The notes under the pieces were generated by a model. It did no database searches. It was not told the DNA's origin and saw only the letters and a list, made by a program, of their open reading frames with translations. Positions 1-64,000 of a stretch of DNA of 64,000 bases are shown here, one piece after another. Each line of letters starts with the position of its first letter. The stretch's first letter is position 1. This DNA is from Metabacillus sp. B2-18 (GTDB lineage Bacteria; Bacillota; Bacilli; Bacillales; Bacillaceae): positions 186,001 to 250,000 of the forward strand of contig NZ_CP088246.1 in the NCBI RefSeq assembly GCF_021117275.1, read 5' to 3'. Position numbers and translations under genes: made by a program.

Positions 1-1
1 A

Positions 2-76
2 CGAACGGTAGATATAGAAATAAGAACGGTGCTTAAGAAAAGTGGGGTGGGGAAGGAGATAATGTATGAAAAGTAA
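2..76 (+). CDS. 3' end of an upstream gene (partial)
   Basis: An open frame enters from the left edge and stops at TAA (74-76), giving about 24 C-terminal residues that start RTVDIEIRT and end KEIMYEK. It overlaps the next start codon by 11 bases, as is common inside operons. The stretch is too short to name. If real, the cytochrome block began before this window, so missing ccm functions could lie upstream. Confidence 0.4.
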   Translation, partial: RTVDIEIRTVLKKSGVGKEIMYEK

Positions 77-998
77 AATTATTTCACTTTTAATAGTGAT
101 CATCATGCTTCCTCTTGTGTTAGTACCCAATAAAGGTTCAGCTGATGGCAAGTATCCAGTAAGGATTACAGAACAAAATATAGTAGCCTCTCCCATAGAT
201 CAGAATACACTTCAGCTTATTCAGATAGTGAATTTTAAAAACAGTGGGAATAAGAAAGAAGAGCAATTACCTATTTATTTACCTGAAGGTTATTCCGAGC
301 TTCAAGTTCGTTCTGGGTTAGAAGAAAAGGATATGAAGGTAATAGATAAAGGGGTTGTTGATGTAACAGGTCTTGACCCTGGTAAAGAAAAGCAGATTGT
401 ACTTTCCTATATTATGCCGCTCACCCAAAGAAAATCTCAATGGGCGATTGAGACATCCTATGTAACTGAAAGTTTTCAGGTTATTATACAGCCTGGGATA
501 TTATCTTTTGAAGCAAGCAATTTAGTCACACAATCTGATTTGTTCGAAATGAATAACCAGGAATTTAGGCGATTTACTCGAGTAGATCTTCATCCTGACA
601 CACCTTGGACACTTACTTTCAACTTTATTGGCCAATCAAGTGCAAACAATGAGACAAGCAAAGTAGAAGATTCATCTCCATCTAACTATACAGAAGATGG
701 ATATAAGATTATTGGGAAAGAAGGAATTGGATACGGAAAGGCTGCTATTACAATAGCCATAATTGTGATTGCATTATGTATGACATTAATCGGATTAAAA
801 AGGGATTATCAAAAATCGATAAACAAATCGGTAAGACCTACACGTACGTGGTTACAGACGGAAAAGGAAATATTATTGCAAGAAATGGTTCAACTAGAAA
901 AAGATTATCAGTCGAAATTAATTAGTGAAAAAACATATAAGGAAACTTATAACGATATAAGAGAGAAAATGATACGGGTTATAGCAGAACTCAGGTAG
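66..998 (+). CDS. membrane-anchored extracytoplasmic protein of the ccm block, unknown function
   Basis: 310 residues. A signal peptide (residues 1-26) is followed by an exported domain of about 190 residues with a beta-rich look. One transmembrane helix follows near residues 224-245, then a charged cytoplasmic tail of about 60 residues (EKEILLQEMVQLEKDYQ...) likely to form a coiled coil. The start has a good AAGGAGA ribosome site 6 bases upstream. The stop abuts ccmA, so the two are almost certainly co-transcribed. I do not recognise the family. Position suggests a partner of the heme/cytochrome c machinery, which is inference only. Confidence 0.8.
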   Translation: MKSKIISLLIVIIMLPLVLVPNKGSADGKYPVRITEQNIVASPIDQNTLQLIQIVNFKNSGNKKEEQLPIYLPEGYSELQVRSGLEEKDMKVIDKGVVDVTGLDPGKEKQIVLSYIMPLTQRKSQWAIETSYVTESFQVIIQPGILSFEASNLVTQSDLFEMNNQEFRRFTRVDLHPDTPWTLTFNFIGQSSANNETSKVEDSSPSNYTEDGYKIIGKEGIGYGKAAITIAIIVIALCMTLIGLKRDYQKSINKSVRPTRTWLQTEKEILLQEMVQLEKDYQSKLISEKTYKETYNDIREKMIRVIAELR

Positions 999-1712
999 GT
1001 GGTCTCCATTTTGGAACTTCAAAATCTTGAATTTATCATAAATGAACGAAAGGTATTAAAATCGATTAATTTCTCTTGGAGAAAGGGGGAAACGGTTGCG
1101 TTTATTGGAGGGAATGGAGCGGGGAAATCTACTCTCTTAAAGATAATTGCATTACTTTCTCAACCTTCTGACGGGAAGTTATCGTTAGCAAAAGGAGTTA
1201 GCAAAAACAATTGGAAAAACAATCTAGGTGTTGTTTTTCCTGATAGTTTTTTACACGACTCCTTAACAGCTATTGAAAATTTACATTTTTACCAGAAAAT
1301 TTATGGGAAAGATGACAAACATTTTATTGAGCATATTCTTAATAAAGTACAATTAGTCACTGTGAAGGATGAACTTGTGGGTACCTATTCTAAGGGAATG
1401 AGACAACGTTTATCCATCGCAAGAGCGTTGGTCCATCAACCTGAGTATCTACTTTTGGACGAACCGTTTGATGGGTTAGACTTGAAATCAAAAATGATCA
1501 TTGAAGATATTCTTAATGAACATGAGTCACAAGGGAATGGATATATCTTAGTCAGTCATGATGTAAAACAAGCTTTTGATCTTTGTGAACGAGCAATTTT
1601 ACTACATGATGGGGAAATTATTGTTGACGAAAAGAGTTCCCAAATATCTCTCTTATCTTTTTTAGATAGGTATCAATCATTGTTGGAGAGGAATGAAAAT
1701 GAATTTCTATAA
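999..1712 (+). CDS. ccmA: CcmA-like ABC transporter ATPase (heme export/cytochrome c maturation)
   Basis: 237 residues, normal for a CcmA-type ATPase. Visible motifs are Walker A GGNGAGKSTLL (about 38-48), the signature YSKGMRQRLSIARAL, Walker B YLLLDEPFDGLD and the switch histidine in LVSHD. In the Ccm system CcmA and CcmB form an ABC complex that works with CcmC in heme handling at the membrane. The frame opens with GTG at 999, but TTG at 1011 is better placed behind the AGGTAGGTGG stretch (994-1003), so the true start may be 1011. It is followed directly by ccmB. Without ccmB and ccmC next door it would be just a generic ABC ATPase. Confidence 0.88.
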   Translation: MVSILELQNLEFIINERKVLKSINFSWRKGETVAFIGGNGAGKSTLLKIIALLSQPSDGKLSLAKGVSKNNWKNNLGVVFPDSFLHDSLTAIENLHFYQKIYGKDDKHFIEHILNKVQLVTVKDELVGTYSKGMRQRLSIARALVHQPEYLLLDEPFDGLDLKSKMIIEDILNEHESQGNGYILVSHDVKQAFDLCERAILLHDGEIIVDEKSSQISLLSFLDRYQSLLERNENEFL

Positions 1713-2376
1713 ACAGACATTATTAATTCTTAAAAGGGACCTAACGTTAGAATTTCGCCAAAAATCACTCCTCTTTTCAATGATTATTTTTGCATTAATG
1801 CTTCAAGTGTTTTTAAACATTGCGTTTGATACAGATATGGAAGCTATGCAAAAATTGGCGGCAGGGATATTATGGATTCCTATTCTTTTATCTGCCATGC
1901 TCGGTTTTAACCGAATTGTTGCAATGGATAAAGAGAATAGTGTCCTAACTGGCTTGTTAGTCTCTCCATTAGACAAGGGTGCACTGTACCTTGGGAAATT
2001 TTTAGCGAATTTAGTATTGATTTTGATAGTAATCTGCATATCAGTTCCTGCCTTTTTTTTATTTGTTCAACAACCTTACCCAGATTCACTCGGTTTACTG
2101 ATAGCGGTATTGTTATTGGGCAGTTGGGGGTTTGTAGCGATGGGTGTTTTTTTAGCAACCCTTGCACAGTCAAGCAGAATTACTGAATTATTACTACCAG
2201 TAATGCTTTTCCCATTAAGTGTTCCACTGTTTTTAGGAATCGTTCAGCTAACTGAAGTAGCCTTATATCCTTCTATAGAAATGTCGCAAAACGTATGGCT
2301 GATACTTTTAGTTAGTTATGACATTCTTTTTACAATCATCCCACTTTTTTTATTCGATTACTTATTGGAGGTGTGA
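1699..2376 (+). CDS. ccmB: CcmB-like heme exporter membrane subunit
   Basis: 225 residues with six predicted membrane helices and almost no soluble part. The length and the opening (LILKRDLTLEFRQK) match the CcmB family. ATG at 1699 is chosen over ATG at 1693 because GGAGAGG (1685-1691) then has a 7-base spacing. It overlaps the end of ccmA, and its stop runs into the ribosome site of ccmC, showing tight translational coupling. It would be the membrane partner of the preceding ATPase. Confidence 0.85.
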   Translation: MNFYKQTLLILKRDLTLEFRQKSLLFSMIIFALMLQVFLNIAFDTDMEAMQKLAAGILWIPILLSAMLGFNRIVAMDKENSVLTGLLVSPLDKGALYLGKFLANLVLILIVICISVPAFFLFVQQPYPDSLGLLIAVLLLGSWGFVAMGVFLATLAQSSRITELLLPVMLFPLSVPLFLGIVQLTEVALYPSIEMSQNVWLILLVSYDILFTIIPLFLFDYLLEV

Positions 2377-2377
2377 C

Positions 2378-3070
2378 ATGGTTAACAGACTACTGGGAAT
2401 ATCAAAAATTCCACTTACTTTAATAACAGCAATCGTCATAATCATTCAACTATACATGGCTTTTTACTATGCACCAACTGAAAAGTATATGGGAGAGATA
2501 CAAAGAATTATGTATTTCCATATCCCAAGTGCTTTTGTAGCGTTTGTAGCTTTTGCAATCGTGTTTATCGGAGGAGTTTTATATTTATATACGAAAAATA
2601 AGCAATGGGACTATTTAGCTGTATCAGCAGCTGAGATTGGAGTACTCTTCACAACATTTGTTCTAGTGACGGGCTCGTTATGGGCAAAGCCTGTGTGGAA
2701 TGCATGGTGGGTGTGGGAAGACCCACGATTAGTTACTTCGCTTATTCTATGGTTTATGTATATCGCTTATTTATTCATTCGAGCATCTGTGCAAGGAGAA
2801 GAACGTCATAGGAAATTTGCTGCAATATTTGGTATCATCGCCTTTTTAGATGTTCCACTCGTTTACTTCTCGGTAAAGTGGTGGAGAACCATCCACCCAA
2901 AGGTAATCGATGAGCAAGGTGTTCATATGCCGGTTGAAATGGCACAAACCTTGTTCTTCAGTATAATTGCCTTTCAGTTTCTATTTTTCACACTATTAAT
3001 CTATCGTTTCTTTCTTGAAAGACAAAAAGAAAAGATAAAAGAAATAAAGAATATAGAATTAAAAAGATAG
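2378..3070 (+). CDS. ccmC: CcmC-like heme-handling membrane protein
   Basis: 230 residues, six membrane helices and the hallmark Trp-rich periplasmic motif WWVWEDPRL (near residue 110), which in CcmC/CcsA proteins binds heme. Conserved histidines flank it (MYFHIPSA near the N terminus and WWRTIHP later). The start is ATG 2378 behind GGAGGTG; an upstream ATG in the same frame (2318) lies inside ccmB and is rejected. CcmC loads heme onto the chaperone CcmE in classic System I, but no ccmE or ccmF is visible in the window. Confidence 0.9.
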   Translation: MVNRLLGISKIPLTLITAIVIIIQLYMAFYYAPTEKYMGEIQRIMYFHIPSAFVAFVAFAIVFIGGVLYLYTKNKQWDYLAVSAAEIGVLFTTFVLVTGSLWAKPVWNAWWVWEDPRLVTSLILWFMYIAYLFIRASVQGEERHRKFAAIFGIIAFLDVPLVYFSVKWWRTIHPKVIDEQGVHMPVEMAQTLFFSIIAFQFLFFTLLIYRFFLERQKEKIKEIKNIELKR

Positions 3071-3080
3071 GAGAATATAG

Positions 3081-3203
3081 ATGAATTTTTTATTCGTAGG
3101 AGTATTAATTATTTGGGTTGGGATTCTCGCATACGTTATTCGAATTTTTAACGAACAGAAAAAGATAACGAAACAATTAGAGAAAATCAAAAGTTATTAT
3201 TAG
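3081..3203 (+). CDS. ccmD: CcmD-like single-helix small protein
   Basis: 40 residues (MNFLFVGVLIIWVG...). One membrane helix is followed by a short charged tail (NEQKKITKQLEKIKSYY). It starts 10 bases after ccmC behind a GATAGGAGA site. Size, topology and position directly after ccmC match CcmD, the small protein that stabilises heme transfer from CcmABC. It was found by reading the gap between ccmC and the thioredoxin gene. Sequence identity cannot be judged at this length. Confidence 0.8.
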   Translation: MNFLFVGVLIIWVGILAYVIRIFNEQKKITKQLEKIKSYY

Positions 3204-3229
3204 ATGTAAGTATAGGAGGGGTGAAAAGT

Positions 3230-3757
3230 GTGTTACGTAAGCTGGTGCGTGTAACGATTATTGTGCTTATAGGAGTTGCATTTATTTACATGGCTATAAA
3301 TCTTGCTGAAAAATCAACTGCTGCAGAAGTGGGTGGCCTTGCTCCTGATTTTACGTTAGAAGGTATGGACGGTAACATGGTAAGTCTAACAGACTACCGA
3401 GGTGAATTTGTTATTCTGAATTTCTTTGCATCCTGGTGTCCCCCATGTCGGGAGGAAGCTCCTGAACTTCAGGCGTTTGAAGAAGAGTATGGAGATCAGG
3501 CAAAACTTTTAATTCTAAGTCGAGCGGAACCAAAAATACAAGTGCAGGAATTTATTGAAGAATTTAAGTCTACCTCAACGTATCTTCTAGATTATAATGA
3601 TTCGATGGCTAAACCTTATGGTATAGCTGGACAACCTGAAACTTTTTTTATTGATGAAAGTGGGATTATTAGGTACCACCATGTAGGTCCGATGACAAAA
3701 GAATTTATGGTTGAAACTGTTAATAAATACAAAAAATCACCATTATCAGAAAAGTAA
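3230..3757 (+). CDS. resA: ResA/CcmG-type membrane-anchored thiol-disulfide oxidoreductase
   Basis: 175 residues. An N-terminal membrane anchor is followed by a thioredoxin fold facing outside, with active site FASWCPPCREEAPE and the partner segment GQPETFFID containing the cis-proline region. ResA/CcmG proteins reduce apocytochrome c so heme can be attached. GTG 3230 sits 8 bases from AGGAGGGG and is preferred over the in-frame GTG at 3221, which overlaps the ribosome site. The gene continues the ccm operon. Confidence 0.9.
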   Translation: MLRKLVRVTIIVLIGVAFIYMAINLAEKSTAAEVGGLAPDFTLEGMDGNMVSLTDYRGEFVILNFFASWCPPCREEAPELQAFEEEYGDQAKLLILSRAEPKIQVQEFIEEFKSTSTYLLDYNDSMAKPYGIAGQPETFFIDESGIIRYHHVGPMTKEFMVETVNKYKKSPLSEK

Positions 3758-3790
3758 AAGACCCAATAAATAGGGTATGGATGGGAAATT

Positions 3791-4699
3791 ATGTCATTTC
3801 GTAGGGTTTCTTTAGCGCTTCCTGGTTTGTTTTTTCTTTTAGGACCAACGGGTGCTTTTGCTCATAATGGACAAAAAAGTGGTTTACATGATTATTCATT
3901 TTTTGAGCTTTGGAACCCGGCATTATTTATAGGAGTTATTCTAGTTTTTCTGTTATACCTTCATTTCATAAATAAAAATCGAAGGGGTAATCCTGATTTT
4001 ACTCCCGTATCCATAAAAAGAAAACTTTCCTTCTTAGGTGGACTGATTGTATTTTATATTGCGCTAGGTAGTCCGTTACATGTTTTAGGTGACAGTTTCT
4101 TATTTAGTGCGCACATGCTGGCACAGTCTTTAGTTTATATTGTAATGCCACCGTTACTATTAATGGGTATAGAAAAATGGATGGTCCAATCTGTTATAAA
4201 AATTGGTTTTAAATATAAGATTCTTTCAATAGCAAAGGTTCCATTAATTCCATTGTTACTATTTAATATTCTGTTTTCTTTTTACCATATTCCAATAATT
4301 TTTGATAAAGTGGTTTCAAATACAATTTATCATAACCTTACTCATTTGATTTTAACAGCTTCAGCATTTTTAATGTGGATTCCAATATTTCCTGTTAGTG
4401 ATGAATTAGATAAACTTTCTCCTTTGCAAAAACTTGGATATATTTTTGGCGCAGGTGTGTTATTAACTCCTGCTTGCGCATTAATTATTTTTGCCGATGA
4501 ACCATTGTATGCGATGTATACTAATGCCCCACAATTATGGACTTATCTTGGTCCGATAGATGACCAACAAACCGGTGGTATCATCATGAAAGTCATACAA
4601 GAACTAATCTATGGCACAGTAATAGGATATATATTTTTTAAATGGGCAAAAAAAGAACAGGTTCATGATGAATATGTACCAATAATAAATGAGGGATAA
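3791..4699 (+). CDS. ctaG: CtaG-family cytochrome c oxidase assembly protein
   Basis: 302 residues. A signal-like N terminus ending near AFAHNGQ is followed by about seven membrane helices with conserved histidines (SAHMLAQS, YHNLTH). The layout is that of the Caa3_CtaG family, needed for assembly of the copper centre of caa3 oxidase. It is spaced 33 bases from resA with only a weak ribosome site. Together with the copper genes downstream it suggests a cytochrome oxidase or copper-delivery role. Confidence 0.85.
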   Translation: MSFRRVSLALPGLFFLLGPTGAFAHNGQKSGLHDYSFFELWNPALFIGVILVFLLYLHFINKNRRGNPDFTPVSIKRKLSFLGGLIVFYIALGSPLHVLGDSFLFSAHMLAQSLVYIVMPPLLLMGIEKWMVQSVIKIGFKYKILSIAKVPLIPLLLFNILFSFYHIPIIFDKVVSNTIYHNLTHLILTASAFLMWIPIFPVSDELDKLSPLQKLGYIFGAGVLLTPACALIIFADEPLYAMYTNAPQLWTYLGPIDDQQTGGIIMKVIQELIYGTVIGYIFFKWAKKEQVHDEYVPIINEG

Positions 4700-4703
4700 G
4701 TGA

Positions 4704-5411
4704 GTGATAGGTATGAAAGACAAAATTCTTATTGTTGATGATGAGTGGAATATGAGAAATCTAATAAAGATTCATTTACTTCCTCACTTCGATTTAGAAG
4801 AGGCAGCAAATGGTAAAGAGGCGTTAGAAAAGGTAAAAGATCATAATTTTCAACTCATTATTCTGGATGTAATGATGCCTGATATGACTGGATGGACAGT
4901 CTGTGAAAGAATCCGCGAGAAAGAAAACATTCCAATTTTGATGTTAACTGCTTTAACGGATGTAAAGGATAAAGTACACGGTCTTAACATTGGTGCAGAT
5001 GACTATTTAGTAAAACCATTTAACCCTGAAGAACTGGTAGCACGTGTTCATGCATTATTAAGAAGGTCTGTTGAATTTAATAATGAAAATGATAATGGAA
5101 CAATTACAATCTCTGACCTAACAATTATTAAAGATAGTAGACTGGTTCTCGTAAACGGCAAGGAAGTTGACCTTACACCTAAGGAATTCAATCTAATTCA
5201 TTTATTCGCAACAAATCAGAAACAGGTATTTACACGTGAAATTTTACTTAATGCTATATGGAATACAAACAACGTTTTAGATGTTAGGACGGTTGATACA
5301 CATGTGAAAAATGTAAGAGAAAAACTTAGAAAAAATGGATTATCGTTTAATCCAATAAAAACAGTATGGGGTGTTGGGTATATCTTTCAAACTCCAGATG
5401 GAAAAGCATGA
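4704..5411 (+). CDS. OmpR-family response regulator
   Basis: 235 residues. The receiver domain has the acidic pair (VDDEW), phospho-acceptor Asp in LILDVMMPDMTGW, the conserved Thr (MLTALTD) and Lys (LVKPF). A winged-helix DNA-binding domain follows, with TVDTHVKNVREKLRK and TVWGVGY. GTG 4704 has GAGGG 8 bases upstream; ATG 4713 is an alternative. The stop overlaps the kinase start (ATGA). The target genes are unknown but are likely the surrounding ones. Confidence 0.93.
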   Translation: MIGMKDKILIVDDEWNMRNLIKIHLLPHFDLEEAANGKEALEKVKDHNFQLIILDVMMPDMTGWTVCERIREKENIPILMLTALTDVKDKVHGLNIGADDYLVKPFNPEELVARVHALLRRSVEFNNENDNGTITISDLTIIKDSRLVLVNGKEVDLTPKEFNLIHLFATNQKQVFTREILLNAIWNTNNVLDVRTVDTHVKNVREKLRKNGLSFNPIKTVWGVGYIFQTPDGKA

Positions 5412-6817
5412 AATGGAATAGTATCGTTATTAAGTTAGGAGTAGTCTTTATCCTGCTTTTTTTCGTTGTTATTTTCCCTTTAGGGTTTAGTATAAATAAA
5501 ATTTTTTCCGGATTCTTTTATAATGAGGTAGAAAGCCAAGTTGATAAGCTGTCTACTCGATACTCTCGAACAATAACAGATATTAAAGATGAGAAAATTC
5601 TTAATATGTTTGAAATGCTGGCAGATTTGACAGATCATGAAATAATTATAGTGGATAAAAATGGGGAAATCGTGGCAAATTCAGGATTACCTAGTCTTCC
5701 TAAGGGTTCAAAGGCAAACATCGAACTTTTGCCTTCTCTTAAGGAAAAGGAATCGGTTAAAATCGAAATTCAAGATGTAACTACAAAGAACAGGTATTTA
5801 TCAATTGGAAAACCAATAATTTCAAACAAGGAATTCCTAGGTGGTATATTTGTTTTAGCTCCAATTGATGGCATATACTTATCACTTGACCGTGTTAGAG
5901 ATATGCTTATCCTTGCCGGAATGGGTTCCATATTTTTAGCAATTGGATTTGCCTTCTTTTTTACAAGAAAACTGACAACTCCATTACTTGAAATGGAAAA
6001 GGCTACGAGGAATATTGCACATGGCGACTTGAAAACAAGAGTGAGTGTTGAAAGTAAAGATGAAATAGGATCTCTAGCAAAAGCTATTAACTATCTTGCT
6101 GTAGAATTAGATAAATACCAAACAAATAGAAGGCAATTTTTCGCTAATATATCACATGAGTTACGAACACCTTTAACATATTTAGGTGGTTATATAAAAG
6201 CGATTCAACAAGGCCTTTACCAATCTGACGAAGAAAGAGATCAATATCTGCTTATTATAGAGAATGAAACGGAAAGAATGACGCAATTGGTGAATGATCT
6301 TTTTGAATTGTCGAAAATGGAAGAGGGAAAATTAGAGTTCCACTTTGAAGATATAGACCTCTGTGAAGTTATTCAAAGTTCTATAGAGAAAACAAAATTA
6401 AAATCAAAAGAAAAGGGAATCGAGATTTTCCTTAAAGGTGATACAAATCTTCCCTTAGCCAACCTTGATGGGTTACGAACTGAACAAATTGTAATAAACC
6501 TCTTAGAGAATGCCATTCGTTATACAGAAAAGGGGTCTATAACCGTAAAGCTTTGGAGTGAGAGACAAAAGATAAAAATATCAATCGAAGATACGGGATT
6601 AGGTATACCAGGAGAAGATTTACCTTATCTGTTTGAGCGTTTTTATCGAGTGGAAAAGTCAAGGTCTAGAGCAACCGGAGGAACAGGTTTAGGATTATCC
6701 ATTGTTAAATCATTAGTTGAACTTCAACAAGGTGAAATTCAAGTCAAAAGTGAAGTTGGTAAAGGGACAAGCTTTATATTGACATTCCCTGTAGTAGACT
6801 TTAGTCAGGAGGATTAG
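5408..6817 (+). CDS. sensor histidine kinase
   Basis: 469 residues from ATG 5408, which overlaps the regulator's stop. Order: membrane helix (10-32), extracytoplasmic sensor of about 135 residues, second helix (near 165-185), HAMP, HisKA with phospho-His in FANISHELRTPLTYL, then HATPase_c with N box INLLENAIRYTEKG, EDTGLGIP and GTGLGLSIVKSL. The sensor segment has no obvious metal-binding cluster. It forms a pair with the response regulator just upstream. Confidence 0.93.
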   Translation: MKWNSIVIKLGVVFILLFFVVIFPLGFSINKIFSGFFYNEVESQVDKLSTRYSRTITDIKDEKILNMFEMLADLTDHEIIIVDKNGEIVANSGLPSLPKGSKANIELLPSLKEKESVKIEIQDVTTKNRYLSIGKPIISNKEFLGGIFVLAPIDGIYLSLDRVRDMLILAGMGSIFLAIGFAFFFTRKLTTPLLEMEKATRNIAHGDLKTRVSVESKDEIGSLAKAINYLAVELDKYQTNRRQFFANISHELRTPLTYLGGYIKAIQQGLYQSDEERDQYLLIIENETERMTQLVNDLFELSKMEEGKLEFHFEDIDLCEVIQSSIEKTKLKSKEKGIEIFLKGDTNLPLANLDGLRTEQIVINLLENAIRYTEKGSITVKLWSERQKIKISIEDTGLGIPGEDLPYLFERFYRVEKSRSRATGGTGLGLSIVKSLVELQQGEIQVKSEVGKGTSFILTFPVVDFSQED

Positions 6818-6818
6818 G

Positions 6819-7028
6819 ATGAAACGAATTGAATATGTTATTGCGGGTCTACTCGTGATTATAGGTCTGGCTTGTCTAACAACTTCAGGATCTTATCTGA
6901 TGGGGGCTGGTATAGATGCATACATCATGACTTTTTTACAGTTGTGTATGTGGTTAGGAATTCCTATTGTTGTGGTTGGCGTAATTTACTTGATACTAAT
7001 AAAGTTTAAAAAAGGTGATAAAAAATGA
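6819..7028 (+). CDS. small two-helix membrane protein
   Basis: 69 residues with two membrane helices and a lysine tail (KFKKGDKK). It follows the kinase by one base behind a perfect AGGAGG and overlaps the next start by an ATGA junction, so translation is coupled on both sides. No family recognised. It may be an accessory of the two-component system or of the next protein. Confidence 0.75.
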   Translation: MKRIEYVIAGLLVIIGLACLTTSGSYLMGAGIDAYIMTFLQLCMWLGIPIVVVGVIYLILIKFKKGDKK

Positions 7029-8221
7029 TGAAATTAAGACTTTTTACATTAATGTTTTTTATGATGGCTTTACCTCTTAATGCATTTGCTCATGGTACAG
7101 AGGAAGAGTATCAAAAAGAGGGTTTAATGTTTGATAAGATAATTGGTGGGGGATTAGTAGTATCAATTCTTTTATTAGTAGTATCTGTGGTCGGAATCGT
7201 AGTGATTTCAAAGAAAATAAAATCAATAAGTGTTAAAAATAAGCAGGGTCAGAAAAAAAGCAATCAATTAAAAAAAAGTTCAACAATCCTAAAATGGATT
7301 AGTGCTATAACTTTGTTAAGTTCAACAATTTTTGGGTTTATAACTTTAAAAAATAATGAGGTTGAACAGGGAGATACTATTGGATTCCAACATATACATG
7401 GGCTTGGATACTCCGCAGATGGTAATAGTTTTTATATACCAGCTCATGATGGCTTAAGAGTTTATTCAAAGGGTGAATGGAGGATTCCAGAAGGGGAGAA
7501 ACATGACTATATGGGTTTTTCTATGGTAGATGACGGATTTTACAGTAGTGGTCATCCTGGACCAGGCTCAAAATTAGAAAATCCTTTTGGAGTCGTAAAA
7601 AGTAATGATTTTGGTAAGTCACTAGAAGTATTAGATTTATATAAAGAAATTGATTTTCACGGAATGGCTGTAGGATATTTTTCACATGCAATTTATGTGC
7701 TAAATCCCGAAGCGAATAGTAGGATGGAAGATACGGGCCTTTATTATACATTGGATGAAACCAAAAAGTGGACGAAAAGCGATATGAATGGGTTAGATGG
7801 TCAACCTGCATCAATCGCAGTGCACTCATCAGATGAGAAAATCATTGCAATAGGTACAGATCAAGGTGTATTTCTTTCAACCGATTTTGGTAATACATTT
7901 GAAAGTATATTACCAGGAGTACCTATATCTTCCATTCACTTTACAAAAGAAAATAAATTAGTGGTTGGTGGGCTAGAGGATGGGTCCGTAATGTATGAAA
8001 TTAATATAGATACGAAAGAGAAAACTAAGATTTCTATTCCGGAAATAAGTAATGAAGATGCAATATCATATATTGCTGTAAATCCTCAAAACAGTTCAGA
8101 AATTGTTTTCACAACATTTGAGAAACAAATTTATATAACAAAAGATAATGGAATTAGTTGGACACAGATTGCAAAGAGTGGAACAGCTATTGATCGTAAA
8201 GTAGAAAAGGTAGAAAATTAG
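7025..8221 (+). CDS. membrane-anchored BNR/VPS10-like repeat protein (F510_1955-like)
   Basis: 398 residues. A signal peptide ends in NAFAHGTEEE, then come two membrane helices (about 40-60 and 95-112). The large exported domain contains repeated beta-propeller-like blades such as DFGKSLEVLD, DFGNTFESIL and DNGISWTQI. The opening HIHGLGYSADGNSFYIPAHDG is shortened here to its core HIHGLGYS; it is typical of proteins annotated as the F510_1955 family. Those proteins commonly accompany copper and cytochrome genes. The catalytic activity implied by that name is unproven; it could simply bind a ligand or protein. Confidence 0.75.
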   Translation: MMKLRLFTLMFFMMALPLNAFAHGTEEEYQKEGLMFDKIIGGGLVVSILLLVVSVVGIVVISKKIKSISVKNKQGQKKSNQLKKSSTILKWISAITLLSSTIFGFITLKNNEVEQGDTIGFQHIHGLGYSADGNSFYIPAHDGLRVYSKGEWRIPEGEKHDYMGFSMVDDGFYSSGHPGPGSKLENPFGVVKSNDFGKSLEVLDLYKEIDFHGMAVGYFSHAIYVLNPEANSRMEDTGLYYTLDETKKWTKSDMNGLDGQPASIAVHSSDEKIIAIGTDQGVFLSTDFGNTFESILPGVPISSIHFTKENKLVVGGLEDGSVMYEINIDTKEKTKISIPEISNEDAISYIAVNPQNSSEIVFTTFEKQIYITKDNGISWTQIAKSGTAIDRKVEKVEN

Positions 8222-8282
8222 GGAACTTTCAATGTAATTGTGAATGAATTAATCGAAAATAATTTATGTAAGGAGAATGGTA

Positions 8283-8519
8283 ATGATGGGAATGATGAAT
8301 TTTGGCATGTTATTAAATATGCTAATTTGGATATTGATAATTGGTTTTGCAATTTATGGTTTTGTTTTATTAATTATGAAACCATTTGAAAAAAACAAAG
8401 ATTCTAGTGGGAAAAACAACAGCCAAGGAAATGCACTAGACATTTTAATGGAACGCTTTGCTAGAGGTGAAATTGATGAAGAAGAGTATGAGCAAAAAAA
8501 GAGAGTATTACAAAGATAA
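8283..8519 (+). CDS. small membrane protein with SHOCT domain
   Basis: 78 residues from ATG 8283. That start has 7-base spacing from AGGAG; the upstream ATG at 8277 is too close. A Met-rich N terminus leads into one membrane helix, a low-complexity linker (KNKDSSGKNNSQG) and a C-terminal SHOCT motif (ALDILMERFARGEIDEEEYE), which usually serves as an oligomerisation hook. It is the last gene before a terminator. Confidence 0.85.
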   Translation: MMGMMNFGMLLNMLIWILIIGFAIYGFVLLIMKPFEKNKDSSGKNNSQGNALDILMERFARGEIDEEEYEQKKRVLQR

Positions 8520-8609
8520 AATATAAATTAATCTCTTCACATATTCTTCAAATTAATAGGGTACAATATTTCTTGTAACATAAAACTAAACAGTAAACAG
8601 ACTAAAATG

Positions 8610-8640
8610 AAAGGAACCTTTAACGGTTCCTTTTATTTTT
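8610..8640 (+). terminator. Rho-independent terminator of the ccm/two-component operon
   Basis: Stem AAAGGAACC (8610-8618) pairs with GGTTCCTTT (8625-8633) over a 6-base loop, followed by TATTTTT. It closes the transcription unit ending with the SHOCT gene. Confidence 0.85.
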
Positions 8641-8723
8641 CACATAAACTTTAGAATCTCCACAGTTTCATCAAATTTATGGTCTATACTTATATTAACG
8701 ATATAGAAAGGAGGTAGAGCAAA

Positions 8724-8954
8724 TTGAAAAAGAAAATAGCATTTGTTTCATCTTTTGCTTTAGCAGCTCTTTTAGTTGTAGGACAGTTTACGTATGCTGA
8801 GGAACCTGAAAAGGGTATGGGAAATATGATGAACGGAAATGGAAACGGTATGATGAATATGATGGAGGCTATGAATTCACCTGAAGGTCAGAAGATGATG
8901 ACGGCGTGTGGAGATTTCATGGAATCCTATGATGATCAAGAAAGTAATGATTAA
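8724..8954 (+). CDS. secreted Met-rich small protein
   Basis: 76 residues with a TTG start behind AAAGGAGG. The signal peptide ends near FTYAEEPE. The mature part is dense in methionine and asparagine (MGNMMNGNGNGMMNMMEAMN) with a single Cys. Met clusters of this kind bind Cu(I) in periplasmic copper proteins; a copper role is inference supported by the CopC-CopD gene 1 kb downstream. It stands alone between two terminators. Confidence 0.7.
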   Translation: MKKKIAFVSSFALAALLVVGQFTYAEEPEKGMGNMMNGNGNGMMNMMEAMNSPEGQKMMTACGDFMESYDDQESND

Positions 8955-8986
8955 GAGTAACGTGCTCACATATTAAATACTCCCCT

Positions 8987-9016
8987 TTTAAAAAGGCCTT
9001 CTTAGGCCTTTTTAAA
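8987..9016. terminator. bidirectional-looking terminator
   Basis: TTTAAAAAGGCC (8987-8998) pairs perfectly with GGCCTTTTTAAA (9005-9016) over a 6-base loop. It has a T run on both strands and ends the Met-rich gene. Confidence 0.85.
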
Positions 9017-9296
9017 TTATTTCTTGGTGAGATTCACCTTCTTTATTCATAAAAACTACATAATTATGTGATAATGTAGGACTCATGGGTTTTTTAGGAT
9101 ATTGATCGAAGTAAATGTAATTGGATTTATTGGCTGAATACTGATATAAAGAAAAGAAATTAGATTTAACTATAGTGACAAACTTGGTTGCTTTTACTGT
9201 TTTATTTAAGCTATTAGTGGCAATTGAGTGTATTTAATAAAAAAAATTTCCTGAAACGTCCTGTAGATAAGATTAATTGAAAGAGATGGAAATAAT
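9017..9296. other. intergenic stretch without a recognisable gene
   Basis: AT-rich leader between the terminator and the next membrane-protein gene. No coding frame or clear hairpin seen. It presumably holds the promoter for the copper genes, but I cannot point to convincing -35 and -10 boxes. Confidence 0.4.
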
Positions 9297-9986
9297 ATGT
9301 ATTGGGACTGGATTGATCAATTATCCGGATTACTCACAAGTAGTCACAATTTTTTTTGGGATCTTTATCAAAATAGTACTTTTTATATTAAATCAATTTG
9401 GCTCGGAGTCATGTCGTTACTTACATATAGTCAAGTAACATCAAACGTTCTTCTAGTTATTTATTTGCTTTTTCTATTTAAAAAGGAAAATTGGATAAAA
9501 GAATTAGTTTTGATTTGCGTGGGAAGAATTGCCGGATTGTTTATAGGGATTTTGATAACGACAATGTTTGGGGATTACAATTTTCAAATCTTAATAGGCC
9601 TAGTTAATTATAGTATTGGTCCATTAATTGTCATTATCTTACTCGTTCATTTTTGGATAAATAAAAAAGGCATTGATTTTAAAATTAAAACATGGTGTTC
9701 TTTCATTTTTGGTTTAATGTTATCATTTTATCTTGATCCTGTTTTCTATGGTTTTTCTAGATTTTTACCATTCTTCTTTGGTAGGGATGTTTTTAGTTTC
9801 ATTAAGCCTTTTTTGTATTCTATGATTTTGATATCCCCTTTGACACTATTTGGATTCATTGCATATGGTTTTGAATTTGATAAATGGGTTAAAAGAAATA
9901 AATATTTTTTTAAAGTATTACAAAAAGTCATGTATAATTTTTTAATACTTATAGCAATTAATTCTTTCATTATATATTGGTTTTAA
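9297..9986 (+). CDS. polytopic membrane protein, unknown
   Basis: 229 residues with about six membrane helices, rich in Phe and Ile. No soluble domain and no recognised motif; charged residues fall in the loops (KKENWIKE, KWVKRNKYF). The ribosome site is weak (GAGATGG). The stop is 21 bases before copCD, so it is probably the first gene of the copper operon. Family not recognised. Confidence 0.7.
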   Translation: MYWDWIDQLSGLLTSSHNFFWDLYQNSTFYIKSIWLGVMSLLTYSQVTSNVLLVIYLLFLFKKENWIKELVLICVGRIAGLFIGILITTMFGDYNFQILIGLVNYSIGPLIVIILLVHFWINKKGIDFKIKTWCSFIFGLMLSFYLDPVFYGFSRFLPFFFGRDVFSFIKPFLYSMILISPLTLFGFIAYGFEFDKWVKRNKYFFKVLQKVMYNFLILIAINSFIIYWF

Positions 9987-10007
9987 GCTCTGAAAGGAGT
10001 AGGACAA

Positions 10008-11927
10008 GTGAGTAGGTCAGTAAAGTTTTTAATAATGTTAAGTTTTGTTTCGATTTTTATATTAAATATATTCCCGGGAGTTTCTGCGTATGCCCATTCT
10101 TCTTTAGTGAGAACACTTCCTGAAGGCGGAGAAAAGGTGGAAACTAGCCCTTCTACCATAGAATTGTGGTTTAAGGACCCTGTTGTACTGCATTCTAAAG
10201 CTTTGAAAATAATAGATTCATCGGGTAGGTCATTTCAATTAGGTAACACATATATAGATCCTAACAATCAAACTCATATTATTGGTGAATTGAAGGAACC
10301 ATTGCCAGCTAATCGATATAATATTGAAATTAACGTGATAGCTTTAGATGGAGATATCATAACAGAAAAATTCTTTTTTGAGGTTCTTAAGGATGAAGTT
10401 CTTAAGGATGGGTCTAATCAAAAGGGTCCATTGAAGTTAAATAAGCAGATACCTAATGATGGACAAATCATCAAAGGCAGTCTTGATAAGATTGATTTAT
10501 GGTTTAACCAAGAGACAGAACTTTCAGCCATCGGAGTCTTTGACAAGAACCAACAGCCAGTGAAATTAAAGGAACCATACCAGGATCCATTAGATCCCAC
10601 CCACATAACAGTAGAATTCGATCAATCGTTAGCAAAAGGGACCTATCAAGTAACATGGTATGCACATCCAAGCAATAGGGTTTCTAGTAATCAACCAGAC
10701 AGTCTCGATGTTTTTTATTTTGCTGTGGATGAGTTCACACCAATCGAAGAGGGTTCAAAGGGTACACCTGTTCATAATGCATGGTTTCCAGATATGGGAT
10801 TAAAGCAACTTGGCTATTGGCTCGTTTTTATTGGATTATCGATATTATTTGGCTCAAGCTTATTTATTCAAATCATTTCAAAAAACCTTAAACAGGATAG
10901 TGAATGGAAGTTTATTTCTTTAAGTTTAATTTTCATGACAATGGCTGGTGTTACTCTATTAATTCTCCAGCAAAGAATGGAGTTACTAGAACTACCTTTA
11001 AAAGAGTTCTTCACATTAAAATTTATCTTGGTACCAATTATCCAAGTCATTTTATTATTACTAGGATTGATGTTTAGAAGAATTGAGACTTTTGCCTTTG
11101 GACTAGCGTTATTTATGACACCATTTGTGATGGGGCATGCCTCGTATCCTCGTTATGGAGGTTACTTTACTATCTTCATAAATGAATTGCATCTTTTTGG
11201 GGCATCAATTTGGATGGGCGGCTTATTGGCATTAATTACGCTTGTTAAGAAAAATGAGGTTTCTGATTTTATCGGGAAGTCTGCATTGAAATTCTCTAGA
11301 TTAGCCTTTTGGAGTCTTATTGTTATAATCTTCTCTGGGATCATAATGACAATCCGTTATATTCCTTCCTTCTCAATTGAAAGTTTCCTCGATAGTCAAT
11401 GGGGAAAAGCGGTTATCGTAAAAGCAGTGTTAACGATTCTAGTTGTTTTGGTAGGATATCTCCAAAGAAGAACGATTAAAAGGTTCACTGTAAATATGGT
11501 AACTAAGTTTAAAATAAGAGGTATTAATGAAATTGTGTATGGCATACTTATCTTATTATTTGCTTCGATTTTAGTGGTATCAACTCCTAGTGCTGCTGAA
11601 CAGGGTATATATCCTGAAGGAGAAAAAAATGAACAAGATTTAGAGGTGAAAATGTCTCCATTAAAGCCAGGACTTAACGTCTTAACTATAGACCTAAAAG
11701 GAAAAAGTGATGTCGAGAATATAAGGGTTAAAATCACGATGCCACCGGATTATAGTGTTGAGTATGATGCTTTTAAGATAGATGAGGACACTTTTAAAAT
11801 AACAGGTAATATTATCCATGCAGCCGGAACATTGTTTATGGAGATTGAAGCAATAAAAGAAAATGGTGATAGTAATACCTATCAATACACGATTGTTGTT
11901 CCAGGTGAAGTACGGTTTAATGAGTAA
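10008..11927 (+). CDS. ycnJ: CopC-CopD fusion copper protein (YcnJ-like)
   Basis: 639 residues. The signal peptide ends at AYAHSSLVRTLPEGG, so the mature protein begins with the N-terminal His of a CopC copper site. A first CopC domain (about 30-130) is followed by a second CopC-like one (about 140-240, opening KQIPNDGQIIKG). Eight or so membrane helices of CopD follow (about 265-520), with MGHASYP, INELHLFGASIWMGG and further His. A C-terminal exported beta domain of about 100 residues ends the protein. B. subtilis YcnJ, a copper importer, has one CopC domain and is shorter; two tandem CopC domains are unusual. GTG start behind AAAGGAG. Confidence 0.9.
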   Translation: MSRSVKFLIMLSFVSIFILNIFPGVSAYAHSSLVRTLPEGGEKVETSPSTIELWFKDPVVLHSKALKIIDSSGRSFQLGNTYIDPNNQTHIIGELKEPLPANRYNIEINVIALDGDIITEKFFFEVLKDEVLKDGSNQKGPLKLNKQIPNDGQIIKGSLDKIDLWFNQETELSAIGVFDKNQQPVKLKEPYQDPLDPTHITVEFDQSLAKGTYQVTWYAHPSNRVSSNQPDSLDVFYFAVDEFTPIEEGSKGTPVHNAWFPDMGLKQLGYWLVFIGLSILFGSSLFIQIISKNLKQDSEWKFISLSLIFMTMAGVTLLILQQRMELLELPLKEFFTLKFILVPIIQVILLLLGLMFRRIETFAFGLALFMTPFVMGHASYPRYGGYFTIFINELHLFGASIWMGGLLALITLVKKNEVSDFIGKSALKFSRLAFWSLIVIIFSGIIMTIRYIPSFSIESFLDSQWGKAVIVKAVLTILVVLVGYLQRRTIKRFTVNMVTKFKIRGINEIVYGILILLFASILVVSTPSAAEQGIYPEGEKNEQDLEVKMSPLKPGLNVLTIDLKGKSDVENIRVKITMPPDYSVEYDAFKIDEDTFKITGNIIHAAGTLFMEIEAIKENGDSNTYQYTIVVPGEVRFNE

Positions 11928-11941
11928 AAGGAGAGGGAAAG

Positions 11942-12676
11942 ATGTATGAATTCTTTAGTCAAATAAGTAATTTCCTTAGTCAACCTTTTCTTACTCTTAG
12001 GTATACTACAGAAAGCATCCCTATTCTTTCAGCTTTTATTTTAGGGATTATCGGTGCTTTAGCACCTTGCCAATTTACTGGTAACCTAGGGGCTATTACG
12101 ATATATGGAAATAAGTCTGTACAAAAAAGTATGGCCTGGTCTGAGGTAGTCCTTTTTATTTTAGGAAAAATTGTCGTTTTTTCAGGTCTAGGCCTTGTTG
12201 TTTGGTTATTAGGCAGTGAGTTTGAATCAACATTGACTCTCTATTTTCCATGGATACGTAGGGTAGTTGGACCTATATTAATATTTATTGGATTATTTAT
12301 GATTGGGCTCATTAAGTTTAGGAAGTCTTTATCACTTGGGAGCATACCAGATCGTTTTCTGAAAAAAGGAAAGCTTGGCTCCTTTTTAATGGGAGTTAGC
12401 TTTTCGTTAGGGTTCTGTCCGACAATGTTTGTATTATTTTTTGTAAGCTTAATGCCGATGGTTGTGTCAGTATCTTATGGGGCAGTATTACCAACCATCT
12501 TTGCCATCGGAACATCCTTGCCTTTGATTATTGCAATTTTTCTGATCTGGTATTTTGAATTAAGTGGAAAGTTAATGAAAAAGAAAGGGAGAAAACTTGG
12601 TTCAGTCGTTCAAAAATTAGCAGGTTGGATAATGATTATACTTGGGATTTTAGATACTTTAACTTACTGGACGTAA
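11942..12676 (+). CDS. CcdA/DsbD-like membrane thiol transporter
   Basis: 244 residues with six or seven helices. Two conserved Cys lie in helix positions typical of CcdA: ALAPCQFTGN in the first helix region and LGFCPTMF in the fourth. CcdA passes electrons across the membrane to ResA-type thioredoxins, so it fits with the resA gene at 3230. It may alternatively be annotated as a SafE/UreH-like transporter. Ribosome site AAGGAGAGGG, 14 bases after copCD. Confidence 0.8.
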   Translation: MYEFFSQISNFLSQPFLTLRYTTESIPILSAFILGIIGALAPCQFTGNLGAITIYGNKSVQKSMAWSEVVLFILGKIVVFSGLGLVVWLLGSEFESTLTLYFPWIRRVVGPILIFIGLFMIGLIKFRKSLSLGSIPDRFLKKGKLGSFLMGVSFSLGFCPTMFVLFFVSLMPMVVSVSYGAVLPTIFAIGTSLPLIIAIFLIWYFELSGKLMKKKGRKLGSVVQKLAGWIMIILGILDTLTYWT

Positions 12677-12722
12677 ATTAAGGTATTTTAAAAAGTTAAA
12701 AGATTAATAGAAAATATGTATA

Positions 12723-12766
12723 CTCACCTCACGAAAAGGTAAAGATAATCGTGAGGTGAGTTTTTT
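12723..12766 (+). terminator. terminator hairpin that also carries the ywmB ribosome site
   Basis: CTCACCTCACGA (12723-12734) pairs with TCGTGAGGTGAG (12749-12760), followed by six T and at once the ATG of the next gene. The 3' arm GAGGTGAG is the ribosome site of that gene, so read-through transcripts would both terminate here and hide the site. Confidence 0.85.
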
Positions 12767-13513
12767 ATGAAATCTATCAAAATGACTATAGTATTTCTCA
12801 TACTATTAAGCTTTTTCTATACAAACAGGGCAGTTAATAGTCAAAGTAATACAAATGGATTATTGGAGTTAACAGAAATTGTTCAAAAGGAAAAAATAAC
12901 ATTAAATTCATGGAAAATTTATATAATGAAACCGGTTAAGGATGTAACCAGTGAAAAAGATATTCAAAGAGAAATAGAAAGAATACAAAAAGATGAAGAA
13001 GGATATAAGTGGGATATTAGACGTGATGAAGGCAGTGAAGAACAGCACTATATTACAGTTGGTTACAAACAAATCGAACCAAAAGAAATAGAGATGCGAG
13101 TTAAAGTTACTGCCTTTCTTGTAGGGAATAAGTACAGAATATATCATTCTTATGAAATTAAGGGTCAAACTTGGAATAAAGAATTATGGGAATTTATTAA
13201 TGCTAACTTTAAAAATGAAATTAACGGACAAAATGAAGTCTTTTATACTCTTAAAGGCACAATGAAAGAAAAGAATGGCTTTGAATTAAGGGATGAGGGG
13301 GATCTTCTCTTAAGAGAATTCTCTGGTACCTTTGTGGAAGGATTAATTGAAGATGATTTGGTTTCATTATCTGCATATACTAATCTTTTGGAGTCATATA
13401 CATTAAGGATAAATGAAAAGAAAATTAATCTTCAAATAGGTCTTAGGAAAAATCAAAAGGATGATTTAATTGATGTTACGATTGGTACCCCTATAATAAC
13501 TTCTGGATACTAG
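12767..13513 (+). CDS. ywmB: YwmB-like secreted protein
   Basis: 248 residues. The signal peptide ends near residue 25. The exported domain resembles the YwmB family (formerly DUF1779), with YKWDIRRDEG, the Y..KGQTWN segment and the closing DVTIGTPIITSGY, which is close to the YwmB C terminus. The function of YwmB is not established. ATG 12767 lies 6 bases after a terminator-like hairpin whose 3' arm is its ribosome site. Confidence 0.75.
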   Translation: MKSIKMTIVFLILLSFFYTNRAVNSQSNTNGLLELTEIVQKEKITLNSWKIYIMKPVKDVTSEKDIQREIERIQKDEEGYKWDIRRDEGSEEQHYITVGYKQIEPKEIEMRVKVTAFLVGNKYRIYHSYEIKGQTWNKELWEFINANFKNEINGQNEVFYTLKGTMKEKNGFELRDEGDLLLREFSGTFVEGLIEDDLVSLSAYTNLLESYTLRINEKKINLQIGLRKNQKDDLIDVTIGTPIITSGY

Positions 13514-13954
13514 AAAACAATATTATCAAAGAGTAACAGGATCATTCATTTTTAAGTGTACATAAAATTAAAGGTTTTAAGTAGAGTATAATTGACAATT
13601 TATTAGAAATCTTAAATGATCAAGAAATTGTTGTAAAACTTTCATTCTAATTAAAGAAAAAAATAGAAGGGACCTTACTAACACTTGCTATACAGCAGTT
13701 TCTAGACGTTCGGAAATCGGAACGAGAAAGTTTAAAAGATCTTGAAGGCACTGAATATGCTTCGAGGCGATGCTTATATAGTTGGAATTTGTGAAAACAT
13801 TTGAGGCACGAAATTACTTTGCCCTTTTTGTCACTTTCGCAAAGGCACTAACCATTCAATTAGTTGATATAGAATCCATATGGATCAATATCTTGTGTGT
13901 CACTGTTGTTGATTTCATTGTTCTTTTTGTGCTAAAACGTTTTTGAATTTTGCG
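13514..13954 (+). pseudogene. decayed coding remnants
   Basis: No intact gene. Reading the + strand gives protein-like scraps with stops between them: one near 13675-13780 (IQQFLDVRKSERESLKDLEG) and one near 13800-13945 with a membrane-helix look (LVDIESIWINILCVTVVDF). Both resemble parts of a membrane protein gene broken by several changes. Family unknown. Confidence 0.35.
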
Positions 13955-13989
13955 AAAAAATGACCACCTACAGATTAATAGGTGGTCAT
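13955..13989 (-). terminator. terminator of the 51-residue gene
   Basis: ATGACCACCTA (13960-13970) pairs with TAGGTGGTCAT (13979-13989). The minus strand continues into a six-T run (13955-13960 read as A on the + strand). Confidence 0.85.
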
Positions 13990-13994
13990 GTAGA

Positions 13995-14150
13995 TTACAA
14001 CAGGCTACGGCACTCATTGATGCACTCTTGTAAGTCTCTTGAAGCGTGTTGTAAACGTTCATTGCTCATTTTAGACATAGCGTTATTTAAGTGTCTCATT
14101 GCGCTTTCACATTCATTAATACATTCTTGGAGTTGTTGTTTATTATCCAT
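13995..14150 (-). CDS. 51-residue Cys-pair repeat protein
   Basis: Minus-strand ORF with a textbook ribosome site (AAAGGAGGG, 6 bases from ATG at 14150) and its own terminator 6 bases after the stop. The product contains QECINEC twice, at residues 8-14 and 41-47, on either side of a basic and polar middle with Met. Two CxxxC motifs on likely helices suggest a small metal-binding or disulfide-linked helical hairpin, similar in style to the four-helix Cys-rich copper storage or ferritin-like minis. It is unrecognised, and overlapping ORFs in other frames lack ribosome sites. Confidence 0.8.
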   Translation of the reverse strand: MDNKQQLQECINECESAMRHLNNAMSKMSNERLQHASRDLQECINECRSLL

Positions 14151-14699
14151 GATAATCCCTCCTTTCCAAAAATTTATTGTTACCTAGAAGTAGGGAATTA
14201 TTCGTTTAATAGTAAACCTGTTACTGAGTCACCTTTAACCAATATTGACTCACCTGTATTCTCTAAATCGTTCTGGGAAGGAGAGGCGTTTAGAGCGCTT
14301 GCCCCATCAGTGGAAATGAAACTATTTAGAAACGAGATGACGATGAACTTGGTGTTAGTATGTCATACTTTCCTAGGTCTAACCAATAAAAAAACAACAA
14401 TTCTAGAACAAATCGATTTTCCTTGTTTTCAAGGGAATAGACTTGCTCTGTGTATATTTATCATGTTTACCCTAATTTGAGCATTAGCTGTATGGTAAAA
14501 AGAAATCCATGTATACAAAACCAAGCAACATGGTCGTTGTAAAACCAAATGTTAAAGAAATGATGTAAAAAGTATGGATCCCAGAAACCGTCATCATCCC
14601 ATTCAGTCCCCAACTTGCCCCTGATTTTTGAGGTTTTATTTAACTGAGATCAAAAGGAAACTGATTCTGCTTTATAAGTCATTCAACATTGGCAAACAT
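14151..14699. other. region of decayed sequence
   Basis: Nothing intact. A + strand open stretch (about 14175-14480) lacks a ribosome site. On the minus strand near 14510-14635 a membrane-protein-like scrap reads GLNGMMTVSGIHTFYI, then stops. Confidence 0.35.
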
Positions 14700-14850
14700 C
14701 TAAGTAGAAGAAATATTGAAAAGTCATCAGGTTTCTTAAAATGAATAAGGCGTTTGGCAGTATTCCTATAATAGCAATAATAATATTGAACCCAATACCT
14801 ATTAAAACTGCTAGGAGGGTTAGAGGATAACCATTCAAGTAAGGGATTTT
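14700..14850 (-). pseudogene. fragment resembling a TVP38/TMEM64 membrane protein
   Basis: One minus-strand frame gives GYPLTLLAVLIGIGFNIIIA followed by IIGILPNALF, which resembles the membrane segment of the TVP38/TMEM64 (SNARE-associated) family; it then runs into stops. No start codon and no complete domain. Low certainty on the family. Confidence 0.35.
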
Positions 14851-14857
14851 TCACTTT

Positions 14858-15535
14858 TTATTCCTTTCCAGCCCATTTATATCCAACTCCCCAGACTGTG
14901 AGCAAGTGATCATCAGAGGGAAAACCGGATTTTCGAAGCTTTTCACGTAAGTTTCTAACGTGAGAGTCAATCGTCCGGTCTTCAGTTGAAACTTCATATC
15001 CCCAAATAGAAGTTATTAAGTGTTCTCTAGTAAAAACTTTATTCTGGTTATTCAGAAATAAACTCATCATCCCAAACTCCTTAGGTGTTAATGAAATTTC
15101 CGTTCCGGAATAATGCATTTGAAAAGAATCATGATCCAGAGAAAGGCCTCGAAATAAGATTTTCCCAGTTTCACTCTTTTGTCTTCGCAAAACTGCCTCA
15201 ATCCTTGCAGTCAGCTCTTCCTCGTCAAAAGGTTTGGAAATATAGTCATCTGCACCATTCTTTAATCCCTTTACAATATCCGTTTTTTCACTCATAGCGG
15301 TCAGCATAATAATGGGGGTATCCCAGTATTTTCGGATTTCCTGACATGCTTTCCAGCCGTCAATGTCTGGCATCATAACATCTAATAAAATAAGGTCTAC
15401 TGAATGTGATGTTAAGTATTCAATTGCATCAATTGCTGATTCTTTCTTAATACAGTTGTATCCCAATGGTGACAAGTACAAGGATAATAAATCTAGCATC
15501 AACGTTTCATCATCTACTAATAAAATTGTTTTCAT
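14858..15535 (-). CDS. OmpR-family response regulator
   Basis: 225 residues. Receiver motifs are VDDETLM, LILLDVMMPDIDGW (phospho-Asp), MLTAMSE and ISKPF. The winged-helix domain carries TIDSHVRNLREKLRK and TVWGVGYKW. It lies downstream of its kinase with one base between them and its ribosome site (GGAGATC) inside the kinase gene. Regulator-after-kinase order is less common than the reverse. Confidence 0.93.
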   Translation of the reverse strand: MKTILLVDDETLMLDLLSLYLSPLGYNCIKKESAIDAIEYLTSHSVDLILLDVMMPDIDGWKACQEIRKYWDTPIIMLTAMSEKTDIVKGLKNGADDYISKPFDEEELTARIEAVLRRQKSETGKILFRGLSLDHDSFQMHYSGTEISLTPKEFGMMSLFLNNQNKVFTREHLITSIWGYEVSTEDRTIDSHVRNLREKLRKSGFPSDDHLLTVWGVGYKWAGKE

Positions 15536-15536
15536 T

Positions 15537-16916
15537 CTACTGATCTCCTTTAAAAATTAGTTCGAATTCTGTACCAACATTTTCCTTACTTTTTACATTA
15601 ATTTCGGCACCATGTGCGTGAACAAGCTCTTTTACAATCGCTAGACCAAGTCCCATACCTCCAAGAGATCGTGATCGAGATTTATCAACTCGATATAAAC
15701 GATTAAAGATATAAGGGATGTCTTTTTCAGGTATCCCTTTTCCGTTATCCTGAACAGAGATATGAATAGAATTTTTGTATTTCCATACTTGTAATATGAT
15801 TTGTGCCCCTTCATTAGAGTATTTCATTGCGTTGTCTAATAAATTGAAAATGATTTGTTCAAGTCTCAATGGGTCCGCTCTTAAAACTGTGCCTGAAGGG
15901 CAGATAACTTTAAAGTTCATATTTTTCTCTAGAAAAGCAGGAGAGAACTTCTGCTCAATTTTTGTAATAAACTTGCTTAAATCGATGTAGTCTTCCTGAA
16001 TTTCAAAGGAATTTTTGTCGATTTTAGCTAATTCGAATAGCCCTTTAATTAAATGAGACAGACGATTCGTTTCTTCTACTATAATCTCCAAATATTTCCC
16101 TCTTTCCTCACTAGAGAGATTACGTTTATATACGATGTCTGCATATCCTTTGATATAAGTTAGAGGAGTCCGAAGTTCATGGGAAATGCTTGCTAAAAAA
16201 TCATTACGTTCCTGTTTTAAATAATTCAGATCTGTAGCCAATAATTCAATTGATTTAGCTAAATCCCCTAATTCATCATCAGACGTTTTCGGTAAGGAAA
16301 CAGAAAAATGCCCTTTACTGATTTGTGAGGTAACTTCTTTCATTTTAATAAGCGGTTTTGTGATTCCTTTTGATAGAAAAATAATAATAATAATAGTGAG
16401 AATAACGGAAATCCATCCTGCCAAAATAAAGTGCTCATTTAGCCGTTGAATTAAAGAATGAACAGATGCTGTATTTTGAAACATGTATATATATCCGATA
16501 AGCTGTCCGTCAGTTTGAATAGGACTGACGGTTGCAATAAAAGGTTCTTCACTCCAATTTCCTTCCACGATCTGCCCATTCCTAGGAATATTAGAAGTAG
16601 GTGTCTTTAGGTATTGTTTAAAAGGGTTAATTGGAGAGGAAGTGTCGAGCACCTTTCCAGTTATATCTGTAATCACAACATCCGTATTCGATTCAGACTC
16701 CATTAAAACAACATGATCTATCGTTTCGACATCAAACTGTTCTTCAAGAATAGCTCTATGAGAATTTCCCCTCGCTTGAAGAGCATTGAGCTCTTCTTCA
16801 ACCATGGAATCAACAATTCCCTCGTGTAGAAAGAAAAAAATAAATGTCATCAAACCAAAAATAATCAGAAAGAATAATATTCCAAGTTTTACTGAAAGTT
16901 TTTTCACAGAATTCAC
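15537..16916 (-). CDS. sensor histidine kinase
   Basis: 459 residues. Membrane helix (10-30), exported sensor of about 125 residues, second helix (near 160-180), HAMP, HisKA with FLASISHELRTPLTYIKGY, then HATPase_c with IIFNLLDNAMKYSNEG, VQDNGKGIP and GGMGLGLAIVKEL. It is transcribed divergently from the DUF1541 lipoprotein gene, a common layout for a regulator pair and its target. Confidence 0.93.
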   Translation of the reverse strand: MNSVKKLSVKLGILFFLIIFGLMTFIFFFLHEGIVDSMVEEELNALQARGNSHRAILEEQFDVETIDHVVLMESESNTDVVITDITGKVLDTSSPINPFKQYLKTPTSNIPRNGQIVEGNWSEEPFIATVSPIQTDGQLIGYIYMFQNTASVHSLIQRLNEHFILAGWISVILTIIIIIFLSKGITKPLIKMKEVTSQISKGHFSVSLPKTSDDELGDLAKSIELLATDLNYLKQERNDFLASISHELRTPLTYIKGYADIVYKRNLSSEERGKYLEIIVEETNRLSHLIKGLFELAKIDKNSFEIQEDYIDLSKFITKIEQKFSPAFLEKNMNFKVICPSGTVLRADPLRLEQIIFNLLDNAMKYSNEGAQIILQVWKYKNSIHISVQDNGKGIPEKDIPYIFNRLYRVDKSRSRSLGGMGLGLAIVKELVHAHGAEINVKSKENVGTEFELIFKGDQ

Positions 16917-17357
16917 CTATTTTCAATTAAGTACTTTTATTTTACTCTAAATGTTTGAAGATTTTGTGCAGGGAACTTGATAATACTTAAAAATGTAGGA
17001 CTGGAATTCAAATAAACTATCGGAGTTCATGAATAGGGTCAATGAATACTCATTTTGCTTAAGAAAAGCATAGAAATGAATTTGTACATCTAGTAAGTGC
17101 AGCCCATAAATAAAAAATTGTTACAAAATAGGGGCTTGAATTCAGTACAAAAGCATTTAACCTTGAAAAGGTCTAGGAACTCTAACTATAAAGTTTCTCG
17201 TTTTATTAAGTGCGCAATTTTGCATTGATTGTGCTTTTATGTATGGTCATGGTCAAGTATTTTACCTGGGGTTTAGTTAAAAAATTGAGCCTACTCCATA
17301 ATTTCTGCACATTTTGTTGATATGGTATTGTCAAATGTCAAAGGAGGAGTTATTTAC
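16917..17357. promoter_or_regulatory. divergent intergenic region
   Basis: About 440 bases between the divergent kinase and lipoprotein genes. No gene seen. AT-rich with a short G-rich patch (ACCTGGGGTTTAG near 17260). It should hold promoters and probably the binding sites of the response regulator, but no clean direct repeat stood out. Confidence 0.4.
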
Positions 17358-17942
17358 ATGTTGACAAAAAGAATAAAAAAATCAGCATTACTATCATTAT
17401 TAGCAGCCCTTTTCTTAGTATTAGGAGCATGCTCCGACCCTAATAATGAAAACACAGAAGGCACAGAAAATACAGAGAACATGGATGGAATGGATCATAG
17501 TAACATGAACCATTCTAGCTCTGGTGAAGTTCCTGAAGATTTGAAAGTAGCAGAAAATCCAACCTATGGGGTTGGAAGTCAAGCGATTATCGAATCAGAA
17601 CACATGGAAGGGATGAAGGGTGCCAAAGCAACAATTGTAGGTGCCTATGATACTATCGTTTATGCTATTTCGTATACTCCGACAACTGGTGGAGAAAGAG
17701 TGGAAAACCATAAGTGGGTTATTCACGAGGAAATTCCAGACGCTGGTGAAGAACCTTTAGAACCTGGAACAGAAATCACAATAGATGCAGCTCATATGGA
17801 AGGCATGGATGGAGCAACAGCTGAAATTACTTCAGCCGAGGCAACGACAGTTTATATGGTTGATTTCACTCCAACTACCGGTGGAGAAGAAGTTAAAAAT
17901 CACAAATGGGTAACAGAAAGTGAATTATCACCGACTGAATAA
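17358..17942 (+). CDS. ydhK: DUF1541 lipoprotein (YdhK-like)
   Basis: 194 residues from ATG 17358 behind AAGGAGG. Signal peptide with lipobox LVLGACSD, so it is lipid-anchored outside the cell. An acidic, Met- and His-containing linker (MDGMDHSNMNHSSSG) is followed by two DUF1541 repeats, each with EGMKGA or EGMDGA, then YTPTTGGE or FTPTTGGE and NHKWV. YdhK-type proteins often sit beside copper or stress genes. The Met/His linker would suit metal binding, but that is inference. Confidence 0.9.
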   Translation: MLTKRIKKSALLSLLAALFLVLGACSDPNNENTEGTENTENMDGMDHSNMNHSSSGEVPEDLKVAENPTYGVGSQAIIESEHMEGMKGAKATIVGAYDTIVYAISYTPTTGGERVENHKWVIHEEIPDAGEEPLEPGTEITIDAAHMEGMDGATAEITSAEATTVYMVDFTPTTGGEEVKNHKWVTESELSPTE

Positions 17943-18487
17943 TGTTTGAACAAACAAAAACAATATATTTTTAATCAATCAAAAGAGTGTATAAAAGAGT
18001 TGATATACGAAGAAAGAGTTCACTTTAGATAATATCAAGCAAATACTCTGTTCAATATTAAATATCTAATAATTGTGTGACTTAAATCATAATTTTGACG
18101 CCGATGCTCTGATTCTAAAAAAATTCTTGAAAGAAATGTAGACAAAGGGTCTACATTTCTTTTTTTAGTATTTAAAGTTGTTTGAAATTGCAGTAGATTA
18201 AAGTTATGAAGGGTATTTTCCTAACCCCTTCATTTAATACATATTGTTTCTTTACTGAATATGTACTGGGACCAGTTAACCCAATTGCACAATTGCAATT
18301 AAAATGACTCCAAAGTGAGCAAGTATTAGAAAAAATATTCTGCTTTTCTTCCAAAAAAAGCCCCTTATTTAATGCATTTTTAAATATATCTTAATTTCTC
18401 AGCTTTATTTAATCATGTTATTAATATAAACATTATCTCTATTTAAACCGATAAATATAATAAATAACTACTAATTGAGGTATTATA
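17943..18487. other. intergenic region between lipoprotein and spoIIP genes
   Basis: Contains the terminator at 18132-18167 and otherwise no convincing gene. A minus-strand 60-codon open frame (18172-18354) has no ribosome site. The T- and A-rich 18360-18480 part presumably holds the spoIIP-like promoter. Confidence 0.5.
18132..18167 (+). terminator. Rho-independent terminator
   Basis: AGAAATGTAGAC (18132-18143) pairs with GTCTACATTTCT (18149-18160), then TTTTTT. It is located 190 bases after the DUF1541 gene. Confidence 0.85.
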
Positions 18488-19504
18488 GTGAGAAACTTAA
18501 GTGAAAAAGATTTAAAGCTTTTAATAGTTATTTCAGTTAGTTTATTGATAAGTTTATTAATTTACATACATTTCTTTCTTTTAAAAGATATGAATGATAA
18601 AGAAACTACTTTTGAAAAAAAGCAAGGTAATAATAGTGAAATTCCGAAAATGCATTTAACTGCTGGGACTACTTCAAAGATAATTAGTGCGTCTAAAGGT
18701 GAAGAGAAATTAATGGAAGTTAGTGGAAAAGAAATAGTCCCTAAGGAAGAAGCTCTTAATAATGATGGGGCCTTAGACCAATTAAAAATAAATGCACATT
18801 TAGATAATATTTTTAAAGAGCCAAGAGTGCCAATTATAGATAAAAACAAATTTCATAGCACATTCGGCAGAAAGGTTGTTTTTATTTACTCTTCTCATAA
18901 TCGTGAATCCTTCTTACCTTATTTTAAAAAGGGCACAGCACCCGAGATGTCTTACCATTCAAAATTCAATGTAACCCTAGTTGGAGACCGCTTAGGAAAT
19001 GTGTTGAAACAGAATGGAATAGGGAATAGAGTAAGTGACGTTGATATCATCAGTATTCTTGGGGAACGGGATTTGGATTTTGGAAGCTCATATCAATTGT
19101 CTAGAGAAATCGTGCTGAATGAGATGAAGTTTAATCCAGATTTAGAAATGAATTTTGATATTCATCGCGATTCATTGCCTAGAAATTTATCAACAACTAC
19201 TATTAACGGGAATACCTATGCGAAGATTTCGTTTGTAATTGGAAGTTCACATGAAAACTACGAGGAGAATCTAAAATTCACTAATTCAATTAATGATATG
19301 ATCGAAAAAAGTTACCCGGGTTTATCGAGGGGTGTAATTATTAAAAGTAGCGAACAAGGTAACGGTGTATATAATCAAGATTTATCTCCTAATAGTGTCA
19401 TTATTGAAATTGGTGGAGTAGAAAATCGAATTGATGAGCTTTACCGTACTGCAGATTTATTAGGAAATGTTATAAGTGAATATTATTGGCAAACAGTGCA
19501 TTAA
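18488..19504 (+). CDS. spoIIP: SpoIIP-family peptidoglycan hydrolase
   Basis: 338 residues. An N-terminal membrane anchor (11-33), a linker, and a C-terminal amidase-like domain with IYSSHNRESFLPYF, FDIHRDSLPRN and SVIIEIGGVENRIDELYRT. The first and last histidines and the glutamate match the zinc and catalytic residues of SpoIIP. SpoIIP degrades septal peptidoglycan during engulfment in sporulation. GTG start behind TTGAGG. Mobile elements of spore-formers often carry extra copies, so this need not be the chromosomal gene. Confidence 0.88.
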   Translation: MRNLSEKDLKLLIVISVSLLISLLIYIHFFLLKDMNDKETTFEKKQGNNSEIPKMHLTAGTTSKIISASKGEEKLMEVSGKEIVPKEEALNNDGALDQLKINAHLDNIFKEPRVPIIDKNKFHSTFGRKVVFIYSSHNRESFLPYFKKGTAPEMSYHSKFNVTLVGDRLGNVLKQNGIGNRVSDVDIISILGERDLDFGSSYQLSREIVLNEMKFNPDLEMNFDIHRDSLPRNLSTTTINGNTYAKISFVIGSSHENYEENLKFTNSINDMIEKSYPGLSRGVIIKSSEQGNGVYNQDLSPNSVIIEIGGVENRIDELYRTADLLGNVISEYYWQTVH

Positions 19505-19775
19505 TTTTATTTAATGGGAAATTATTGTTTAGGTTTAAGAGTAAAAGAGAGAGAATTTAATTTCTATCGATTATGTTAGTCTCTAATTCTAAAATATATG
19601 AATAGGACTTTTCCTACTTATGAATTAATGAACAAAATGCAGAAGCGAGGGAAGCAAACAGGTAGTTTGTTCATAAACTTTTCGTATTATATGAAGAGGA
19701 ATATCTTTATTTTAAAAGATAGTCTTTTCTAATGAATGCAGCAGGATACTTGAGGAAGAAAAATAAATAATATAC

Positions 19776-19806
19776 TTGACCGTGTACTATGGTACACGGT
19801 TTAAAT
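19776..19806 (+). promoter_or_regulatory. MerR-type promoter/operator
   Basis: TTGACC (19776-19781) and TTAAAT (19801-19806) are separated by 19 bases, the over-long spacer typical of MerR-family promoters. The spacer is filled by a perfect dyad CCGTGTAC-TATG-GTACACGG (19780-19799). The architecture is a close match to mer/cue-type operators. Confidence 0.8.
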
Positions 19807-19825
19807 TTGTTATGGGGTGAATTAT

Positions 19826-19903
19826 TTGAGTTATCTTATTAGTAAACTTGCTGATAAAAGTGGGGTAAATAAAGAGAAAATTAGATATTACGAAACCAGC
19901 TAA
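19826..19903 (+). pseudogene. truncated MerR-family regulator stub
   Basis: A TTG start behind GGGGTGAA gives 25 residues: LSYLISKLADKSGVNKEKIR then YYETS and a stop. This is the first helix-turn-helix of a MerR regulator (usual form xLAxxxGVxxxTIRYYE) and ends exactly where the second helix should begin. The adjacent IS110 element probably removed the rest. The promoter upstream is intact. Confidence 0.75.
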
Positions 19904-19971
19904 TAGTTGTCAACATTTTTCAATAAAAAAATTAAAATAATGATGATATACTAAAAATGAGTATGCTAAAT

Positions 19972-20005
19972 AACCTTCCTTATCTTCATATTTGGAAGGT
20001 TTTGT
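19972..20005. terminator. hairpin at the 3' side of the IS110 transposase
   Basis: AACCTTCC (19972-19979) pairs with GGAAGGTT (19994-20001), followed by TTGTTTT on the + strand. It may be part of the IS end rather than a working terminator. Confidence 0.5.
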
Positions 20006-20006
20006 T

Positions 20007-21244
20007 TTATATTGATAAATATAGTCTCCAAGCTAATTCTTGGAAAGTAGTTTTGTTCTTTAAAAGTGCGTAAATTAAGTGTAAAAGCTTATTAACACAA
20101 GCGATACTTGCTACTCTATAGGGTTTACCTTCGTTGCGTTTTTTATCGTAAAACTCTCTTAATTTTCTATTCCTAGGAATAACAGTGTCACTCGTCTTTT
20201 GCTTTCGGGCATCTCGAATTCCACAGTATACAGCCATAAATAATGCTTGCCTTAGCCTTCTGGATCCTCTTTTCGTTATCCGATTTTGGGTTGCCGTAAA
20301 TCGTCCAGAAGAGTAAACGCTTGGATCTACTCCTGCAAAGGCAACTAATTTTTTAGGGTGATTAAACCGATCTATTTCTCCAATTTCGGATATGATTGTT
20401 GCCGCAATCTTCCCTCCGATACCAGGGATAGACTGGATAATCTTATATTCTTCCATTTCTTTAGCGAGGGCATCTATTTCTGCTTCAAGTTGTGATAGAT
20501 GCTCTTGGTATTGAAGAACAATGGCTATTAACATCTTTAAATTAAAAATAAGGCTTTCATACAAATTGCTTTGAAATGGATTTCGTAATGCTGCTTCACC
20601 CACTTTTCAGAACGTCTTGTACATAACGATACAATCTTTTCAGTTAATACTGATTCTGTAGTACTTAATACATGTTCAGAAGTAGGGAACAAGGAAAGAG
20701 TCTGTAAAGATACTTTCGAATACAAATCACCAAAGACCCCTCTATACTCAGGAAATACCTGATCTAGTACTGTTAGAAGCTGTATCTTGGTTTGCGAAGA
20801 GATACTTGAAATGGTCTCTTGTTGCCTTGTAAGATTACGAAGGTTTAAGAGTTGGATACCTCTTTTCTTATACGGTTCAATTTCTTCTTTATAGAATAAT
20901 TCACATAAAAGATAGGCATCGACAGCGTCTGTTTTTACCTTTCTTAAACTTGCACTTCTTGCTCGATAAGAGATTAGGGGATTCACAATAATATAAATAT
21001 ATTGATGTTGCTCCAAAAATTGAATGACTGGAGATTGATAATGTCCTGTCGATTCTAAGATAACCGAAGGTTGTTTACCATCAGCTACTTTTTCAACCTC
21101 TTTTAAGAATACTAATAGAGCTTCGAAACCCTCTACTGTATGTTTTACACTAAAGCTTTTACGAAAAGGTTGTCCCTTATCCAAGAATGCATGTACCTGA
21201 CTTTCACCTTTAGAAACATCCAGACCTATTACTGGATTCATCAA
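20007..21244 (-). pseudogene. IS110-family transposase, split by a frameshift
   Basis: Two overlapping minus-strand frames together give a full-length transposase of about 410 residues. The N-terminal RuvC-like part has GLDVSKGE, VILESTGHY and KTDAVDAYLL (the DEDD acidic residues). The C-terminal part has IPGIGGKIAATI, AGVDPSVYSSGRFT (catalytic Ser region) and GSRRLRQALF. The switch falls near 20595-20605: the first frame reads SEKWVKQHY, the second resumes as VGEAALRNPF. A minus-one slip at GAA AAG would join them naturally, but a one-base deletion is simpler. ATG start at 21244 behind AGGAGG. Confidence 0.85.
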
Positions 21245-21425
21245 TCATCTCCTCCTTAGAATTTAAGATTAGTCGGTTGTCCCTAGAGCTGCTTGTACTG
21301 TCATAGGTTCGCTTGTTAAACGGGATCTTTGTCCCAACCAGCCTGAAACATGATTATACAAGTAGGGAGTGAACAGTTTTGCGGACGGGATCATGTCCCA
21401 CAAGCGCTTCGTTCTACTCCGACTA
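21245..21425 (-). ncRNA. candidate IS110 bridge RNA
   Basis: The segment between the element's left side and the transposase start is where IS110 elements encode their guide (bridge) RNA. On the minus strand two near-copies of GGGACA-N2/3-GATCCCG fold as hairpins (21386-21399 and 21321-21335), spaced as two loops would be. A possible promoter (TTGAAC ... TATTAT with 16-base spacer) lies at about 21430-21455 reading into it. Folding and loop-to-flank matching were not computed. Confidence 0.5.
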
Positions 21426-21447
21426 CCGCTATAATAAAACTAAATAA

Positions 21448-21480
21448 AAAAAGTTCAACCAGTAAAACCTGGTTAAACTT
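21448..21480. terminator. hairpin flanking the IS110 element
   Basis: AAGTTCAACCA and TGGTTAAACTT pair with one mismatch around a GTAAAACC loop. T-rich on the minus strand. Possibly a terminator of the disrupted locus. Confidence 0.4.
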
Positions 21481-21645
21481 ATATTACGAACAAAGCGCTG
21501 TTCTTGAAAAAAGGGTTATAGTTTTTTTAAAAATACCTCAGGAAATGAGAAGCACACTTTGAAAAGGAAAAGGAAGTGTAAGTAGTTTCATTTATACTAA
21601 AGGAGTAGAATAGTTGAAAACCAATCAGAAAAAAGAGGATGAAAA

Positions 21646-22062
21646 ATGGCATTGAATGACAGGGAAATGATGAATACTTCTTGAAAAAAAGTTGCAATAC
21701 CTTTTTTAAGAGAACAAGGATTTAAAGGCTCATTACCTCACTTTAGAAGAAAGAATGAAACTAACATAGATTTAATTACTTTTCAATTTAACAAATGGGG
21801 AGGCTCATTTGTAGTTGAATTAGCGATTTGTACAATAGAAGGTATAGCAACACATTGGGGAGAGTACATTCCACCAAACAAAGTTACTGCCCATGATATA
21901 AACGAAAGATTTAGGTTAGGAGCCAAATCAATAGATGAAGACGGTATATGGTTTAATTTTGAAAATGCAAAATCAGTAGAAGATTTTGAGAAAGTTGCAT
22001 CCATTGTTGTAGATTTATTAAATGTATCTGACCGTTCGTGGATTACCAAGTTCTTCAAGTAA
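21646..22062 (+). pseudogene. DUF4304-like gene with an in-frame TGA
   Basis: ATG 21646 behind AGAGGATG opens a frame of 138 codons that runs to TAA 22060-22062 but has a TGA at codon 13 (21682-21684). The rest (KKVAIPFLREQGFKGSLPHF, then FNKWGGSFVVELAICT) is a complete DUF4304-type domain. This family of unknown function is often found among immunity-type or defence-adjacent small genes. Only one stop interrupts it, so decay is recent. Confidence 0.7.
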
Positions 22063-22269
22063 ATTGCTATCTTCAGCAATAGAAAGCGCTTTTAATGAAT
22101 AAGGAAAAGCCTTATGTAAGTTAATGAATGATTGTTTAGAAGTGCTTGTAAAGTATTATCAATTCGTATTATCTTTTTCATGATGCCCTTCAGTTAATTT
22201 ATGAACATAAAGTGGATAGTTTTATAGGAAATATTATAGACTTTTTTCTATATAGAGTGAGGCGATTAC

Positions 22270-22533
22270 ATGAAATATACTTGTCCTTGTTGTGGATATA
22301 AAACATTGGATGAAGAGCCAACAGATACATATGCAATTTGTAAAATATGCTTTTGGGAAGACGATGGTGTACAATTTCGAGATCCAGATTACCAGGGGGG
22401 AGCAAATGATGTTTCATTAAGGCAAGCACAAGAAAACTTTATTAAATTCGGTGCATGCTCAGAATTTTGTATTGATTCTGTTAGAAAACCAAGCCAGAAT
22501 GATATAAAAGACCCTAATTGGAAACCTTTGTAG
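22270..22533 (+). CDS. CPCC-family Cys-rich protein
   Basis: 87 residues starting MKYTCPCCGYKTLDE, with a second Cys set (AICKICFWEDD) forming a zinc-ribbon-like site. It then has the conserved FRDPDYQGGANDVSLRQAQ and NWKPL ending. This is the CPCC family, frequent as orphan immunity-type genes next to DUF4304 and similar genes. Ribosome site GAGTGAGG just upstream of ATG. Confidence 0.85.
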   Translation: MKYTCPCCGYKTLDEEPTDTYAICKICFWEDDGVQFRDPDYQGGANDVSLRQAQENFIKFGACSEFCIDSVRKPSQNDIKDPNWKPL

Positions 22534-22693
22534 GAATTATTAGCACTCCAATGTTCGATCTTCCACAATAAAAGCGCTAGAGTAGAACATTAATGGACTG
22601 TAGCAGCAGTCTGTTTTTTATTTCATTATTTGTTATTGGGCAGGATAGTTTCAATTTAATGTTGAATCAATTTAGAAAAAGGAGTTGATTAAT

Positions 22694-22999
22694 TTGGTAG
22701 GAGTATTAAAAAAACTTTATCTTCAATTTATAGCTTTGTTTTCAGTATTACTTTTATGTTCTTCAGCATTTGTTGATCCTCGGAGTTGGTGGAGTATACG
22801 TGAAATAACAGAGTTTAGTGCTGATGGTTTTTCATCACAATTTTCTTGGATAAAAATATCATGCTATGCCCTAATTGTTATAACTATAGTTGGTATACTA
22901 AACATACCTTTGGCAAAAAGAGCGTTTAAAACTATAATGAAACTTGGAGTGATAAAACTTCAATTGCTTTTAAATAATGTTAGAACTTTATTGAATTAA
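22694..22999 (+). CDS. small two-helix membrane protein
   Basis: 101 residues from TTG 22694, which has the right spacing from AAAAAGGAG; an in-frame TTG at 22685 is too close. Two membrane helices (about 10-30 and 55-75). No family recognised. It follows the CPCC gene by 160 bases and could be part of the same small gene group. Confidence 0.6.
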   Translation: MVGVLKKLYLQFIALFSVLLLCSSAFVDPRSWWSIREITEFSADGFSSQFSWIKISCYALIVITIVGILNIPLAKRAFKTIMKLGVIKLQLLLNNVRTLLN

Positions 23000-23409
23000 T
23001 GAATTGAGAATGGGTGTTACTTATTTTTGTAAGATCCAAATTGAATGCTTTCTTTCTTCGACAATAAAAAGCGAGATTGTGAAACAACGTAGGTAGAATG
23101 ATCAAACTTTTTTATAAAAACCAAACTTAAATCTGCTGGAGAAGAATCCATTTTGATCAATCTTTTTTCAAAATGGATTCTTTTTATTTATCGTAAAATA
23201 TGGGTTTGCAAGGTATTTTTGATCAAACTTTATTTCAAAGCTACAGAAGGTATTGATTAAATTAAAATTGAAAACAGTATTTTGATTAACTAGATTATTT
23301 GTTGAAATGATTAATTTTAATCAAAAGCTGATATTAGGAAAAAGTTTTTCTTTATAATATGGGAATATTGACGTATAATTTAATGTAAATTGATAGAATC
23401 GTTAGGCGG
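23000..23409. other. intergenic region upstream of the XRE/CpaE genes
   Basis: No gene. Holds a strong terminator (23142-23185) and then AT-rich DNA with repeated TTGAT/ATCAA words. A -10-like TATAAT appears near 23354 and a -35-like TTGACG near 23369, so promoter placement is uncertain. Confidence 0.5.
23142..23185 (+). terminator. Rho-independent terminator
   Basis: AAGAATCCATTTTGA (23142-23156) pairs with TCAAAATGGATTCTT (23168-23182), followed by TTT. A 15-base perfect stem. Confidence 0.85.
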
Positions 23410-23464
23410 AAGACGCATTTATCTCTTGGTATCAAGACTAAGAGATAGGTGCGTCTTTTTTTTG
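23410..23464 (+). promoter_or_regulatory. leader terminator (attenuator-like) before the XRE gene
   Basis: AAGACGCA-TT-TATCTCTT (23410-23427) pairs with AAGAGATA-GG-TGCGTCTT (23440-23457), then eight T. It ends only about 20 bases before the start codon at 23484, so it sits in the gene's 5' leader rather than closing an upstream gene. Similar placement to the leaders at 27541 and 40194. Confidence 0.7.
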
Positions 23465-23483
23465 CTTAAGAAAGGAAGAGAAG

Positions 23484-23792
23484 ATGGAATTTTTATCTGT
23501 TTATCCAAATTTAATTGAAATATTACTCCCTCCTCATAAAGGGGAGTGTGTCCTTTTATTTAGAAAGCAACTTGGATTAACTCAATCAGAATTAGCGGAA
23601 AGAGTAAATTTATCTAGAAGTGCGATTTCTAAAATGGAATCAGGAACGTCAGGTGTTAACGAAAAGGTATGGGAATACGTTACCAGGAATGTCTTTCAAT
23701 CATTGCATAGTAATGAAAAGGTCTCATATATCGAATTTAGAGAAGTGTTAGAAAAAGTCTTTTTCTATAGTCAGAAAAAAGGTGTGAGTTAA
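23484..23792 (+). CDS. XRE-type helix-turn-helix protein
   Basis: 102 residues. The helix-turn-helix lies at about 27-65 (LFRKQLGLTQSELAERVNLS then RSAISKMESG), followed by a short C-terminal half. It is preceded by a leader terminator and followed 3 bases later by the CpaE-like gene, so the two are one unit. Probably the regulator of the element or of that gene. Confidence 0.88.
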   Translation: MEFLSVYPNLIEILLPPHKGECVLLFRKQLGLTQSELAERVNLSRSAISKMESGTSGVNEKVWEYVTRNVFQSLHSNEKVSYIEFREVLEKVFFYSQKKGVS

Positions 23793-23795
23793 AAG

Positions 23796-25157
23796 ATGGA
23801 TGTTATTATTGGCACTGGTAATGAACATTTAGATGCCATGATACAGGAGGATATAAAAAAATCTGGTATAGGTCATGTTGTTGCTATCGTTCCTACAAGA
23901 AGATCACTGGTGAAAAAAATAAATGAAGTATCTCCGGAAATGACTATTATAGGTGATGATTTATTAGGTGAAAGTAATAATCGTGGTGAGTCAGATGTTG
24001 AATGGGAAAATATTATAGAGGATATTAGGCGTTTTAGTTATAATTTGAGGATCGTTTTCTTCTGTGATCGATCTGAAGATGACTTATTTTTAGCAAAGCT
24101 AACCACTTTTAACATTACTGATATCTTTAACGAAGGTACATTTCCAAAAGATTATATCCAGCAGTTAAATCAAGAACCAAATTTCAAAAATATAATCCGC
24201 TTCAGGAATCAAGTTGAAAAAGCCACAGAAGATATGAAAAAAAAGAAAGTAGAAGAAGAGATAAAGGCTGCTGAAGAGATTATTGTTTCCGGTGTACGTC
24301 CGCAAGAAGGAAGAGTTGTTGAAAAGATTGTTCCGGTATATCAACAATTAATTGTACAACCTAAATTAATAGTGTTTGCTAGTGCGTTTGAGGGGGCTGG
24401 ATCGTCCTCTATGGCTAAGTTATTTGCTGAACACCTTGCAACATTGAATCTTCATGTAGGTCTTGTAGAAAGCCCATATGCAGCTCCATATTGGTATGAA
24501 GCAATAGATGGAGAGGTTAGAGTAAAAGAAGATTGGAAAAGTTGGTTTTCAAGTATAGATAAAGACCAAGTTATTCGTAAGGGCAGCGATATAGAAGTTG
24601 AGAATGTTACGTATATCATAAAGGGACCTAACGACTTATTAGAAAAGTGGTCTTTATTAAAAACGGCTTATCTCATTGGATATGCACGTCAAATTCCTAT
24701 AATCGTTTATGATATGTCTCATAATTTAACACATGAGCATGAAAGGGTTATCTTAAAGCAAGCAGACCATATATTCATTACTTCAACTTTTGATCCAGTG
24801 CGAGTGAATAGAAGCGTTGATGAGTATAGCGAGTTTAGAAAACAAATACCCCCTGAAAAGATTTCAATGATTTTAAACTACTCAACAAAAGACCTGCGTA
24901 CAAAGTATGAAGATAAACTAAGGGATTCATTTTCAATTAATGGAGACGTCTACCATATACCATATGTTCATGAAATGACGACAGCTTTAATAAAAGGATG
25001 TTCCACATGGGAGCATATACCCGAAGATGATGAGTTTAAAAATGAACTAAAAAGCACGATGGCAATTCTTACAGAAAAAGTAGTAGGGAAAGAACTGCTT
25101 AGTAAATTATTACCAGAATCAAAGAGGAAGCGTTGGTCCTTTTTTAGTAAGAAATAG
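23796..25157 (+). CDS. CpaE/ParA-like protein with degenerate P-loop
   Basis: 453 residues. Residues 1-120 look like a receiver-type domain (IIGDDLLGES, LRIVFFCDRSEDD); a charged coiled linker follows (130-165). From about 190 it has a SIMIBI/ParA fold: IVFASAFEGAGSSSMAKLFA aligns with the deviant Walker A (GxKGGxGKS/T) but both lysines are missing. PIIVYDMSHN then takes the Walker B place. CpaE proteins of pilus and tight-adherence systems have this receiver-plus-ATPase order. No pilus or secretion genes are next to it here, so it may be an orphan partition or secretion gene. A basic tail (SKRKRWSFFSKK) ends it. Confidence 0.7.
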   Translation: MDVIIGTGNEHLDAMIQEDIKKSGIGHVVAIVPTRRSLVKKINEVSPEMTIIGDDLLGESNNRGESDVEWENIIEDIRRFSYNLRIVFFCDRSEDDLFLAKLTTFNITDIFNEGTFPKDYIQQLNQEPNFKNIIRFRNQVEKATEDMKKKKVEEEIKAAEEIIVSGVRPQEGRVVEKIVPVYQQLIVQPKLIVFASAFEGAGSSSMAKLFAEHLATLNLHVGLVESPYAAPYWYEAIDGEVRVKEDWKSWFSSIDKDQVIRKGSDIEVENVTYIIKGPNDLLEKWSLLKTAYLIGYARQIPIIVYDMSHNLTHEHERVILKQADHIFITSTFDPVRVNRSVDEYSEFRKQIPPEKISMILNYSTKDLRTKYEDKLRDSFSINGDVYHIPYVHEMTTALIKGCSTWEHIPEDDEFKNELKSTMAILTEKVVGKELLSKLLPESKRKRWSFFSKK

Positions 25158-25180
25158 AGTGAAAATATATTAGAGGAAAT

Positions 25181-25351
25181 ATGCAAAAAAGAACTTATAA
25201 ACATTGGTCTATAGGAGAACAAGAGCAACTTATTGAATTAATACAATATAGATTAAAGTATCACGAGATTGAATGGAGAAAGTTCAGTTTATTAGCTATT
25301 ATCACACTTTATCTTCTTTATATATCTTTTTCATTTACCGCAATTGATTGA
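25181..25351 (+). CDS. 56-residue single-helix membrane protein
   Basis: ATG 25181 behind AGAGGA, 23 bases after the CpaE-like gene. A polar N-terminal half (KRTYKHWSIGEQEQLIELIQ) precedes one C-terminal membrane helix (LAIITLYLLYISFSF). No family recognised. The spacing suggests it belongs to the same operon. Confidence 0.6.
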   Translation: MQKRTYKHWSIGEQEQLIELIQYRLKYHEIEWRKFSLLAIITLYLLYISFSFTAID

Positions 25352-25539
25352 AATTTTGGTGGTATTGAAAGAGGTTTAAATAATTAATATTTTCTAAGCC
25401 ATAGTAAAATCCTAAATAAGAATAAAAAATCAATATCTCTCATTATGTGAACAAAGAACCTCAAAAATATTTAAGAAATACCCTAAAAAGGTTAATCTAT
25501 CAATATTGTATAAAATAATGCATAATCTATAAAAGTAAC

Positions 25540-25582
25540 AAAGAGCCAACCCGTTGATATCATTGAGTTTGGCTCTTTTACT
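25540..25582. terminator. terminator (both strands)
   Basis: AAAGAGCCAA (25540-25549) pairs with TTGGCTCTTT (25569-25578), with T on the + side and A preceding. It lies between convergent genes and likely serves both. Confidence 0.8.
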
Positions 25583-25638
25583 CGCTTCGTATTGTTGATG
25601 TTATGGTAACTAAAGATGTATATGATATACTCTTAGCT

Positions 25639-26262
25639 TTAATTTTCAACCAAATTGATTTTATCTTTATATTTTGCTTTTGCTTCCTTAATTAGTTTTT
25701 TAACACTTTTATCATCACCATTAAATTCTAATTCATCTGTTTCTAATGGAGCCTTACCATATACAGCACCTACAGGGATAAATGTTCCAGGATCAGAGCT
25801 ACTTTCATCCATAAATAATATATAATGTTTACCTTTTTCCATAAGTTCATATCCATCTAAAGAATAATTAACCTTTTTTTTGCCATCACCAATAGTATCA
25901 CTAGCAGCATTTTCTAATACAGAAATCACATCATTTTTAATAACTTCTTGACCAGAAGTATTTTTAATAACCTTCTTAACTTGAAAATTTGATATTGTAT
26001 AGCCACCCATAATACCTTCATATCCATCTTCACCTACTACACCATCTTCTAGTATGGTAGGTTCCTCTTTATTTAATTTCTTCCCTATAACAATTAAAGT
26101 GGATTTATGCTCCATAGCTTCAACACTTTCAAACCCTTCATGTTTTCCGTGACCATAAAAAGACTGTTCAGTAACAGGTTCGTTATCTTTGTAAATATAA
26201 ATACCACCAAAAAAGATTAGTGAAACTAAAATCGTTTTAATTAGAATCCCTTTGTATTTCAT
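25639..26262 (-). CDS. membrane-anchored exported protein, unknown
   Basis: 207 residues from ATG at 26262, which has AAGGAGGGG upstream; the longer frame to 26310 overlaps the protease gene and is rejected. An N-terminal anchor is followed by an exported domain with VIGKKLNKEEPT, YTISNFQVKKVIKN and ELMEKGKHYILFMDES, a pattern seen in Bacillus hypothetical proteins. Function not known. It is downstream of and coupled to the matrixin gene. Confidence 0.75.
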   Translation of the reverse strand: MKYKGILIKTILVSLIFFGGIYIYKDNEPVTEQSFYGHGKHEGFESVEAMEHKSTLIVIGKKLNKEEPTILEDGVVGEDGYEGIMGGYTISNFQVKKVIKNTSGQEVIKNDVISVLENAASDTIGDGKKKVNYSLDGYELMEKGKHYILFMDESSSDPGTFIPVGAVYGKAPLETDELEFNGDDKSVKKLIKEAKAKYKDKINLVEN

Positions 26263-26278
26263 TTGAAAATTCCCCTCC

Positions 26279-26794
26279 TTAATATCTCGCTCGAATGCCA
26301 GACCAATCATCTGATACAGGATAAATACTATCTAGCCATTCTGGCCCCGATACCATAATTGAAGGAACATCATCTTCATGAGCTAATCCCAATGAATGTC
26401 CAACCTCATGTGCTGCCGTTTCTTTTTCTCGATCATCAGATAAAGGACCAAAATCAGCCCAGAAAGTTATGTTTGAATAATCACTAGTACTACAACGACA
26501 TTCACTGACTTCTGTAGCATAGTCATTTGTATCAGTTGATGAATATTCGAATCTTATCGTAGCTTGTGATTTTGTGTATTTTTGACCATAAATCACAATC
26601 TCAGGTGCTGGATCCCAAGCAAAAACTCCATGTCTAGCATCGGTATTCCATGATCCTACCGAAGAACCAATGTAATAAGTTATTCCTTTAGGGTTAGGCA
26701 CTTTATTTCCTAAAAATCCATATGCTTGTGCAGATATTGTAGTAAGTAAACACACAATAACCAATAAACTTGAGAAAACAAATTTCTTTTTCAT
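26279..26794 (-). CDS. secreted matrixin-type zinc metalloprotease
   Basis: 171 residues. The signal peptide ends at SAQAYGF; the single catalytic domain has the metzincin zinc site HEVGHSLGLAH (about 128-138) and the following Met-turn candidate SIMVSG. Much shorter than vertebrate matrix metalloproteases but normal for bacterial stand-alone matrixins. No prodomain with a Cys switch is seen. Two Cys (CRC) may form a disulfide. First gene of a two-gene minus-strand operon. Confidence 0.88.
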   Translation of the reverse strand: MKKKFVFSSLLVIVCLLTTISAQAYGFLGNKVPNPKGITYYIGSSVGSWNTDARHGVFAWDPAPEIVIYGQKYTKSQATIRFEYSSTDTNDYATEVSECRCSTSDYSNITFWADFGPLSDDREKETAAHEVGHSLGLAHEDDVPSIMVSGPEWLDSIYPVSDDWSGIRARY

Positions 26795-27500
26795 AATATC
26801 CTCCTATTCTTAAATATCTAGTTAACTAATTTCTACAAAAAATGTTAAATTCCTCCTTTTATTCAAAATATTCAATCTATTAAGTTATTTGCCTTTATGG
26901 CATAACCAAATCTCAATAAAATTAATGCTGCAAAACAAAGAGCGAATTACTGTGTGTAACATAGAGAGTGAGAAGGGACAAGTTCTAGAAAGTCGGTTAA
27001 ACCATTGGTATATATGGTTTTTTTGGTTACACCTAAGTTTTATGAATAAAACCACCATACAAACTGGTTTTGGTTGCCTTAATGGCAACCTTTTAGTCTT
27101 TAAGACATTAACGAAAAATTATGAAATACAGGTTTGCAAAACCAAAGGGCGAATTGCTATTAAATAATAGTGATAATAGAGAGGGTTTTTAAAAAGTGAC
27201 TTGAAGAGTTGATATGACTAGGTTTGTTAAGGTTTTTAGGGTGTCACCTTTTTAAATAAATACAAATAAAAAAAGACCGTATCACTTTACAGATACGATC
27301 TAAAATCTTTATTAAAAAAACTTTGCAGGAAAACTTACCTTTTTACCATTTTGATCTTTAAGATTTTTTAAAGAGTGTTGAATTAATCTCATAGTAAGTT
27401 AGTATTACATGTATATAGTAGGTTATGAAGAAGATATACTTGCACTTTGAACAAAAATAGTTAAAGGTAAGTGTTGGCTTTTAGTAGTTAAATAACTTAT
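26795..27500. other. long intergenic region before dnaN
   Basis: About 700 bases with no convincing gene; a 92-codon + strand frame (26889-27167) has no ribosome site and odd composition. It contains hairpin GGTTGCC/GGCAACC followed by TTTT (27072-27094), which looks like a terminator, and an imperfect hairpin near 27275-27302. Confidence 0.5.
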
Positions 27501-27528
27501 TTGATCTAATAAAAAAAAGTAGTATAAT
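27501..27528 (+). promoter_or_regulatory. promoter of dnaN leader
   Basis: TTGATC (27501-27506), 16-base A-rich spacer, TATAAT (27523-27528). Transcription would begin near 27535, just before the conserved leader. Confidence 0.75.
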
Positions 27529-27540
27529 AACCATATATTT

Positions 27541-27633
27541 ATTTCTTATTGCTCAGATAGAGCCTTGCATTGAAGTTTTAAGCCCTATGGGTAGTATTTT
27601 CTCTTAGAGGAAGTCTGCCCATAGGGCTTTTTT
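27541..27633 (+). promoter_or_regulatory. leader RNA with terminator, copy 1 (before dnaN)
   Basis: GCTC-AGATA-GAGC (27551-27563) is followed by CTTnnnnTGAAGTTnTAAGCCCTAT. The terminator stem is 27580-27594 paired with 27615-27629 (AAGCCCTATGGGTAG with CTGCCCATAGGGCTT), then a T run. The same order and bases recur at 40201-40290 before the primase-like gene, including a stem that keeps its arms while the loop changes length. It ends about 80 bases before dnaN, so dnaN expression must pass it. Confidence 0.75.
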
Positions 27634-27688
27634 GCGTTGTCATAAGGAATAAATCTTAGTTTAGTAGGGCGCTCACCTATTAAATTTT

Positions 27689-27706
27689 ATTACACATTTT
27701 AGGAGG
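27689..27706 (+). repeat. recurrent ribosome-site motif CACATTTTAGGAGG, copy 1
   Basis: ATTACACATTTTAGGAGG before dnaN. The same 14-base core is found before the genes at 28905, 41718 and 45375. Confidence 0.85.
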
Positions 27707-27713
27707 GATTTAA

Positions 27714-28829
27714 GTGAGCATAAAAATTAATCATTTAAAGGGTTTTTTACAAGTATTAGAAAGGGCAAAAGCTGTAGCATCTGATAAGAATGACGACATC
27801 AAATCTGGTGTATTAATTCAAGCTAAGGGAACATCTTTATCTATTAGAGGAATGGACGAAAATATTAGTTTACAGATTCAATCAAATGAACTAACAGAAG
27901 CAACCAAAGAAACATCTTTTTTGGTTCCGGCCTCGTTTTTTCAAGAATTGATGAAGAATTTACCTAAAGGAGATGTGAAATTAGTCAAAAAGGAATCGAA
28001 AAATGAAGTAAACATAGTAGTGGGGAAATCTCAGTTTAACATTGCAACTATGAATGGTGAAGATTACCCTGTAGTCGACGTGCTTCAAGAGGGTAATTCC
28101 TTTAAAATTGACGGTACTCTTTTTTCAGAAGGTCTCTCAGCTGTTAAACACGCAACATCAGAAAATGAAACAAGACCAATCCTAACAGGGGTACATATTG
28201 TTTCAAATGGTCAGTATTTAACTCTAATTGCAACAGATAGTCATAGGTTAGCTGCTAAAGCAGTTCCTTTACTTCAGGAAGCTACAGAATTGAAAAATAC
28301 CGTCTTACCTAAAAAGTCGATTGATGAACTTATTCAAATTCTATCAAACGTCAAAGAATGCGAAATGATCATTCACGAAAATAGGATGACCATAAAGACA
28401 GATAATCTTACTTTTACCACAAGGCTTTTGGAGGGGACCTATCCAGACATTACTAAGCTAATTCCTAATGATTTTGAATGCCAGTCTAAGGTTAATAGGG
28501 AAGAGCTTATAAGAGCTTGTGATAGAGCAAAAATTTCCTTGAAGCCGGATAAAAAGAAAGTGGCGAAATTTCACTTTAAAAACTCTGAATTACCTGCATT
28601 AGATCTTATTTTTACAACTAGTATCTCTTCAGGAAAAGAGGAATTATTTTTAGCTGATTTAGAGGGAGAAATTACACTAAACCTTGATGTAGTTTACCTT
28701 AAGGATTCATTACAAAGTCTTACTAAGAGGGATGTACTAATTCAGTTTGCTGGAGTAATGAAACCCGTACTCATTAAGCCTGTCAGTGAAGATGCTGCAC
28801 AATTTGCGCTTGTGTTACCAGTCCGTTAG
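27714..28829 (+). CDS. dnaN: DNA polymerase III beta clamp paralogue
   Basis: 371 residues, normal clamp length (usual 370-380). Family marks are ENETRPILTGVH, LIATDSHRLA, RLLEGTYPDI and the C-terminal MKPVLIKP. The clamp dimerises around DNA to hold polymerases. A chromosome has its own dnaN next to dnaA, so this copy, surrounded by element genes and behind a special leader, is probably a plasmid- or element-borne second clamp. GTG start behind TAGGAGGG in the recurring CACATTTTAGGAGG context. The terminator follows 26 bases after the stop. Confidence 0.93.
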   Translation: MSIKINHLKGFLQVLERAKAVASDKNDDIKSGVLIQAKGTSLSIRGMDENISLQIQSNELTEATKETSFLVPASFFQELMKNLPKGDVKLVKKESKNEVNIVVGKSQFNIATMNGEDYPVVDVLQEGNSFKIDGTLFSEGLSAVKHATSENETRPILTGVHIVSNGQYLTLIATDSHRLAAKAVPLLQEATELKNTVLPKKSIDELIQILSNVKECEMIIHENRMTIKTDNLTFTTRLLEGTYPDITKLIPNDFECQSKVNREELIRACDRAKISLKPDKKKVAKFHFKNSELPALDLIFTTSISSGKEELFLADLEGEITLNLDVVYLKDSLQSLTKRDVLIQFAGVMKPVLIKPVSEDAAQFALVLPVR

Positions 28830-28854
28830 GAAGAATTTAATACACTTACAAATC

Positions 28855-28880
28855 ATCACGAGACTGTCGTGATTTTTTTA
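28855..28880 (+). terminator. terminator after dnaN
   Basis: ATCACGA (28855-28861) pairs with TCGTGAT (28867-28873), then TTTTTT. It sits only 5-10 bases before the next CACATTTTAGGAGG ribosome site. Confidence 0.8.
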
Positions 28881-28881
28881 T

Positions 28882-28898
28882 TGCACATTTTAGGAGGA
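28882..28898 (+). repeat. recurrent ribosome-site motif, copy 2
   Basis: TTGCACATTTTAGGAGG directly after the dnaN terminator and before ATG 28905. Confidence 0.85.
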
Positions 28899-28904
28899 TG
28901 AACA

Positions 28905-29050
28905 ATGAAAAGCCCATATTTAACAAGAACTAAAGAAGTCATAGCAATGAGTAGGTTAAAACGAAAAGTTGAAGCTTATAAGCGGATCTTTCAAGTAACT
29001 ATGATGTAAAAGTTTCAAATAAAGATTTGAAGTCATTAGCAATACGTTAA
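28905..29050 (+). pseudogene. small element gene with a frameshift
   Basis: ATG 28905 stands behind a perfect CACATTTTAGGAGG and begins MKSPYLTRTKEVIAMSRLKR. The frame stops at 29007, but a minus-one step near 28985 continues with DLSSNYDVKVSNKDLKSLAI to a stop at 29048-29050. The intact product would be about 50 residues, basic then polar. Unknown family. Confidence 0.5.
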
Positions 29051-29081
29051 TAAGTGCTAATTACAAAAAATAGAAGTCATT

Positions 29082-29113
29082 AGAGAACTATTACGAATAT
29101 GTAATAGTTCTCT
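29082..29113 (+). other. perfect hairpin before a lost start codon
   Basis: AGAGAACTATTAC (29082-29094) pairs with GTAATAGTTCTCT (29101-29113) without a T run. It is followed by AAGAGGAGGAAAATATA where a start codon is expected; the frame behind it (RELRDSEIYNLVQAMTF) then stops. Probably the start of a decayed gene. Confidence 0.45.
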
Positions 29114-29228
29114 ATTAATAAAGAGGAGGAAAATATAAGAGAATTAAGAGATTCAGAGATATATAATCTTGTGCAAGCAATGACATTTTAAAGAAGTGAT
29201 CGCGCTAAAAGTAAACAGGTGCACATAT

Positions 29229-29498
29229 ATGTTGAAAATTATAAAAATAAAGTTTTTTTTATTTGGCGATTTTTTTAATTATAATTGTTTAGATAAACAG
29301 TCCCGTGTTAAATGCAAAAAGTGTAATAACTTTATAAAAAAAGACAATACATAGAGAATTTTCTTTTTATTATTTTGTTGTTTAGTATTTTTTATTAAAC
29401 TGGAGTCAAGCGTAAACCTAAAACCTAGTACTAGCTCTTCCTCTTCCTCGTCATATTCCCCTACATATAAACAAGATCTAGAAAAAATGTACGAGTAA
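29229..29498 (+). pseudogene. zinc-ribbon plus membrane-helix protein with in-frame TAG
   Basis: From ATG 29229 one frame runs 89 codons with a single TAG at 29352-29354. Before the stop lies a VKCKKCNNF half-ribbon. After it come a membrane helix (FFLLFCCLVFFI), a serine-rich linker and a short charged end (YKQDLEKMYE). Unknown family; no strong ribosome site. Confidence 0.4.
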
Positions 29499-29499
29499 G

Positions 29500-29869
29500 T
29501 TTTTCAGTAAAGTAATCAGTTCTTCATCTTTTGCTTTTAAAGAATCTTTTGGACTTAATTATAAAACAACAAATATTATTATGTAATTGTTAAGGAATAA
29601 ATTGACCAAGCACTTTCAGAGTGATAGGTTGTAGTTGTAACTAAGAATTTAAAAGAATTCCCTTCTTTGAAGAGGGTGGGATGTGAAACATGAAGATACT
29701 GTAACTGTTAAAATAGGAAGGAATCTCTCGAGGATCTAATGAATAATTTAGACGGTTCATTTTTAGACTCATAAGCTATTTCTTTAGGTAGTATTTCCAA
29801 TTATAACGAAAGCTTTATGAGTAACACTGGAGATGTTGCATTGTTAGTTCAAAGCGGGGATAGTGAGTG
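29500..29869. other. decayed sequence
   Basis: Scattered short open pieces on the + strand, each ended by stops (for example SISNYNESFMSNTGDVALLV near 29790-29850). They lead into the hsdS remnant and may be its upstream part. Confidence 0.4.
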
Positions 29870-30168
29870 ATTTAAACCAAGTGAAGATCATAAACCAAAA
29901 CTTTGCAAAACTTATCATTGAATGTGATCAATTGGGTAGCAGCTATTTATGTTATACGTTGAATGAATCATACTCAATGAAAAGCAGATGGCTATCTCCA
30001 TGCAATGAGTAATGTTCCAAAATTAAGTCCAGCGTTTTAAAAGAATTAGAAATCAAGTTACCAAGTATTGAGAAGCAGTGGATAATTGGAAAAGCATATT
30101 TCATTTTTAAAAAGCGTCAAGCTTTGGCAAAGAAACAAGTTGAACTCTTGAAGAGCAATGTTATTTAG
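29870..30168 (+). pseudogene. hsdS 3' remnant (type I restriction specificity subunit)
   Basis: Broken frames read NQNFAKLIIECDQLGSSYL and, after a shift, LEIKLPSIEKQWIIGKAYFI then KKRQALAKKQVELLKSNVI. The latter matches the distal conserved helix of HsdS proteins (LPSLxEQxxIGxFFxxLD...KLELLK). Frameshifts and stops make it non-functional. It lies 48 bases before hsdM. Confidence 0.65.
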
Positions 30169-30215
30169 AAGGATTAAAGCAATTAGATCAACAATAAAAA
30201 AGTGAGGAACGCAAC

Positions 30216-31013
30216 ATGGCTGAATTATACGCAAAATTATTTAGTGCTGCAGACAACCTGCGAAGCAAAATGGATGCATCAGAGTACAAAAACTACCTAT
30301 TAGGATTAATCTTTTACAAGTACTTATCTGACAAGTTATTAGAAAAAGTAGTTGAAATAGCAGATGAATCGCAAGAAGAATACAATACACAAGAGAAGCA
30401 AACTCAATTGTATATGGATTTATTAGCAGATGAAGAGATAAAAAATGACTTGATTGAAACGTTAGTTGATACACTGGGCTATGATATTGAAAGAAAGTAT
30501 TTATTTAATGTATTAACTAATCAAGCGAAACAAAACACGTTTCAGTTGAATGACCTGAATAAAGCCTTTATTGATTTATCTACGAAATATGATCAATTTA
30601 ATGGATTGTTTGATGATGTTGACTTGAAATCAAAAAAACTGGGATCCGATGATCAACAACGAAACATAACCATTACAGAAGTACTGAAGAAGCTAAATGA
30701 TGTCGATGTCATTGGGCATAATGGCGACGTTATTGGGGATGCCTACGAGTTCTTAATTGGCCAATTTGCCTCAGAAGCTGGTAAAAAAGCTGGAGAATTC
30801 TATACACCTCATGAAGTATCTGACATGATGGCTCGTATTTCTGTAATTCGTCAAGAAGACAAAAAATTGTTTAGTGTATTTGACCCAACCATGGGATCAG
30901 GTTCCTTGATGTTGAATATTCGGAACTATATTAACCATTCAGAAAGTATAAAGTATCATGGACAAGAACTAAATACAACGACCTATAAGGTACTCAGCGC
31001 TTTAAGAAACTAG
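30216..31013 (+). pseudogene. hsdM: truncated hsdM (type I methyltransferase)
   Basis: 265 codons against about 500 in a complete HsdM. Present: the N-terminal helical domain (MAELYAKLFSAADNLRSKMD), GEFYTPHEVSDMMA and SAM motif I FDPTMGSGSLMLNI. The reading then reaches HGQELNTTTY and at once switches to unrelated sequence near 30986. The catalytic NPPF/Y motif is lost. The last ten codons come from the joined hsdR in a wrong frame. Ribosome site GTGAGGAACG. Confidence 0.85.
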
Positions 31014-32935
31014 TGGGACAACATATTGTCTTTGTCGTGGATGAATGCCATCGAGCGTTAAGTGCAGAAGGAATGGAAGCGATAAAGGGATTCTTTCCAA
31101 ACTCTACATGGTTTGGCTTTACAGGTACACCGATTTTTAATGAAAATAAAAAACAAGCTAAAGGTCAATTAGCTCGCACCACTCGTGACCAATATGGAGA
31201 AGTTTTACATACCTATACCATCAAGAATGCCTTAGATGATGGGGCTGTACTAGGATTTCAAGTAGAGCACGAAGATACGATTGAACCAACATCATTAAAT
31301 AATCATATTTTTGCTTTTCTGCATCAAAGTGAAAAATACGCTCATTTTAGTGATGATGAAATAAATAACATTATCGATCAAATGGATGGAATGGAAAAGG
31401 AAGCATTTCTCGAACCAGCTTCTTTCGAAAGTGATGATCATATTCAAAAAGTCATTCATAAGATTTTTCGACCAGATAATGCTTATACCAAATTTGATTT
31501 CCAAAATGGCCGTCCGCAAAAGTCTGCCATTTTAACAACAAGTTCCATTGATATGGCGAAACGCTACTATCATGCAATAAAGGAAATGACTAAAGACCCG
31601 GAATGGTTGAAGAAAGAATTTGCTGGACATCCGATTCGAACGGGGCGTACGATTGAAGATCCAGATTTTCCACGAATTGCTATCACTTACTCGATACAAG
31701 AAAATGAAGATAATTCTAAACAAATACAAGATGAAATGAAAGGAATTATCAAGGACTATAACGATTATTATCACACTGCCTGGTCGATAGAAGATATTGA
31801 ACGATATAATGGCGATATCAATAATCGCTTAGCTCGTAAAAAGGCAGAATTCAAAAAAATTGGGAAACAAATTGACCTTGTCATTGTTGTAGATCGCTTA
31901 TTAACTGGATTTGATGCACCAACGATTCAAACATTATTTGTGGATCGAAATTTAAGTTATGCCAATTTGATTCAAGCCTTTTCTCGAACCAATCGTACCT
32001 ATCCTGGAAAGACAAAAGGATTGATTGTGACATTCCGAAAACCTTCGACAATGGAACAAAATGTAAAGGATGCGACTAAGTTATATTCTCATGAACAAGA
32101 AGAGTCCAAGCTTGTTTATCCAACTTATGATGACTCAAAGAAACGCTTCAAAAAGGGACACAAAGAATTAAAAACGTTAGTTCCAAATCCAACCGATATA
32201 AACGAGCACTCACCTCTTGAGACTCGGATTGAATTTGTGAAAGCGTTCCAAGAGTTAAATAATGCTTACGAAGCTTTAGTTACGTATGATGATTACAACG
32301 ACGATATGGAGAAATCAAAAGCATTTCAGGAACAGGTGAAAACCTTAGAAGAATATATCGGCGTGTACAATACGGTTAAGGGATCGCTAGTCGAAGAATC
32401 GCCTGAAGGAACTGGACCAGATTTATCCGACATAGAATTCTATGGAGAAAATGCGATTAAGATCTATGATATTGACTCAACTTATATTGACCGACTACTA
32501 GAAACGTACTCAGCCAATAATCAGAATATCCGTGACGAGATTGAAAAAGCACTTCAAAAACTCAAGAAATCAGAAATTGTTAAAGCTGTTTACCGTGGGA
32601 TTTTAAACGCTATTGATAACAAAGAGATAAGTTCAGAGATAGATATTCTTATTGTGAAACGACGTTTCTTTACTGAAGCCTATAATAAAGCAATTGAGGA
32701 ATTTGCGAACACTTGGTTTGTAGACGAAGGGGAGCTGCATTCATCTGCAATTCAATATGTCATAGGAACAGAACCAATTCCGAACATCGGGGGGATTATT
32801 GACAGCAAGCAATTTGATAAGTACAAAGCTGTAAACCCAGATGCAAGACCTTTGAAATATGGGCCAGAAATGAAGCGTCAATGGAGAAAGACATTAGATG
32901 AATTCATTGTACCTTTGAATGATGAGTTGAGATAA
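30989..32935 (+). pseudogene. hsdR: 5'-truncated hsdR (type I restriction subunit)
   Basis: In the HsdR frame the sequence starts abruptly at GTQRFKKLV, then motif II VVDECHRA, motif III FGFTGTP, later LLTGFDAPTIQTLFVD and AFSRTNRTY, and runs to a normal C terminus. The nuclease domain and Walker A of HsdR are absent, so about the first 400 residues are gone. A GTG at 31013 could still express 640 residues, but with no nuclease and no ATP site. Confidence 0.85.
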
Positions 32936-33476
32936 AATAGTTTTTATATTTATATAAAATTTTAAAAGTTATAGGACAACTTCGAAACTGTAGTTGTCCT
33001 ATAACTTTTTTCTTCCTACTCATCAGAATTTAGGGTTTTGATTATTATAAATATAGGATGATTGGATCGATACTTTTTGCTAACTTCTTTATCTCTATTC
33101 GTTTCTGATACTAATAAAACTGAATTCAAGTAGACCTCTCTAAATTTTGTTCTTCACTTGTAAAATCTTGATTATTTACTTATACATAGTGCTTCCAAGA
33201 TAGTTAATACTGTCTATCAGATCATCGGAATTAAATAGTAGATAGGAAAGTGTTATATAAACATCTTCAATTGTGTTTTCCCTCGAATAACATTAATGAA
33301 AAATCAGAATTATTATGGTATTAACCTAGATATATTAAGTGTATATATAACGTTCTATTAGTTTTACATTATTAGATGCTGAATTATTAATTTTTTTTCG
33401 TAATCACAACACATACCTTTTTCTATGAAACTATTCATTCATAGAAATCGTATTATTGTTAAGGGGGTTATACTAT
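32936..33476. other. intergenic region
   Basis: Holds the hsdR terminator (32964-33010) and otherwise AT-rich DNA without a gene. The promoter of the next gene is presumably here, but boxes are not distinct. Confidence 0.5.
32964..33010 (+). terminator. terminator after hsdR
   Basis: AAAAGTTATAGGACAAC (32964-32980) pairs with a matching arm ending in GTTGTCCTATAACTTTTT (32993-33010). A very long stem followed by T. Confidence 0.88.
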
Positions 33477-34079
33477 ATGAAATTGAGTATTGTTTCTACT
33501 ATAATTACAACTATTGTAATACCAGTTATTATTCCATTTATTTCTGTGTGGTTTGCATTTATCATCACGAAAAAGCATAATGAAAGGGAATATCTTAATG
33601 ACCAGAAGGTTCAGAGAATAAAATTATTAACTCTACTAAGGAAAGAAGCAGAATTATTTAAGGATTATCGATATCATAATAATACCCATAGGTCAAAGGA
33701 GTTTGTTACGATTAAACTAGTCTTTAATAGTCCAGCTTTCAATGTAGACCAACATGGTAGACTTATTGAATTGGCACTTGAAATGGAGAGAATAAACCAA
33801 AATATCGATATCTCTGTGAAAGCATCGACAGGAATACTGTCAGCCTCATTGGGTGGCTATTTAAGTAATTTATCAACTGGAAATCCCATAATGGCATTAT
33901 CTAATTCTCGTTTAATGAAATTACTAACAGGTAAAAAGCATGTAGAGCATATGGGTGAGGGGTTAAATAAAATGTTTGAAAAGAATATTCAGGACTCTAC
34001 TAAAGAGGCCTTGCCAATAATAGATGAAATAATCAAAGAAGTAGACAAGCTTATCTCAAATGAAAGGCAACTTAACTGA
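33477..34079 (+). CDS. membrane-anchored protein, unknown (first of a three-gene group)
   Basis: 200 residues from ATG 33477 with AAGGGGGT 8-9 bases upstream; the in-frame TTG at 33456 lies before the ribosome site. One N-terminal membrane helix (5-30) is followed by a basic stretch (KKHNEREYLNDQKVQRIK), a helical cytoplasmic body and a hydrophobic Gly/Ser/Leu-rich segment (GILSASLGGYLSNLSTG). No enzyme motif visible. Family not recognised. Confidence 0.75.
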   Translation: MKLSIVSTIITTIVIPVIIPFISVWFAFIITKKHNEREYLNDQKVQRIKLLTLLRKEAELFKDYRYHNNTHRSKEFVTIKLVFNSPAFNVDQHGRLIELALEMERINQNIDISVKASTGILSASLGGYLSNLSTGNPIMALSNSRLMKLLTGKKHVEHMGEGLNKMFEKNIQDSTKEALPIIDEIIKEVDKLISNERQLN

Positions 34080-34365
34080 AAATACTACACTTTATTTCTC
34101 AAAGATGTGCCATTATTTAACGAGGCGAAGGTGTGTACCTTTTTATTTTATTAATTAGATTGTCAGTATCATTAGAAAACTAGACCTCATTATGATAAAG
34201 AAAAGGTTCAATAACTTTAATTTTTAAGAGCAAGAGCAGAGTTAACATTTTTGTAACTGACAAAGTTATATCAGAACACCAAGTAGGAGTATTTTCTATT
34301 GTGAACATAGAGTGATTTAGATATAAAGGAAAATTCGGTATTACTTATTTGAGGTGTGGTGATAT
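34080..34365. other. spacer between the two membrane-protein genes
   Basis: No gene seen. A small hairpin AAGGT-GTGT-ACCTT followed by TTTTATTTT (about 34127-34145) may terminate the upstream gene. Confidence 0.4.
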
Positions 34366-35550
34366 ATGTCGAAGAAACTTAATTATCATGGGTTTTTACA
34401 TAATCTTGCCCCTAAAATGGACAAGGTTCTAGATATATTCCGTACTGAATCAACAAAAGAAGATATAAAATCTAATTGGTTCGGAGATTTGGTACTATTA
34501 ATCCTAAAGGACTTTAAAAAATTTTATAACCCAGTTACAACGGTGGGGAAGATAAAAATAGCAAACTTAACTGGACTTCCAATAATAGGTGGAGCTGTTG
34601 CCAGTGTTATCACATGGTTTGCGGAATTGCATTGGGGGTTGATAGCTGGAATAACACTTCTAGTCTTTGTGGCCATCTTTCTTTGCCTAATTCCTTTTTA
34701 TAAGCATAAAATGCTTAATATCTACCATCCTTATTTTAATTTACAGGCTTATAAGAAATATAGACCAATTGAATATAAATTGTTAAATCATACTGTGTAT
34801 GATAAACACTTTTCATATAGCGGATTGGCAGCCTATGTTACTGGTGTTCTAACAAGACAAGACGAAGATTCTAAGATTGTTCAGGCTATTACTACACAAT
34901 ATAATAAACAAGAGGAAAATCTGAAAAATGAAATACTAGAATTGCGAAACAGAGAACAGTCAGCAATGGATGAGTACCGTGACACAATTAAAGAGCTTGA
35001 TTTAGAAATAGAAGTCTATGAGTCAACGGTTAGTTATTTGGTTCATTTAATAGATCATATTCAAAAGATTTTACTAAGAATATCGTCTGATGATTTTGAT
35101 TATCCAGATTTAGCGATCATATCTGACTTTACACTTTATAAATACCAAGAAGGAATGAAGCTAAAAAAGATAGCTGATGTAGGAACAACGGCAGAATTCC
35201 CAAAATATATTGATTTGGAGAGAGAAATGCACCACCCAAAAATACAGTCTATTATAGATGTGTTTAACAGTAATACATCGGACATGTATCATAATCAACC
35301 AGAAGATGGTTATGAAGTTGTTTCATACAAGATGAAAATGGGAAAAGAAAGAAATAATACTATTTGGATAATTTCCTTACAGATTAACAAGTCAGTTAAT
35401 GAAAGAGGTTTTCTATTATCTGTTTCAAATGATATAGTAGATAAAAGAGTTATTTACAAGATTCTTCTTGGTTTAAGTCGTATTCTATATGATAAAATTG
35501 AGAGAGAAGAGAAGAAAGGGGCTGGATCTAATGTCACTTCAAAAATCTAG
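34366..35550 (+). CDS. membrane and coiled-coil protein, unknown
   Basis: 394 residues. Cytoplasmic N terminus, two adjacent membrane helices (about 68-88 and 92-112), then a coiled coil (about 185-225, EENLKNEILELRNREQSAMD). A C-terminal domain of about 150 residues (DYPDLAIISDFTLYKYQEG ... RGFLLSVSND) has an alternating pattern like a GAF-type sensor. The next small gene overlaps its end. No catalytic motif. The membrane helices plus sensor-like tail resemble effectors of some defence systems, but I cannot assign one. Confidence 0.75.
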   Translation: MSKKLNYHGFLHNLAPKMDKVLDIFRTESTKEDIKSNWFGDLVLLILKDFKKFYNPVTTVGKIKIANLTGLPIIGGAVASVITWFAELHWGLIAGITLLVFVAIFLCLIPFYKHKMLNIYHPYFNLQAYKKYRPIEYKLLNHTVYDKHFSYSGLAAYVTGVLTRQDEDSKIVQAITTQYNKQEENLKNEILELRNREQSAMDEYRDTIKELDLEIEVYESTVSYLVHLIDHIQKILLRISSDDFDYPDLAIISDFTLYKYQEGMKLKKIADVGTTAEFPKYIDLEREMHHPKIQSIIDVFNSNTSDMYHNQPEDGYEVVSYKMKMGKERNNTIWIISLQINKSVNERGFLLSVSNDIVDKRVIYKILLGLSRILYDKIEREEKKGAGSNVTSKI

Positions 35551-35794
35551 TACGGAAAAATTAGGTGCTCGTTCTCAAGTGGTTCCAGTAAGGTCCCAAG
35601 CGGAAATAATTGCAGAACGTAGAAGAGCAAGAAGAGCAAGAATTAATCTAGCAGATTCAAGAGCTCGAAGTATTCTGAATGGTACTGCAGATATTCCTGC
35701 AAGCATCACAATTAAAGATCCAAAAAGTGAATTTGATTTATATAGAGAAGATATAAATAAAGCTATTTCAGAAGTAGCTGCTGTAAAAGAATAA
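35531..35794 (+). CDS. small basic protein with AERRRARRAR motif
   Basis: 87 residues from ATG 35531, overlapping the preceding gene by 20 bases with AAAGGGG inside it, so translation is coupled. A basic patch (QAEIIAERRRARRARI) sits in the middle, followed by an acidic C-terminal half. A shorter gene beyond the IS3 element (37398-37529) has the same kind of segment (QDELIAERRKKRKDK), so the two are probably related. Unknown function; the patch could bind nucleic acid. Confidence 0.7.
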   Translation: MSLQKSSTEKLGARSQVVPVRSQAEIIAERRRARRARINLADSRARSILNGTADIPASITIKDPKSEFDLYREDINKAISEVAAVKE

Positions 35795-35863
35795 TAAAAA
35801 CCCCTTAATTGTACTGCACCCCAAAAGTTAGAGTAAGAATCTAACTTTGGGGTGTTTTTATTT

Positions 35864-36430
35864 ATGTCTAAATATGATGAGCAATTTAAGTTTATGGTAG
35901 TAAGAGAATATCAAGAAGGACAACTTGGATTTAAGCTGCTAGCCAAAAAATATGGTATTAAATCACATAAGCAAATTATTAATTGGGTTAAAAATTACGA
36001 GAAGTTTGGACCTGAAGGGTTAATGAGGAAAAAACAGAAAAAAATTTATTCTGTTCAATTCAAGCTAGATGTATTAAGCTTTATGAAAAGTACAGGATCT
36101 TCAGTAGTTGAAACAGCCCTTGAATTTGGGCTTACAAACCCTCCTATGATATCAGCGTGGAAGAAAGCTTTTTTGGAGGGTGGTGCTGATTTTCTGGATA
36201 AACAGAAAGGACGACCACCTATGTCTGATAAAGCTATAAATCGAGGAAGTAAAAAAGTAGTTGAAGATAAAGCAATGACCTACGAACAAAAATTGGAGAG
36301 AGAAAATGAGCTTCTCCGGTTAGAGGTAGAATACTTAAAAAAGTTACAAGCTTTTCAGGTGAACCCGGAAGGTTATCTCGAAAAGCACAGGCAGCATTAT
36401 CGTTCGAACTCAAAGAAAAGTTCAAACTAA
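35864..36430 (+). CDS. IS3 transposase OrfA
   Basis: 188 residues from ATG 35864. Two helix-turn-helix units (KLLAKKYGIKSHKQIINWVK and SSVVETALEFGLTNPPMISA) are followed by a leucine-zipper-like end (YEQKLERENELLRLEVEYLK). It binds the IS ends. A slippery A-AAA-AAG at 36337-36343 lets ribosomes shift minus one into OrfB. The left end of the IS folds into a hairpin that covers its ribosome site. Confidence 0.92.
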   Translation: MSKYDEQFKFMVVREYQEGQLGFKLLAKKYGIKSHKQIINWVKNYEKFGPEGLMRKKQKKIYSVQFKLDVLSFMKSTGSSVVETALEFGLTNPPMISAWKKAFLEGGADFLDKQKGRPPMSDKAINRGSKKVVEDKAMTYEQKLERENELLRLEVEYLKKLQAFQVNPEGYLEKHRQHYRSNSKKSSN

Positions 36431-37257
36431 AAGATGTTCTACAAATAGTGGGAATTCCCGAATCTTCCTACCATTATCACGTGAAAATGATGAAGAAGGA
36501 GAATCCGAATCAGGAGCTTGAAGAACGTATTCAAGCTATGTTTGAGGAACATAAGGGCAACTATGGATATCGTCGTATTTGTTTGGACTTAAAGCAACGT
36601 GGTTTGATAGTTAATCATAAAAAGGTTCAACGCATCATGAATAAGCTCGGACTCAAATGCGATAAGTTCAGAAGAAAAACACGAAAGTATAGTTCTTACA
36701 AAGGAACGATTGGAACAATTGCCAAGAACCGTATCAAAAGACGTTTTCACACAAATTTGTATCATCAAAAACTAGCAACAGATATAACAGAGTTCAAGTG
36801 CTCAGATGGTGAAAAACTATATTTCAACCCAATTATGGATATGTTCAACAGTGAGATTCTTTCGTATGGGATAAGTAAGCGCCCAACCTTAGAATTGGCT
36901 CTAAAACCTCTCGAGGAAGCCTTAGAAATTGTAAAAGAATCTAAGTACAGAACCACCATTCATTCTGATCAAGGTTGGCATTATCAACATAATAAATGGA
37001 TAAAAACACTAAAGAAACATAAGGTGTTCCAAAGTATGTCAAGAAAGGGAAACTGTTTAGACAATTCACCTATTGAGAACTTTTTCGGATTACTTAAACA
37101 GGAAATGTACTACGGAGAAGCACTCTGTTCATTTGAGGAATTAAAAAAGAAAATCGAAGAGTATATCATTTATTATAATAACAAGCGAATAAAGCAAAAA
37201 TTGGCAGGCAGGAGTCCGGTTCAATACCGTATCCACACCAGCCAATTAGCTGCTTAA
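36343..37257 (+). CDS. IS3 transposase OrfB (catalytic, DDE)
   Basis: Integrase-type catalytic domain: KLATDITEFK (first Asp), TIHSDQGWHYQ (second Asp) and SPIENFFGLLKQE (Glu), with the closing YNNKRIKQKLAGRSPVQY. The open frame with a start codon begins at GTG 36448. The frame continues naturally upstream (RLSRKAQAALSFELKEK) to the slippery site at 36337-36343, so the working product is the OrfAB fusion (35864-37257, about 464 residues). Confidence 0.92.
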   Translation, partial: VTSFSGEPGRLSRKAQAALSFELKEKFKLKDVLQIVGIPESSYHYHVKMMKKENPNQELEERIQAMFEEHKGNYGYRRICLDLKQRGLIVNHKKVQRIMNKLGLKCDKFRRKTRKYSSYKGTIGTIAKNRIKRRFHTNLYHQKLATDITEFKCSDGEKLYFNPIMDMFNSEILSYGISKRPTLELALKPLEEALEIVKESKYRTTIHSDQGWHYQHNKWIKTLKKHKVFQSMSRKGNCLDNSPIENFFGLLKQEMYYGEALCSFEELKKKIEEYIIYYNNKRIKQKLAGRSPVQYRIHTSQLAA

Positions 37258-37397
37258 TATAAAACTCTAACTTTTAGGGGTCACCACAAATTGTGATCTA
37301 TTAAGGGGTTTTTTTGTATTTATTAACTAGATATGTATAAATGCTAGATTCTCCTGGACATACTTGCTACTAAAGAAGAACAAAGGGAGAGGTTATC

Positions 37398-37529
37398 TTG
37401 AGCGATAAGAAAGTAATTAATATAAATTCAAAATCTAGACCTTTAAAAAGTAAGAATCAGGACGAGCTGATAGCTGAAAGAAGAAAAAAAAGAAAAGATA
37501 AATTAGCACCATTACTTAAGAAAAGGTGA
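37398..37529 (+). CDS. 43-residue basic protein related to the 35531 gene
   Basis: TTG start behind AAAGGGAGAGG. The product has QDELIAERRKKRKDK, which parallels the AERR segment of the protein encoded at 35531-35794, then ends LAPLLKKR. It lies just after the IS3 element and the restored terminator. Possibly a shortened paralogue. Unknown function. Confidence 0.6.
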   Translation: MSDKKVININSKSRPLKSKNQDELIAERRKKRKDKLAPLLKKR

Positions 37530-37603
37530 AAATGGATTAATAATATATGTTAAAATAAATCCCTGTATACTTAGAAAAGTTGTGTGAATGGGGAAGATAT
37601 TTC

Positions 37604-37798
37604 ATGGAAGATACAAAAGAATTAGGTAACCAAAAAGCAGTAGAGTATGATCTAAGTATTGTTTATGATTACCGAACACATCCCGATAAAATCAGTGGTC
37701 GTTGCGATCATTGTAATCATGCGTTATTCGACAGTTCAGTCAAAAAATATGAATATATAAGAAAATGCAGAAACTGTGGGATGATGAAAAGTATTTAA
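37604..37798 (+). CDS. small zinc-ribbon protein
   Basis: 64 residues from ATG 37604 behind GGGGAAGA (the longer frame from 37580 has no site). Two CxxC pairs, GRCDHCNHALF and RKCRNCGMMK, spaced 23 residues apart, form a zinc ribbon. The N-terminal half is acidic. No family recognised. It may be a nucleic-acid- or protein-binding accessory. Confidence 0.7.
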   Translation: MEDTKELGNQKAVEYDLSIVYDYRTHPDKISGRCDHCNHALFDSSVKKYEYIRKCRNCGMMKSI

Positions 37799-38188
37799 TT
37801 GGTATCATTAATGTGAGGTCTTAGTTTATAATTATGTAAATCCTACTCTAGTAGCTATTAAGATTCATAAAATATATTGCCTTCAATTAAAAGTTAGAAG
37901 GAATTAGGAATAGATAGCGATAGATCTATTTGAATAACGAAAGCTATATTGTTTAATTAATATAAATAAAAAAGCCCACCAGCTTCAAAGAAGCTGGTGG
38001 GCTTTATATATAGGTCAACGAAAACAATAGAAAAGAACCAAACTCTCGATATATGAGTTTGATTCTTTTAATATCTGTTTTAAAACAGACAAACTTAGGT
38101 GGATTTGAAATCGATTTGCAATTAATAATAAAAAGCTCAAGTTCTACCTGTGAATCTGTACTGAGTCTTACTCTTGGACAAAGAATAT
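37799..38188. other. intergenic region with strong hairpins
   Basis: No gene. Contains the 15-base hairpin at 37971-38005, a second imperfect one near 38033-38068 (CAAACTC/GAGTTTG) and a TCTGTTTTAAAACAGA palindrome near 38076, all between converging genes. Confidence 0.55.
37971..38005. terminator. bidirectional terminator
   Basis: AAAGCCCACCAGCTT (37971-37985) pairs perfectly with AAGCTGGTGGGCTTT (37991-38005) over a 5-base loop, with A's before and T/A after. Confidence 0.85.
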
Positions 38189-38542
38189 TTAGTTCTGGAT
38201 TTGGATACTTTTAGCTTCAATTTGTGGAGGATCTGAGTCTTTAATGACTTTTTGAGGGCCAAGCCAAACTTTTACTTCTTGTCCCTTTTTTGCTTTTGTT
38301 TCCCCTTCATAAATTACTTTATGATATAAATATTTTTTTTCTTCGAATAATTCTACTTTTGGGATATCTTTTATTTCATCAAATTCAGTTTTAGTTATGT
38401 CAGATACCATAATGAACCCCATCTTATTCTCTTCTAAAATATACCCTTTTAAATCATATGAATCGCTATTCGCAGTAGATTTACCACATGCTACTAAAAC
38501 AGTTAAGATGACAGAAATTAAAATCAATTTAATAAATTTCAA
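38189..38542 (-). CDS. DUF3221-type lipoprotein
   Basis: 117 residues. TTG start behind AAAGGTGG. Lipobox TVLVACGKS gives a lipid-anchored exported protein. The body (LKGYILEENKMGFIMVSD, then KKGQEVKVWLGPQKVIKDSD) matches the small DUF3221 fold of Bacillus, an OB-like domain of unknown role. A stand-alone gene. Confidence 0.8.
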   Translation of the reverse strand: MKFIKLILISVILTVLVACGKSTANSDSYDLKGYILEENKMGFIMVSDITKTEFDEIKDIPKVELFEEKKYLYHKVIYEGETKAKKGQEVKVWLGPQKVIKDSDPPQIEAKSIQIQN

Positions 38543-38695
38543 TATTTAACCACCTTTCCGAAAGAGTGTCTTAGTTTCATAATACTTCAATACTGTGATT
38601 ATATTACATAATTTAATATAAATTATAAATATTGCAATTGATGTAATATAATGGTAAATCAAATATTGTAAAATTCTAATAATAGGGGTGTTAAA

Positions 38696-40028
38696 TTGAA
38701 GAAATTATTAAAAAATCAGCTAACTACCATTTCTGTGTGTTTTTTTTCTATTTTACTTATTCAAAATACGACTGTCTTAGCTGAAGGGAAATCAAGTAAA
38801 ACTACTTCAGAAACACTTATAGAAGAGGAGGTCAGTTTTGATGAAGTAAGTTATGGGATAAAGTTTAGAAAAGAAGCAGGGCTAGATTCTTCAAAGGAAA
38901 AAGTAGAGAAATTAATAAGAGAGCATAAAATTAATAAGGATTTGTATGTTGAAGATTTTGGAACTGTTTTAGAAAAAAGTGAGCATGATAAATTAATTAA
39001 ACGTATAGAAAAATTAGATAAACTTTTACCAAAGGTCGAAGCTGAATTCAAGAGCAAACAAAAAAGTCGTTATGGTGGATTATACGTAAATCATCAAGAA
39101 GATGGAGCAGTATATATTGGTTTGAAAAATGGGAGTTCTACTGAATTGAATAACACAAAAAAATTATTAAAGTATGAAAATATTAAATTTTTTAATGTTA
39201 ACTATTCAGAAGAAGACCTGATGACTGCAAAGGATACTTTACATAGTGTAAAAGAAAAATTAACTAAAAATGGAGTTGAAATTACGTCAGTAATTCCAAA
39301 CATACCATTAAATAGATTGGATATAAGTGTCGAACAGTTAAATATGAAACTGCCTCTATTATTCAGAAATTTTTAGGTAATATTCCTATAGACTTAACAG
39401 ATAATTTTAGCCAAGTAGTGGAAGCAGATAGATATAGTGGTAATGAAGTTATTCAAGGTGGTCTAGAAATCAGGAATATAGATACGGGGGACGGTTGTAC
39501 TTCTGCTTTTACTGCGTATAGAAATACATCAGCAGGTACATTATATTATACCCTTACTGCAGGGCACTGTGCGACAGGGTTGTACCAAGAGTTTCGACAT
39601 GGAACATTAAAGTTTGGATCTGTAGCAAATCATTATAACAGTAGCTTTTTAGACGCGGCTGCCATAACGTTAGCGCCAAACAGGAAAACACATTACATTT
39701 TTGGAGAATACTCAAATAGTTATGAAATCACTGGATTGAAGACATCGTACTATGTTGGGGATTTTGCATGTATGGTTGGGAAAACAACTGCTAAAACAGT
39801 ATGTGGTAGCATTGGTGCAACCAGTGCGGATTTAGATACCGTAAGAGATGTTGTTTCAGTAAACTATTACTCGCAAGGTGGTGATACGGAGGCCCGGTAT
39901 ATAATTACGGAAAAGCTATGGGAATTCATAATGGTAGATATATCACAGGTGGATACACTCTAAGGTATTTTGCTAAAATTGGTAAAATCCTAGATGCTTT
40001 TTACATGGATGGAATTGTTGTGAAATAA
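38696..40028 (+). pseudogene. streptogrisin-like serine protease (S1E) with two frameshifts
   Basis: TTG start behind AGGGGTG. A signal peptide and an alpha-lytic-type prodomain (to about 39350) precede the protease domain with TLTAGHCATG (His) and SFLDAAAI (Asp). One frameshift lies near 39345-39352: the first frame ends LPLLFRNF, while the natural continuation is ETASIIQKFLGNIPIDL. A second lies at 39886-39887, inside the catalytic serine codon: GGD then ACGGAGGCCC reads TEAR, while restoring one base gives GGD-S-GGPVYNYGKAMG. The last frame ends at 40026-40028. Both are single-base changes, so loss is recent. Confidence 0.8.
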
Positions 40029-40149
40029 TACCTTTATTAAATGTAGTCACTTGGGATAAAAGGTTTAAATAGGAAATCATATATAAACTATTAAGATCTA
40101 GGAGTAATCCCTCAAACGAAATAGAAGAATAAATATCGCAACATTATAA

Positions 40150-40178
40150 TTGTATTCGTGATAATACTAGATTATAAT
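40150..40178 (+). promoter_or_regulatory. promoter of the primase leader
   Basis: TTGTAT (40150-40155), 17-base spacer, TATAAT (40173-40178). The start of transcription would be near 40186, just before the GCTC stem. Confidence 0.75.
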
Positions 40179-40193
40179 TTAGTTATTAGTTAT

Positions 40194-40290
40194 TTTTCTT
40201 GCTCAATTGAGCCTTTTAGTGAAGTTATAAGCCCTATAGGGTGGAATAAACACACCACAAGTGTGTCTTTCCTCTCTATAGGGCTTTTTT
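40194..40290 (+). promoter_or_regulatory. leader RNA with terminator, copy 2 (before primase gene)
   Basis: GCTC-AATT-GAGC (40201-40212), then CCTTTTAGTGAAGTTATAAG and the terminator stem AAGCCCTATAG (40229-40239) with CTATAGGGCTT (40276-40286) and T6. An extra hairpin CACAC-CACAA-GTGTG (40251-40265) sits inside the loop. Same order as the leader at 27541-27633, differing in loops. It ends about 40 bases before the gene. Confidence 0.75.
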
Positions 40291-40328
40291 GTGTTTTATA
40301 TCAAATTAGCGTATGGAGGGGAACGGAA

Positions 40329-41570
40329 GTGGCATTTATTACAGAAGAAACTATCGAAAAGGCTAGAAATATAGATTTACTTTTTTTGGCTCAACAACTT
40401 GGGGAGTCTCTACAGCGTTCGGGACAAAGCTTTTTTACTTATCGTAATGGTGGTGAAAATACTCCGTCCCTTTCCATTAATCCTACTAAACACGTTTGGA
40501 AGGACTTTGGTGGAACTGCTGGTGGAAAGGATGCAATTAGTTTTTATTGCTACCGCAAATATGATGACCCTTATTTAAAAGGTAAGGATTTTGTACAAGC
40601 GGTTGAAGAAATTTGTGAGCTATGCGGTATTCCTATTGAATATCAAGATGGCGGCAGTCGTACATTTGATGATGTTGTTTATAAACCTAGGATTGAGATT
40701 CAAAAAGAATCACCTAAAGCATCTCCTGGGTATTTACATGAAGTCTACTCTAAATGGATCAAGCAATTTGATCTCAAAAAGCCACATCTTTTTCACTTGA
40801 AAGAAGTGAGAAAAATCGGTCCACAAGTAGCGAAAATTAGAATGTATCGTTCTTATTCAGATGATATGAATGAAAGATATGGTATTACTAAACAGCTTGC
40901 TTCTAAAGGAGTTAAGCTAGATGGAGTTCCGGGATTTGCAGTTAAAGAAGGGAAGTATGGACCTTATTGGACGTCTGTTGGTAGAGCTGGTTTGTTAATT
41001 CCATTTCGTAGCATCAATAACGAAATTCAAGGATTTCAAATCATGTTTGATGAAAAGCCTGCTAATGGTCAAAAGTACGGTTGGTTCTCTTCACCTATTA
41101 ATCCTGAAAAAGGAACAATACAAGGAGCTGAAATAGGAAATCCAGTGCTACCTTATCATGCAGCTGTTCCCGCTCAAGTTCTCTTGAATTGGATCCTGTA
41201 TAAAGGAGAGCTCTATGACCATATGGATACTGATACTGTATGGTGGGGAGAAGGTGGATTAAAAGGAGATATAGCTTCGAATTATACAAAACAGATACAT
41301 TTACAAGTACCTGGAGTGAATAATTGGAGACTCCTTTTAGAACCTACTATTTCATTACGACCAAAGCGTGTGATATTTAGTTTTGATGCAGATGCTCAAA
41401 CAAAAGAGGATACTGTTCAAACTAATGTATTAAACTCAATAGAAGGTGCGAAAAAAGAACTCAAACCACATGGAATAGAGTTAGGGATTGCATTATGGCC
41501 AGTTGAAAAAGGTAAAGGAATCGATGACCTTGTAAATAACGGTTATAAGCCACAAATCGTCTCTATATAG
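40329..41570 (+). CDS. DnaG-like primase/Toprim protein
   Basis: 413 residues from GTG 40329 behind GGAGGGG; the longer open frame to 40158 is leader RNA. The N-terminal part resembles the CHC2 domain of primases (ENTPSLSINPTKHVWKDFGG then TAGGKDAISFYCYRK) but the Cys/His zinc ligands are not in their usual places. The C-terminal part is Toprim-like: KRVIFSFDADAQ, LGIALWPVEKGKGIDDLVNN. It probably makes primers or handles RNA/DNA ends for the element's own replication. A terminator follows, then radC. Confidence 0.75.
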   Translation: MAFITEETIEKARNIDLLFLAQQLGESLQRSGQSFFTYRNGGENTPSLSINPTKHVWKDFGGTAGGKDAISFYCYRKYDDPYLKGKDFVQAVEEICELCGIPIEYQDGGSRTFDDVVYKPRIEIQKESPKASPGYLHEVYSKWIKQFDLKKPHLFHLKEVRKIGPQVAKIRMYRSYSDDMNERYGITKQLASKGVKLDGVPGFAVKEGKYGPYWTSVGRAGLLIPFRSINNEIQGFQIMFDEKPANGQKYGWFSSPINPEKGTIQGAEIGNPVLPYHAAVPAQVLLNWILYKGELYDHMDTDTVWWGEGGLKGDIASNYTKQIHLQVPGVNNWRLLLEPTISLRPKRVIFSFDADAQTKEDTVQTNVLNSIEGAKKELKPHGIELGIALWPVEKGKGIDDLVNNGYKPQIVSI

Positions 41571-41594
41571 TTAAGTTTAATAATATTACAGAAA

Positions 41595-41628
41595 AGAAGT
41601 TACTATTCAGTGGCTTCTTTTTTTTACT
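41595..41628 (+). terminator. terminator after the primase gene
   Basis: AGAAGTTAC (41595-41603) pairs with GTGGCTTCT (41610-41618) using G-U pairs, then eight T. Located between co-directional element genes. Confidence 0.7.
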
Positions 41629-41631
41629 TTT

Positions 41632-41651
41632 AAGGAGGTGATTTTATGTAA
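41632..41651 (+). promoter_or_regulatory. perfect ribosome site followed by start-stop
   Basis: AAGGAGGTGAT (41632-41642) is a full complement to the 16S rRNA 3' end, but its ATG (41646-41648) is followed at once by TAA. No gene uses it. It may be the remains of a lost small gene or a start-stop ribosome trap ahead of radC. Confidence 0.6.
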
Positions 41652-41692
41652 TCCATGATTAGAAAAACTCATGAATTATTTAAGATTAAACA

Positions 41693-41709
41693 TTACACAT
41701 TTTAGGAGG
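41693..41709 (+). repeat. recurrent ribosome-site motif, copy 3
   Basis: TTACACATTTTAGGAGG before radC (ATG 41718). Confidence 0.85.
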
Positions 41710-41717
41710 AAGAAAAA

Positions 41718-44700
41718 ATGAATCAATTATCTTTAGTGAGTGAACGTACAGACAGGTCGTTAGTAAAAGAGTCTGCGGAAAGGTTATATGAAGTGGAGGG
41801 AGATGTTTCCAACCTAAATTTAAGTGAATTACTTTATTTAATGCTAGGGACAGGAACAAAAAAGACTTCATTGCAGCAAATGGTTAATCAAATCCTTGAT
41901 ATGAAGCGAGAGTATGGATTAAAGGGATTAACTGTTGAAAGAGTTATGACGATTGAGGGATTCACTAAACGCAAAGCGGAAATGTTTATTGCTTCTCTAG
42001 AGTTAGGTAGGAGAGTTTATAACGAAAAAGCAGAGAGTCGCTATGTGATTAGGTCACCCAAAGATGCTGCTGACTTCTTAGAGTATCTAAAGGATTATAA
42101 CCAAGAGCACTTTGTTGCTTTGTTTTTAAATACAAAGAATGAAGTTCTTCTTAAGAAAACTATCTTTAAGGGCTCTTTAAACGCAAGCATAGTGCACCCT
42201 CGCGAGATCGTGCGCCCATAAGGACATTTAGAAAATCTGCATTAGCAAAGCAGTAGGGAAATATCACATTCTTTACCCTATCATCAGCCAACTTATCCGT
42301 AAGGGAAACCAAGCGGGGAGTGTAGCATGTTGGAAAAGCCATAAGTTGTCTAGTTACCAAGGCACGACTGAATGGCGAGATGAAATTCATAGATAAGGAT
42401 GAAAGCTGAATTGCTTGAATGATAGCTCAAGGAGGACTACGGGGACCTTCAGCGGGAGGTAACGATTTACGCTGTGCGAAGTATGCATGTTTCTTAAAAA
42501 CTTCGAGAAATATGAAGTGATACTGCTTTGTCCATCTTCTATATGGAAGAAACGAGTGAAAATCATATCCGAAACTATGAAATGCTATGTTTCTATATGT
42601 CTAAATGGGGATTGCCTAAGTCAGAACGCTGTAAATACAGCTATGCATAATGTCCAATTGGATGAAAAATTTCAAGCTGAAAGGCAAGAAAGATGATGCT
42701 GAATATCTGATATGGCAACGGAGCTCTCGTAGTAGTCCGAGATAGGGAAAGCCTATTACATGGCGAAGGGGAGCAGTTTATCTAGTTTAATACCAAATTG
42801 GGAAGGAGCGTGAGGCTCTATGAGAAATCCAAAAGTAGTGTTAAACAGTCTAACTTCCAAAGCTCAAAATAAAACGTACGTATTTGAACGGTTGTATCGA
42901 AATTTGTATAATACCGAGTTTTATCTAGCAGCCTATGCCAAACTCTATTCGAATAAAGGAAGCAATACAAAAGGTGTCAATAATGACACTATTGATGGAA
43001 TAAGCTTAGAAAGAATCGAGCGTTTGATTGAAAAATTAAAAGAGCAGTCTTATCAACCAAAACCAGCGCGCAGAACATATATCCCTAAGAAAAATGGAAA
43101 GCCACGACCTTTGGGTATCCCGACTTTTGAGGATAAATTAGTGCAAGAAGTTGTTCGGAGCATTTTAGAAAGTATTTATGAGCCACAATTCTCAAATCAT
43201 TCGCATGGTTTTCGACCAAATCGTAGCTGTCACACGGCTTTAAAAGAAATACGTAACACGTTTACAGGTACGAGATGGTTTATTGAGGGTGATATAAAAG
43301 GTTTCTTTGACAATATCGACCATCATGTATTAATTGGGCTTTTACGAAAACGTATCAGGGACGAGAAATTAATTAATTTAATTTGGAAATTCCTTAGAGC
43401 AGGTTATGTAGAAGAATGGACTTTTCACAAAACTTACAGTGGAACCCCTCAGGGTGGCATAATTAGTCCGTTATTATCGAATATTTATCTGCATGAATTA
43501 GATAAATATGTAGAACAATATGCACTGGACTATAACAAAGGTAAAAAGCGCAGACATAATCTTATCTATCATAACGTAGCATCAAAGATTAATCATAGTA
43601 AAAGTAAAAATAAACGTGATTGGGAACGGTTAACTGAAGAAGAAAAAGCTGAAAGGCTTAGAAAATTAAAAGCTCTATATAAAGAGTTACAAAGCCATGA
43701 GAGCAAAGACCTCTTTGACCCGAACTACCGTCGAATGAAATATGTGAGATACGCTGATGATTTTATTATCGGGGTTATTGGCAGTAATAAAGAAGCTGAA
43801 CAAATCAAGAAGGATTTAACAGATTACCTAGCAGATAAACTCAAATTAGAATTAAGTGCTGAAAAAACGTTGATAACAAATAGTAAGACAAACGCTAGAT
43901 TTCTAGGATACGACATTCGAGTAGCAAGAGATTGGCAAAGAATGAAAATGTCAAATGGTACGAAAAAGCGAAAGTTCAACTATCAAACGAAGCTATTCGT
44001 ACCACATGAGAAATATATCAAAAAACTCATCAATTTAGGTGCATTAAAAATTGGCAGCAACAATGGGTGGAAACCTGTTCATCGTCCGTATCTAGTGCAT
44101 AACGATGACCTTGAAATTCTTCGTACGTATAATGCGGAAATTGAAGGATTATATCATTATTTTCGTCTAGCAAGCAATGTGCATGTACTTCAATCTTTCC
44201 GTCAAACAATGAAATACAGCATGATTAAAACGTATGCCAGTAAATATAAAAGTACCGTTAGTAAAATCATTACAGAATTTTCGATAAACGGGAAATTCGG
44301 TATACATTATAAAACGAAGGATGGTCCTAAAATTGCCTTTTTTACGGAACAACGAATGGAAAAGAACTCGGAAATCAATAAACAATCAGTCGATATAATT
44401 GAAAATACGTTACTTTACGGTGGCAGAACAAGCCTCATTGAACGCCTCTTAGCTGAAAAGTGTGAATGGTGTGGTGCAGAAAATGTTCCATTAGAAATGC
44501 ATCATGTCAATAAACTTAAAGATTTAAAAGGTAAGAAACGATGGGAACAAACCATGATTGCAAGAAATCGCAAGACGATTGCCATGTGTGTAAAATGCCA
44601 CCATGACTTACACAATGGAAAGTTAGATTGATAAATGGAAAGCCGTATACTCTGAGAGGAGTACGTACGGTTTGGAGGGGAGTTCTTGGAAACCTACTTA

Positions 44701-44938
44701 GGCAACTAAGCAAGGCGCCGGGTTCTTACCCTACTTTAACGAAGCATTAATGAGAAGTGCTGCTTCCGTTATTGTAGCTCATAACCATCCATCCGGGCAT
44801 TCGGTTCCTTCACGTGAGGATATTGAAGTCACGAAGAGACTAGTTGAAGTTGGGAAAATTGTAGGTATCGAGGTTTTAGACCACATTGTTGTGGCAGCCA
44901 ATGATTTTACATCTATAAAGGAAAAGGGTCATGTTTGA
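41718..44938 (+). CDS. radC: RadC-like JAB-domain protein interrupted by a group II intron
   Basis: Exons 41718-42209 and 44735-44938 join in frame to 231 residues. Exon 1 holds the helix-hairpin-helix region (MTIEGFTKRKAEMF) and the start of the JAB domain (VALFLNTKNEVL, GSLNASIVHPREI). Exon 2 resumes with FNEALMRSAASVIVAHNHPSG and PSREDI, the metal-binding end. RadC family proteins are widespread on plasmids and phages; their function is still unclear. ATG 41718 follows CACATTTTAGGAGG. Without splicing only a 167-residue fragment lacking the metal site is made. Confidence 0.9.
42210..44734 (+). mobile_element. group II intron 1 (IIA, LtrB-like) in radC
   Basis: 2525 bases. Begins GTGCGCCC (GUGYG consensus) and ends ...CCCTAC (AY). 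Domain V is visible at 44640-44673 (AAGCCGTATACTCTGAGAGG ... GTACGGTTT), with domain VI after it. It encodes a reverse transcriptase/maturase close to LtrA of the lactococcal Ll.LtrB intron. Exons flanking it rejoin in frame. Confidence 0.93.
42820..44631 (+). CDS. ltrA: group II intron maturase/reverse transcriptase with HNH (LtrA-like)
   Basis: 603 residues (LtrA has 599). RT blocks are present: RRTYIPKKNGKPRPLGIPTF, HGFRPNRSCHTAL, EGDIKGFFDNIDHHVL, TYSGTPQGGIISPLLSNIYL and the active site YVRYADDFII (about 308-317). The maturase X region follows, then a C-terminal HNH endonuclease with CEWCGAEN, MHHVNKLKDLKG and CVKCHHDLH. It splices the intron and drives its retrohoming. Ribosome site AAGGAGCG. 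All motifs intact. Confidence 0.95.
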   Translation: MRNPKVVLNSLTSKAQNKTYVFERLYRNLYNTEFYLAAYAKLYSNKGSNTKGVNNDTIDGISLERIERLIEKLKEQSYQPKPARRTYIPKKNGKPRPLGIPTFEDKLVQEVVRSILESIYEPQFSNHSHGFRPNRSCHTALKEIRNTFTGTRWFIEGDIKGFFDNIDHHVLIGLLRKRIRDEKLINLIWKFLRAGYVEEWTFHKTYSGTPQGGIISPLLSNIYLHELDKYVEQYALDYNKGKKRRHNLIYHNVASKINHSKSKNKRDWERLTEEEKAERLRKLKALYKELQSHESKDLFDPNYRRMKYVRYADDFIIGVIGSNKEAEQIKKDLTDYLADKLKLELSAEKTLITNSKTNARFLGYDIRVARDWQRMKMSNGTKKRKFNYQTKLFVPHEKYIKKLINLGALKIGSNNGWKPVHRPYLVHNDDLEILRTYNAEIEGLYHYFRLASNVHVLQSFRQTMKYSMIKTYASKYKSTVSKIITEFSINGKFGIHYKTKDGPKIAFFTEQRMEKNSEINKQSVDIIENTLLYGGRTSLIERLLAEKCEWCGAENVPLEMHHVNKLKDLKGKKRWEQTMIARNRKTIAMCVKCHHDLHNGKLD

Positions 44939-45350
44939 TCAACAGCTACAGCAATCTCATTGCTTAAGGATAAGAGAGGGCATGACTTTAAATAAAGGAG
45001 ATAGAGTAGAAGTTTACTATAACCTTGTTAAAGGTGGAATTTTTTCAATTAAAAGCCTGGTAAAAGGTACATGTTATGGGAAGGTGGTTGCCTATGCCCC
45101 CACTGTACTTATGTCTAATGGGAAATTCGTAGTTAGTAAGCCAGGTATTGAAAAAATAAGAAGTGAGCAACGAAAAAGAGTTTGTGCAGTTGTTCGCGGA
45201 ACCTTTGAGGGAATAGGTTCTCCTATAAACGGAGAAAAGGTCTATTTTAACCCTTACATTACTGACTTATTTACAAGAGCATCTGATGGAGTTGAAGTAC
45301 ATTCAGCCGAGATGATCTATTTTTATAACAATATTTGTGAGGTTCATTAA
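44931..45350 (+). CDS. element protein, unknown
   Basis: 139 residues from ATG 44931, which overlaps the radC stop; ATG 44982 behind AGAGAGGG (122 residues) is an alternative. Beta-rich, with KGDRVEVYYNLVKGG near its start. No known family. It belongs to the run of closely packed element genes after radC. Confidence 0.7.
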   Translation: MFDQQLQQSHCLRIREGMTLNKGDRVEVYYNLVKGGIFSIKSLVKGTCYGKVVAYAPTVLMSNGKFVVSKPGIEKIRSEQRKRVCAVVRGTFEGIGSPINGEKVYFNPYITDLFTRASDGVEVHSAEMIYFYNNICEVH

Positions 45351-45367
45351 TTACACATTTTAGGAGG
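45350..45367 (+). repeat. recurrent ribosome-site motif, copy 4
   Basis: ATTACACATTTTAGGAGG between the genes at 44931 and 45375. Confidence 0.85.
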
Positions 45368-45374
45368 ATGAAAG

Positions 45375-45770
45375 ATGAAAGCGAAATTTCGTACTGAAAA
45401 GGTTGAATATGTAATAGAAAATGGTGGTTATTCTCGAAATGGACATTTTGTACAAGGAGAGGTTAAGTTAAAGTCACTATCTATTGGAAGTGAAGCTCAG
45501 ATTGAAATAAAAACAGGAGCATACACTCAACTTATTCGTACTGATATTGTTCATTCAATTGATCTTTGCCCAGCTATCTTTAAAATGCAAATGGCTACTG
45601 AAGTCCATCCGTATCGTATTAAAGTGGTAAATAAGAATTCTAAACCAGGGATTTTTATGAAAATCGGTACAGAGAAGGAAATTCAAGCTTATGTAAAAGA
45701 TAGATTTAAGGGTAAAAGAGTAACATACGCAATTGAGCCAATCCCTACAAGATTGGAGCTGGTTCAATAA
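45375..45770 (+). CDS. element protein, unknown
   Basis: 131 residues behind the recurrent CACATTTTAGGAGG. Predicted beta-rich and basic (IEIKTGAYTQLIRTD, YVKDRFKGKRVTY). No family recognised. Its stop overlaps the next start (TAATG), so the two are translated together. Confidence 0.7.
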   Translation: MKAKFRTEKVEYVIENGGYSRNGHFVQGEVKLKSLSIGSEAQIEIKTGAYTQLIRTDIVHSIDLCPAIFKMQMATEVHPYRIKVVNKNSKPGIFMKIGTEKEIQAYVKDRFKGKRVTYAIEPIPTRLELVQ

Positions 45771-45994
45771 TGAAGACTTATAATGTAGGTGAAAAAATCG
45801 AAGTGATTTTAAAAGGGAATAAAAAACCGATTAAAGCCGAATTCGTAAAATGGCAACCTATTGAAGATCGAGCGGGCAACTTCTTTTTAGTTTTAAACTT
45901 TAAGGGAGAACTGCGATATATCATCGATGGATTTATTGGTTTTATTAATGGACAACCTTTTACACCAATTGAGCTTAGTAGGGTAAGTAATTAA
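45770..45994 (+). CDS. small element protein, unknown
   Basis: 74 residues starting in the TAATG overlap. The small beta-like domain (GEKIEVILKGNKKPIKAEFV) resembles the SH3-like small proteins common in phages and plasmids. No family assigned. A terminator follows directly. Confidence 0.65.
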   Translation: MKTYNVGEKIEVILKGNKKPIKAEFVKWQPIEDRAGNFFLVLNFKGELRYIIDGFIGFINGQPFTPIELSRVSN

Positions 45995-46010
45995 ATAATA
46001 CATTACTTAG

Positions 46011-46042
46011 AAAACCGATTCTTTTTATGGATCGGTTTTTTA
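46011..46042 (+). terminator. terminator before the methyltransferase gene
   Basis: AAAACCGAT (46011-46019) pairs with ATCGGTTTT (46031-46039), then TTAT. It stands just ahead of the next TTTTTAGGAGG ribosome site. Confidence 0.75.
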
Positions 46043-46061
46043 TTTTTAGGAGGAAAAATAA

Positions 46062-49000
46062 ATGGCTAGGATTGCATCGCAAAGTAAAGGTGGATTTTAC
46101 GCAACACCAGAAGGACAATTATCACTTATATTACCTCACCTTCAGATTAATCAAGATGAGGAAACTGAAGTAATAAATCTATTAGATCCTTGTGCTGGTG
46201 AAGGGAAGGCTCTTAAACAGATTTCTCAGTATCTACAAACGTATGACGTAGCAGTTGCAAGCTTTGGTGTAGAGCTTGAAAAATCTAGAGCAAAAAAAGC
46301 TGAGGAACTATTAGATGTTGTCATAAATGAGGGATATGAATCGATAAGGACGGAACCTAAATATAGTTTGTTATGGCTTAACCCTCCTTACGATGAAGTA
46401 GTGTGCGTTGTTCCTAGACAATCTGTTTAGAAATAAGCAGTAAAACTAGGGGGTAAATCAAATTGTAAAGATTTATCTAACTTTATACCTGAATTGAATG
46501 GTGTAATTCCATTCCAGATTGAATGTTGGCAATCTAGCTCTAATATCCGACATGCAAAATAAGGATGCCTTTATCTTGTATGAAGCTCGGTGAAAAGCGG
46601 GAAAACAGACCTGAGAAGCGGTTAGTGAAGTACGCGAGAGGCTAAAAGTCACTATGCTTACGAACAGGAACCTTCTACGACGCCTCGTTACGTAGACCTG
46701 CTCGAACATGAAGAGTTTGGCTCCCACAGTGGAGTTCAGTCGTGGTAGATAAAGGACTTCGTTATTCTACTACATTTAACCTCTAAAGGTTATTTGTCAT
46801 AAGTCCCCCAACAATGGACAAAATGACGACTGACGGGGTAAAGAAGGAAGCTAAGGTGACCACATTAAAGCTAAGGTATAAGGAACAGCGGAGGCTCGAT
46901 AGGAAATGTAAAGGAAGGCATATTCCAATGTTCCTCGATGGTAGGAAATGACCATCTAAATCGAGTGGCAGCAGCCTGTAGTAATGATGAAACATCTGTA
47001 ATAGATGTGGAGTGAAGGGGCATAGTCTATATCTATTTAGTTCAAACCCTAACAGTTATGGAAGCCGTTGTGCGTAACTGACTAAACCATTAAACGGTTA
47101 ATCTCTGAAAAAAAGGGGTGAAGCCGATGGTACAAAAACTTAACTATCCAAATACAGAATTAGAATTTCGCACTCTACAAGATAAAATGTACCAAATTAC
47201 AAAGGATTGTCTTGATAAAAATGAACCAGTTAGCTTTAAAGGATTATTAGAAATAATATCATCCGAAGCGGTTATACTATCCGCCATCCACAGAATAAAA
47301 AGAAACAAAGGAAGTAAAACACCTGGGGTGGATGGTAAAAATATAAACGATTTAATCCAGCTCCCTTATGAAGAGGTTATCAAGTTGGTAAAAGATAAAC
47401 TTACAAACTATAAACCTCATAAGATCAGAAGGGTGCATATACCTAAAGGTGGTTCTAATGAGGTGAGACCACTAGGTATACCTACAATGATAGACAGAAT
47501 TATTCAGGAATGTATCAAAAGCGTAATTGAACCAATTATCGAGGCTCAGTTTTTCAGACATTCATACGGGTTCCGCCCTATGCGAGATACCCATATGGCA
47601 ATGGAGAGGATTAAGGATATCGTGTACAAAACGGGATTCCACTGGTTTGTAGAAGGGGATATTAGCAAATTTTTCGATAACGTAAACCATACCATACTTA
47701 TTAAACGATTATGGGGTATGGGGATACGTGACAGAAGAGTATTAATGATAATAAAAAGTATGCTTAAAGCTGGCATACTTAATGAACTCCAAACCAGTGA
47801 AATAGGAACACCTCAAGGGTCGGTGATTTCTCCACTCCTAGGTAATGTTTACCTAGATGCTATGGATAAATGGATAACTAGAGAGTGGGAAAATAAGCAG
47901 ACCAAACACAAATATTCGAGTAACCAAAATCGTTTTAAAGCATTACGAACTAGAGGCAACTTTAAAGAAGTTTACCTAGTCCGATATGCTGATGATTGGG
48001 TTTTGATTACTAATTCCAAACGAAACGCTGAGGTGTGGAAATGGAGAGTCTCCAAATTCCTTAAAGATAGATTAAAGCTTACATTGTCGGATAAGAAAAC
48101 TGTCATCACCAATATTCGTAGGAAAGCAATTAAATTCGTTGGGTTTGAATTCAAAATTATCAGAGGCAAATCAAAGAATGGTTATATATCAAGAGTGAGT
48201 CCTAATAAAGAAAGGCTTCGGAAGAAAATCAACGAGATTAAAAAAGAAGCTCATAAACTCAGATTTTCTAAAACGAATCTGGCACATCACTTTAATCTTA
48301 TCAACTCAAAGATTAGAGGCTTAATAGAGTATTACACTCCTGCTAACACTGTAAATGTTGAATTGCAAAACTACCAACATAGTCTCCATAACAAAGCTCT
48401 GAAATCATTGCAGAGAAGGAGGACAAGAGGTAAAAATGCTCACAAGTTTTGGGAGTTGCTACCCGCTAATGAAGTGGACAATTTACGGTCTGTACATAGC
48501 CGTTACAAGACCAAAATTCTTGTAATTAAAGCAGACAATATGAAAATTGGTCTTACTTCTCTAGCATTTTCAAAATGGGAAATGCCACCTCTCAAAAATC
48601 AAAAAGAAACACCTTACTCTATCGAGGGTAGAGAGCTGTATAGAAAGAGGACAAATAAAAAGCCTGTTCTCGCTAGAGCAGATGAACTACTATCCACCCA
48701 TCTATCAGCCGTGCTTGCCTTTAATAGACCTGGTAACAGATATAACTTTGAATATTTCCTTAACAGAGCATACGCATTCAATAGAGACAAAGGAAAATGC
48801 AGAATTTGCGGAGGGCTAGTTAGTACATACGATGTTACTATTCATCATATAAGACCTAATTTACCTATCGATGAAGTAAACAAAGTATCTGAACTAGCTA
48901 CAGTTCACGAAAAGTGTCACGCCATGATTCACGATAAAAAGGATTACTCTCTACTCAATACAAAAGTGTGGAAGAAGATTAAAGTATTTAGAGAAAAGTT

Positions 49001-49821
49001 AGGTGCTTTGAATTACTAGATAAAGATGGAACGCGGTATGAGGTGAAAGTCTCACGTACCGTGTGAAGTGGGGGAAAAGAGCATCTTAACGAGTAAAGTC
49101 GAAGAGTGCTCTTACCTATCACTATTTTCATGAGAGAACTGAATTACGCTTTCTCAGGACGCTGACCAGCAAAACAAAAAACGTACTCGTTGATAATGGG
49201 TTACTAATGTTCTGTGTACCTCAATATGTGTTAGGAGCATGTTCTTCTCTTCTAGCTGGGAGGTTCAAGGATATAAAAGTTTATCGTTTCACTGACGAAG
49301 CGTATCCGGTATTTAAGCAAGTTGTTGTTTTTGGAAAGTTTGGAAAGTCTCATTCCAGTGAAGCTAGAAAACAAACGAAAGCATACCTTAAAGAAATAGC
49401 GGAGCAAGGTCCTGAAGTGTTACCAACCATTGAAGAGATTGAAGAAATGTTTATAGTGCCTAGTAGCACAGACATTCAATGCTTTAGAGCTGGTAAATTA
49501 CGTAATGAAGAACTTGCTGAAGATCTTGCTCAATCACTCGCCTATCAAGAATTTGAGAAAAGAGTTACACCAAAAGCGAAGAACAGTACGATGAAAAATC
49601 CGCTTCTTCCTTTAAAGGTGACTCACGCAGGTATAGCCGTTGCTAGTGGAGCAATAGGAGGAAACTTCGGAAATCACATTATTGTAGGTGTAACAAAGCA
49701 GGTCAATGAAAAACAAGAAGTACTCGATGAAGAAGGATTAGCGAAACAGGAAGTATATATCAAACATTACAAAAGTGTCGTTCGTGTATTTACCAATGAT
49801 GGTATACATGAGATTCAATAG
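46062..49821 (+). CDS. DNA methyltransferase (DUF6094-like) interrupted by a group II intron
   Basis: Exons 46062-46400 and 49123-49821 join in frame to 345 residues. Exon 1 has SAM motif I LLDPCAGEGKAL (about 40-51) and motif IV LLWLNPPYDEV (about 105-113). Exon 2 resumes with YFHERTELRFLRTL and VLVDNGLLMFCVP, the expected fold after NPPY, and then a C-terminal part of unknown use. N6-adenine-type chemistry is likely from NPPY. Without splicing the protein ends ten residues after the catalytic motif. Ribosome site TAGGAGG. Confidence 0.85.
46401..49122 (+). mobile_element. group II intron 2 in the methyltransferase gene
   Basis: 2722 bases. The 5' end reads GTGTGCGTTG; both GTGTG (46401) and GTGCG (46403) fit the consensus, but only 46401 with the 3' end ...TATCAC keeps the exons in frame. 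Domain V is visible around 49030-49064 (GCGGTATGAGGTGAAAGTCT ... GTACCGTG). A long 5' ribozyme part (46401-47120) precedes the encoded protein. Confidence 0.88.
47127..49019 (+). CDS. group II intron reverse transcriptase/maturase with HNH (second type)
   Basis: 630 residues from ATG 47127 (in-frame GTG at 47118 overlaps the ribosome site AAAGGGGTG). RT marks are NKGSKTPGVDGKNIND, EVRPLGIPTMIDRIIQE, HSYGFRPMRDTHMA, EGDISKFFDNVNH, EIGTPQGSVISPLLGNVYLD and YLVRYADDWVLI. Maturase domain, then HNH with CRICGGLVS, IHHIRPNLP and HEKCHAMIHD. It differs clearly from the LtrA-like protein in intron 1, so the two introns arrived separately. Confidence 0.93.
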   Translation: MVQKLNYPNTELEFRTLQDKMYQITKDCLDKNEPVSFKGLLEIISSEAVILSAIHRIKRNKGSKTPGVDGKNINDLIQLPYEEVIKLVKDKLTNYKPHKIRRVHIPKGGSNEVRPLGIPTMIDRIIQECIKSVIEPIIEAQFFRHSYGFRPMRDTHMAMERIKDIVYKTGFHWFVEGDISKFFDNVNHTILIKRLWGMGIRDRRVLMIIKSMLKAGILNELQTSEIGTPQGSVISPLLGNVYLDAMDKWITREWENKQTKHKYSSNQNRFKALRTRGNFKEVYLVRYADDWVLITNSKRNAEVWKWRVSKFLKDRLKLTLSDKKTVITNIRRKAIKFVGFEFKIIRGKSKNGYISRVSPNKERLRKKINEIKKEAHKLRFSKTNLAHHFNLINSKIRGLIEYYTPANTVNVELQNYQHSLHNKALKSLQRRRTRGKNAHKFWELLPANEVDNLRSVHSRYKTKILVIKADNMKIGLTSLAFSKWEMPPLKNQKETPYSIEGRELYRKRTNKKPVLARADELLSTHLSAVLAFNRPGNRYNFEYFLNRAYAFNRDKGKCRICGGLVSTYDVTIHHIRPNLPIDEVNKVSELATVHEKCHAMIHDKKDYSLLNTKVWKKIKVFREKLGALNY

Positions 49822-49833
49822 GAGGAACTAATT

Positions 49834-50478
49834 GTGAGATTAATATCAAATATAGATTGTGGTTACTGTCATGATCAGAACGCCTTAGCTTTATGTGAAG
49901 AATGCGGAGGAAAAGGATATCTGCAGATTAGGTTTTCGAAAGATATCCCATACTATCTATCTTTATCATATGTGAAGTTTGATCCGCTACCAGGACTCTT
50001 TGGAGTGTTTTTGTTAGAAGATGAGATATTAGGTGTAGGTAATGTTGATATTTCAAGTCGTAGCCTAGTCATTTATGATCTTCAATCTTTTAAAGGAATT
50101 TACGGACAATCTTTAATGGTGAAAAGCCTTTGCAAGATGGAAAGTATACATTCTATTCATGGATTCACTACCAGTCAGGATGCTATCTTTTGGGAGATTC
50201 TTGGAGCAGACATACAAAGAGACAAGCAGGAATGGACTTTTACTATCTTCGTTGGAGAAAGAAGCCCTATACAAAGTAGGTATGCTCATATTAATTGGTC
50301 TGAATACTTTGATTGGTTTGATTCTGCAACTGATATGGAAGCTGATTTCATGATGAGGTATACACCACCTTCTTTACGTAAGGAGCAGGTAGATCATTAT
50401 TATTCAAATGGTTTTTACTTAGTCGAGAAAAGTTCAAGAAGGAACTTATCTTTAGAGGAAGTTTTTACTCTATATTAA
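49834..50478 (+). CDS. protein with DnaJ-like zinc motif, unknown
   Basis: 214 residues, GTG start behind TAGGAGG, 12 bases after the methyltransferase. The N terminus has CGYCHDQNALALCEECGGKG (two CxxC pairs with a GGKG turn, like DnaJ zinc modules). The rest is a mixed domain with many aromatics (FDWFDSATDMEADF). No family recognised. Confidence 0.7.
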   Translation: MRLISNIDCGYCHDQNALALCEECGGKGYLQIRFSKDIPYYLSLSYVKFDPLPGLFGVFLLEDEILGVGNVDISSRSLVIYDLQSFKGIYGQSLMVKSLCKMESIHSIHGFTTSQDAIFWEILGADIQRDKQEWTFTIFVGERSPIQSRYAHINWSEYFDWFDSATDMEADFMMRYTPPSLRKEQVDHYYSNGFYLVEKSSRRNLSLEEVFTLY

Positions 50479-50504
50479 GAGATTACTATTTTCATTTTTA
50501 TAAT

Positions 50505-50551
50505 GAGAGGAGGCAAGCTACTGTTCGTAAAGAATAGTAGCTAATTTTATG
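50505..50551 (+). promoter_or_regulatory. ribosome site separated from its start by a hairpin
   Basis: GAGAGGAGG (50505-50513) lies 35 bases before ATG 50549. Between them AGCTACTGTTC (50516-50526) pairs with GAATAGTAGCT (50532-50542). With the hairpin formed the effective spacing is 2 + 6 bases, a normal distance. Confidence 0.65.
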
Positions 50552-51394
50552 AACATTAATAAATTAACTGAGTATGCTAAAAGCCTAATTGTGCCGCTGC
50601 CTAATGAAATGAAATCGTTTGGGGATTATCGAATTCATTGTAATTTTAGTGGAGGTAGAGACAGTATAGCCTGTGTTTTACTACTTTTATATGGTTACGG
50701 TGTACCGAAAGAACAAATAGAGATGGTTCATTTTAGGGTGGATGGTAAGCAAGAAGCATTTTTTGATTGGAAGGAAACTGATGAATATCTAGAGTATTGC
50801 CAAGAAATTTTAGGATTGCCAATGGTTATTCTTAACCCCGATAAAAGTTTAAAAGAGAGAATAACTGATAGGGGAAAATGGCCTTCAGGGGCAACTCAGT
50901 ATTGCACATCTTACCAAAAACGCGATACCTACAGTAAATGGGTAAGGAGCTTAGGTGCTGGAAATTATTTGTGTGTTAGCGGTGAAAGGGCGCAAGAAAG
51001 TCCAAGACGTGCTAATAAACCCAATTTCCAAGTTTACAAGACAGCAAACGCACCAACAAAAGGGCGATGCGTTGATTGGCTTCGTCCTATCCATCATTTA
51101 ATGAAGGATCAGGTGATGAAACTAAATGAGCTTGCTGGAATTAAGCCACACCCTTGTTATCAATATGTTTCACGATGCAGCTGTAAGTTTTGTATTTTTC
51201 TTTCACCGAATGAGATGAAGAAGGTCTCAGAACTTTACCCTGACGATTTTAACGAATTAATTCGTATGGAAAAGGAAATGGGACACACGCTTAAATGGGA
51301 AAAGAAAAATCCGCTATCGTTAGTAGACTTTATAAAGAAGGCAGAAGGATCAGACAAACAGTTATCGTTTGATTTACCATGTTTTTTTGAATGA
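50549..51394 (+). CDS. PAPS-reductase/ATP-pyrophosphatase-like enzyme
   Basis: 281 residues. The PP-loop NFSGGRDSIACVLL (about 31-44) binds ATP or an adenylylated substrate. Later come CTSYQKRDTYSKW, VSGERAQESPRRA and a Cys cluster SRCSCKFCIFL (about 207-217) that could bind a metal or Fe-S cluster. Phage- and plasmid-borne members of this superfamily are related to DndC of DNA phosphorothioation, but no dndB/D/E genes are present. A role in nucleotide or tRNA/DNA modification is possible. The start relies on a hairpin-spaced ribosome site. Confidence 0.82.
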   Translation: MNINKLTEYAKSLIVPLPNEMKSFGDYRIHCNFSGGRDSIACVLLLLYGYGVPKEQIEMVHFRVDGKQEAFFDWKETDEYLEYCQEILGLPMVILNPDKSLKERITDRGKWPSGATQYCTSYQKRDTYSKWVRSLGAGNYLCVSGERAQESPRRANKPNFQVYKTANAPTKGRCVDWLRPIHHLMKDQVMKLNELAGIKPHPCYQYVSRCSCKFCIFLSPNEMKKVSELYPDDFNELIRMEKEMGHTLKWEKKNPLSLVDFIKKAEGSDKQLSFDLPCFFE

Positions 51395-51487
51395 AAAATG
51401 AAATTATAAAAGGAGGGATTGTCCTCTGACTTTGTTTTTTAGGTCAGGGGTATATCCCTACCTAATAAAAGTCATGGCAAAATACGT
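51395..51487 (+). promoter_or_regulatory. structured leader of the helicase gene
   Basis: AGGAGGG (51411-51417) lies 70 bases before the helicase ATG. Between are hairpins CCTCTGAC/GTCAGGGG (51423-51450) and AGGGG/CCCT (51445-51459), and a five-codon ORF (MAKYV, 51474-51491) whose stop overlaps the helicase start as ATGA. Confidence 0.5.
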
Positions 51488-54400
51488 ATGAATATTTATT
51501 TACAGAGTACTGATCGTCATTTTGAAGCAAAATTACAATTTATTGTGAAAGAGGAAGATCATGTGTTAGCTGCCTCTTATATAGGAATTCCAGAAGCGGT
51601 TACTGCTATAACAGCAGGTATTATTGAAGGTAGAACAGTGGTTGTAGAAGGAAAGGAGCTTACAAGAGGTCACGATCCTTTTAGGAGGATTGAACGTAAA
51701 GTAGGTATTGGTGATGTGGCTCATGCCTTTATTTATAACTCATTGACTACTTTAGATGGTTTATCTGGTGTTATTGATAGTGATAAGAACACGAGGGGGT
51801 ATATCTTATCGCTTCATGGAAACATCAAAGAAGATGTTGCTCAACATATGATTTCACGCTTTGGGTTACCACCGGAGTGGAGTGACCATTATGCCGGTCT
51901 TTTTGGATTTATGATCGAGGACTTGGAAGTCATTCAGAATCCAGCCTTTCAACATTTAAATCCAAATTTAAGGGCCCTGAAGATAAACGGCAGCGAAAGT
52001 GATGTTTTAGAGGTAGTAGAAATGGCACTAAAGAATCGCTTACTTACCATTCCTGAATCGGAGATCGAAGGTAAATTTGATCCTTCTTGGTCGTTAAAAG
52101 AATATATGGTTAATAACGCTAGTGCAATGAATAAAAAATTAAGTGTTATGAGACCATTGCATACCATGAAAGATAAGGTAGATCCTGCAATAGCAACTAT
52201 GAGTAGAGTTCCTTTTCCTGCTCAAACACATGTTATTCAGGGATTAATAAACGGATTAGATGTTGAGAATTCGGTTATAACATCTGCGAACATGGGGACC
52301 GGAAAGAGTATACAAGCTATAGGTGTCGCTCACGTCTTAAACGAACGGAAGAAAAGAAGAGGCTCTAAAAGAGGGACTGCTGTTTTGCTTTCTGCTCCTG
52401 GTATAACACTTAGTAAATGGGAGAAGAAAGAGATTGGTAAAACTGTCCCACATGCGAAAACATCAATTGTCCGGTCATCAGAGGATGCATTGAGGCTTTT
52501 GGAGCGTGTTCGTAATGGCTACCGCCCAACAGTAGGTGATCTTGAATTTACCATTGTGGGTATTGATAAAGCCAAAAGAGACAGTGAACCATACTTTGCA
52601 GGCATATGGAAACGTGTGAAGAATACTTCTGATTCTTATGGATGGCATTGCCCAGATTGTGGACGCCAATTATATAAAAAAGAAGAAGGAGAATGGTTTC
52701 CTTTAGATTGGTCTGATGTAGCTTTCGGATCTGCACCTACAATAGAGCAGTTAATAGATGCAAGAGAAGAAAAAGCATTACTACCGAATGGACTACTAAA
52801 TTCATGGAAAGTGAAATGGAGAAGGTCTAAACAATTCTTTAAATGCTCATATCAAGAAGGTGTACAAGGTTACCTACCAGATGGTGCTTCACCTTGTGGA
52901 ACAAAACTGTATCGCCCCGCAGTCAAAAGTCGTGGAGAAACGAATAAGCGTCCTGTAGCTAACATTTCTAAAATCTTTAAGCGCATGAAAAAATACTTTG
53001 ATTTATACATTGTGGATGAGGTCCATCAATGTAAAGCAAGCGGTAGTGGTAGGGGAGATGCTTTTGCTCAAATGGTTAAATCAGCAAAAAAGACTCTCAT
53101 GCTTACAGGTACCCTTGTAAATGGAAAATCTACATCGATCAAAGAAATTCTTTGGAGAACCAATCCAAAATCCTTATTAGATAAAGGGATGAATGATTCT
53201 ACAGGGGATTTGACATGGGCGGAACGATATGGAAAGTTAAAGCAAATCGTTTATTTACAGGATGAAGTGAATCATCAAGGATGGGTCACAAGACAGCGTA
53301 GAAAGCCGATGCAACCGACAGAAGAGCCAGGTATTGCACCACATATGACAGCTGAATTTTTATTGCATAAAACTGCTTTTCTTGATTTGGAAGACTTAGG
53401 GTTACCACTGGTGGAACTAAAGGAGAAACCAATCTTTATTACTCCGAAACCAGAACATGAAGCGGCATATAGACAGTTTCATGAGGTAATGTATGATGAG
53501 TGTGCTAAAAGGGCACGAGCAGGTGCTAAAGGTGCATGGTCAAAGTTTAACCCTGCAACCTTAAATTACGCTGCTAGACCCGATTTAGGGGCATTTTATA
53601 CATTTGTTAGTGTTGATGGGCAAGAAACAATTGTATCAGCTCCACAACTTACTGGTTATACAGCAAAGGAAGAATGGTTGATAGATAATGTGAAGAAGGA
53701 ATTATCTGAAGGTAGAGGAGTTGTTATCTATAACAACTATACAGGCGAATACCAGCTAAATGAGAGAGTTCATGACATCCTTAAGGAAAATGGTATTCCG
53801 AGTAGAATTTTAAATGAATCCAATACCGAGAAGCGTTCTGAAGTCCTTCAAAAGTTTGAGGATGAGGGAGTAAAAGTCATTATAACCAATATGAAGTTGG
53901 TTGAAGTTGGTTTAGATTGTGCGACAAGAAGTCGCTAATGGATAGTGCTTCATTATGAAGCCACCTTAGTCATCAATGGTGTTCCCGCCCGAAACTGCTT
54001 TTCGAGTAATCGAATTGTTCGGTTGCATGAGGGTTAAGTGCTTAATGGAGGATTTTACACAGAAATCCAATAGAGCTAGGAAAAGATTGAGAAGGTATAA
54101 GCGAAGCTGAACCTTTGTAGACTCCGTTACCGACAGCAGACGTACTGTGGTTGAACAAGTCTGTAGAAGCGGATAGGAAAAGCCCTGCGGTCTAGGGGCT
54201 GTGCGATGACCCACAGATCCGTCGGAGAAAAGAAGGATGCCTAACTCAATCGCATCTATCGTTAGTGAAACTTGGTAAGCCCTAAGTGTTCCTCTCATTT
54301 GAGGTAGGATGATCGTGAGAGATTCACAACTACACAGAGGGTAAAGGATTGTGGAAAAAGCGAATGCCAGTAGACCGAAAGTTCAGACGAAAACTCATTT

Positions 54401-57051
54401 GTATAAGTCGCTGGATAGGGCAATACCCTAGCTGAAAGGCTGCTGACTTCCACATGGTCTTCAACACGAAAGAAAGCGAAAAGAATAATCCTATAGAGAG
54501 GGAGATATGTTATGAATACTAACAGGAATGTTAAGTCGGCTGTTTCCCCACTAGTGGAGAATTGGCACTCAATAAATTGGGTGAAAATTCAACGCTATGT
54601 TAGGAAACTTCAACAACGAATCTATCGTGCAGAACAATTAAAACAAACAAGAAAAGTAAAAAAACTTCAAAGATTACTTTTAAGAAGTAAGGCTAATCTA
54701 ATTTTAAGTATTAGACGAGTAACTCAAGAGAATAAAGGTAAGAAAACAGCAGGTATAGATGGATACATTTCCAACACGCCTCAAGAAAGAATTGCTTTAT
54801 TCAACAAACTAAGTAAATACAGTGTTAGAAATATCAAAGTCAAACCAGCTAGAAGAACCTATATTCCTAAGAAAAATGGCAAACTTCGTCCACTAGGTAT
54901 TCCAGTTATTGTTGATAGGGTATATCAAAATGTCTTCAAAAATACACTAGAGCCACAGTGGGAATCAAAATTTGAAATGACTTCTTATGGATTCAGACCT
55001 AAGCGCAGTACTCATGACGCAATGAGTGATTTATTTAATAAATTAAGTAAAGGTAGTGCTAAGGAATGGATTTTCGAAGGTGATTTCGAAGGATGTTTCG
55101 ACAATTTAAATCATGATTATATTATGGAATGCATTAAAAACTTTCCTAATAAATCGGTGATTCAAGATTGGCTCGAAAGTGGATATATAGATAATGATGT
55201 ATTCAACGAAACAACGAAAGGAACACCCCAAGGTGGTATCATCTCGCCATTGTTGGCAAATATTGCACTACATGGTATGGAAAAAGAAATTGGTGTTAGG
55301 TATATCCATACGACACGACAAGGAGATACTTTATATCAGAATTCCGTTGGTGTTGTTAAATATGCTGATGATTTCGTTATTGTCTGTCCTACGGAAGAAG
55401 AAGCACTAGGAATGTATGAGAAATTGCAACCTTACCTAAACAAGCGTGGTTTAAATCTTGCAAAAGATAAAACAAGAGTTGTTCATGTTAGTAAAGGGTT
55501 CGACTTCCTAGGATTTCACTTTAGACAATACCCTACCAAAGATGGAATGCGGTTATTCATTAAACCTTCCAAAGATAGTGTTAAACGTGCGAAACAAAGG
55601 ATTAAAGAAATATTCGAATGGGGTAAAGGTAAAGAAACCTCGGTCCTAATTGAAAGATTGAATAGTGTCATTAGAGGAATTGCGAATTATTGGTCACCTA
55701 CTGTTACCAAAAAGCTTTTCCGAGATATAGATAATTATATCTTTAAAAGAACATTAATCTATTTACGACACAGACATAAAAAAATAAATCGAATAAATGG
55801 ATTATTAAGGAATACTTCAAACCTGACCATACGGGTGTAAGTAAAGACAAATGGATTCTTACGTGTCCGCATGATACCACTATTCAGATTATTAGAATGA
55901 GTTGGGTAAAAATCGAAAGACACATTAAAATCAAGCAGTACAACAGTCCATTTGACGCTTCACTTAAAGAATATTTCGAACAGCGAGATAGAAAAGAGTT
56001 TGACAAAGAAAACACTCTAGCAAAACAAAAACTTGCTAAAAAGTCTAAATACAAATGTAGAGTTTGCCGAGAATCACTTGTTGGGGACGAGCCATTAGAA
56101 GCAAATCATATAGTACCGAAAATTATTGGTGGTCGTGACACTTATGAGAACCTTGAATTACTTCATAAGTCCTGTCATAAACAACATCATGCATTATTGG
56201 AGAGATACGGTAACGGTAAGCAATTACCAAAGGTTCAATCTTTCTTGAAAAGAAATAATGTAGATGTTAATAGCAAACAAGCGGTGAATCATATGAAGAA
56301 CGCTTTTAAGAAATTCGTATATTAATTGTCTGGATGAAAGAGGGCTTGAGCCGGATGTGCTGAGAGGTACAAGTCCGGTTCTTAGGGGGGAAGGAGATGG
56401 TAACATCTCTGACCTACCCGACTACTTGCTTGGCCGACACTTATTTTTAATCAATTAAGTTATGAAGTAAACGTTGTCCGTCAGTCTGCAAAAAGAGCAC
56501 ACAGAATTGGTCAGCACCGTGAGTGTAGGGTTCTAATTCCTATTCTGAATGGTACACAAGAGATGAGTCAATTTAAGAAGGTAATGAGTGCTAGAGGTCA
56601 TGCTTTAATGACAGAAGGTAGATTAGATAGAGGGGAACTTGCTAAATATAGTTATGATGAGCAGTCATCATTAGCAACTGATCTTGCTGAATGTTTTGCA
56701 GAAGCCGATCTTGCCAATGCGTGGGAAGAACTTGCTGCAATTGAATATCAAGATGTTGAAATGATTGAAGAAGCGAATTTTGAACATATCTTAGCTGATA
56801 GAATGAAAGAACTGGCAGAACAGACATTAAAACTCTGCGGTGTTTCAAAAGTTGTGCCTATTGATCAATCTGAATCTAATATAGTAACCGATAGTACTGA
56901 AGAAGATTCATTATTTAACATCACTGAATCGAGTGGTTCCAGTGTGGATCTTGAGGATGATGGAATAATTGCATTAGTAGATATCACAAAGTATAAGAAA
57001 AAGAAAACATTAAAGGCACCAACTGAAAATCAACTGGGTTTTGTTTTCTAA
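51488..57051 (+). CDS. SNF2-type DNA helicase interrupted by a group II intron
   Basis: Exons 51488-53918 and 56423-57051 join in frame to 1019 residues. Motif I SANMGTGKSIQAIG (about 264-277), motif II YIVDEVHQCKAS, motif III LMLTGTLVNG. In the middle there is a zinc-ribbon-like insert (CPDCGRQLY and later CGTKLYRP). The second RecA domain runs VKVIITNMKLVEVGLD, then in exon 2 LLAWPTLIFNQLSYEV and VRQSAKRAHRIGQHR (motif VI). The intron cuts between motifs V and VI, so unspliced mRNA gives an inactive protein. The element helicase or remodeller. The start codon lacks a nearby ribosome site (see the leader). Confidence 0.9.
53919..56422 (+). mobile_element. group II intron 3 in the helicase gene
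   Basis: 2504 bases. Starts GTGCGACAAG and ends ...CTACCCGAC. Domain V is visible at 56348-56381 (GAGCCGGATGTGCTGAGAGG ... GTCCGGTTC). The junction falls after the first base of a Leu codon and restores GLD-LLAW. Its protein gene has a frameshift, so mobility may depend on slippage or on help from another maturase. Confidence 0.93.
54512..56325 (+). pseudogene. group II intron reverse transcriptase/maturase with HNH, frameshifted in an A run
   Basis: The first frame (54512-55840) has all RT blocks: TAGIDGYISNTPQERI, RRTYIPKKNGKLRPLGIPV, SYGFRPKRSTHDAM, EGDFEGCFDNLNHDYI, GTPQGGIISPLLANI, VVKYADDFVIV. After HRHKK in an A7 run (55778-55784) the frame drifts. One added A restores KSNKWIIKEYFKPDHTG and the downstream frame, which carries the HNH domain (CRVCRESLVGDE, EANHIVPKI, LLHKSCHKQHH). 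The homopolymer could allow slippage, so activity is not ruled out. Third distinct IEP type in the window. Confidence 0.85.
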
Positions 57052-57065
57052 TTACGCCGGAATAT

Positions 57066-57100
57066 AGAACCCCTCATGCAATTTTGAGGGGTTCTTCTTA
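57066..57100 (+). terminator. terminator after the helicase gene
   Basis: AGAACCCCTCA (57066-57076) pairs with TGAGGGGTTCT (57085-57095), followed by TCTTATTATT. Closes the element operon. Confidence 0.85.
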
Positions 57101-57322
57101 TTATTACTTTATAACACTTCTAATATTTTCTATCAGTTGTATAATAATTCCATTCTTGAAATCGGTCATATAAGCTTTAGTTGGACCTTCTAACCCGAAA
57201 AATTCATCTGTTGATTTAAAATAAAGTCTGATAATTTGTAAAAAAGTTCGATAATTTAAAACAAAGTTTGATTGTAATTCATGTATTGATATGCAGGATT
57301 TTTTTATTCCGCAATCTGGCCA

Positions 57323-57413
57323 TTATCTACAGTATATAAAGAAGTAGTATTTAACGTATTTAAAGTTAAGTATTGCTTCTTTTTTGTTTCTTTAAAATCA
57401 ACTTATCTACAGT
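57323..57413 (+). repeat. direct pair of TTATCTACAGT, left side of the Tn554-type element
   Basis: TTATCTACAGT at 57323-57333 and again at 57403-57413, 80 bases apart. The inverted copy at 61013-61023 lies just beyond the tnpC terminator. Confidence 0.8.
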
Positions 57414-57489
57414 GGGAAAATATAGTATTCATAGTTTTTATAGAAAGAGTTTCATAAATGTATCACTATCTAATCTGGAGGTGATGTTT

Positions 57490-58569
57490 ATGAAAGTTCA
57501 AGAGTTTCAAATTGATAATAAAAAACGATATGTACTCATTGATGAAAATAACAAACCTGTGGTTCCTGTTGTCAAATACCTTAAGTATCTAGACAACATA
57601 GGTAAAGCGGAAAATACGTTAAAAGCATATTGTCGTCATTTGAAGTTATACTTTCAATTTTTAAGCGAAAAAGAAATAGGATACCAAGAGGTTGACTTAA
57701 ATTTATTATCGGAGTTTATATCTTGGCTAAGAAGTCCTTATCAATCTACTAAAGTAGTTCATCTTGAGAAAACTCAAGCAAAGAGATCAGAACGAACAGT
57801 GAATACTATATTAACATGTGTCCAAGGTTTCTATGATTATTTGATTAGGATTGAGGATTATGAAAAGGACCTATCCGAAAAAACAAAGAAGCAAGTTACT
57901 GGTCAGTACCGATCATTCAAACCCTTTTTACATCATATATCAAAGGGTAAACCATTTGAAAAAAGCATATTGAAAATAAAAGAACCTCGAAGGGGAATTT
58001 TAACACTCACAAAAACTCAGGTGCAAACTGTTCACGATGCGTGTAGTAACATTCGCGATGCTTTATTGATTAGGATTTTATATGAGGGTGGTCTTAGAAT
58101 TGGAGAAGCCTTATCTTTATGGATTGAGGATTTTGATATTGGTTCCACTACCATTCAGGTTCGGAAATCAAAAACTGTAAATGGTGAAGGACGAAAGGTG
58201 TATGTATCTGCCGATACTATGAATGTATTTCAAGATTATCTTATTGATCTTCACGATGTAGATACAAATTTTGTTTTTATCAATTTATCAGGACCTAATA
58301 AGGGTAAACCGTTAAATTATCGAGCAGCTTTCGATGTGATTGAGCGTATAAGGAAGAAAACTGAGATTGATGTTACTCCACATATGTTAAGACACACCTA
58401 TGCAACTGAACTTCATGAAAAAGGAGTAGAAGCTTCGATTATTCAGAAGTTGTTAGGTCACGCACAAGTTCAAACTACAATACAAACTTATATGCATTCT
58501 TCGGATGAAACAATTCGGAAAGAGTGGCAGAAAGCACAGGATAATATGAAGGGTGATCAATTAAAATGA
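57490..58569 (+). CDS. tnpA: tyrosine recombinase TnpA (Tn554 family)
   Basis: 359 residues (Tn554 TnpA about 361) from ATG 57490 behind GGAGGTG; longer frames begin in the repeat region. A SAM-like core-binding domain (NTLKAYCRHLKLYF) precedes the catalytic domain with GGLRIGEALSL (first Arg), TPHMLRHTYATELHEKG (HxxR), LLGHAQVQTTIQTYMH (His/Trp region and Tyr). Its stop overlaps tnpB by ATGA. All catalytic residues present. Confidence 0.93.
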   Translation: MKVQEFQIDNKKRYVLIDENNKPVVPVVKYLKYLDNIGKAENTLKAYCRHLKLYFQFLSEKEIGYQEVDLNLLSEFISWLRSPYQSTKVVHLEKTQAKRSERTVNTILTCVQGFYDYLIRIEDYEKDLSEKTKKQVTGQYRSFKPFLHHISKGKPFEKSILKIKEPRRGILTLTKTQVQTVHDACSNIRDALLIRILYEGGLRIGEALSLWIEDFDIGSTTIQVRKSKTVNGEGRKVYVSADTMNVFQDYLIDLHDVDTNFVFINLSGPNKGKPLNYRAAFDVIERIRKKTEIDVTPHMLRHTYATELHEKGVEASIIQKLLGHAQVQTTIQTYMHSSDETIRKEWQKAQDNMKGDQLK

Positions 58570-60533
58570 AATTATATAAATTTACTAATTCGACCAAATC
58601 TCCACGATATGAGCAACTAGTACAAGAACTAAATGGATATTGGAAAAATGATCTATGGAATGCCATCGATTGCCCTTTCTACACTAAAGACACTAATTTA
58701 GGAAAACAAAGGCTTAAATTCGACGAGACTTTAAGTTCAGGAATAAACCATGAATTGAAATATTATTTCTTTAGACAGTTGACTGATTCGATTTTAAAAA
58801 TGACAACAATATGGAGCAGTGCTAGTGCAATCAATAAATTACAAACTTTTATTTTAAGGTTTTATCCAAATATTTTTTCTTTTATAGAAATTCCTCATGA
58901 GAAGTTTTCAATTCACTATAAGACTTATCTTTTAGAACTTGGTATAAGCAATTTAACTATTAAAGGATACCTCCAATTATATAATCGGATTAGTTCTTTT
59001 TACTTTGAATGGTATGACGAACGTATCGAAACAGAAAAAGATATTTGGGATGTTAGAAAACTAGGTATTGACTACAACAATAGTAAATGTGGTTATACCT
59101 TAAATTTCACTTTTATACCAAGCCCTTATCGAGCTTTGGTAAAAAGATATTTCGAAAAACGTGTCCTAATGCAAGAAAGTTTAAGCTGGGGTACTGCCAT
59201 ACAAAACATAGCAAAACTTCAAGAGTTCTTTAAATATATTTACTGCAAGTACCCAGATTGGAAAGGCTTAACCTCTTTAAGTAGAAGTGATATAGAAGGA
59301 TTTATATATTATTTAAGAACTTCTCCTATGGGAGGGAATAGTGTTCATAAAGGACAAGCCCCTTCGGATAACCACGTTCATCGGTCATTATCTGTAATAG
59401 AATTGTTTATTTTATATATTCAAAGATATGAATGGGCTGAAGCCCCAATTAAATCTGCAGGAAATTTAATCGTTCCTGAAGACAAACCTAAACTACCACC
59501 TAAAGCTTCTAATGAAATAAAATATATATCTGATTTCGTTTGGAATCAAATCCTGAACCATATAGGAAAACTACCAAAAGAAATTATCCCGATTGTGATT
59601 TTATTAGAGGCAACAGGATTTAGAATTTCAGATGTGTGTACTTTGAAAATAGATTGTTTGATTCAAAGAGAAGATGGTTGGTGGATTATTGGAGACCAAC
59701 GTAAAGTTAAAAATAAAGACCATAGAGTGCCAATTTCGGAAGAAATAGCAATGGTTGTGATTTCTCAACAAAAATTGACTAGAGAAAAAACAACCATTGA
59801 AACAAACCCCTTTAATTATTTGTTTCCTACCTATTATGGGCCGAGAAAAGGTCAGCCTATTTCAAGGGACAATGTAGTAAACAATTTAAACAAACTAGCT
59901 ATGGAAAATAAAATAATCGACGAAAAGAGAGATACCTATCGATTTAAAGCACATGCGTTTAGACACCGTTATGGAGTCAATCTTATCAATAACGGTATGA
60001 CCATTTTGCATGTACAAAAACTTATGGCTCATGCGAGCCCTGAAATGACATTGGTATATGCCAAGATTCATGATAAAACTCTTCGAAAAGAATGGGAAAA
60101 AGCCACAAGCAGTGGAGCTATAAGATTAAATCAAGGCGGTAAAATAATCGCCACTAGTATAGAGCAACAAGCAGACGAAAACGGATTAGAGTTGGAATGG
60201 ATACGTCACAACTTAGATTCTATTCGATTAGATCATGGTTTTTGTATTAAAAGCCCTAAGAACAATTGTGATTTTTTAGAACAAACTTTAGAACCACCAT
60301 GCATTAAAAATAACTGCCGAAGTTTTCATGTAGACCAAACATTTTTGAATTTCTACAACGAACAAATTACTAAAATGGAATCTGATATACAGATATATCA
60401 GAAATCTGGAAGAATTCGTTCAATCGAGATAATTCAACCTAAACTAAAAAAGTATAAAGAAATTAGAGACGGAATCATTAAAAACGGTGGAATATATGGA
60501 CAGCAAAAATTAAGAAGAGAATCCAGAAATTAA
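58566..60533 (+). CDS. tnpB: tyrosine recombinase TnpB (Tn554 family)
   Basis: 655 residues (Tn554 TnpB about 630). A long N-terminal half precedes the recombinase domain: TGFRISDVCTLK (Arg), AHAFRHRYGVNLINNG (HxxR), LMAHASPEMTLVYAKI (His and Tyr). The C-terminal extension has a Cys set (FCIKSPKNNC, PPCIKNNC) that may bind zinc. It acts together with TnpA in site-specific transposition. The start overlaps the end of tnpA. Confidence 0.92.
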   Translation: MKLYKFTNSTKSPRYEQLVQELNGYWKNDLWNAIDCPFYTKDTNLGKQRLKFDETLSSGINHELKYYFFRQLTDSILKMTTIWSSASAINKLQTFILRFYPNIFSFIEIPHEKFSIHYKTYLLELGISNLTIKGYLQLYNRISSFYFEWYDERIETEKDIWDVRKLGIDYNNSKCGYTLNFTFIPSPYRALVKRYFEKRVLMQESLSWGTAIQNIAKLQEFFKYIYCKYPDWKGLTSLSRSDIEGFIYYLRTSPMGGNSVHKGQAPSDNHVHRSLSVIELFILYIQRYEWAEAPIKSAGNLIVPEDKPKLPPKASNEIKYISDFVWNQILNHIGKLPKEIIPIVILLEATGFRISDVCTLKIDCLIQREDGWWIIGDQRKVKNKDHRVPISEEIAMVVISQQKLTREKTTIETNPFNYLFPTYYGPRKGQPISRDNVVNNLNKLAMENKIIDEKRDTYRFKAHAFRHRYGVNLINNGMTILHVQKLMAHASPEMTLVYAKIHDKTLRKEWEKATSSGAIRLNQGGKIIATSIEQQADENGLELEWIRHNLDSIRLDHGFCIKSPKNNCDFLEQTLEPPCIKNNCRSFHVDQTFLNFYNEQITKMESDIQIYQKSGRIRSIEIIQPKLKKYKEIRDGIIKNGGIYGQQKLRRESRN

Positions 60534-60554
60534 TATAAAGGTGTGTAAAACAAA

Positions 60555-60941
60555 GTGGCTAATAAGAATCCTAATACTGGTCCCCTATTAAGAAGCATAG
60601 AAGATAAAAAGAATATAACATTTCAAAAGGTAGAAAAAACACTTAAAAAAATGATAAAACAACAGAAAAAGATTAACTTCAACTCTGTAGCAGAAGAATC
60701 TGGAGTTTCTAAATCATTTCTTTATAAGTACATTGAAATTAGATCTCGTATTGAAACTTTAAGGAAGCAAGAAGAAGGATTAGAATCACCCATGAAAGTT
60801 AAACGGGATATGACAGAAAAATCAAAAGATGTCATAATTGCATCACTTCGGAAGAGAAATAAGAATTTGGAGGAAGAAAACAGGAAATTGAAAGAACAAC
60901 TTAAAGTTGTATGGGCAACAATTTATAAAGAAATCAAGTAA
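60555..60941 (+). CDS. tnpC: TnpC accessory protein (Tn554 family, DUF6262-like)
   Basis: 128 residues, GTG start behind AAAGGTG. N-terminal helical DNA-binding-like part (INFNSVAEESGVSKSFLYKY) and C-terminal coiled coil (LRKRNKNLEEENRKLKEQLK). Size and position match TnpC, which orients or stimulates Tn554 transposition. A terminator follows. Confidence 0.9.
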   Translation: MANKNPNTGPLLRSIEDKKNITFQKVEKTLKKMIKQQKKINFNSVAEESGVSKSFLYKYIEIRSRIETLRKQEEGLESPMKVKRDMTEKSKDVIIASLRKRNKNLEEENRKLKEQLKVVWATIYKEIK

Positions 60942-60976
60942 GATGATAGTCTAACTTTAAAGTCATGTATTCAATG

Positions 60977-61005
60977 AATGAGGTTCGGTAGAACCTCATT
61001 TTTTA
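60977..61005 (+). terminator. terminator after tnpC
   Basis: AATGAGGTTC (60977-60986) pairs perfectly with GAACCTCATT (60991-61000) over a 4-base loop, then TTTT. Confidence 0.88.
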
Positions 61006-61012
61006 ACAACTT

Positions 61013-61023
61013 ACTGTAGATAA
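61013..61023 (-). repeat. inverted copy of TTATCTACAGT, right side
   Basis: ACTGTAGATAA is the reverse complement of the two left copies. It lies 8 bases after the tnpC terminator and probably marks the right end region. Confidence 0.75.
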
Positions 61024-61176
61024 TGTACTGATTGTTGTAAAAGCTAGATATTAAATAAGTTCATTTTAAAGAAAAAATATATTAAATTGAATATATATAT
61101 TGACAAAAAGAGACTTTCTGGAATATGTAAGGTGCTTATTTAAGAAAAGATTAAGATTGTGAACATGCATAGGTAG

Positions 61177-61555
61177 TTACAGAAAAAATCTAAATATCGA
61201 TTTACCGATCCATATTGCAAAGATAATTCAAATAAAAATAAATAGAAATCCAACAAACCAATTTTTCGACTTTCCTTTTTTCCTGATTTCTTCTGCTTTG
61301 GCTCGATTTTCATCGATAACTATTGATGGAATTAATTTTAACGCCAATGAGATTCCGAGTGGGACAAGGATCAAGTCATCAAGATAGCCGAGAACAGGTA
61401 TAAAATCGGGTATTTAATCGATTGGACTAAAAGCATAAGCCACTACACAAATAGCGACTACTTTTGTAAGCCAAGAGACTCTTTGATCTTTATTTGATAA
61501 ATAAATCACAAATAAATATGTTTTAATTTTTTTGCAGAGCTTTTTATTTTATTTA
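61177..61555 (-). pseudogene. DUF1232 (YkvA-like) membrane protein, decayed
   Basis: One minus-strand frame reads [39 protein letters not shown] then [20 protein letters not shown] and [27 protein letters not shown]. The middle is a textbook DUF1232 motif. In-frame stops lie at 61414-61416 and 61228-61230, and no start codon or ribosome site is found at the upstream end. It lies just outside the Tn554-type element. Confidence 0.8.
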
Positions 61556-61790
61556 ATATATATTGTCTTTCCATTATGTTAATAACCTCCACTTAAATGT
61601 GATTATAAATTAAAAAAGAGGTTATTGAAAAGAATTATAATGAAACAATTCAAGGAAATAGTGAAGAAGTATACTTTACAATTTAAAGCGCTTATCAAGA
61701 GTTTATCTCTTTAATATAATAATTTAATCTAATATCTACATAAAAGGTTGTTGAATATTACAATAACAAACAGATTAGTAGATAGCCCAA
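61556..61790. other. intergenic DNA
   Basis: AT-rich, no gene. An AACCTCCAC site near 61585-61595 would be a minus-strand ribosome site (GTGGAGGTT), and the frame behind it probably was the start of the decayed DUF1232 gene. Confidence 0.4.
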
Positions 61791-61841
61791 GAAAGCCTGT
61801 AGTAAAAATATCTTTACAAGCTTACTACAGGCTTTCTAGGT
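61791..61841 (-). terminator. terminator of the alkaline phosphatase/lipoprotein operon
   Basis: GAAAGCCTGTAGTAA (61791-61805) pairs perfectly with TTACTACAGGCTTTC (61822-61836), a 15-base stem just past the lipoprotein stop (61848). The T run on the minus strand is weak. Confidence 0.75.
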
Positions 61842-61847
61842 TTATTA

Positions 61848-62477
61848 TTAAAACTCAATCTTTATTTTTTGTGAATGATGTATTTTCTTTCCTTCTTGGT
61901 CAAAAACGTCACTTGTAGTGATTTCAATCCACTCAAGATTATCAGAATTTTCGACGATAAAGCCTAGATTCCCTTTTTTGCTAGCTTTACCTTCTAGTTC
62001 ACCATTCAAGTCTTCTAGGTAAACATCTTTTTCCCAATCAAATTTTTCACCAGAGCTTGTCTCTAACAAAGCAATAGGTGCGAAACTAACCTTTTCTGAC
62101 GTTGTATTTTCAATTTCAACAAACACTTTAACAAAATCAAATTCCTCTTCATGTGTTAAGACATGAAAATAATCGATTAAGCTATAGTCTGGTTTTAAAT
62201 GAATGAGCTTCATATCTTTTATTCGAAGCTGAACTGGACCAATCTCATTCGTTGAATTGATGTAATTAATTGCTTTTAAGCTTGCTTCACCCTTTTCATC
62301 AGAAACAGTTTGATCTAATTCTAATAACGAACGATCATCAGTTACTTGGGGATTTGAATTATAATCATTTAAATAATCAGTAGGAATATCTCCTGTTTTT
62401 GCAGGTTTAGTAGCATCGTTAGAACAACCGACTATAAATAAAGATAAAAATAATGTAAGAGCAATTGTTTTTCTCAA
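61848..62477 (-). CDS. exported lipoprotein (DUF4352-like)
   Basis: 209 residues. Lipobox FIVGCSND. The exported domain resembles the immunoglobulin-like DUF4352 class: FDFVKVFVEIENTTSEKVSF, then a hydrophobic ALLETSSGEKFD and LEWIEITTSDVFD. Probably a surface adhesin-like or chaperone-like protein; exact role unknown. It is downstream of the alkaline phosphatase with a hairpin between them, and its ribosome site GGAGGGG directly follows that hairpin. Confidence 0.75.
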   Translation of the reverse strand: MRKTIALTLFLSLFIVGCSNDATKPAKTGDIPTDYLNDYNSNPQVTDDRSLLELDQTVSDEKGEASLKAINYINSTNEIGPVQLRIKDMKLIHLKPDYSLIDYFHVLTHEEEFDFVKVFVEIENTTSEKVSFAPIALLETSSGEKFDWEKDVYLEDLNGELEGKASKKGNLGFIVENSDNLEWIEITTSDVFDQEGKKIHHSQKIKIEF

Positions 62478-62488
62478 GAAGACCCCTC

Positions 62489-62511
62489 CATCCCTTAAAA
62501 AAGAAGGGATG
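62489..62511 (-). other. intercistronic hairpin
   Basis: CATCCCTT (62489-62496) pairs with AAGGGATG (62504-62511) between the phosphatase and lipoprotein genes. Without a T run after it, it may protect mRNA ends or reduce expression of the second gene. Confidence 0.55.
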
Positions 62512-62550
62512 ACATTTAAATCGTCAAACCCTTCAATTTATTTTCATGAA

Positions 62551-63939
62551 TTATTTATCGTTAATAATCGTTTTATTTTTCCCTTTTTCTAAAATATCAA
62601 AAATAATTTTTGCATGATCTGTGTTTTCAATTTGTCCTACAAAGCGGTCGGATGAAGGTCCAAATGCATAAACAGGTACGTCTTCACCAGTGTGTCCACC
62701 TGTTGTCCAGCCTGTATTAGAACGGGTGTTAAAGATATTTTCAATTGCATTATCAATACTTACTGCTTTACCCGTCGCAGCAGCGTCTTTAACAGATTGT
62801 ACTTCATCAGAAGTTAATTCAAGGTCAATATAATTTGTTAACGTTTCTTCCACATCAGCGCCATTTACAATTGCTTCTGCCATAAAGTCAGGTGTGCGTT
62901 TTGCAGCTTTGATTGGCTCACCAAACCAGTTATAAATACCATTAGCACCAATTGAATATCCACCAGTAGAGTGGTCAGCAGTAGCAACAACTAATGTGTG
63001 TTTGTCCTTTTTCGCAAACTCAATCGCTGCAGCAAATGCTTTTTCAAAGTCTTCCATTTCACTCATTGCACCAACGATGTCATTATCATGTCCTGCCCAG
63101 TCAATTTGACTTCCTTCAACCATTAAGAAGAAACCATCTTCGTCTTGGTTTAAACGCTCAATTGCAGAAGTTGTCATATCTTCTAATGAAGGTATACTCT
63201 CATCGCGGTCAAGCATTTTTGGCATTCCACGATCAGAAAATAAACCAAGTACTTGTCCACTATTATCATTTTGTAATTCTTCTTTATTTGTTACATAGCT
63301 AAATCCAGCATTTTGGAATTCTTCAACAAGGTTACGATCTTCACGATCAAATAGATCTGTTCCTCCTCCTAGAAGAACGTCTACTTTGTGTTCACCATTT
63401 ACTAACTCATCAAAATAATCGTCTGCGATGGCATTCATATTTTTACGGCTTTCATCATGAGATCCAAAAGATGCAGGTGTAGCATGAGTGATTTCAGATG
63501 TTGCAACTAACCCTGTTGATTTCCCTTGTTCTTTTGCAGCCTCTAACACAGTCTTTACTTCAGAACCATCATTGTCAACTGCAATTGCATTATTATAAGT
63601 TTTAATACCAGCTGACATTGCTGTTGCAGCTGATGCAGAATCAGTTACATTTTGTTCAGGATCCTCTGGATATGTCATTTGTTGGCCCACTAAATATTTG
63701 TCAAGCTCTGTACGATCAACAAATTTACTATCAGTACTATCTTTTAAATAACGGTAAGCTGAAGTATATGAAACTCCCATTCCGTCTCCAATTAAAAAGA
63801 TAACATTTTTAATTTCTGCATTATTTGACTTTACTGTTTTTGCTTCAGCAGAAGAAAACGTCCCACCTAAACTTCCAAGCACAACGGTAGACATAACAGC
63901 TAATGGGAATAATTTCTTTTTAAATCTCTTATTTAACAT
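62551..63939 (-). CDS. phoA: secreted alkaline phosphatase
   Basis: 462 residues. The signal peptide ends near SSAEAKT. Metal and catalytic motifs: FLIGDGMGVSY (Asp), VTDSASAATAMSAG with nucleophile Ser, HATPASFGSH, EGSQIDWAGHDND, VATADHSTGG and WTTGGHTGEDVPVYAFGP. The layout is like the PhoA/PhoB enzymes of B. subtilis, which release phosphate outside the cell during starvation. AGGAGGAG ribosome site. A Pho-type promoter would lie upstream beyond 63940, mostly outside the window. Confidence 0.95.
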   Translation of the reverse strand: MLNKRFKKKLFPLAVMSTVVLGSLGGTFSSAEAKTVKSNNAEIKNVIFLIGDGMGVSYTSAYRYLKDSTDSKFVDRTELDKYLVGQQMTYPEDPEQNVTDSASAATAMSAGIKTYNNAIAVDNDGSEVKTVLEAAKEQGKSTGLVATSEITHATPASFGSHDESRKNMNAIADDYFDELVNGEHKVDVLLGGGTDLFDREDRNLVEEFQNAGFSYVTNKEELQNDNSGQVLGLFSDRGMPKMLDRDESIPSLEDMTTSAIERLNQDEDGFFLMVEGSQIDWAGHDNDIVGAMSEMEDFEKAFAAAIEFAKKDKHTLVVATADHSTGGYSIGANGIYNWFGEPIKAAKRTPDFMAEAIVNGADVEETLTNYIDLELTSDEVQSVKDAAATGKAVSIDNAIENIFNTRSNTGWTTGGHTGEDVPVYAFGPSSDRFVGQIENTDHAKIIFDILEKGKNKTIINDK

Positions 63940-64000
63940 TTGATTTTCTCCTCCTTGTTTTTGACCAACAAATGCGATTATAGGTAAGTAGTTTTAAGTG

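What the first reader, a model, noticed from the sequence alone, without database searches (positions are those of the whole stretch)
41718..57051. Three unlike group II introns interrupt three genes of one element, all in frame
Within 15 kb, radC, a DNA methyltransferase and an SNF2-type helicase each contain a group II intron (2525, 2722 and 2504 bases). I can see GUGYG starts, AY ends, domain V hairpins and in-frame exon joins (492+204, 339+699 and 2431+629 bases all divide by three). The encoded proteins are of three different types, each with an HNH domain. Each insertion lies beside a conserved motif: before the RadC HNHPSG, after NPPY, and after GLD. Three independent arrivals in one operon suggest a site-rich target family or a regulatory dependence of the element on splicing.
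Basis: partly seen in the sequence, partly recalled or inferred. Interest (0 to 1): 0.85.

Follow-up and report, generated by a model that had tools for sequence, protein, structure and literature searches.

The report
Three site-faithful introns invade plasmid genes
Three unrelated self-splicing retroelements (group II introns) have each recently inserted into a different DNA-handling gene of one bacterial plasmid, and relatives show that these genes are repeatedly hit at a few mostly conserved spots, by many separate intron lineages.

Summary
A plasmid of the same genus (G054, 98.5% identical over the joined 9.3 kb) carries radC, DUF6094 methylase and SNF2 helicase without introns. Its DNA joins exactly at the predicted sites. 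This corrects intron 2 to 46401-49125 (2725 nt). Domain V is present three times. IEP 3 is frameshifted between its maturase and HNH parts. The introns come from three distinct reverse-transcriptase lineages. Intron 1's nine closest relatives found in other genomes of the order all sit at the same codon boundary of chromosomal radC, and an identical copy (2525/2525) sits in this strain's own chromosomal radC. The nearest relatives found for introns 2 and 3 sit at the same DUF6094 and SNF2 sites in Paenibacillus and Niallia. The module is a recurrent target: 10 of 25 domain V hits on 21 contigs lie in SNF2 or DUF6094, with 0.65 expected. One SNF2 gene holds four introns. The 11 known SNF2 sites lie in conserved motifs. 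Best reading: independent retrohoming lineages that exploit conserved sites, much as inteins do. Nothing here supports regulation by splicing. Splicing itself was not tested.

The parts
41718..42209 (+). radC exon 1 (RadC residues 1-164)
   Evidence: (PF04002 profile 1-55)
42210..44734 (+). group II intron 1, 2525 nt, GUGCG...AC; identical copy in chromosomal radC (G000:C1:3587908-3590432, minus)
42820..44631 (+). IEP 1: RT (YADD), maturase (PF01348), HNH (PF21368)
44638..44734 (+). intron 1 domains V-VI (RF00029, 60.9 bits)
44735..44938 (+). radC exon 2
   Evidence: (PF04002 profile 56-120)
46062..46400 (+). DUF6094 methyltransferase exon 1, ends NPPYDEV
46401..49125 (+). group II intron 2, 2725 nt, GUGUG...AU (3' end corrected from 49122)
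46476..46648 (+). intron 2 domain I-IV elements (RF02004, 39.6 bits)
47118..49019 (+). IEP 2: RT (YADD), HNH just below the Pfam cut-off
49029..49125 (+). intron 2 domains V-VI (RF00029, 55.7 bits)
49126..49821 (+). DUF6094 exon 2, 696 nt
51488..53918 (+). SNF2-type helicase exon 1, ends EVGLD (phase 1)
53919..56422 (+). group II intron 3, 2504 nt, GUGCG...AC
54512..55840 (+). IEP 3, first open part: RVT_N, RT (YADD), GIIM maturase
55897..56325 (+). IEP 3, HNH part in another frame (ORF broken by a frameshift)
56346..56422 (+). intron 3 domains V-VI (RF00029, 60.9 bits)
56423..57051 (+). SNF2 exon 2
40158..41570 (+). DUF3854/CHC2 primase-like gene of the same module; uninterrupted here, holds a group II intron in NZ_CP062791 (L012)

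Best explanation
The window shows three independently acquired mobile group II introns of three distinct lineages. Each is expected to splice in frame with help of its own maturase, and each belongs to a lineage that, over short and middle evolutionary distances, retrohomes to one fixed site of one gene family. Intron 1 is a radC-site intron found in chromosomes of several Bacillales families; it most likely copied itself from this strain's chromosomal radC into the plasmid's own radC. Introns 2 and 3 belong to lineages found at the same DUF6094 site and the same SNF2 GLD site elsewhere. They met in one operon because this replication/repair module, kept by a family of large Bacillota replicons, offers many target sites and is hit again and again by unrelated introns. 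Shown: exact empty sites, the identical chromosomal copy, same-site relatives, enrichment in the module, conservation of SNF2 sites. Inferred: splicing, retrohoming as the route, the chromosome-to-plasmid direction.
For: Empty sites at 98.5% DNA identity over 9307 aligned columns. Intron 1 identical on chromosome and plasmid (2525/2525) while the flanking 50 nt match at only 30 (5') and 33 (3') positions. 9 of 9 other-genome RT1 relatives at 79% identity or more (397 genomes searched, up to 3 candidates scored per genome) sit at radC HPRE^F; also G060, 91% DNA. G054 has no full-length intron 1 on either replicon. Predicted EBS1 AACUUC pairs 6/6 with the chromosomal IBS1 and 4/6 with the plasmid one. 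Same-site sisters: window 3 + L013C (100/98) and window 2 + L039b (100/99; 91/92, with L085 added). On the RT tree 29 rows of 9 multi-copy sites need 8 site changes, the minimum; 2000 shuffles needed at least 16. 13 SNF2-borne RTs form 8 separate clades. 10 of 25 domain V hits on 21 contigs lie in SNF2/DUF6094, expected 0.65 (hits tallied by me). The 11 SNF2 sites are on average more conserved than any of 20,000 random sets of 11; as 5 motif clusters against the helicase core p = 0.00015.
Against: No RNA data: splicing is unproven, and IEP 3 is frameshifted (though after the maturase domain). Covariation of EBS1 with IBS1 in the radC lineage is not significant (permutation p 0.10-0.35), so the pairing and the direction inferred from it are weak. 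EBS1 was not found for intron 2. The intron 2 site is not conserved by my measure (39th percentile), and three DUF6094 sites together give only p = 0.07. Site fidelity for introns 2 and 3 rests on one same-site relative each. The next relative of IEP 2 (L085, a broken RT, 63% and 54% identical over its two parts) sits in SNF2, not DUF6094, and deeper relatives in radC and recA: lineages do change sites in the longer run. The enrichment leans on one replicon with four introns; without it and the window it is 4 of 13 against 0.36 expected, P = 0.0004.
Confidence: 0.83

Rival explanations
1. Regulatory dependence: the plasmid keeps the introns because conditional splicing controls RadC, methylase and helicase output.
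For: All three are in sense orientation and in frame; unspliced transcripts give truncated proteins.
Against: A 98.5% identical same-genus plasmid has none of the three. 15 of 21 surveyed contigs show no group II intron in SNF2/DUF6094. The introns are of unlike lineages. In-frame placement is what selection for harmless insertion alone would leave.
Confidence: 0.05
2. The introns are old residents and the G054 plasmid lost all three precisely, for example by recombination with cDNA.
For: Precise loss can occur; same-site relatives exist in distant hosts.
Against: Needs three precise losses in a plasmid 98.5% identical. Intron 1 is identical to the chromosomal copy although the two radC genes are diverged, which shows recent movement of that intron at least.
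Confidence: 0.08
3. Intron 1 moved the other way: the plasmid brought it and infected the chromosomal radC.
For: Plasmids are known carriers of group II introns (PMC3261151); the two copies are identical.
Against: All 9 other-genome copies and the G060 copy are in radC genes closer to the chromosomal radC than to the plasmid one. EBS1 fits the chromosomal IBS1 better, 6/6 against 4/6 (pairing itself not proven).
Confidence: 0.2
4. The genes are dead and the introns merely sit in decaying DNA.
For: IEP 3 is frameshifted; IS and integrase elements flank the module.
Against: Joined exons are without internal stops, and RadC, DUF6094 and SNF2 are 95-99% identical in protein to the uninterrupted G054 alleles.
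Confidence: 0.05

Closest known systems
Group II introns in bacterial radC and recA (O.i.I2 of Oceanobacillus iheyensis; Geobacillus kaustophilus recA), as cited in review PMC4424553 (passages seen)
   Same: Group II introns in DNA repair genes of Bacillales; intron 1 is a radC intron; relatives of IEP 2 sit in recA.
   Different: O.i.I2 has an IEP without YADD, IEP 1 keeps YADD; whether O.i.I2 uses the same radC site was not tested. Here an identical copy sits in chromosome and plasmid.
B-class introns with a 3' extension (domain VII) in plasmid genes for primase, helicase and TraG-like proteins of Bacilli (PMC3261151, passages and part 1 of section 4 read)
   Same: Large Bacilli plasmids; replication and transfer genes as hosts; B.th.I6-like introns share one homing site; intronless alleles; identical plasmid and chromosomal copies (B.th.I7). 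IEP 2 is 52.5% identical to the IEP inside B.psf.I1's coordinates on pBpOF4-01 (that NC_013792 and CP001879 are the same plasmid is my inference).
   Different: The window's introns have no 3' extension; three unlike lineages in one operon; the plasmid and chromosomal copies here are at homologous sites, those of B.th.I7 are not.
[quoted passage not shown] only its title seen, in a reference list)
   Same: Several mobile introns in one DNA-metabolism gene.
   Different: Another phylum, gene and set of introns; here four group II introns of several lineages lie in one SNF2 gene (L101).
Inteins and group I introns at conserved sites (Swithers 2009, PMC2814812; abstract and passages seen)
   Same: Insertion at highly conserved motifs of the host protein (SNF2).
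   Different: That study found no such preference for group II introns (combined p = 0.49); the SNF2 sites here show one, the DUF6094 sites only weakly. The proteins differ, so this is an exception to its generality, not a re-test of its data.
Group II introns in phages (PMC12350094, passages seen)
   Same: [quoted passage not shown] covariance-model search and joined exons compared with intronless homologs.
   Different: Plasmid and chromosome, not phage.

Membership tests
mobile bacterial group II introns | GUGYG start and AY end at exact exon junctions | tested here: met
   GUGCG/AC, GUGUG/AU, GUGCG/AC
mobile bacterial group II introns | domain V-VI structure | tested here: met
   RF00029 60.9, 55.7, 60.9 bits, gathering score 40
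mobile bacterial group II introns | domain I-IV structure | tested here: inconclusive
   RF02004 for intron 2 only (39.6 bits); no Rfam 5' model hit at gathering score for introns 1 and 3
mobile bacterial group II introns | IEP with RT (YADD) | tested here: met
   TIGR04416 above its cut-off and YADD in all three
mobile bacterial group II introns | maturase domain X | tested here: inconclusive
   Pfam maturase domain in IEP 1 and IEP 3, none reported for IEP 2
mobile bacterial group II introns | HNH endonuclease domain in the IEP | tested here: inconclusive
   IEP 1 met; IEP 2 21.1 bits against cut-off 21.4; IEP 3 domain in a separate frame
mobile bacterial group II introns | intronless cognate alleles with precise empty sites | tested here: met
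mobile bacterial group II introns | EBS1-IBS1 pairing | tested here: inconclusive
   intron 1 60/66 pairs over 11 chromosomal copies but covariation p 0.10-0.25; intron 3 6/6 (its Niallia sister 5/6); intron 2 not found
mobile bacterial group II introns | splicing in vivo | not testable with these tools
   no transcript data
B-class introns with 3' extension (domain VII) | about 53-56 nt extension between domain VI and the 3' exon | tested here: not met
   the exon starts right after the domain V-VI hit in all three window introns; an extension is seen by eye in relatives L013A, L085, L101c
radC-site intron lineage | insertion at radC HPRE[VI]^F with an IEP at least 79% identical | tested here: met
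   intron 1, own chromosomal copy, and 9 of 9 such hits in other genomes

The most novel reading that the evidence does not exclude
In Bacillota, mobile group II introns have a life style, not described in the papers that I saw, that mirrors inteins and group I introns. Many independent lineages each keep to one site, mostly in a conserved motif, of a DNA-handling gene (radC, recA, addA, nrdE, ssb, DUF6094, SNF2) and switch gene only rarely. The replication/repair module of large conserved replicons works as an exchange hub, where such introns pile up (up to four in one gene) and jump between plasmid and chromosome homologs in the same cell.
Probability: 0.5. Interest if true: 0.72.

Novelty: new member of a known kind. 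Interest (0 to 1): 0.62.

Why it matters
Group II introns are taken as ancestors of spliceosomal introns. The review that I saw in passages says that most bacterial ones sit outside housekeeping genes (PMC4424553), and one study found that group II introns show no preference for conserved sites (PMC2814812). Here unrelated lineages repeatedly occupy the Walker A, DEVH and GLD motifs of one helicase, and same-site introns are each other's kin across host families. A matched pair of nearly identical plasmids, one empty and one with three introns, plus an identical chromosome-plasmid radC intron pair, makes intron gain, target choice and cross-replicon homing directly testable.

Tried and rejected
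(2) Multi-copy spread of introns 2 and 3 in the genome: rejected, one full copy each.
(3) Viral contigs as a source of introns 2 and 3: two scans found no relatives. SNF2 relatives in phage records are few (5 records) and distant, all under 60% identity.
(4) EBS1-IBS1 covariation as proof of pairing: not significant. EBS2/IBS2 were not resolved. EBS1 of intron 2 not found.
(5) A genome-contig scan with the SNF2 alignment gave only 6 loci. L043 (26% identity) was dropped.
(6) RT3-like relatives at 55-61% (L161-L166) do not sit in readable coding joins. Four of the six (L161-L164) were kept in the tree as 'RT3like', and not counted as site-faithful.
(7) Rows dropped from the RT tree: L140, L147 and L150, because no open frame over 300 aa with the catalytic motif was found. 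Not given to it: L085/L156 (broken RT), L124, L126, L127, L130, L133, L135, L137, L138, L146, L151, L165, L166, L167. L148 and L160 are the window's own; L157 and L158 are the same introns as L088 and L101c. After the report check I added the first open part of L085's RT to a small tree: it falls just outside window 2 + L039b, whose support is then 91/92.
(8) From enrichment: the chromosomal copy G149 was left out. Named plasmids were tested apart (6 of 19 against 0.37 expected; one of the six, L115, has an unresolved junction), and some of those were fetched because their hits looked split, so only the genome-search set is close to unbiased. For some contigs (for example G440) the DUF6094 gene was not located, so the count is a lower bound.
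(9) From the conservation test L081, L094 and L100 were left out as near-identical or duplicate. L085 and L105 enter as pieces cut short by their insertions. Two sites were not scored: L114 and L115 in DUF6094.
(10) Junctions not resolved by script: L115 (DUF6094, near residue 10), L111 (ssb, 5' part outside the locus), and, L013A, L101c and L085, which I read by eye. The group I site of L084 rests on tblastn ends alone.
Full report
WHAT IS THERE. The window is bases 186001-250000 of contig C2 (330,352 bp) of an unnamed two-contig Bacillales genome of 5.47 Mb (the order is inferred from the named relatives). The module DUF3854/CHC2 primase-like gene, radC, small genes, DUF6094 methylase, PAPS-reductase-like gene and SNF2-type helicase lies on the + strand. 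Three of its genes are interrupted. Rfam finds three domain V-VI structures, and in all three the end of the hit is the intron's 3' end. Joined exons give uninterrupted proteins. The RadC halves are exactly contiguous on the Pfam profile, 1-55 and 56-120.

THE DECISIVE CONTROL. A plasmid contig in a genome of the same genus (G054, L081) is 98.5% identical over the joined 9.3 kb and carries none of the three introns. The alignment passes from 42209 to 44735, from 46400 to 49126 and from 53918 to 56423 without gain or loss (at the radC junction one base can be aligned on either side). Relatives in Cytobacillus and Brevibacillus plasmids agree at the protein level. The window also differs from G054 by an IS3-like insertion at about 35810-37293.

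THREE LINEAGES. IEP 1 has RT, maturase and an AI2M-like HNH domain; IEP 3 has RVT_N, RT and GIIM; IEP 2 has RT and a weak HNH. On the RT tree of 52 rows IEP 3 lies in a 6-row clade and IEP 1 in a 25-row clade, both at 100/100. IEP 2 lies outside both, in a 9-row clade at 100/100; the deeper join of its larger group is weak (87/49), and the program warns of long branches. From recall I would call them ML-like, CL-like and class B; the last is backed by 52.5% identity to the IEP inside the B.psf.I1 coordinates on pBpOF4-01, listed as class B in PMC3261151. IEP 3 matches the single 604-residue Niallia ORF in two frames that meet between the maturase and HNH parts: a frameshift, or an assembly error in an A-rich stretch.

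INTRON 1. Its exact copy, 2525 of 2525 bases, sits in the chromosomal radC of the same strain at the same codon boundary, while the flanking 50 bases of the two radC genes match at only 30 and 33 positions. All nine IEP relatives of 79% identity or more, found in 397 genomes of the order, sit at this radC boundary, as does G060 of the same genus. Only 2 of 21 genomes of the genus (G000, G060) carry a full-length copy; G054 has only pieces of a more distant relative. A loop in the intron, AACUUC, pairs 6 of 6 with the last six exon bases of chromosomal radC and 4 of 6 with those of plasmid radC. Over the 11 chromosomal copies 60 of 66 positions pair, but shuffling introns among exons does not make this significant (p 0.25 for pairs, 0.10 for Watson-Crick pairs). 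The likely route is chromosome to plasmid; I hold that at about 0.75.

INTRONS 2 AND 3. Each is single copy. The nearest relative found for intron 2 is in Paenibacillus periandrae (L039), RT 64.5% identical, at the same DUF6094 site and phase. The next is L085, a broken RT 63% and 54% identical over its two parts, and it sits in SNF2 instead; with it in the tree window 2 and L039b remain sisters at 91/92. Deeper kin sit in radC and recA. So this lineage has changed genes in the past. The nearest relative for intron 3 among 72,556 plasmid records is in Niallia circulans NZ_CP053316, 80% identical; the next is 58.6%. It sits at the same GLD^L site and phase of a distant SNF2 homolog.

THE MODULE AS A TARGET. 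Group II introns lie in SNF2 or DUF6094 in 13 of the 43: the window, L013 (three in SNF2), L039 (two in DUF6094), L040 (one in each), L041, L085, L088, L098, L101 (four in SNF2), L110 (ORF-less), L111, L114 and L115 (the L115 junction is not resolved). Two more, L012 and L084, hold a group I intron at Walker A of SNF2. NZ_CP062791 also has a group II intron in the DUF3854 gene, and Planococcus lenghuensis appears to have one in ssb. Because some of these loci were chosen for split hits, the cleaner count is on the 21 non-chromosomal contigs found by genome search with SNF2 E-values under 1e-20: 25 domain V hits, 10 of them in SNF2/DUF6094 against 0.65 expected by length, on 6 of 21 contigs. 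Without the two richest contigs it is 4 of 13 against 0.36. This null spreads hits evenly by length; equally conserved control genes were not tested.

SITES. Eleven SNF2 sites are known (ten by group II, one by group I introns). They cluster at Walker A, DEVH, TGT..GK, WAERYG and GLD..NQ; several differ by one to three codons (group I site). By Jensen-Shannon conservation over 29 proteins they lie at the 83rd to 99.9th percentile. None of 20,000 random sets of 11 reached their mean; as five clusters within the helicase core p = 0.00015. Three DUF6094 sites give p = 0.07, and the window's own intron 2 site is only at the 39th percentile. radC sites were not scored.

SITE FIDELITY. Nine sites have two or more RT rows in the tree (29 rows). 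The tree needs eight changes of site, the minimum; shuffles need 16 or more. Introns of one gene are not one family: the 13 SNF2 rows form eight separate clades. More distant IEP 1 relatives sit at other motifs: radC HNHPSG^D, AddA-like KQ^SIYRF, NrdE-like NPCGEQ^PL, SSB-like RMQTRS^YDN, a lytic transglycosylase-like GHMQ^FMP. IEP 2 relatives sit in radC VLDH^LIIG and recA DAEH^ALD. Apart from radC these genes were named from recalled motifs and not run against a family library. Not every relative gave a readable join (for example L133, L137, L138, L146, and the RT3-like L161-L166).

READING. The simplest account is that each intron lineage retrohomes to one target for long stretches of its history, moves between homologous genes across plasmids, chromosomes and host families, and rarely switches gene. 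Three such lineages met here because this module is a conserved bundle of targets. Splicing is expected, since the host genes stay intact, but no transcript was examined. Nothing points to regulation.

LITERATURE. Found by full-text search of an open library only. I opened five papers, in abstract, passages or one section part (PMC4424553, PMC2814812, PMC12350094, PMC3261151, PMC4649490). Nothing I saw there describes introns in this SNF2/DUF6094 module, four group II introns in one bacterial gene, or the radC chromosome-plasmid pair. A search for DUF6094 or group II intron ranks papers with both terms first, and the top five listed have no mention of DUF6094. Subscription papers were not seen.

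Noticed in passing
L101 (G129:C2:40000-59999), about 700-13400: One SNF2-type gene interrupted by four group II introns of several lineages; the same contig has three more domain V hits.
   Followed up: yes
L013 about 10862-13780, L085 about 9580-9740 (minus), L101 about 9731-9900: Introns with an extra hairpin between domain VI and the 3' exon, like the domain VII extension of PMC3261151, in Niallia and two unnamed genera (by eye).
   Followed up: partly
L012 about 12812-13867 and L084 about 10477-11511 (minus): Group I introns at the Walker A codons of SNF2, the same motif that three group II introns use about two codons further on; the one in L012 holds a LAGLIDADG gene.
   Followed up: partly
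L167 (G060) 1501-4026 and about 4090-5156: A radC with two introns 63 nt apart: a full radC-site intron and an ORF-less one at HNHPSG^.
   Followed up: partly
L119 and L149 (G448); also L127 (G428): Chromosomal radC with two introns of different lineages, at HPRE^F and VLDH^L in G448; in G428 a second RT hit lies close to the radC-site intron and exon 2 stops matching at residue 183.
   Followed up: partly
L110:10295-11186 (Rossellomorea marisflavi plasmid): ORF-less group II intron of 892 nt in SNF2 at DEVHE^; who supplies its maturase is not known.
   Followed up: no
G000:C1:835596-838117 and G000:C2:46480-49000: Two more relatives of intron 1 in this genome, in an AddA-like gene (KQSI^YRF) and a lytic transglycosylase-like gene on the plasmid (GHMQ^FMP).
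   Followed up: yes
window 30216-32935: Type I restriction locus reduced to an HsdM N-terminal part directly followed by an HsdR part lacking its N-terminus.
   Followed up: no
window 35810-37293 and from 57210: An IS3-like element missing from the G054 plasmid, and a two-integrase element (57373-60533) lying where the match to the fetched G054 stretch ends.
   Followed up: no
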